A stretch of DNA of 23,783 bases from an uncultured Trueperaceae bacterium (GTDB lineage: Bacteria; Deinococcota; Deinococci; Deinococcales; Trueperaceae): NCBI GenBank assembly GCA_937907415.1, contig CALCHY010000118.1:1-23783 (forward strand), read 5' to 3'. The notes under the pieces were generated by a model, which did not search any database, had not been told where the DNA came from, and saw nothing but the letters and a program-made list of their open reading frames with translations. Shown here piece after piece: positions 1 to 23,783 of this stretch. Position numbers and translations under genes: made by a program. Within the stretch, counting starts at the first letter, position 1. Each line of letters begins with the position of its first letter.

Positions 1-159
1 AGAGCTCGTGGGACTGGCGTGCGTGGTTTGCTGAGCAGACGGATGTGGTGGAGTAGGGTCGGCGGGGACGCTGGCGACCCCCAAAACTAACCGCTGAATA
101 CGACCAAGAACGGCGCCAGGGGACGCGTGAACTACAAGCCGTTCATTGGACAGAGGTGC
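1..159. other. Left-edge stretch without a recognised gene
   Basis: This stretch lies downstream of the last minus-strand gene of the catabolic operon. I see no convincing coding frame and no intrinsic terminator. A GC-rich imperfect hairpin around 75-93 is not followed by a T-run in the operon's direction of transcription, so the operon end is undefined here. Confidence 0.4.
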
Positions 160-1083
160 TCACCCCGCCCCTACGCCAACGAGCGGGTCACCCGCGTTGA
201 TAGCCATGCTGCTGACCGAGAAGAGAACCGTCCCAGCGACCGGGCTAGCGGGAGCCTGAACCTGTACCCCCAACAAGTCGGTGATCACCCCGATCTGCTG
301 CCCTTCGGTCACCTTGTCGCCCGCACGCACGGCCGGGTACCAGCACCCTGTTGCGTCTGCGCGAGACCAGGCCAACTGCCGAACTACCGTCGAGGGGACA
401 CTCGTTTCTGGAGCGCTTTCGATCATTCCGAGGTGGCGCATGCCTCGTAGCGTCGAATCTACGAGCTTGGCGACTACCTCTTCTGGCCATAGGCCCTGAC
501 CGCCCGCCTCGGCTAGAACAGCCGTTACGCCGCGGCCGTGAGCTGCCGCCGTCGTGGTGCCAACTCCGGCGGTCGCAATTGTGAAGTCGAGGCCGAACGC
601 CTGAGCTAACGCACTCGCCTTCTCATCGCCCTCCTGGTGCACTATGAACGGCACGAGGGCCTCAACCAAGTCGCCGCCGTGTAAGTCGACATACGCATCG
701 GCCGCAGAGAACAACTGGGTCACTACCCAATGCGCCAATCGTTCGCTGGCGCTGCCTGCAACATTGCCTGGGAACACGCGGTTGAGGTTCTTGCCGTCGA
801 GCGGGTTGATGTAGATGCTGCGTGCGTAATAGGCCGCCGTGTTCACAATCGGCACTACGACCAGCGTGCCGCTCAGGCCGTCGGTTGGTGTTCGGCTCAA
901 GCGCTGGGCGGCCGCAATCGAAGCGTATTCGGCGCCGTGAATGCCGGCCGTAACAACGAGAGTCGGCCCAGGGAGGGCCCCGCGAACGATGGTGCAAGGC
1001 ACCGCCGGCGCCTCACCCGGGAGAACGTCAAGGGGGCCACTCCACCTCTCGTTCGGCCCAACATCCGGAAGCGAGGCCCTCAC
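160..1083 (-). CDS. AstE/aspartoacylase-family zinc deacylase
   Basis: This 307-residue protein resembles the succinylglutamate desuccinylase/aspartoacylase family. These cytoplasmic zinc enzymes hydrolyse N-acyl amino acids or related amides. The zinc site is visible as GIHGAEYAS (H49, E52) and YVDLHGGD (H135). The family's NLNRVFPG substrate loop lies near residues 99-106, and the likely catalytic Glu is E192 in LAEAGG. The C-terminal third looks like the beta-barrel domain of this family. The start is GTG at 1083, two bases after the TGA of the upstream SDR gene, with a modest CAGGG ribosome-binding site. It is the last gene of the long operon, consistent with hydrolysing an acyl-amide product. 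The acyl donor cannot be read from sequence. Confidence 0.85.
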   Translation of the reverse strand: MRASLPDVGPNERWSGPLDVLPGEAPAVPCTIVRGALPGPTLVVTAGIHGAEYASIAAAQRLSRTPTDGLSGTLVVVPIVNTAAYYARSIYINPLDGKNLNRVFPGNVAGSASERLAHWVVTQLFSAADAYVDLHGGDLVEALVPFIVHQEGDEKASALAQAFGLDFTIATAGVGTTTAAAHGRGVTAVLAEAGGQGLWPEEVVAKLVDSTLRGMRHLGMIESAPETSVPSTVVRQLAWSRADATGCWYPAVRAGDKVTEGQQIGVITDLLGVQVQAPASPVAGTVLFSVSSMAINAGDPLVGVGAG

Positions 1084-1085
1084 GG

Positions 1086-1829
1086 TCAGCCCTGGTCCAG
1101 GGGACGGATGAGAACCTCATTTATGCTCACTCGGCGCGGCTGAGTGACCACGAAACGAATGGCGTTCGCGATGTCCTCGCTTTCGAGAGCTTCCATCTTG
1201 GCGATGTTGCCTTCGTAGAGTGTGCGGGTTGGCTCATGCGGGATGTGCTCAGTGAGTTCGGTCCTTACGACGCCCGGCTCGATGAGGGTGACCTTGATTC
1301 CATCAGTGTTGACCTCTCGACGAAGCGCCTCACTGAAGCCGTTAAGGCCCCACTTAGTGGCGTTGTACCCACCCTGGTTCGGTCCCGCGAAGCGTCCGGA
1401 TACGCTTGAGACGTTCACTATGTGCCCGCTCTTCTGTGCGCGCATCGGGGTGAGTGCAGCACGGCTCGTTATCATGGCGCCTAACAGGTTCACGCGGATC
1501 ATGGCGTCCCAGTCGTCCGGATCGGACTTGTCGATCGGCGACAAGTACATCACGCCAGCGTTGTTTATCAAGATGTCGAGGCGGCCTTGCTCACGCACTG
1601 CGTCGTCGATGCACTGCTGCGCACCCTCCTTGGTGGCAAGGTCGGCGACGACCACCTGCACTTTGGTGCCAAGCGCAGTCAGCTCGGCAGCGAGACTCTC
1701 GAGGCGCTCACGGCGGCGGGCGACCAACACGATAGTTGCCCCCTCCTGGGCGAGTGCGCGTGCTGTTGCCTCGCCAATCCCACTCGATGCCCCCGTTACT
1801 ATTGCCACTTGACCCGTCAATGCTGGCAC
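1086..1829 (-). CDS. SDR-family NAD(P)-dependent oxidoreductase
   Basis: This is a 247-residue classical short-chain dehydrogenase/reductase. It has the cofactor motif TGASSGIG (12-19), NNAG (89-92), catalytic Ser near 141-142 and YNATK (Y155, K159). An arginine-rich stretch after the second strand (ARRRER, 37-42) suggests NADP(H). I chose the GTG at 1829 because GAGGAG sits 7 bases upstream. A longer open frame to 1934 only overlaps the RraA-like gene and would add 35 residues that are not SDR-like. The ribosome-binding site lies inside the last codons of the upstream gene, so translation is probably coupled. It probably oxidises or reduces a hydroxyl group of a pathway intermediate. Confidence 0.88.
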   Translation of the reverse strand: MPALTGQVAIVTGASSGIGEATARALAQEGATIVLVARRRERLESLAAELTALGTKVQVVVADLATKEGAQQCIDDAVREQGRLDILINNAGVMYLSPIDKSDPDDWDAMIRVNLLGAMITSRAALTPMRAQKSGHIVNVSSVSGRFAGPNQGGYNATKWGLNGFSEALRREVNTDGIKVTLIEPGVVRTELTEHIPHEPTRTLYEGNIAKMEALESEDIANAIRFVVTQPRRVSINEVLIRPLDQG

Positions 1830-1833
1830 GTCG

Positions 1834-2403
1834 TTACTCCTCACTGCGGCTCGGTGAGCGAGCCTGCACGATGAACTGCTCAAGTTCAGACTTGTAAGTC
1901 GCCGGAATGACCACGATTCCGCTGCCGTCTGCAACCACGATGTCGCCGGAGACGACGGCTACGCCGTCGATGTGCACTTGCGCGCCAACTACTCCGCTAC
2001 CATCTGCCACGCTTCTGTTCGGAACGGCGCCTCGCGCGCGCACCGTCAGGCCAAGCTGACGGATCTGCGGCACGTCTCGCACGAGGCCGTCCACGACCAC
2101 GCCCGCGGCGCCGCGTTCGGTTGCGATGTTCGCGAGGTTGCCGCCAAAGACAGCGCCGGGAGCGGAGGTGGCGTTGACGATGAGCACCTCGCCCTTCGCG
2201 AGTTGGCTGGCAGTTGCCTTAACGCTGGGAACGTCACCCTGGCCCGCATCGACCGTGCGCGCGACACCCACGAAGGCCTCGGTACCGAGTTGGATTGGCC
2301 ACTGTGAAACGAGTGCCTTGCCAACTCCGTGATCGCTTAGCTCGCAGGTCAGGTCGCCTGTGCCGAGGAGCAGGTTAAGTTCGTGCAGCGCCTGGCGGCT
2401 CAT
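1834..2403 (-). CDS. RraA-like / HMG-aldolase-family protein
   Basis: This 189-residue protein is of the RraA/dimethylmenaquinone-methyltransferase-like fold, which includes HMG/CHA aldolases and oxaloacetate decarboxylases that cleave pyruvate from 4-hydroxy-4-methyl-2-oxo acids. The hallmark pattern G-x20-R-D-x2-(E/D) is present as G88, R109, D110, but the last position is Q113 instead of Glu or Asp. The size and the VFGGN loop fit the family. The ATG at 2403 overlaps the stop of the M32 gene in an ATGA, indicating translational coupling. In this catabolic setting an aldolase or decarboxylase role is more likely than RNase E inhibition, but the missing acidic residue makes the activity uncertain. 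Confidence 0.85.
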   Translation of the reverse strand: MSRQALHELNLLLGTGDLTCELSDHGVGKALVSQWPIQLGTEAFVGVARTVDAGQGDVPSVKATASQLAKGEVLIVNATSAPGAVFGGNLANIATERGAAGVVVDGLVRDVPQIRQLGLTVRARGAVPNRSVADGSGVVGAQVHIDGVAVVSGDIVVADGSGIVVIPATYKSELEQFIVQARSPSRSEE

Positions 2404-3929
2404 ATGGCGTATAGCTCCCGGTACTTGCGGGCGAGGTAATCAAGGTACGGCGCCGCGGTGAGGGACTGACCCGTTGCCCGGACCAGCAACTCGTCCGGGC
2501 TATAGCGCCGGCCGTGCTGGTAGACGTTCTCCTGCAGCCACGTGCGCAGCGGTGCAACGTCGCCCCTTTCCAGCGCTGGAGCCACGTTGGGGTCCTGGCG
2601 CTTAGCGGCTTCCAGCCACTGCACGCTCATTACATTGCCGATGGTGTAAGTACTGAACGCACCGATGAGCCCGGTCGACCAGTGGATATCCTGCAAGCAA
2701 CCGTCCGCGTTACTCGGGACTTCCAACCCCAAGTACTCACGCGTCTTCTCGTTCCACGCCTCTGGGATGTCTGTAACAGCCAAAGAGCCATCCATTAGTG
2801 CCATCTCGAGCTCGACACGCAGCATGATGTGAAGGTTGTAGGTCAGCTCGTCAGCCTCTACGCGTATGAATCCGGGGCGCACAGCATTAACGGCCCGCAC
2901 GAACTTATCGACGCCAATACCTTCCAACTGGGCCGGATAGATCGCCTGGAGCGCCGAGTAGTGGGCGCGCCAGAAGCTGGCGTCACGGCCAACCAGGTTC
3001 TCCCACAAACGTGATTGGCTCTCGTGCGTTCCGTAACTCGTTCCAGCCACCGCGTACAGTCCAACTAGATCAGTGGTGAAGACGGTACGCGCGTAATCGG
3101 GCTTCACACCTTGCTCGTAGAGCGCGTGGCCCGCCTCGTGCAGCGCCCCAAAGAGGCTCATGGGCATCCAGTTTGGGTTGAAGCGCGTCGTGATCCTTAC
3201 GTCATCGCGGGTGAAGGAGATCTCGAAGGGGTGAACCGAACGATCGATTCTGCCACGTTCCAAGTCGTACCCCACCAACGAGGCGAACTGCTCCGCAGCC
3301 TTCAACTGCGACGTAATAGGGTAGTCGCGTTGACTGAGGAAGCTAGTGTCTGGCTCAGCGCCGCGCTCTTTCACTGCGGCAAGCAGCGGCAAGATACCGC
3401 CGCGCAACTCCTCGAACAGTGTTGCTAGCCGCGCCGAAGTCATTCCAGGTTCGTAGGATCCAACGAGTGCATCGTACGGGTGCTCATCAAAGCCGATGGC
3501 CGCTGCAAGCTCGCGGTTCAGGCCCACCATTCGCTCTAGATCCGGTGCGAACGAACCGAAATCGTTGTTCCGCCGGGCAGCTTGCCAAGTCTCGCCGGCC
3601 CGGGCCTTCAGTTCGGCGATGTCGCTAAGCAAGCGCGCCGGGATGCGCCTGAGTACGTCCGTGCCCTCGCGAATCTGGGCCAACTCCGCAGCGACTTCCC
3701 CCACTGCTCCCTCCTCTGCCCTCGCCAGACGCTCCGCGAACTCATCCGAGGTCAGCTGGTGACGCACGATCCGAGTAAGCGTGGCGAGCATCTTGCCCCG
3801 CGCCTCCGCGCCCGCCTTGGGCATTTGCGTGCGCGCGTCCCAAGTGAGGAGGTTGACGGAGCAGAGCAGGTCGTTCGCTTCGGCGATCGTTGACCGTACG
3901 AGGGCAAGCGGCGAATTGGCGTTAGTCAT
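2400..3929 (-). CDS. M32-family metallocarboxypeptidase
   Basis: This 509-residue protein matches the length and motifs of the thermostable carboxypeptidase 1 (Taq carboxypeptidase) family M32, which removes C-terminal residues from peptides using a metal ion in the cytoplasm. HEAGH is at 264-268, and HESQSRLWEN (about 302-311) supplies the third ligand E303. The family's ADE-x-TY-x-LHI-type segment follows further on. The start is the ATG at 3929: it makes an ATGA overlap with the M20 gene and has GGAGG five bases upstream. An earlier in-frame ATG at 3956 would overlap the M20 gene by 31 bases. Together with the importer and the M20 dipeptidase it suggests breakdown of imported peptide-like compounds. 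Confidence 0.92.
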   Translation of the reverse strand: MTNANSPLALVRSTIAEANDLLCSVNLLTWDARTQMPKAGAEARGKMLATLTRIVRHQLTSDEFAERLARAEEGAVGEVAAELAQIREGTDVLRRIPARLLSDIAELKARAGETWQAARRNNDFGSFAPDLERMVGLNRELAAAIGFDEHPYDALVGSYEPGMTSARLATLFEELRGGILPLLAAVKERGAEPDTSFLSQRDYPITSQLKAAEQFASLVGYDLERGRIDRSVHPFEISFTRDDVRITTRFNPNWMPMSLFGALHEAGHALYEQGVKPDYARTVFTTDLVGLYAVAGTSYGTHESQSRLWENLVGRDASFWRAHYSALQAIYPAQLEGIGVDKFVRAVNAVRPGFIRVEADELTYNLHIMLRVELEMALMDGSLAVTDIPEAWNEKTREYLGLEVPSNADGCLQDIHWSTGLIGAFSTYTIGNVMSVQWLEAAKRQDPNVAPALERGDVAPLRTWLQENVYQHGRRYSPDELLVRATGQSLTAAPYLDYLARKYRELYAI

Positions 3930-5314
3930 CGTGCCTCCAGGCTGCCGAGCCGCCACCAGAGACGGGCCCAGGCTTCGAGCCCCGCGCGGAAGCGCTCGGG
4001 GCGGTAGAACTCGTTGGGAGCGTGGATGTCTTCATCGGCCGTGCTGAACGAGAAGAAGATGGTATCGGCGCCAAGCTCCTCAAGAAACGTCGAGCAGATC
4101 GGGATGCTGCCGCCCATGCCGACGACATCGACGGAGGTCTTGAAGATCTCCTGCAGGACCTCGGCGGCGGCAGTCAAGGCCGGGTGGTCAGGGGCAACGC
4201 CGTACGCCTCCGCAGAGTGATCGCCATGGCGAACCTCAAGCGACGCTTGCGGGGGGAGGTTCCGCTCGAGGTGAGCAATGACCTTCGCGGCAACGGTGGC
4301 AGGATCCTGGCCGGGCACGAGTCGGCACGTGATCTTCGCGTGGGCCTCGCTTGGGATGACCGTCTTGCTGCCGGGCCCCTGATAGCCGCCCCAAAGGCCG
4401 TTCACTTCTAGAGTGGGCCGGTACCATTGGCGGGCCAGAGTTCCGAAACCGGGCTCGCCAAAGGTAACGGCACCGACCGCTGCTTCGTAGGCGGCATCAT
4501 CGAATCCGAGGGCCTCAGTTGCCTCCAGTAATTCCTGGCTCGGCCCCACAATGCCTTCATAGAAGCCTGCAACGGCCACTCTGCCTTCGTCGTGCAGGCT
4601 CGCGATAAGCTCGGCCATCACGTGCAGCGGGTTGACCACGCCGCCGCCATGGCGCCCGGAGTGCAAGTCCTTCTTCGCGCCCCGGACCGTGATCTCGAGC
4701 CCGGCCAAACCTCGCGCGCTGATCGTCAGGCATGGGCGTTCAGCACGCCACATTCCACCATCGGCCGAAAGTACGACGTCGCAAGCCAACGCCGCGCGTC
4801 GCTGCGCCACCAACGTCGACAAGTTCGGACTCCCGACCTCCTCCTCGGCCTCGAACAAGAAGCGCAAGTTCAGGGGCGGCTCTTCGCCCGCCTCCGCGTA
4901 AGCCTGGGCGACCAAGATCGGAATGAGCATCGAAGCCTTGTCGTCGGAGATTCCCCGCGCGTACCAGCGGCCATTCCGCTCCGTCAGTTCGAAAGGCGGT
5001 GTGCTCCAAGCCTCTAGGGGATCGGCCGGTTGAACGTCGGCATGGCCGTAAATGAGCACCGTCGGACGGTTCGGGTTGTTTCCCCAAGCACCGACGACTG
5101 CGGGGTGCCCGCCGGTCTCCTCGACCGAGACCTCGATGGACGGCACCGTACGCAGTTGGTCAGCCACCCAGTTCACGGCACGCCTGACATCTGAGGAATG
5201 TTCGGGGTCGGTGCTTACGGACGGGATGGCAACGAACGCCTTGAGCGCTTCAAGGTGCTTGGCGCCGTTCGCCTCTAGGCGCGTTAGCACCGTCTCGAGT
5301 CTCGCGTCGGCCAT
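3926..5314 (-). CDS. M20-family dipeptidase (ArgE/DapE/CPG2-like)
   Basis: This 462-residue dinuclear metallopeptidase has HADVQP (H91, D93), the bridging aspartate region GISDDKA (D124), the acidic EEE cluster (157-159) before VGS, and a dimerisation-domain stretch with DLHSGRHGG. A late His lies in the ADEDIHAPNE segment near the C-terminus. The pattern is that of cytosolic non-specific dipeptidases and carboxypeptidases of M20. The start is the ATG at 5314. Upstream in the same frame the open frame continues to 5485, but that part is arginine-rich and antiparallel to the SDR gene product, so it is not credible. A GGGAG lies 12 bases upstream, somewhat far. The gene begins 8 bases after the SDR stop. 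Confidence 0.9.
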   Translation of the reverse strand: MADARLETVLTRLEANGAKHLEALKAFVAIPSVSTDPEHSSDVRRAVNWVADQLRTVPSIEVSVEETGGHPAVVGAWGNNPNRPTVLIYGHADVQPADPLEAWSTPPFELTERNGRWYARGISDDKASMLIPILVAQAYAEAGEEPPLNLRFLFEAEEEVGSPNLSTLVAQRRAALACDVVLSADGGMWRAERPCLTISARGLAGLEITVRGAKKDLHSGRHGGGVVNPLHVMAELIASLHDEGRVAVAGFYEGIVGPSQELLEATEALGFDDAAYEAAVGAVTFGEPGFGTLARQWYRPTLEVNGLWGGYQGPGSKTVIPSEAHAKITCRLVPGQDPATVAAKVIAHLERNLPPQASLEVRHGDHSAEAYGVAPDHPALTAAAEVLQEIFKTSVDVVGMGGSIPICSTFLEELGADTIFFSFSTADEDIHAPNEFYRPERFRAGLEAWARLWWRLGSLEAR

Positions 5315-5322
5315 GGGAGCGG

Positions 5323-6120
5323 TTATCTCCCGCCGTCGACGGACAGTGTCTGGCCAGTTACCCAGCCAGCGGCGTCGCTTGCGAAGAACATGACGCCGTT
5401 TGCTATGTCGTCGACTGACCCAAGGCGGCGGAGCGCGATGCCTTCGATGAGTTTTCGCTGGCCATCTGGTCCGTAGGACTGCCATTGGCGCTCGGTGGTC
5501 GGGTTCGACCTAACGAACCCTGGAGCAATGCAATTGACCGTGATGTTGGCAGGCCCCAACTCGTGCGCGAGTTGGCGGGTTAGGCCTATGAGCCCGGCCT
5601 TCGCCGAAGCGTACGCCTGGATGCCAGTGAGGCTAACGCCAAGACCAGCGCCGCTTGAGATGTTGACGATGCGCCCGCCGCCTGCTGCCTTGAAGTGGGG
5701 AGCTGCGGCTTGGCTCGTGAAGAAGGCGCCGTCTAGGTTCGCGCCGAAGATCGCGTGCCAATCGTCTTCTGGAACGTCTTCAATGGGTCGACCGACCTGG
5801 CCTAGCACCCCGCCAGCGTTGTTTACGATCACATCCAGCCGGCCGAAACGTGCTGCGGCTCCCTCTACGTACTCTCGAACTGCCAAGCGGTCGCTGACAT
5901 CGACGACCTCGGTTTGAAGCGTTCCGGAAACGTCGCCAACCAACCCTCGCGTCTCAACTAGGCCGGCCTCGCGAACGTCGGAGGCTACGACGTTCGCGCC
6001 GCGGGCGGCGAACGCGAGCGCGATGGCGCGTCCGAAGCCGTGGCCGGCACCCGTAACCAACACGGTGCGGCCGGGGAACGCATCTGCGAACGGTGTGCTG
6101 CTGTCAGCGGCTAGTGGCAT
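5323..6120 (-). CDS. SDR-family oxidoreductase
   Basis: This is a 265-residue classical SDR with TGAGHGFG (23-30), NNAGG (100-104), Ser near 155-156 and Y170-x3-K174. It ends with the usual TGQTLSVDGG segment. An Asp at the end of the second strand (ASD, D48) suggests NAD(H) preference, in contrast to the other SDR in the operon. The start is the ATG at 6120, preceded by AAGGAGG with a short 3-base spacer and overlapping the upstream gene by 17 bases. The closest functional classes are glucose/ribitol-type and 3-oxoacyl-reductase-like dehydrogenases. The substrate is not predictable beyond a secondary alcohol or ketone. Confidence 0.87.
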   Translation of the reverse strand: MPLAADSSTPFADAFPGRTVLVTGAGHGFGRAIALAFAARGANVVASDVREAGLVETRGLVGDVSGTLQTEVVDVSDRLAVREYVEGAAARFGRLDVIVNNAGGVLGQVGRPIEDVPEDDWHAIFGANLDGAFFTSQAAAPHFKAAGGGRIVNISSGAGLGVSLTGIQAYASAKAGLIGLTRQLAHELGPANITVNCIAPGFVRSNPTTERQWQSYGPDGQRKLIEGIALRRLGSVDDIANGVMFFASDAAGWVTGQTLSVDGGR

Positions 6121-7228
6121 CTTCCTCCTTGGACTTGGCTTCTGAGAAGACTTGCCCCCGTCGGACGTCCGCACCTTGCTCGGTTGAACCCGTTTCGGAG
6201 ATCGCTTGGAGCGCCGTCATGTCGCGCGGCCTTAGTCCGTCCTCTACCTCATGGATGAGGTCAACTAGCTTTATGAGGTGTGGAACGGCGATGCCGTGCT
6301 GAACAGCCATTTCTAGGATAGGTAGGAACTGACCGTCCACTTCGGTCTTACGGTGACGAACGGCTAGGTCGCGCCAGACACCGCTACGCGCCTTTGCCGA
6401 CCTGCGGTTAAAGGCCTCCATTGCGTCGAACGAAGCCGATTGCGCAGTGCGGTCTTGACCGTCGGGGGCGAACGCGGCGGGGTCATAGCCGTTGAACCCC
6501 CTGGGCGTCACCCCCTCTGCTGCGGTTACCGTCGAGACCTCGAGCGCTAAGGCGGTGAGGGTGTCCCGTGCGTCTGGGTTCGCCAACACGTCGGCGATGC
6601 TGTCGTCTGTCAGGGCAGTGGCGAAGAGCATTGCGCCGTACGCCATCTTTCCCCAGAGGTAACCCCAGATGTTGTCGGTAGCTATGGCATCCGGTTCCGC
6701 GCAACGCAGAATCGACAGAACGTCGGCCACGCGTTCCGACGTGCGCCCGTCGAGTTCACCCACCACCACGGCGCCGCGCCCCGAGAAGTGAACGACTCCA
6801 GGCTCGAGCACGTCGGCACCGAAGTTCACGAAGGCGCCAACGGTGCGGTCACTGCCGATCTGCCTGCTGATGGTGTGTTCGTTGAGGCCGTTTTGCAACG
6901 ACACTACGTAACCGCCTGGCGCAAGCCTGGGCACTAGCTCGGCCGTCGCAGGGCCGGTGTGGTGCGCCTTCACGCACAGGAGGACCATATCCCAGGTGCC
7001 AGTCACGTCCTGAGGCAGGTAGGCCGGTGCGCTTACGGCGAATTCGGAGATCGGCCCGATGATGCGCAGGCCGTGCTCTCGTATGGCGGCAACGTGGGCG
7101 GCGTCATTGTCAACGAAAGTCACTTCATGCCCCTCGCGCGCCGCGTGCGCGCCGATGGTGCCGCCGATGGCCCCTGCGCCCCACACGAGTACACGCTTAG
7201 GTTGAGGTGCGGCGGGTGCTCCGCTCAC
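6104..7228 (-). CDS. Ketopantoate-reductase-like (ApbA/PanE fold) dehydrogenase
   Basis: This 374-residue protein has the N-terminal Rossmann motif GAGAIGG (17-23), the CVKAHHT and LQNG segments, and the helical ApbA C-terminal domain. True ketopantoate reductases carry Lys-x3-Asn-x3-Asn at the start of the C-terminal domain. Here the Lys is kept (WGKMAYG) but both Asn positions are Gly and Phe. At 374 residues it is also longer than PanE (about 300). I therefore infer a dehydrogenase for a different 2-oxo/2-hydroxy acid, not pantothenate synthesis. The start is GTG at 7228, forming a GTGA overlap with the creatininase stop. The ribosome-binding site is weak, so coupling probably drives translation. 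Confidence 0.82.
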   Translation of the reverse strand: MSGAPAAPQPKRVLVWGAGAIGGTIGAHAAREGHEVTFVDNDAAHVAAIREHGLRIIGPISEFAVSAPAYLPQDVTGTWDMVLLCVKAHHTGPATAELVPRLAPGGYVVSLQNGLNEHTISRQIGSDRTVGAFVNFGADVLEPGVVHFSGRGAVVVGELDGRTSERVADVLSILRCAEPDAIATDNIWGYLWGKMAYGAMLFATALTDDSIADVLANPDARDTLTALALEVSTVTAAEGVTPRGFNGYDPAAFAPDGQDRTAQSASFDAMEAFNRRSAKARSGVWRDLAVRHRKTEVDGQFLPILEMAVQHGIAVPHLIKLVDLIHEVEDGLRPRDMTALQAISETGSTEQGADVRRGQVFSEAKSKEEDATSR

Positions 7229-7926
7229 AGCCAAGGCCCGTCGATGGCGTCTCGCGTTTCCTCGACACCGGCCTGCCAAATGCGGCTCATGACTTCGTCA
7301 TCCTTGAAGTAGGCGCCACCCAGACTGCCGTCGCCGAGTAGCTCGCGGACGCCCTCAGCAGGAAGCAGACGCATCTTGTGCATGTCAGCTAACGGCTTCG
7401 TCGTGGTGGGCAACGCCACTCCCGCCAACCTCGTCCAGGGGAAGTTTTCCATCCACGAGGCGTGTGAGGCTATCGGATCGGTGGCTTGCACGAGTTCAAA
7501 GGTGCGGGGTGCGTTCCACCAGTTATGCCAGCGCGCTTGCATGCCGGGGTTGCGGTTCATCCACTCTTGAAGCACGCCCTGGCCGCTGGAGTTGCCCCCG
7601 TGGCCGTTCACGAACAACACGCGCTTGAAGCCGGTCTGAGCCAGGCTGTCGAGCACGTCTTGAAGAACCCGCACGTAGGTATCTAGCTTGAGAGAGACCG
7701 TGCCGGGGTAGGCCATGAAATACGGCGTAAGGCCGTAGTTAAGGGTGGGGAAGACGGGAACGCCGAGGGGTTCTGCAGCGTCGGCGCTCACGCGCTCGGC
7801 CAAGATGTTGTCCACCGCTAGGCTGAGGTAGGCGTGTTCCTCAGTGCTGCCCAGCGGCACGACCACTCGGTCGTCGCGCTTCAGATAATCCTCTACCTGC
7901 ATCCAGTTCATTTCACTTACCTTCAT
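7225..7926 (-). CDS. Creatininase-family amidohydrolase
   Basis: This 233-residue protein is of the creatininase family, metal-dependent hydrolases of cyclic or linear amides such as creatinine and formamidopyrimidines. The motifs PLGSTEEH (E30, H31), D39 and NGHGGN (H109) are conserved metal-ligand regions. The later motif, usually HAGExETS, reads HASWMENF (155-162): Trp replaces the first Glu and only E160 remains. The start is the ATG at 7926 with AAGGAG seven bases upstream. It overlaps the GntR gene by 14 bases. An alternative ATG at 7911 has a poorer ribosome-binding site. An amide or lactam hydrolysis step in the operon pathway is the natural inference. Confidence 0.85.
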   Translation of the reverse strand: MKVSEMNWMQVEDYLKRDDRVVVPLGSTEEHAYLSLAVDNILAERVSADAAEPLGVPVFPTLNYGLTPYFMAYPGTVSLKLDTYVRVLQDVLDSLAQTGFKRVLFVNGHGGNSSGQGVLQEWMNRNPGMQARWHNWWNAPRTFELVQATDPIASHASWMENFPWTRLAGVALPTTTKPLADMHKMRLLPAEGVRELLGDGSLGGAYFKDDEVMSRIWQAGVEETRDAIDGPWL

Positions 7927-8938
7927 CGGCGCTCTCCTTGTTGGCGACGGCGTGTCGCAGGGAACTCAATAGTGGGAGGACGAATGCGGTTATGACGCTC
8001 GGTTCGGGCTCGTGACGGAACTCAAACGCCGTTAGTCCCGAGGGGAGGTGCTGCAGAACGACATCGGCGCCGGTGCTGTAAACGAGCGCATTGCACCAGG
8101 TGGCAACATCGCTACTCGCCGGTTGGTCGTATGGCAGGATGCGCCGCTCCCGCACGTGAGGTGCGTAGCGCGCCACGTTCCTGAGCAGCGTAGGCAGAAA
8201 CTCTGGCACCGCTGCCGTGACAGCCAGTCGCGTGTCGGGCGCCAAGGCGGCCAGGCGGGTGCGGGTTGCTGTGGAAGGGATGAGTGGCAGCGCCATGATG
8301 GCGGCGTCTGGACCAACCAACCCGCGCAGTTCCTTCTCGCGGTTAGCCAAAGTTAGGTAGGCGTGGAAGGGCGGGTCGGGCAGGCCTTCGCTCGACAGGC
8401 GCTCGAACGTGGTGGCGCGCAGCGTGTCCGACTTCGGAAGGTGGCGGCGGACGTGGTCCGCGTAGCCTTCGGTGGCTTCCTCGTAGATGCCAACGTAGAG
8501 GAGCCGGAGTCCTCGTCCTGCGGGTGGCATCTGACTGGCTCGCAGCATGGCCGCCTCGGCCGCCGCCAATGGGGTTAGGCCGATGGCCTCTGCCTTTGCG
8601 AACAGGTCCTCGACTGCGCGGTGCAGCGCGCCGAGTACGCCAGCTTCGGGCGTGGGGGGTAGGCGGTCAGGGACGTATGTTCCGCGGCCCTGTTGGCTCG
8701 CCAAGAGGCCAGCTTCCTGAAGCTCCTTGTACACGTGTGACACCGTGACCGGCGCTACCGATAGGTCCCGCGCCAACTGGCGCACGGACGGTAGCTTGGT
8801 ACCCGGAGCTATGTCGCCGGTGGCAATGCCGTATTCAATCTGTCCGCGCAGTTGTGCGTTCACCGAGATCGGCAGACTGCGGTCAAGCATGAAGTGCAGG
8901 CTCGACGAGCCATCTAGCGTCGAAGGTTCGTCGGTCAT
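7913..8938 (-). CDS. GntR-family transcriptional regulator
   Basis: This 341-residue regulator has an N-terminal winged helix typical of GntR (PISVNAQLRGQIEYGIA, then LPSVRQLARDLSV and TVSHVYKELQ, about residues 23-75), ending in the wing QGRGTYV. The roughly 240-residue C-terminal part resembles neither the FadR/FCD nor the UTRA nor the MocR aminotransferase domain that I recognise. It may be a periplasmic-binding-protein-like effector domain. The start is the ATG at 8938 in an ATGA overlap with the ATPase gene. Its place inside the transporter/enzyme operon suggests it controls its own operon in response to the substrate. The inverted repeat at 14482-14513 is a candidate operator. Confidence 0.88.
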   Translation of the reverse strand: MTDEPSTLDGSSSLHFMLDRSLPISVNAQLRGQIEYGIATGDIAPGTKLPSVRQLARDLSVAPVTVSHVYKELQEAGLLASQQGRGTYVPDRLPPTPEAGVLGALHRAVEDLFAKAEAIGLTPLAAAEAAMLRASQMPPAGRGLRLLYVGIYEEATEGYADHVRRHLPKSDTLRATTFERLSSEGLPDPPFHAYLTLANREKELRGLVGPDAAIMALPLIPSTATRTRLAALAPDTRLAVTAAVPEFLPTLLRNVARYAPHVRERRILPYDQPASSDVATWCNALVYSTGADVVLQHLPSGLTAFEFRHEPEPSVITAFVLPLLSSLRHAVANKESADEGK

Positions 8939-9942
8939 GAGACCACCGGCTCCTCCAAATGGCAAGCGTGGAGGCGGCCATCTGCACGCGGCAGAAGTAA
9001 CGGCACGTCGCGGCTGCAGCGCTCAATGGCTACAGGACAACGAGGGTGGAACGGGCAGCCGCTCGGAACGTGCAGGGGGCTGGGTAGCTCGCCCGTGAGC
9101 GCAGTGGTCTCCGTCTTCTGGTCTGGATCGATGGTGGGCGCGGCCGAGAGTAGTGCCTTGGTGTAAGGGTGGCGCGGGTCGCGGAACAGCTCCTCGGTTT
9201 CCGCCACCTCGACCACACTGCCCAAGTACATGACGGCCACGCGGTGCGAGATGTGGCGCACCAGCCGTAGATCATGCGCCACGAAAAGCACGGTGAGGTT
9301 CAACCGCGACTGCAGCTCAAGGAGAAGGTTGATGACCTGTGCTTGCACGCTTACGTCAAGCGCCGAGACGAGCTCGTCGGCCACCAGCGTTTCGGGCTCG
9401 AGAGCTAACGCTCGCGCGATGCCGATCCTTTGCCGCTGCCCGCCCGAGAACTCGTGGGGCATGCGCTCGGCCGCGTCGACTGGCAGGCCGACCAGGTCGA
9501 GCAGTTCCGCCACGCGTTCTGCCACCTTGTCCCTTGGTCGCATGTTGTGCACCAGCAGTGCCTCGCGCAAGACCTGCCCAACACTCATCCTAGGGTTGAG
9601 GCTGGCGTAAGGATCTTGGAACACCATCTGCACCTTGCGGTGATAGGTCCGGAGTCCCTCGCCGCTTAGGTCGAGCACATCGTCGCCCCGGTACCTGATG
9701 TGGCCGGAGTCCGGCTCATGCAGGCGCACCAGGCAGCGCGCCAACGTAGACTTCCCGCAGCCCGATTCACCGACGATGCCGAGCGTCTCGCCCTGGGCGA
9801 CCTGAAGGGACACGCCGTTTAGCGCTTTGACGGCCCGCTTAGGTTCGCGGCGAACGCGTTGGAGCATGGTGATGGCCACCGGGAACGTCTTGACGAGGCC
9901 GTCGATCTCGAAGGCGAGGGGCGGAGTGATTTGGGCGGTCAT
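8935..9942 (-). CDS. Opp/Dpp-type ABC transporter ATP-binding protein (DppF/OppF-like)
   Basis: This 335-residue ATPase energises uptake at the inner face of the membrane. It has Walker A GESGCGKS (58-65), Q-loop VFQDPYASLNP, signature FSGGQRQR (165-172), Walker B LVADE (186-190) and the H-loop VAHD (H223). The usual Pro after Walker B is Leu (ADELVSALD). A C-terminal oligopeptide-transporter extension with clustered Cys (GCPFHPRCP) is present, as in OppF/DppF. The start is the ATG at 9942, in an ATGA overlap with the partner ATPase. It is the second of two ATPases, which most likely act as a heterodimer. Confidence 0.93.
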   Translation of the reverse strand: MTAQITPPLAFEIDGLVKTFPVAITMLQRVRREPKRAVKALNGVSLQVAQGETLGIVGESGCGKSTLARCLVRLHEPDSGHIRYRGDDVLDLSGEGLRTYHRKVQMVFQDPYASLNPRMSVGQVLREALLVHNMRPRDKVAERVAELLDLVGLPVDAAERMPHEFSGGQRQRIGIARALALEPETLVADELVSALDVSVQAQVINLLLELQSRLNLTVLFVAHDLRLVRHISHRVAVMYLGSVVEVAETEELFRDPRHPYTKALLSAAPTIDPDQKTETTALTGELPSPLHVPSGCPFHPRCPVAIERCSRDVPLLLPRADGRLHACHLEEPVVS

Positions 9943-10937
9943 GCTTTTCCGTCCCCGAACACGGGCAGCTTGGCGTGATGGATGCATGCAGTCAAGTGGC
10001 CTTCGCTTGTCTGCACGAGTTCGGGTTCCGCCTCGCGACAGGCGTCGGTAACGTAAGCGCAGCGCGGCGCGAACGCACAGCCGCGTGGCAGGTTGGTCAC
10101 ATCAGGCGGCGATCCAGGGATCGGTTGCAGCGGTTGGCGGCTATCGCCCCCTTCTGGTAGGGAGAGTCGCAGTCCTACCGTGTAGGCATGCTTCGGCTCG
10201 GTGAACAGGTTGCGGACGGGCGCCAACTCTACTAGCTTGCCGGCGTACATCACGGCCACGCGGTCGCAGGTTTGCGCGATGACTCCAAGGTCGTGAGTTA
10301 CGAGGATGACGCTCATATTGAGCTTCTCCCGCAGACTCAAGATGAGCTTGAGGATCTGATCTTGAATGGTTACATCGAGCGCGGTAGTTGGTTCGTCGGC
10401 CAGCAGTAGTTGCGGCGATGAAGCGAGCGCAATCGCGATCATGGCTCGTTGGCGCATGCCGCCGCTGAACTCGTGGGGGTACGCCGCGAGCCGCTCGCGA
10501 GGAGACGGGATGCCAACGAGCTCAAGGAGTTCGGTGGCGCGTGTCACTGCCGCCGCTCCGCGGAGGCCCTCGTGAGCATTGAGGCTCTCGAGAATCTGTG
10601 AGCCTACCGTCAGTACAGGGTTGAGCGCCGTCATCGGCTCTTGGAAGATCATGCTTATCTCGGCCCCAGTGACTTGCAGCATGCGCCGCCGCGAGGCCTT
10701 CAGGACGTCCTCGCCCTTCCAGAAGATCTCGCCTCTAACTTGCGTTGGGGGCTGGAACAGCCGGAGGATGGAGCGCAAGGTGACGCTCTTACCGGAGCCC
10801 GATTCGCCCACGATTCCCAGGACCTCACCAGGTTGTAAGTCAAAGTTGACGTTGCGAACTGCATGTAGCGGGCCGCGGTTGGTGTGGAAGGTGGTGTTGA
10901 GGTTCCTGATGGAGAGTAGCGGTTCGGCACTGGTCAC
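9939..10937 (-). CDS. Opp/Dpp-type ABC transporter ATP-binding protein (DppD/OppD-like)
   Basis: This 332-residue ATPase is the first of the pair. It has Walker A GESGSGKS (44-51), Q-loop IFQEPMTALNP, signature FSGGMRQR, Walker B LLLADEP with D-loop TTALD, and H-loop VTHD. The C-terminal oligopeptide-transporter region has the GCAFAPRC cysteine motif. I chose the GTG at 10937 because it makes a GTGA overlap with the permease stop and has GAGG five bases upstream. The open frame to 11030 merely runs through the permease gene in another frame. The protein assembles with the neighbouring permeases and the second ATPase. Confidence 0.93.
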   Translation of the reverse strand: MTSAEPLLSIRNLNTTFHTNRGPLHAVRNVNFDLQPGEVLGIVGESGSGKSVTLRSILRLFQPPTQVRGEIFWKGEDVLKASRRRMLQVTGAEISMIFQEPMTALNPVLTVGSQILESLNAHEGLRGAAAVTRATELLELVGIPSPRERLAAYPHEFSGGMRQRAMIAIALASSPQLLLADEPTTALDVTIQDQILKLILSLREKLNMSVILVTHDLGVIAQTCDRVAVMYAGKLVELAPVRNLFTEPKHAYTVGLRLSLPEGGDSRQPLQPIPGSPPDVTNLPRGCAFAPRCAYVTDACREAEPELVQTSEGHLTACIHHAKLPVFGDGKA

Positions 10938-11788
10938 TTCGGCCTCAAAATGTCGGCAAGTCCGTCGCCGACGAGACTGAAGCCAACCCCGACAGCCGTG
11001 AGAACAAGGCCAGGGAAGGTCGAGATCCACGGGGCCGTTGTCATGAAGTTCTTACCGTCGGCAACCATGACCCCCCATTCCGCGGTCGGCGGTTGTGCCC
11101 CCAAGCCGAGGTAACCAAGCGAAGCACCGAGAAGAATGCCGAGGCTCATGTCGGTCATCCAGTAGACGACCGCTGGCGTAACGGCGTTGGGGAAGATGTG
11201 CCTGAACACCACGCGGGTCGGCGAGTACCCCATGACCTTGGCCGCGCTTACGTAATCGGAGCGTTTCTGGACGATGGTCTCACCGCGTACTAGGCGGGCG
11301 TAGTACACCCACCCAACGATGCTTACCGCGATGAACATGTTCTTCAGACCGGGTCCGAGCATCGCTACGATGGCGATGACGAGGATGAGGAATGGGAAGA
11401 CCATCACCACGTCGACGATGCGACCGAAGATCGCGTCGAGCCAGCGTCCGAAGTAGCCAGTCAGCGCCCCGATGAGGGTGCCGAAGATGAACGGGAAGAG
11501 CGTGGTGAACAGAGCAATCTGGAGGTCGGTGCGGGCACCGTGCACCACGCGAGAGAACACGTCGCGTCCGAAGTTGTCCGTTCCGAACCAGTGAGCGGCG
11601 CTTGGCGCTTGAAGGATGGCGCCGTAGTCGAACTTGTTGGGGTCGTGCGTGGCGAAAAGTGAAGGGAAGATCGCCATCAGAAGGGCCGTAGCTACGATTC
11701 CGATACCTAGGATCATGGTCGGCTTGACGGTTAGGCGCTTCCGGCGCACGACAGTGGCCGCGCCGACGTTGACGGTGCTCGAGCTCAT
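10934..11788 (-). CDS. ABC transporter permease (DppC/OppC-like)
   Basis: This 284-residue inner-membrane permease has one N-terminal transmembrane segment (about 24-46), the OppC-type HWFGTDNFGRDVFSR motif, then about five more hydrophobic segments. The EAA loop that contacts the ATPases reads YVSAAKVMGYSPTRVVFRHI, and a typical C-terminal segment follows. The ATG start at 11788 has AGGTGG six bases upstream and follows the other permease's stop after one base. Substrate specificity lies mainly with the binding protein, so peptide, nickel or glycoside uptake cannot be separated from this gene alone. Confidence 0.93.
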   Translation of the reverse strand: MSSSTVNVGAATVVRRKRLTVKPTMILGIGIVATALLMAIFPSLFATHDPNKFDYGAILQAPSAAHWFGTDNFGRDVFSRVVHGARTDLQIALFTTLFPFIFGTLIGALTGYFGRWLDAIFGRIVDVVMVFPFLILVIAIVAMLGPGLKNMFIAVSIVGWVYYARLVRGETIVQKRSDYVSAAKVMGYSPTRVVFRHIFPNAVTPAVVYWMTDMSLGILLGASLGYLGLGAQPPTAEWGVMVADGKNFMTTAPWISTFPGLVLTAVGVGFSLVGDGLADILRPK

Positions 11789-11789
11789 C

Positions 11790-12731
11790 TCAGGCCACCT
11801 TCGTCCGAGGGTCGAGCACGGTGTATGCCAGATCGGTGAGTAGGAAGATGACCATGATCACCACTGCGAACGCTAGGGTAAGACCTTGCACTACGGCGTA
11901 ATCGCGCCCGAAGATGGCGTCTACCATCAGCCGACCTACCCCGGGGATGGCGAACACGGTCTCGGTGATCACGGCGCCTCCCATCAGTTGCCCGATCGAC
12001 AGGCCGAAGAGCGTAACGGTGCTGATCATGGCGTTGCGTAGCACGTGCCGCGTAAGCACGAGACGCGGACGGATCCCCTTTGCCCTGGCGAAAGAAACGT
12101 AATCAGACGTGAGCACTTCGAGGATCGACGCCCTGAGGCTGCGCATGAGGATTGCTGCCATGTAGAACCCTAGGGATAACGCTGGCAGGAAGAGGAAATA
12201 GAAGTTCGAGGCGGGCGTTGGCCCGATGCCCCCGACGGGGAACCAACGCAGTTGAGCCCCGAAGACGGTGAGGAGCTGCAGCGATACGTAGAACACGGGT
12301 AGAGATAGTCCGATTTGGAATACCGCGCGTATCAGGTTGTCAATCCAAGTGCCGCGCTTCAGTGCAGATAGCACCGCCATCGGTATGGCCATCACCGCGG
12401 CGAGCAGACCAGCGTAGGCGGTAAGGAACAGGGTGATAGGCAGTCTGTCGCCGATCAGGCGAGTAACGGCCATCTTCAGGTTGATGCTCTCGCCAAGATC
12501 GCCGCGGATGACGCGGTTGAAGAAGATCCAGAACTGCATGGGCAGTGGCTTGTCTAGCCCCAGCTCCTGGTTGACCCTCGCGACGGCCTCGTCCGTAACG
12601 CGGTCGCCAAGTATTGCTACGGCGGGATTGCCAGGGAGCAGGCGAACCAAAGCAAATACCAGGATCATGATCACGACGAGCGTTGGGATCATCTGCAGGA
12701 TTCTCGCGAGCAAGTACGCCCAACGGTTCAA
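11790..12731 (-). CDS. ABC transporter permease (DppB/OppB-like)
   Basis: This 313-residue permease has the classic N-terminus RILQMIPTLVVIMILVFAL, the LPGNPA loop, several further transmembrane helices and the EAA loop segment YVSFARAKGIRPRLVLTRHV. It ends with the family's LDPRTKV. The start codon is TTG at 12731, supported by GGAGG six bases upstream. The next in-frame ATG would remove half of the first transmembrane helix. The gene is separated from the binding-protein gene by about 100 bases that contain a strong hairpin. Confidence 0.92.
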   Translation of the reverse strand: MNRWAYLLARILQMIPTLVVIMILVFALVRLLPGNPAVAILGDRVTDEAVARVNQELGLDKPLPMQFWIFFNRVIRGDLGESINLKMAVTRLIGDRLPITLFLTAYAGLLAAVMAIPMAVLSALKRGTWIDNLIRAVFQIGLSLPVFYVSLQLLTVFGAQLRWFPVGGIGPTPASNFYFLFLPALSLGFYMAAILMRSLRASILEVLTSDYVSFARAKGIRPRLVLTRHVLRNAMISTVTLFGLSIGQLMGGAVITETVFAIPGVGRLMVDAIFGRDYAVVQGLTLAFAVVIMVIFLLTDLAYTVLDPRTKVA

Positions 12732-12778
12732 CTGTGACCTCCGATGTAATGGGCTCGGCGAGTGGTGGCGGTATTGGT

Positions 12779-12815
12779 GGTTCGTGGCCGCACGGCGTGC
12801 GTGCAGCCACGAACC
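12779..12815 (-). promoter_or_regulatory. Intergenic hairpin between binding-protein and permease genes
   Basis: A perfect 10-bp inverted repeat (GGTTCGTGGC at 12779-12788, GCCACGAACC at 12806-12815) encloses an inner 5-bp stem CGCAC-GGC-GTGCG, with a 4-base bulge on one side. No T-run follows on the minus strand, so it is not a standard intrinsic terminator. Such stems between binding-protein and permease genes often protect the upstream mRNA from 3' exonucleases and give more binding protein than membrane subunits. That role here is an inference. Confidence 0.6.
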
Positions 12816-12830
12816 GTCTTGCCTGGCGGC

Positions 12831-14402
12831 TTAGTTGCTCTTGTAGGTGTCCTTGAAGATGTAGACGCCAAGTGGAATCTGAACGAAGTCCTGCACCGAG
12901 TTGCTCATGGCAACGGGGTAAGGGTTCTCGTAGAGGAACACGATCGGCGCGGCAGCCATGTAGATCTCTTGGATGCGCTCGTACTGAGCGGCGCGCACCG
13001 CAGTGTCGAGTTCAGACTGCGAGGCGGCGAACAGTGCGTCTACTTCGTCTGACTGGAAGCCGGTGTGCAGCGACTCAACCGTTGCATACACGGCGAAGTA
13101 GCTGGTGATCTGACTCGGGTCGTTGATGTCGTTCGTCCAGCCGGCGGTGCGCATCTGGAAGTTGTTGGTGCGGTATCGCTCGGTCTTGGTGGCGTTGTCG
13201 AGCTGCTCGATGACGAGCTTGATGCCTGCGTCACCCCACATGCTCTGCAGCGCGGTGAGGAGCGCGAGGTCGTCTTGGCTACCGGCGGTAGACATGGCGG
13301 TGACGGTGAAGCCCCCTGCGAAGCCAGCTTCGGCTAGCAGCGACTTTGCCTTCTCGAGGTCGTAGTCGTAGCCCTCACCTGCGACGTAGTAGGGCGTGGT
13401 GGTGGACATGTAGGAGTGCATGGGCGAGCCGATCCCGAAGCCAACGACCTGGATGAGCGCCTGCTTGTTGGTGGCGTAGTTGATGGCTTGGCGGACGCGG
13501 AGGTCGGACAACGGGTTTGCGGAGCCGTCAGGCAGTTCGGGGCGGTTGTTCATGAGCACGCTGTTGACGCGGGTGGACGGGAACAGCTCTACGTTCAGGC
13601 GGCTGTCATTCCTCAGTTCGCCGATGCGCGCCAGTGGGATGAACTCGGCGACGTCCAACTCGCCAGCTTGAAGCTTGAGGATGCGCGTGGCGTCGTCTGG
13701 GATGATTTCGAAGCTGATGGCGTCTAGGTAAGGCAGCGGCTGGCCGTCGGCGCCAGTGTCCCAGTAGAAGGGGTTGCGCTCGACGACCATGCGCGAACCG
13801 CGCACCCATGACTTGAGCATGAACGCGCCGGAGCCGATGGGCTTTTCCGCGAACGCCTTGGCCTTCTCCTCGTCGGTGGCGCCTGGCATTGCCTCGAAGA
13901 GTTGCTGCGGCATGATGGCTGAGTTGAACATGGCCAGCGCCGCGAGGATGGTGGGGTCTGGGTAGGAGAGGTTGATGGCGACCTGGCCATCGGTGGCGTC
14001 GATGCTGGCTATGGAGGCAAGCGTGAAGCTCCAGATGCCATTATCTGGGTTGCGCGCGCGGTCGAGGGACCACTTCACGTCTTGCGAGGTGATGGCGCTG
14101 CCGTCGGCGAACTTGATGCCATCGCGGAGTGTGAACGTGAGGGTGAGGCCGTCGTCGGAGAACGCCCAATCGGTGGCGAGGCCCGCTTCGACGCCAGTGC
14201 CGTCTGCCGTGGGTTGGAGCAGGGAGTCGTAGAGGCTGCTGAGAACCCAGATGTCTAGGTTCGCGTCGTTTAGAACCGGGTCGAGGAACAGCGAATCGGC
14301 GTAGCGGCCGAACGTCAAAGTTCCGCCGCGCTCCTGCGCTAGGCCGGTGCCCACCAGTAGGGATACTACTAGTGTGATGACGAGTGGAGTGAAGCGCTTC
14401 AT
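12831..14402 (-). CDS. ABC transporter substrate-binding protein (SBP_bac_5, peptide/opine type)
   Basis: This 523-residue extracytoplasmic solute-binding protein is of the DppA/OppA family. The signal peptide is clear: KR, then a hydrophobic core to about residue 20, with likely cleavage after GLA (GLA-QE). No lipobox Cys is present, so it is a periplasmic or secreted form. Family segments include a LDP...ND motif after the mature start, LTFTLRDGIKFADGS, and DLRVRQAINYATNK. The ATG start has GGGAGG five bases upstream. It is the first gene of the importer operon and fixes the specificity of uptake, which I cannot predict. Confidence 0.93.
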   Translation of the reverse strand: MKRFTPLVITLVVSLLVGTGLAQERGGTLTFGRYADSLFLDPVLNDANLDIWVLSSLYDSLLQPTADGTGVEAGLATDWAFSDDGLTLTFTLRDGIKFADGSAITSQDVKWSLDRARNPDNGIWSFTLASIASIDATDGQVAINLSYPDPTILAALAMFNSAIMPQQLFEAMPGATDEEKAKAFAEKPIGSGAFMLKSWVRGSRMVVERNPFYWDTGADGQPLPYLDAISFEIIPDDATRILKLQAGELDVAEFIPLARIGELRNDSRLNVELFPSTRVNSVLMNNRPELPDGSANPLSDLRVRQAINYATNKQALIQVVGFGIGSPMHSYMSTTTPYYVAGEGYDYDLEKAKSLLAEAGFAGGFTVTAMSTAGSQDDLALLTALQSMWGDAGIKLVIEQLDNATKTERYRTNNFQMRTAGWTNDINDPSQITSYFAVYATVESLHTGFQSDEVDALFAASQSELDTAVRAAQYERIQEIYMAAAPIVFLYENPYPVAMSNSVQDFVQIPLGVYIFKDTYKSN

Positions 14403-14564
14403 GCAGACCTCCCGAGCTTGTAGATCAGCTGCAGGTCGAAACCATTACGACTGTTCCGAACCGCCTCGCAAATCACGACCTGTCAACTGTTATAGCGGAG
14501 CGTAGCAGTTGACTTTCTGTGACGTCAAGACGGGCTGCGTTCTTGTTGAGCCTGGCGTACGCCT
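14403..14564 (-). promoter_or_regulatory. Intergenic promoter/operator region of the importer operon
   Basis: A perfect 8-bp inverted repeat, GTCAACTG (14482-14489) and CAGTTGAC (14506-14513), has a 16-base spacer. On the minus strand the repeat encloses and touches a -10-like TATAAC (14494-14489), about 90 bases before the binding-protein start. No good -35 element is seen at the right spacing. A TTGACA at 14486-14481 has no -10 partner. I infer an operator overlapping a weak promoter, plausibly bound by the operon's GntR protein. The repeat is seen directly; the function is inferred. Confidence 0.45.
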
Positions 14565-15980
14565 TCAGTATCCGGCTGGTCGCGCCTGCTGTGCTCGAGG
14601 CTCGGCGCAGGCGTCGACTGCGATGGCCAGCTCAACCGCGGCCAGGTCCTCCCCGTGAGCGGTTACCAACTGCAAGCCAACCGGCATTCCGCCAATGAGT
14701 CCGAGCGGCATCGAAAGAGCCGGAACCCCGAGCACGTTGAACGGGCCGCTGAAGTGCATTTCTGCCGCTCCCGCCGGGTCGTCTACACCAGGGTCTTCCG
14801 CCGGTGCTACAAAACCAACTGACGGCATCAGTAGGGCATCGAAGTCCTTCATGAGCTCAGCGAACTGCTGCTTCAGGCGGTCCTGTTGCTGCCGTGCCGC
14901 GATGTAGACGGTGGCCGGAACGGCGTAGCCGCTGCGAAGTTGAGCGAACGTGGCACCCGAGTATTGGGCCCCAGCGCCCTTGGACGAGCCTATCGAGCGA
15001 ATGTTCTGGTCATGTATTACAGTTGCTTCCGGCCGCAAGATGTCTACGAGAACCTGGTTCGCGTGCGCCATGGATTGGAAGCTCATCTCACGCACGGTCG
15101 CCCCCGCTGCCCGCAAGGCCGCCGTTACGTTCCTGAACAGGGCGGCTAACTCCGGTGCAACGTCAGTTTGCGTGATGTAGTCCTGAGGGATGCCAAAGCG
15201 GCGGCCTTCAATCGACGCCCTGATGTCTTTGGAAGTAGGTTCTAGAACTTCAAAGAACGTCCGAAGGTCGGGCAGCGTTCGCGCCATCGGACCAACGGCA
15301 TCAAGCGACCAGGAGAGCGGGAAGATCCCGTCCACTGGAAGACGACCGAAGGTGGGCTTGAGCCCGACGACACCGCAGTAAGCGGCGGGTATGCGGATCG
15401 AGCCTCCGGTGTCGGTGCCCAACGCCAAGGGCATCAATCCGGCGGCCAAAGCGGCGGCGCTGCCGCCTGATGAGCCTCCCGCCGTTTGCTCCAGGTTCCA
15501 GGGGTTTCTGGTGGGGCCAACGTCAGGGTGAACGGCGCCATATGCGTACTCGAGCAGCGCCGTTTTGCCGATGATGACGGCCCCAGCCTCCTTCAGGCGC
15601 GCTACCAACGCGGCATCTTCTGAAGCTGCCAGGACGGGTGCAACGGTTGAGCCGAAACTCGTTGGCCAGCCCTCAACGCCCATCAGATCCTTTACTCCGA
15701 TTGGCACACCGTGAAGCGGCCCGCGGTCGATGCCAGCTGCGAGCTCCTTGCCTGCCCGGTCCGCGTGCTCCAGCACGAGGTCAGGCAGAACGGCTGCGAA
15801 GGCGTTGAGGCTTGGGTTGAGTCGTTCGATGCGATCGAGCAGTACTTCAGCTACGCGCGTGGGGGTGAGACTGCCGTTACGGTACGAAGTGGCAAGGTTG
15901 GCGACGGATGACCAGGCGATTGCCGCCTCAGAGTGAGGCTCAGCTGCTCTGACTTGGTTCGGGTGAGGCGAGTGCGGCAT
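14565..15980 (-). CDS. Amidase signature-family amidase
   Basis: This 471-residue amidase signature enzyme hydrolyses C-N amide bonds by a Ser-cisSer-Lys triad. The triad is visible as K97 (GVKDLMG), S170 in GGSSGGS and nucleophile S194 in DTGGSIRIP; the 24-residue spacing of the two serines matches the family. No signal peptide is obvious, so it is probably cytoplasmic. The start is the ATG at 15980 with AAGGAG five bases upstream. The gene is upstream of and codirectional with the importer operon, separated by 162 bases, and may be co-transcribed or separately controlled. GatA is less likely because no gatB or gatC is nearby. Confidence 0.92.
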   Translation of the reverse strand: MPHSPHPNQVRAAEPHSEAAIAWSSVANLATSYRNGSLTPTRVAEVLLDRIERLNPSLNAFAAVLPDLVLEHADRAGKELAAGIDRGPLHGVPIGVKDLMGVEGWPTSFGSTVAPVLAASEDAALVARLKEAGAVIIGKTALLEYAYGAVHPDVGPTRNPWNLEQTAGGSSGGSAAALAAGLMPLALGTDTGGSIRIPAAYCGVVGLKPTFGRLPVDGIFPLSWSLDAVGPMARTLPDLRTFFEVLEPTSKDIRASIEGRRFGIPQDYITQTDVAPELAALFRNVTAALRAAGATVREMSFQSMAHANQVLVDILRPEATVIHDQNIRSIGSSKGAGAQYSGATFAQLRSGYAVPATVYIAARQQQDRLKQQFAELMKDFDALLMPSVGFVAPAEDPGVDDPAGAAEMHFSGPFNVLGVPALSMPLGLIGGMPVGLQLVTAHGEDLAAVELAIAVDACAEPRAQQARPAGY

Positions 15981-15990
15981 AGGGACTCCT

Positions 15991-16004
15991 TGACAAGCTG
16001 GTCA
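15991..16004. promoter_or_regulatory. Near-palindrome just upstream of the amidase ribosome-binding site
   Basis: TGACAAGCTGGTCA matches its reverse complement at 12 of 14 positions and directly abuts the AAGGAG of the amidase gene. Its position suits an operator for a dimeric repressor such as a GntR protein, but half-sites differ from the repeat at 14482-14513 and chance cannot be excluded. Confidence 0.3.
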
Positions 16005-16746
16005 GGAATGGCCTGGGTTTGAGATGCAGACCTACACCTCAGGATACGGGACCCTCTGAACCTACTCGCTAAACAGGTCCCGAAACGGCCCCCATCGGCG
16101 CCTCTCCTTGAGTAATCGGTTGTCGCGAACACGACATGCTCGAAGGCGCCGACCAACTCACATTCGAATGCATCACGGAAGTCGGGTGCACGGTCTTCGG
16201 GGCGTCATTTCCGAAAGCACTGCAACCCCAAGCTCCCAAGACCGGTTTACCGTCGGTGCGTACGGTGCGGTGCAAGTGGCGGAGTCCATCGGCCTTGGCG
16301 CCGAGAGAGCCGCCCCGTCATCAATTTGGAACACTGGCGCATTGTGGGAGAGTTCGCCCAATCCGTCGGGTCCGGAAGGGTGCGTGTGCGGTGCACTCTG
16401 CGGCCATCTGATCGTCGTCGAGTGTTGGGAGGTTTTGGAGTCCTGGCAAGGTATTGAGGCCCAGCCCTACCTTGATGGTCCTTGTAGCGACTTCGTTGGG
16501 CTGATCGACCTGGCCGGGGGTCGCGATCATCGGACGGACTTCGTCAAGTGGCGATCTGAAGGCTGCGCAGGACAGCGCCGGGATGGAGCCCGGCGTGAGT
16601 ACGATGACGGCGCCGGTCGGGGCCAGCGGCGCTTCGGCCTGGGTGTACCCACCCGCAGACCAGGGGAGAGGGCCGCCCTGCCTGACTGGTCAAGTGCGGC
16701 TGTCGTGGGCAATGAAAGTCCCATCAGGTGCGTTCTCTGTTTCCTC
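16005..16746. other. Unrecognised stretch between amidase and helicase remnant
   Basis: Open frames exist on both strands here but none has a ribosome-binding site, a convincing start and a recognisable protein together. On the minus strand an open frame runs from roughly 16695 to 16321 without a plausible start. On the plus strand a frame from 16108 runs into the helicase remnant by chance. This looks like a junction or decayed DNA between the catabolic locus and the island to the right. Confidence 0.4.
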
Positions 16747-18566
16747 ATGAGCCGCTACGGGGAGCTGATACAGCAGTTGACCCCATGCTTCCTTATAGTC
16801 CCGACTCGGTGGCGCGGTTCCTGGACCCTAACACCGTCTCCTTCGACCTGGTGGGGTTCGACGAGGCGTCGCCGTGAGCCGTGGTTTCGACGAGGACGAG
16901 CTGGGGTTCGATTTGGACGATGAAGCCGACGCGGCCCTCCTGGAGGACGACGACAGCCCCCTCTCGGAAGCGCTTTCCGCCGGCTTGGAGCAGGCGTGGC
17001 TCTCGTGGCACTACCGCAGCCGCGATGAGTCCCTCATTGCCTTCAGCAACAGCAACTACTACGAGGGGCGGCTCTCGTCGTTCCCGAGCCCGCAGAGCGC
17101 GACAACGCGCTCGCTCCGGTACCGCCGTGTGCACGGGGAGTTCGAGCACGGCAGCAAGGGCTCCAGCGGTTCCGGCGCCAAGCGCACGAACCGGATTGAG
17201 GCGGAGGCCGCCGTCGCTGAGGTACTGGTGCGTGCGGCCGACTCTGAGCGCCGCCACGAGAGCATCGGCATCGCCACCATGAACCAGGAGCAGCGCGAGC
17301 TGATCGAGAACCTGCTGCGCGAGAAGGGCGACGCGGAGCTAGCCGAGCGCTTGGACTCGGAAGACCTCCTCGTTCGGAACCTTGAGAACGTGCAGGGCCA
17401 CGAGAAGGACGTCATCTTCATCTCGACGGGCGTCTCCAAGCGCGTTGACGGCTCGCCCATGCCCCTTAACTTCGGCCCGCTCACCCGGCGGGGTGGCGAG
17501 CGCCGCCTCAACGTCGCGGTCACGCGGGCTAAGTGCGAGCTCGTGGTCTTCAGCTCTTTCGACCCGGAAGAGATCGACCTGAACCGCACTAACTCGCTCG
17601 GGATGCACCACCTAAGGGCCTTCCTGGAAGCGGCACGTGACGGTTTCAAGGAGGCCGTCGACCAGCAACGCGACGACCAGGGGCGAGCGCTTACCCCGAG
17701 GAGGTGCGTGACGCCCTCAGGGCCAGAGGGCTTGAGGTGGAGACCGAGCTGGGCCTGTCGCCCTTTCGCGTCGACCTGGCGGTCAGGCGCCCAGGGGACG
17801 CGGCCTGGCGCGTCGCGGTCCGGCTGGATGGTTGGCGCTGGCGGCAGCGCGCGACCGTTGGCGATCGCGAGGGCCTGCCGACGAACGTTCCGCAAGGGAT
17901 GATGGGATGGAGCAAGGTTGTTCGCGTATGGCTGCCAGCCTGGCAAGCGGAGCAGGAAGCCTTGCTAGACGAGATCGTGCAGGCCGTTGACGCCGCGAAG
18001 GAAGGTGCGGGCCGCGAGGCGGCGCGGGCCGCCATGGGCCAGGTCGCCCCTGGCGAACCAAAGAAGGATACGTCGGCCTCTGCGGGGTCTAGCTCATCCG
18101 TTTTCGACGGACTCCCGATGCCGGCGCAGAACAGCAGCCGGCCAGTTGGGCCGGCGCCGGTGTTCGCGAGTGCGGGAGCCACGGCTGCACCTAGGCCTGA
18201 CTCAACTCAAGCGCCCATCGTTCATAAGCCCTACGGGCCGAACGCCAAGGAGTTCATCGCTTACGAGCCCAAGGAAGGTCGCGGTCCGCAGGAGGCTTGT
18301 GAGCCGCCAACGGTGTCTCGGTTGCTCGCCACCTCGGTGGCGGAAGTGCTCGCTTCCGAGTGGCCGATCGAGGCAGGACGTCTCGCGAAGCTCGTATCAG
18401 TGGAGTTCGGCATCAAGAGGCTCGCTTCGCAGCGCCTCGAGTTCATCGTCAGGGCGGCCCGGTACAGGACCGCATGAACAAGGTCGTCGACCGTGCATTG
18501 GCCACTGGAAGGCTCGCCGTCGATGGGCACGGAAGGCTGATCGTTCCGCGGAACGGGGCTCGGTAG
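16747..18566 (+). pseudogene. Decayed SF1 helicase with Vsr-like nuclease and DUF3320 domain (C-terminal part)
   Basis: The remnant can be read in four pieces. First, LIQQLTPCFL (from 16762). Second, after one lost base near 16796, SPDSVARFLDP and the Walker B FDEAS, ending in TGA at 16875. Third, from about 16874 in another frame, an acidic linker, WHYRSRDESLIAFSN, VQGHEKDVIFIS and LNVAVTRAK (helicase motifs IV-VI). Fourth, after one lost G near 17681-17683, a Vsr/MTES_1575-like nuclease domain (FRVDLAV, then VRLDG) and a DUF3320-like C-terminus; a last frame change near 18455 gives VVDRALATGRL up to 18566. Walker A and about the first two thirds of the usual very long protein are absent. 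Related helicase-nuclease proteins occur in defence islands. The product is certainly non-functional as it stands. Confidence 0.82.
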
Positions 18567-18674
18567 AGAACCGCCGCAAGGGCCGGATCAGGTTTCGGGT
18601 AGCCGCTGGCCCCGGAGCGTCACTTCTCGTCGCTCGCGGATGCGAGCATCAGCGGAACGTAGCGAAGGGGGAAC
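18567..18674 (+). promoter_or_regulatory. Leader of the phosphatase-hydrolase cluster with small hairpin
   Basis: This short gap precedes the phosphatase gene. It contains a perfect hairpin, GCTCGC-GGAT-GCGAGC (18632-18647), about 28 bases before the start codon. No clear -35/-10 pair is visible. The hairpin has no T-run and could be an operator or a leader structure. Confidence 0.35.
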
Positions 18675-19280
18675 ATGTCGACTGAAGTTCGAACTTCCGA
18701 GAGTCACCCGATAGAGGTGTTCTGGGTCGAGGCGGGGGCCCACGCGAACCAGGGCAAGCTGGGGCTTACCTTCGCACCCGGCAAGCGTGGGGAAGGGATG
18801 GTTACCGGTGCCCGGTGGGAGCGCAGCCTCTCCGCCGACCTCGACCGGTTGAAGGACCACCACGGCACCGACGTCCTCGTGTCGCTGATGGAGGAGTTCG
18901 AGTACGACATGCTTGGGATTCCGACGCTGTTCGCAGAAGCCAGGAAGCGCGGCATCCGCGTCCACCACCTCCCGATAGTCGACACGTCCGTACCTACTGC
19001 CGAGCAGGCCAACGCGGTTGACGAGCTCGTGGGTGCGATCCGCCAAGCCCTGAGTGCGGGTGAACGCGTCGTGGTGCATTGCCGCGGTGGCCAGGGGCGG
19101 ACGGGGACGATCGCCTCGATTATCCTGACCGCGTTCGGGCATGAGCCGCAGGACGCCATCCGAATCGTTCGCGACGCGCAGCCGCGTGCGGTCGAGAACT
19201 TACAGCAGCAGCAGTACGTGCAGGAGGCGAGCCGGCGCCTAGCTTCTAGCGCGGTGTCTCGCGTCGGAGGCGCACGATGA
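18675..19280 (+). CDS. Cysteine-dependent protein tyrosine/dual-specificity phosphatase
   Basis: This 201-residue protein has the Cys-x5-Arg P-loop [12 protein letters not shown] (C136, R142) of the PTP/DSP superfamily and a likely general acid D103 in LPIVDTSVP. The overall arrangement resembles CDKN3-like and bacterial dual-specificity phosphatases. It would dephosphorylate Tyr/Ser/Thr phosphoproteins or small phosphate esters in the cytoplasm. The ATG start has AAGGGGG three bases upstream. Its stop overlaps the next gene in ATGA, so the phosphatase and the ADP-ribosylglycohydrolase are probably made together and may act on the same target. Confidence 0.87.
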
Positions 19281-20239
19281 CCGCTCCTCGCGCGGTTGGT
19301 GGTGATGCCGCTGCTGCAAGCACTCTCGACCGAAGCCGCGGCGCTTTGCTCGGCCTAGCGGCAGGCGATGCCCTTGGAACCACGCTCGAGTTCCAACATC
19401 CGGGCCACTTCGAGCCCCTAACCGACATGGTGGGTGGTGGGCCGTTCAGTCTGAAGCCAGGCGAATGGACAGACGACACGAGCATGGCGCTCTGCCTGGC
19501 GGAGAGCCTGGTCGAGAAGCACGCCTTCGACCCGCGTGATCAGATGCAACGCTACGTGCGCTGGTACCGCGAGGGGCATTTCAGCGTCAAGGGTTACTAC
19601 TTCGACATCGGCAACGCGACGCGCACGGCGCTAGAGCACTTCGAGCATAGCGGCGAGCCCTTCGCGGGTTTGACGGTCCCGAACTCGGCTGGCAACGGCA
19701 GCATCATGCGCTTGGCCCCCGTGCCCATGGCGTTCGCACACGACCCAACCGAAGCCATTCGCCTCGCGGGCGAGAGCTCGCGCACGACGCACGGGGCGCT
19801 CACCTGTGTGGACGCCTGCCGCTACCTGGCTGGCCTGCTCGTCGGCGCCATCCACGGCGCCAGCAAGGAGGAGCTGCTGGCGCCCGGCTACACGCCGATC
19901 CCCGGCTCGTGGAACGCCGAGCCGCTCTGCGAGGAAGTCGCGCAGGTGGCCGCCGGCTCGTTCCTGCGCAAGGAGCCGCCCGAGATCAGGGGCAGCGGTT
20001 ACGTGGTGGAGTCTTTGGAAGCGGCGCTGTGGGCGTTCGCGAAGAGCGACTCGTTCGAAGAGGGCGCCCTGCTGGCCGTGAACCTCGGCGATGACGCCGA
20101 CACCACCGGAGCGGTGTACGGGCAGATCGCTGGTGCCTACTACGGGGCTAGTGGAATTCCGCGCCGGTGGATCGAGAAGCTGGCCATGCGTGACGAGATC
20201 GAGCGTCTGGCTCTAGGGCTGGCCGAGCTGGCACTATAG
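19277..20239 (+). CDS. ADP-ribosylglycohydrolase family protein
   Basis: This 320-residue protein is of the DraG/ARH family, dimagnesium hydrolases that remove ADP-ribose from proteins, nucleic acids or small molecules. Visible motifs are [13 protein letters not shown] (22-34), the metal-binding TDDT (65-68), GNGSIMR (139-145), TTHG (170-173) and DADT (273-276). All expected acidic ligands are present and the length is typical, so it should be active. The ATG start lies in an ATGA overlap with the phosphatase and has GGAGG six bases upstream. Its partner could be an ADP-ribosyltransferase elsewhere; none is in the window. Confidence 0.92.
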
Positions 20240-20286
20240 CGGGCGTGGCGGAGGCCAGTTACAACCCGACCAAGGGGAGGTTCTAG

Positions 20287-20514
20287 ATGACTGAGGACGG
20301 CTGGGTGCTCACGTACAACTTCACCACCGGTGAGTACGGGTATGCGCCGCGGGGTTCTCGGTACTCCTACAACGTCAGGACCAAACATTACGAGATTAGG
20401 GCGCTGGGGTCTCAGGCCGCCTACAACGTGATGGAGGTCCGGTACGAAATGGGGCCGGAGGGGTGGCGGTCCCAACTGCAACGTCGTTACGGGAAGGTTC
20501 GAGTCGGCGCCTGA
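20287..20514 (+). CDS. Small protein of three 18-residue repeats, unknown function
   Basis: This 75-residue protein has a very good ribosome-binding site (AAGGGGAGG seven bases upstream of ATG) and lies 47 bases after the ADP-ribosylglycohydrolase gene, same strand. It is made of three repeats with exact 18-residue spacing: Y-N at 10-11, 28-29 and 46-47; Tyr at 17, 35 and 53; Gly at 23, 41 and 59. A consensus is YNV-x5-YE-x4-GS. There is no signal peptide or membrane segment. I do not recognise the family. The repeat pattern resembles short beta-hairpin repeats, which suggests a small beta-sheet protein, perhaps a binding partner of the neighbouring enzymes. Confidence 0.7.
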   Translation: MTEDGWVLTYNFTTGEYGYAPRGSRYSYNVRTKHYEIRALGSQAAYNVMEVRYEMGPEGWRSQLQRRYGKVRVGA

Positions 20515-20552
20515 TGACTGGTCGGGGGCGCAGGAGTTCTTACTTCTGTTGA

Positions 20553-20852
20553 TTAGCGCTACCTGGATCTGCACAGGATGACGAACTGGTCAAGGTTGTG
20601 CACGAGGACGGGTGAGTTCTCACGGGCATCGATTGGTTAGGTTGGGCGGGGACGCGAGAGGCTTGGACGCCGCGCATTGATCTCCGAGCGCTAGAAAACG
20701 CCACGGTCGCTCAACTCGTGAAGCTGTTCACGCTGACCATCCGGCAGGAACACTTCGCCGAGGGACCCTTCCTGGGCGCCTTCGAGATCGCTCTGGCGCA
20801 GCGGATGTTGGGCCGCGTCCGTGAGATCAATCGCGCGGCGGCCTCCGGCTGA
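20553..20852 (+). pseudogene. Broken DUF6508-like gene
   Basis: One frame reads DELVKVVHEDG, then TGA at 20613-20615, then GIDWLGWAGTREAW and on through TIRQEHFAEGPFLGAFE to a stop at 20850. The part after the stop resembles the DUF6508 family (DW-x2-W segment followed by the R-x-E-x-F-x-x-G segment). No ATG with a ribosome-binding site opens the frame, and the 5' end is closed by a TGA at 20550. I read it as a truncated, nonsense-interrupted remnant. Its last 26 bases overlap tail-to-tail with the IS30 frame. The molecular function of the family is unknown to me. Confidence 0.55.
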
Positions 20853-21168
20853 CGGCGTCCGGTTGCAGTGATTTAGAGAATGGAGCTGCAGACTCAATGT
20901 CTCTGTGCAACAGTTCCTCCAATCTAGCCGCTGGTGCGTCGTAGTCAAGGGTCTTCCTTGGTCTGGTGTTGAGCTTCCTAGCCACTTCGTCCAGCTCGTC
21001 TTGGTGGAAGCCTTTCAGGCTGGTGCCTTTGGGGAAGTACTGGCGCAGAAGGCCGTTCGCGTTCTCGTTGCAACCGCGTTGCCAGGGGCTGCGGGGGTCG
21101 GCGAAGTAGACCTGCAGGCCGGTGTCGAGGCTGACCTGCTTGTGGTTGGCGAGGTCCATGTCGCGGTC
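20827..21168 (-). pseudogene. IS30-family transposase, C-terminal fragment
   Basis: About 113 residues match the C-terminal end of IS30 transposases: VYFADPRSPWQRG, then NENANGLLRQYFPKG with the third catalytic acidic residue (E of NEN), and LNTRPRKTL. The similarity begins abruptly at DRDMDLA, exactly where the IS256 left terminal repeat starts (21169), so the 5' two thirds was removed or displaced by that insertion. The frame runs past the expected IS end into flanking DNA, ending at 20827. A GTTGCA-containing sequence near 20862 could be the IS30 terminal repeat. Confidence 0.85.
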
Positions 21169-21193
21169 GATAACGCCCATATCGTTTGCAAAT
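21169..21193 (+). repeat. IS256 left terminal inverted repeat
   Basis: It starts GATAACGCCCATATCG and ends TTTGCAAAT. It is the imperfect inverted partner of 23703-23729 and lies exactly at the break in the IS30 transposase similarity. Confidence 0.65.
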
Positions 21194-21283
21194 TAGGTGG
21201 CTTTGCGAGATTTGCGTGAGAGTCAGGAGCTATCGCTCCTCCGCATTGGGAAGCGGACTCAATCCCTTGGAACGGAGGGAACG

Positions 21284-22501
21284 ATGGCTCAACCGAAAGA
21301 TATTGCTTTGTCGACCCGTTTGCGTGAGGCGCTCGTTGATCAACCCGATTTCCTGCGCGAGATCGTGCAGGCGACGCTGCAGCGGCTGTTGGAAGAAGAG
21401 ATCGCCCTGCACCTGAACGCCGACCCCCACCAGCGCACCGAGGAGCGGCGTAGCCGCCGCAAAGGCTACCGTAGCCGACAGCTCAAGACGCGCGTGGGCA
21501 CGCTGCACCTGCTGGTGCCGATGGACCGCGAGGGCACCTTCAAGACGGAGCTCTTCGACCGTTATCAGCGCAGTGAGAAGGCGCTGGTGCTGTCGCTGAT
21601 GGAGATGTACTAAGAGACCGTGAGCACCCGGAAGGTCAACGACATCACCGAGGTGCTGTGTGGCACCAGCTTCAGCAAGAGCACCGTGAGCCGCCTGGCC
21701 GGCCAGCTCGACGCCGAGCTCAGCGCCTGGCGGGAGCGGCGCCTGGACGCCGTGACCTAGCCCTACCCGGTGGTCGACGCGCGCTACGAGCACGTCAGGG
21801 TCGATGGCCGGGTGATGAGCCAGGGCGTGCTGATCGTGAAGGGCGTGGGCGCTGACGGGCAGCGGGAGCTGTTGGCCGTGGACGTGGCCGACAGCGAGTC
21901 GGAGGCGACTTATGACGCGCTCTTCAGGCGCCTCAAGGAGCACGGCCTGAGGGGTGTGCGGCTAGTGACCAGTGACGATCACCGCGGCCTGGTGAGCGCC
22001 ATCCAGCGCCACTTCCAGGGCGCAGCCTGGCAACGTTGCCAGGGGCACTTCCTGCGCAACGCGCGCAGCAAGGTGGCCCGCAAGCACCAGGCGGCGCTCA
22101 CAGCCGACCTGAAGGCGATCTACGCCGCGCCGGACCGGAGTGGGCGCTGGAACGCCGCTAGGGGCGTGGTGTAGCGCTGGAGCGCCTCCCACCCGGCGGT
22201 GGCCGAGTGGCTCGAGGAGGGAATCGAAGCTACGTTGGCGTGCTTCTCGTTCCCCGGACCCCACCGGCGGCGTATCCGCTCCACGAACGGGCTGGAGCGC
22301 TTCAACCAGGTGCTCAAGCGCCGCACCAGGGTGGTTCGGATCTTCCCGAACCGGGAAGCCTGCTTGCGGCTGGTGACGGCGTTGTGAGTGGAGCAGAGCG
22401 AGGAGTGGCTCTCGGGCAGGAAGTACCTGGATATGGAACTGCTTGACAGCGCCGCTGCTTCAACCACTACCAGCAGTGAGGAGGCGGGCTTGGCAGCCTA
22501 G
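21284..22501 (+). pseudogene. IS256-family (mutator-like) transposase with four in-frame stops
   Basis: One continuous frame of 405 codons has family length and all three DDE regions: VVDARYE (D), VTSDDHRGL (D) and STNGLERFN (E). The ATG at 21284 has GGAGGG four bases upstream. Four stops interrupt the frame, all without any indel: TAA 21611, TAG 21758, TAG 22172 and TGA 22385. The second stop stands where the family usually has Tyr (YPY segment). The leader contains a perfect hairpin, AGGAGC-TATC-GCTCCT (21225-21240). The product cannot be made in one piece, so the element needs a transposase in trans. Confidence 0.9.
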
Positions 22502-22535
22502 CGGTGACCGGCTCTGGAGCAACCGTGTCTCGGTG

Positions 22536-23695
<1,160 letters not shown>

Positions 23696-23702
23696 ATAAG
23701 GG

Positions 23703-23729
23703 ATTTACAGACTTAATGGGGCTTGACTC
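23703..23729 (-). repeat. IS256 right terminal inverted repeat
   Basis: Read on the minus strand it starts GAGTCAAGCCCCATTAAG and ends GTAAAT, the imperfect inverted partner of 21169-21193. It is separated from the IS256 transposase by the IS110 element. Confidence 0.6.
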
Positions 23730-23783
23730 GGCGATGGTGACAAGGTGCGGAAGCGGGTGGTGGCAAAGCTGGGGCGCGAGGAC
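23730..23783 (+). pseudogene. Possible N-terminal transposase fragment (IS4/IS1634-like), cut by window end
   Basis: Starting right at the IS256 boundary, one frame reads GDGDKVRKRVVAKLGRED to the window end. The K-V-R-x-R-V-V-x-x-LGR-x-D pattern resembles the N-terminal part of IS1634-like transposases. Only 18 codons are visible and no start is present, so this is tentative. Confidence 0.25.

What the first reader, a model, noticed from the sequence alone, without database searches (positions are those of the whole stretch)
160..14402. Fourteen-gene coupled importer-to-aldolase operon: candidate undescribed amide/peptide catabolic pathway
Seen: an Opp/Dpp importer, GntR regulator, creatininase-like hydrolase, ketopantoate-reductase-like dehydrogenase, two SDRs, M20 and M32 peptidases, RraA-like aldolase and AstE-like deacylase, mostly joined by ATGA/GTGA overlaps, with an amidase upstream. 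Known: these families hydrolyse amides, lactams and peptides, oxidise hydroxy acids, or cleave 4-hydroxy-2-oxo acids. Inferred: the cluster imports an amide-linked compound, opens it with up to five different C-N hydrolases, and degrades the carbon skeleton through oxidation and aldol cleavage. I know no characterised pathway with this set.
Basis: partly seen in the sequence, partly recalled or inferred. Interest (0 to 1): 0.75.

Follow-up and report, generated by a model that had tools for sequence, protein, structure and literature searches.

The report
Conserved peptide-scavenging operon, substrate unknown
This bacterial gene cluster pairs a peptide-type importer with a recurring set of amide-cutting and oxidising enzymes; relatives keep that set in very different bacteria, so it probably breaks down an unidentified amide-linked nutrient.

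Summary
The operon is real: 14 minus-strand genes (160-14402) in the reported order, with an amidase upstream; six of 13 junctions can be exact 4-base ATGA/GTGA overlaps. The constant core is a creatininase-like hydrolase (CREA), a ketopantoate-reductase-like dehydrogenase (KPR) and one SDR, often with an M20 dipeptidase. Anchored on KPR, CREA lies within 10.5 kb in 52 of 56 fetched loci (Deinococcota, Alphaproteobacteria, Gemmatimonadota). Deinococcus deserti plasmid 3 carries all 15 gene families in one run; an unnamed Deinococcota genome has 12 genes collinear with the window. Importer and other hydrolases are exchanged between lineages; in 12 of 19 Gemmatimonadota loci an amino acid permease stands beside the core. 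A palindromic GntR operator recurs between importer and enzyme genes. KPR lost pantoate-contact positions, CREA is not a true creatininase, and RraA is lineage-specific and lacks an aldolase residue, so 'importer-to-aldolase' is not supported. Best reading: uptake and hydrolysis of a small amide/peptide conjugate, then oxidation of its non-amino-acid part. The substrate is unproven; I found no description in the partial paper library searched.

The parts
14565..15980 (-). Amidase (PF01425), upstream accessory; AMID relatives lie near KPR in 6 of 54, 4 of 19 and 1 of 18 loci elsewhere
14482..14513 (.). Palindrome GTCAACTG-N16-CAGTTGAC upstream of SBP; inner 20 bases (14488-14507) fit the GntR operator consensus 9 of 12: candidate operator
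   Evidence: the single window site is not significant alone
12831..14402 (-). Family 5 solute-binding protein (SBP); best PDB sequence match AapF 7kz8
11790..12731 (-). ABC permease 1 (DppB/OppB type)
10934..11788 (-). ABC permease 2 (DppC/OppC type)
9939..11030 (-). ABC ATPase 1; likely start at 10937 (GTGA overlap)
8935..9987 (-). ABC ATPase 2; likely start at 9942 (ATGA overlap)
7913..8965 (-). GntR-type regulator with a roughly 240-residue C-terminal domain without Pfam match; likely start 8938
7225..7926 (-). CREA: creatininase-family hydrolase, signature HNWWNAP...SHASWMENFPWTR
6104..7279 (-). KPR: ketopantoate-reductase-like dehydrogenase; likely start 7228
5323..6174 (-). SDR1: core short-chain dehydrogenase; likely start 6120
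3926..5485 (-). M20 dipeptidase (NF006053 over its cut-off); likely start 5314
2400..3956 (-). M32 carboxypeptidase; likely start 3929
1834..2403 (-). RraA-like protein, accessory
1086..1934 (-). SDR2: accessory short-chain dehydrogenase; likely start 1829
160..1083 (-). AstE/AspA-like zinc carboxypeptidase/deacylase, accessory

Best explanation
It is a member of a widespread, patchily distributed catabolic cluster. A family 5 ABC importer (shown by family) brings in a small peptide-like amide conjugate (inferred). GntR, probably acting at a palindromic operator, keeps importer and enzyme genes off until the ligand or a product appears (operator shown by conservation in relatives, action inferred). 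Interchangeable C-N hydrolases (here M20, M32, AstE-like and amidase) trim ordinary amino acids, and the creatininase-family hydrolase opens the remaining, probably ring or hindered, amide (inferred). The released non-amino-acid part is oxidised by the KPR-like enzyme (most likely a 2-hydroxy acid to 2-oxo acid step) and by SDR1; RraA, where present, decarboxylates or cleaves the product (inferred). The constant CREA-KPR-SDR1 core handles the part common to all substrates; the swapped importers and peptidases handle what it is attached to.
For: Core constancy from two anchors: SDR1 in 54 of 54 CREA-anchored loci that have KPR; CREA beside KPR in 19/19 Deinococcota, 17/18 Alphaproteobacteria and 16/19 Gemmatimonadota loci. 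Recurrent neighbours are largely C-N hydrolases: isoaspartyl peptidase, S58, proline iminopeptidase, PuuE-like, X-Pro peptidase-like, M20, M32, amidase; at least one of eight hydrolase families besides CREA lies near KPR in 47/54, 18/19 and 15/18 loci. Operator motif: 27 hits at 10 of 12 or better in 13 kb of importer/GntR intergenic DNA against 5 in 958 kb elsewhere in the same loci; in 31 regions not used to spot it, 17 hits (14 regions) against 1. Catalytic KPR residues are kept while pocket residues changed uniformly. Importer parts co-vary (SBP-PERM1 r 0.97) but track CREA weakly (r 0.42), as in a swappable module (no species-tree control).
Against: No substrate, product, expression or activity is known. 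Importer parts are near KPR in only 3 of 19 Gemmatimonadota loci, where an amino acid permease often stands instead (12 of 19), so the substrate may be amino-acid-sized. GntR was seen in only 2 of 18 KPR-anchored Alphaproteobacteria and 0 of 19 Gemmatimonadota loci. SDR1 was missing near KPR in 1/19, 5/18 and 3/19 KPR-anchored loci. CREA occurs without KPR in 26 of 80 loci. The direction of the redox steps is assumed. Four hydrolase queries were taken from these same loci, so their counts describe rather than test.
Confidence: 0.5

Rival explanations
1. General oligopeptide nutrition: the importer and peptidases only supply amino acids, and the dehydrogenases and creatininase-like enzyme are passengers.
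For: Broad peptidases (M20, M32) and an Opp/Dpp-type importer.
Against: The supposed passengers are the most constant part, while importer and peptidases are replaced; a shared operator sits between them.
Confidence: 0.15
2. Cyclic or proline-containing dipeptides: CREA opens a diketopiperazine-like ring amide, then M20 or proline peptidases split the dipeptide; the dehydrogenases act on modified residues.
For: Proline iminopeptidase-family gene over its cut-off near the core (L031), Xaa-Pro dipeptidase-like (L040, under its cut-off) and an S15/CocE X-Pro-peptidase-like gene in 10 of 26 loci examined, upstream and divergent in 5, downstream in 5; SBP relatives lie beside M24/aminopeptidase P and proline racemase-family genes.
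Against: Does not explain the constant KPR and SDR1; proline iminopeptidase is present in few core loci (3 of 54); the S15/CocE family also holds esterases and acylases (recalled).
Confidence: 0.12
3. Pantothenate or pantetheine breakdown: CREA acts as pantothenase, KPR oxidises pantoate, RraA splits ketopantoate.
For: KPR scores over TIGR00745 (156.5 against 141.35); ketopantoate is a 4-hydroxy-2-oxo acid (recalled chemistry).
Against: In 99 KPR sequences the E. coli PanE positions N180 and N184 (pantoate contacts, recalled) are G and F in 96 each, and the S244 column is G in 99 (a Ser stands one place earlier, so that column may be misplaced); RraA is absent from most lineages sampled.
Confidence: 0.04
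4. A signal-uptake system like AapB-F/PipR, in which the imported compound is a cue and the peptidases quench it.
For: SBP's best PDB match is AapF, 245 bits, solved with the small amide HEHEAA (7KZ9; figure legend in PMC11168924); the AapA-F/PipR transporter and peptidases respond to plant macerate and peptides (PMC4981722, passages).
Against: No LuxR-type regulator among the operon proteins; family 5 binding proteins have many ligands; the enzyme set looks catabolic.
Confidence: 0.05

Closest known systems
PipR/AapA-F transporter-peptidase system of Pseudomonas sp. GM79
   Same: Related family 5 binding protein, Opp-type importer next to cytoplasmic peptidases
   Different: No LuxR-type PipR; GntR instead; has CREA, KPR and SDR core, which the passages read do not mention
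iaaA-gsiABCD (E. coli isoaspartyl peptidase + glutathione importer; recalled)
   Same: Peptide importer next to isoaspartyl peptidase, as in some relatives (L067, L083)
   Different: No CREA/KPR/SDR core (recalled), and the window lacks isoaspartyl peptidase
Creatininase family enzymes (creatininase, MftE, IolN)
   Same: Fold and the E34, H36, D45, H120 metal positions
   Different: Scores far under the cut-offs of all three models; E122 replaced by G; sequence matches end at residue 139 of 233 at most
Ectoine degradation DoeB (AstE-type deacetylase)
   Same: AstE domain; DoeB structures 6twl and 6twm among the PDB matches of the window's AstE
   Different: 79.5 bits against a cut-off of 402.7; no other ectoine gene recognised in the operon

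Membership tests
Creatininase (TIGR04448) | Curated score cut-off 235 | tested here: not met
   74.1 bits
Creatininase (TIGR04448) | Metal positions E34, H36, D45, H120, E122 (roles recalled) | tested here: not met
   First four kept, E122 is G
Creatininase superfamily PF02633 | Pfam gathering score and fold | tested here: met
   138.5 against 31.3; model 91.7 pLDDT, best PDB match 3no4, TM 0.76
MftE / IolN | Equivalog cut-offs 172 and 245 | tested here: not met
   59.1 and 62.4
Ketopantoate reductase PanE | Subfamily model TIGR00745 | tested here: met
   156.5 against 141.35
Ketopantoate reductase PanE | Catalytic K176, E256 and N98 (roles recalled) | tested here: met
   99/99, 97/99, 98/99
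Ketopantoate reductase PanE | Pantoate contacts N180 and N184 (roles recalled) | tested here: not met
   G 96/99 and F 96/99
Ketopantoate reductase PanE | S244 (role recalled) | tested here: inconclusive
   Column is G in 99/99, but in the window and four relatives printed a Thr or Ser stands one place earlier
RraA-type 4-hydroxy-2-oxo acid aldolase | D-X20-R-D motif (recalled) | tested here: not met
   R-D kept, first D aligned to G against 3noj
RraA-type aldolase | NCBIfam aldolase models (TIGR02798 cut-off 304.5; NF006731 cut-off 179) | tested here: not met
   64.5 and 71.1 bits
M20 dipeptidase NF006053 | Equivalog cut-off 441 | tested here: met
   482.6 bits
Opp/Dpp ABC importer | SBP_bac_5, two BPD permeases, two ABC_tran+oligo_HPY | tested here: met
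Opp/Dpp ABC importer | Peptide as ligand | not testable with these tools
   PDB relatives also include nickel, heme and agrocinopine binding proteins
PipR/AapA-F system | LuxR-type PipR adjacent | tested here: not met
   None among the 15 operon and amidase proteins scanned; the ORFs just upstream of the amidase were not scanned
MocR-type GntR regulators | Aminotransferase-like C-terminal domain | tested here: inconclusive
   No Pfam aminotransferase match; partial GabR/PdxR alignments at 10-11 A rmsd
DoeB N-acetyl-diaminobutanoate deacetylase | Cut-off 402.7 | tested here: not met
   79.5

The most novel reading that the evidence does not exclude
A widespread pathway, found on plasmids in several genera, for glycated or otherwise ring-modified amino acids: imported peptides are trimmed to an arginine-derived hydroimidazolone (whose ring resembles creatinine; recalled chemistry), CREA opens that ring to a carboxyethyl-amino acid, and the KPR-like enzyme, acting like an opine dehydrogenase, oxidises it to free the amino acid and a 2-oxo acid. 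This would make CREA-KPR-SDR1 a dedicated module for protein-damage products.
Probability: 0.06. Interest if true: 0.85.

Novelty: new variant of a known kind. Interest (0 to 1): 0.5.

Why it matters
CREA alone has at least 8000 relatives at E 1e-20 or better (capped search), many of those listed being named creatinine amidohydrolase; for the KPR-linked ones that name, and '2-dehydropantoate 2-reductase' for KPR, are probably misleading. The conserved core, its operator and its accessory hydrolases turn them into one testable pathway hypothesis with concrete strains (Deinococcus, Microvirga, Rhodobacterales). Finding the substrate would reveal a nutrient that no described pathway I could find explains.

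Tried and rejected

Led nowhere. Literature: searches returned no paper; one search listed six, none holding 'creatininase family'; one search listed 10 of 20, of which I saw titles and abstract starts and none is about this cluster (PMC4617892 holds 'creatininase' once and was not opened). Searches served the AapF/PipR lead only. All 10 paper searches are used, and the library lacks most subscription journals. GntR sensor domain: Foldseek lists PrpR 2pju at rank 48, E 1.6e-3, TM 0.50 by target; the VIA list is filled by DNA-binding domains and does not list it, so this stays open. Wider GntR regulon: with one mismatch allowed, 14 genomes gave seven places; two are the cluster's own operator (L207, L208) and none of the other five stretches of 2.4-3.0 kb matched my queries; the pattern read backwards, as control, gave five places, so the genome-wide signal is at noise. 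Exact palindromes and a bulk palindrome excess were weak before the motif was written down. AstE and M20 specificities were not resolved.

Limits of the counts: G004 (same place as L016) was not refetched among Alphaproteobacteria nor G006 (L046) among Gemmatimonadota; L142 is the same place as L009 and is counted in both samples; 10 of 54, 11 of 19 and 6 of 18 loci are under 15 kb, so absences are lower bounds. Congeneric loci are not independent. Named annotated examples came from a plasmid collection, so how often the cluster is plasmid-borne was not measured. (ORF clustering) counted the permease in 13 and the S15-type gene in 11 of 26 loci; (tblastn) gives 15 and 10, which I use.
Full report
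OBSERVATION. The 14-gene minus-strand operon is present as described, with the amidase 162 bp upstream. Six of 13 internal junctions can be 4-base overlaps. No host genome is held for the window. Its nearest matches for whole gene order are Deinococcota, so it probably comes from that phylum; this is an inference.

CONSERVATION, CREA AS ANCHOR. The creatininase-like protein found 586 relatives in genome contigs, of which 80 loci were kept. With tblastn of the 15 window proteins plus four accessory families and a second RraA, 54 of 80 loci hold KPR at 45% identity or more. In these 54, within 10.5 kb of KPR: SDR1 54, at least one importer part 46 (four or more parts 41), GntR 37, M32 31, M20 23, isoaspartyl peptidase 22, polysaccharide-deacetylase-like 19, S58 6, amidase 6, SDR2 5, AstE 4, proline iminopeptidase 3, RraA 0. 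The other 26 loci have CREA in other contexts (SDR1 in 6, importer parts in few).

CONSERVATION, KPR AS ANCHOR. Fetched loci: 19, 18 and 19. CREA lies within 10.5 kb in 19, 17 and 16; SDR1 in 18, 13 and 16; M20 in 16, 5 and 13; importer parts in 14, 17 and 3; GntR in 15, 2 and 0; RraA in 11, 0 and 0; M32 in 5, 1 and 0. So CREA-KPR-SDR1 is the core, M20 a frequent partner, and the rest is exchanged.

COLLINEAR RELATIVES. L152 (unnamed Deinococcota) carries PERM1-PERM2-ATP1-ATP2-GntR-CREA-KPR-SDR1-M20-M32-RraA-SDR2 in the window's order; its contig starts near PERM1, and no AstE was found in the 16.8 kb fetched of 24.7 kb. Deinococcus deserti plasmid 3 carries all 15 families, amidase and AstE included, in one direction within about 16 kb, in a different internal order. 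D. actinosclerus, D. peraridilitoris, D. psychrotolerans and Deinococcus sp. KNUC1210 plasmids are similar. Sulfitobacter, Octadecabacter, Microvirga and Klebsiella plasmids hold variants; the Klebsiella one showed no KPR or SDR1 in the 24.7 kb read.

MODULES. In 42 loci SBP and GntR are adjacent and divergent, so importer (often with M32) and GntR-CREA-KPR-SDR1 form two transcription units. One group has an SBP about 53-66% identical to the window's and usually M20; another has an SBP of about 25-30%, many with polysaccharide-deacetylase-like and isoaspartyl peptidase genes. An amino acid permease follows M20 in 15 of 26 loci examined (12 of 19 KPR-anchored Gemmatimonadota loci, L046 and two Acidobacteriota), and an S15/CocE X-Pro-peptidase-like gene, probably exported, lies nearby in 10 of 26, upstream and divergent in five (domain identity checked on one or two representatives). 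Pairwise distances: SBP-PERM1 r 0.97, GntR-CREA 0.80, KPR-M32 0.85, KPR-M20 0.76, KPR-SDR1 only 0.50, SBP-KPR 0.66, SBP-CREA 0.42 (no species-tree control, descriptive only; the SBP-KPR value is not lower than KPR-SDR1, so this test alone does not prove modularity).

REGULATION. A 20-base palindrome TGTTmTA-N6-TAkAACA emerged from importer/GntR intergenic DNA. At 10 of 12 matches it occurs in 24 of 48 regions, 27 hits in 13,069 bp against 5 in 957,636 bp elsewhere in the same loci; in the 31 regions not used to spot it (nor close congeners) 14 have it, 17 hits against 1. The window's own site scores 9 of 12 within a perfect 8-base-arm palindrome at 14482-14513; taken alone it is not significant, since three window matches were found with 1.27 expected, and two collinear Deinococcus plasmids (L082, L085) score only 6 of 12 in the 180 bp searched. 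The GntR model is good (pLDDT 89.8) but its sensor domain has no firm fold match.

ENZYMES. KPR: catalytic K176, E256 and N98 kept, pantoate contacts N180 and N184 lost in a uniform way; the S244 column is uncertain (E. coli panE; residue roles recalled). CREA: four of five metal positions kept, E122 to G, a distinct C-terminal signature, creatininase fold. RraA: R-D kept, first D lost. M20: over the cut-off of dipeptidase NF006053 and closest in the PDB to cytosolic non-specific dipeptidase. The SBP's best PDB match is AapF, from the transporter-peptidase system of Pseudomonas GM79 that responds to plant macerate and peptides (PMC4981722, passages only); AapF was solved with HEHEAA (7KZ9, one figure legend of PMC11168924), which is an ethanolamine-derived amide (recalled).

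INTERPRETATION. The constant redox-plus-hydrolase core with exchangeable importers and peptidases fits a pathway for one recurrent non-amino-acid or modified moiety delivered in different amide conjugates. A 2-hydroxy acid (or N-carboxyalkyl) moiety is the simplest fit to KPR. The substrate, the direction of the redox steps, and the order of reactions are inferred.

NOVELTY. Gene families and the importer-regulator-enzyme layout are known; the combination and its core were not described in the papers I could search. Hence: new variant of a known kind.

Noticed in passing
window 16874-18477 (+): AAA_12 helicase C-terminal part followed by an overlapping REase_MTES_1575 nuclease domain in another frame; no N-terminal helicase part was recognised in the ORFs scanned: looks like a broken helicase-nuclease gene.
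   Followed up: partly
window 18675-20239 (+): Dual-specificity-type phosphatase (PTP-SAK/DSPc) overlapping by 4 bases an ADP-ribosylglycohydrolase (PF03747): a possible ADP-ribose processing pair.
   Followed up: no
window 21197-23585: Transposase remains: Mutator-family pieces in separate ORFs (21197-21613, 21770-22174) and an IS110-type transposase (22536-23585); an insertion-rich flank.
   Followed up: partly
L083 4366-19983 (Klebsiella variicola plasmid): The GntR-CREA-importer version lacks KPR and SDR1 in the stretch read and lies near SIS-domain, PfkB kinase and amino acid ABC transporter genes resembling Amadori-product catabolism (resemblance recalled).
   Followed up: no
L088, L089 (Phaeobacter and Aminobacter plasmids): SBP relatives at 49-51% identity sit beside M24/aminopeptidase P and proline racemase-family genes, hinting at proline-type ligands for this SBP group.
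   Followed up: no
L194 5823-7262 and relatives: In 12 of 19 Gemmatimonadota loci and in L046, L052 and L058 an APC-type amino acid permease follows M20.
   Followed up: yes
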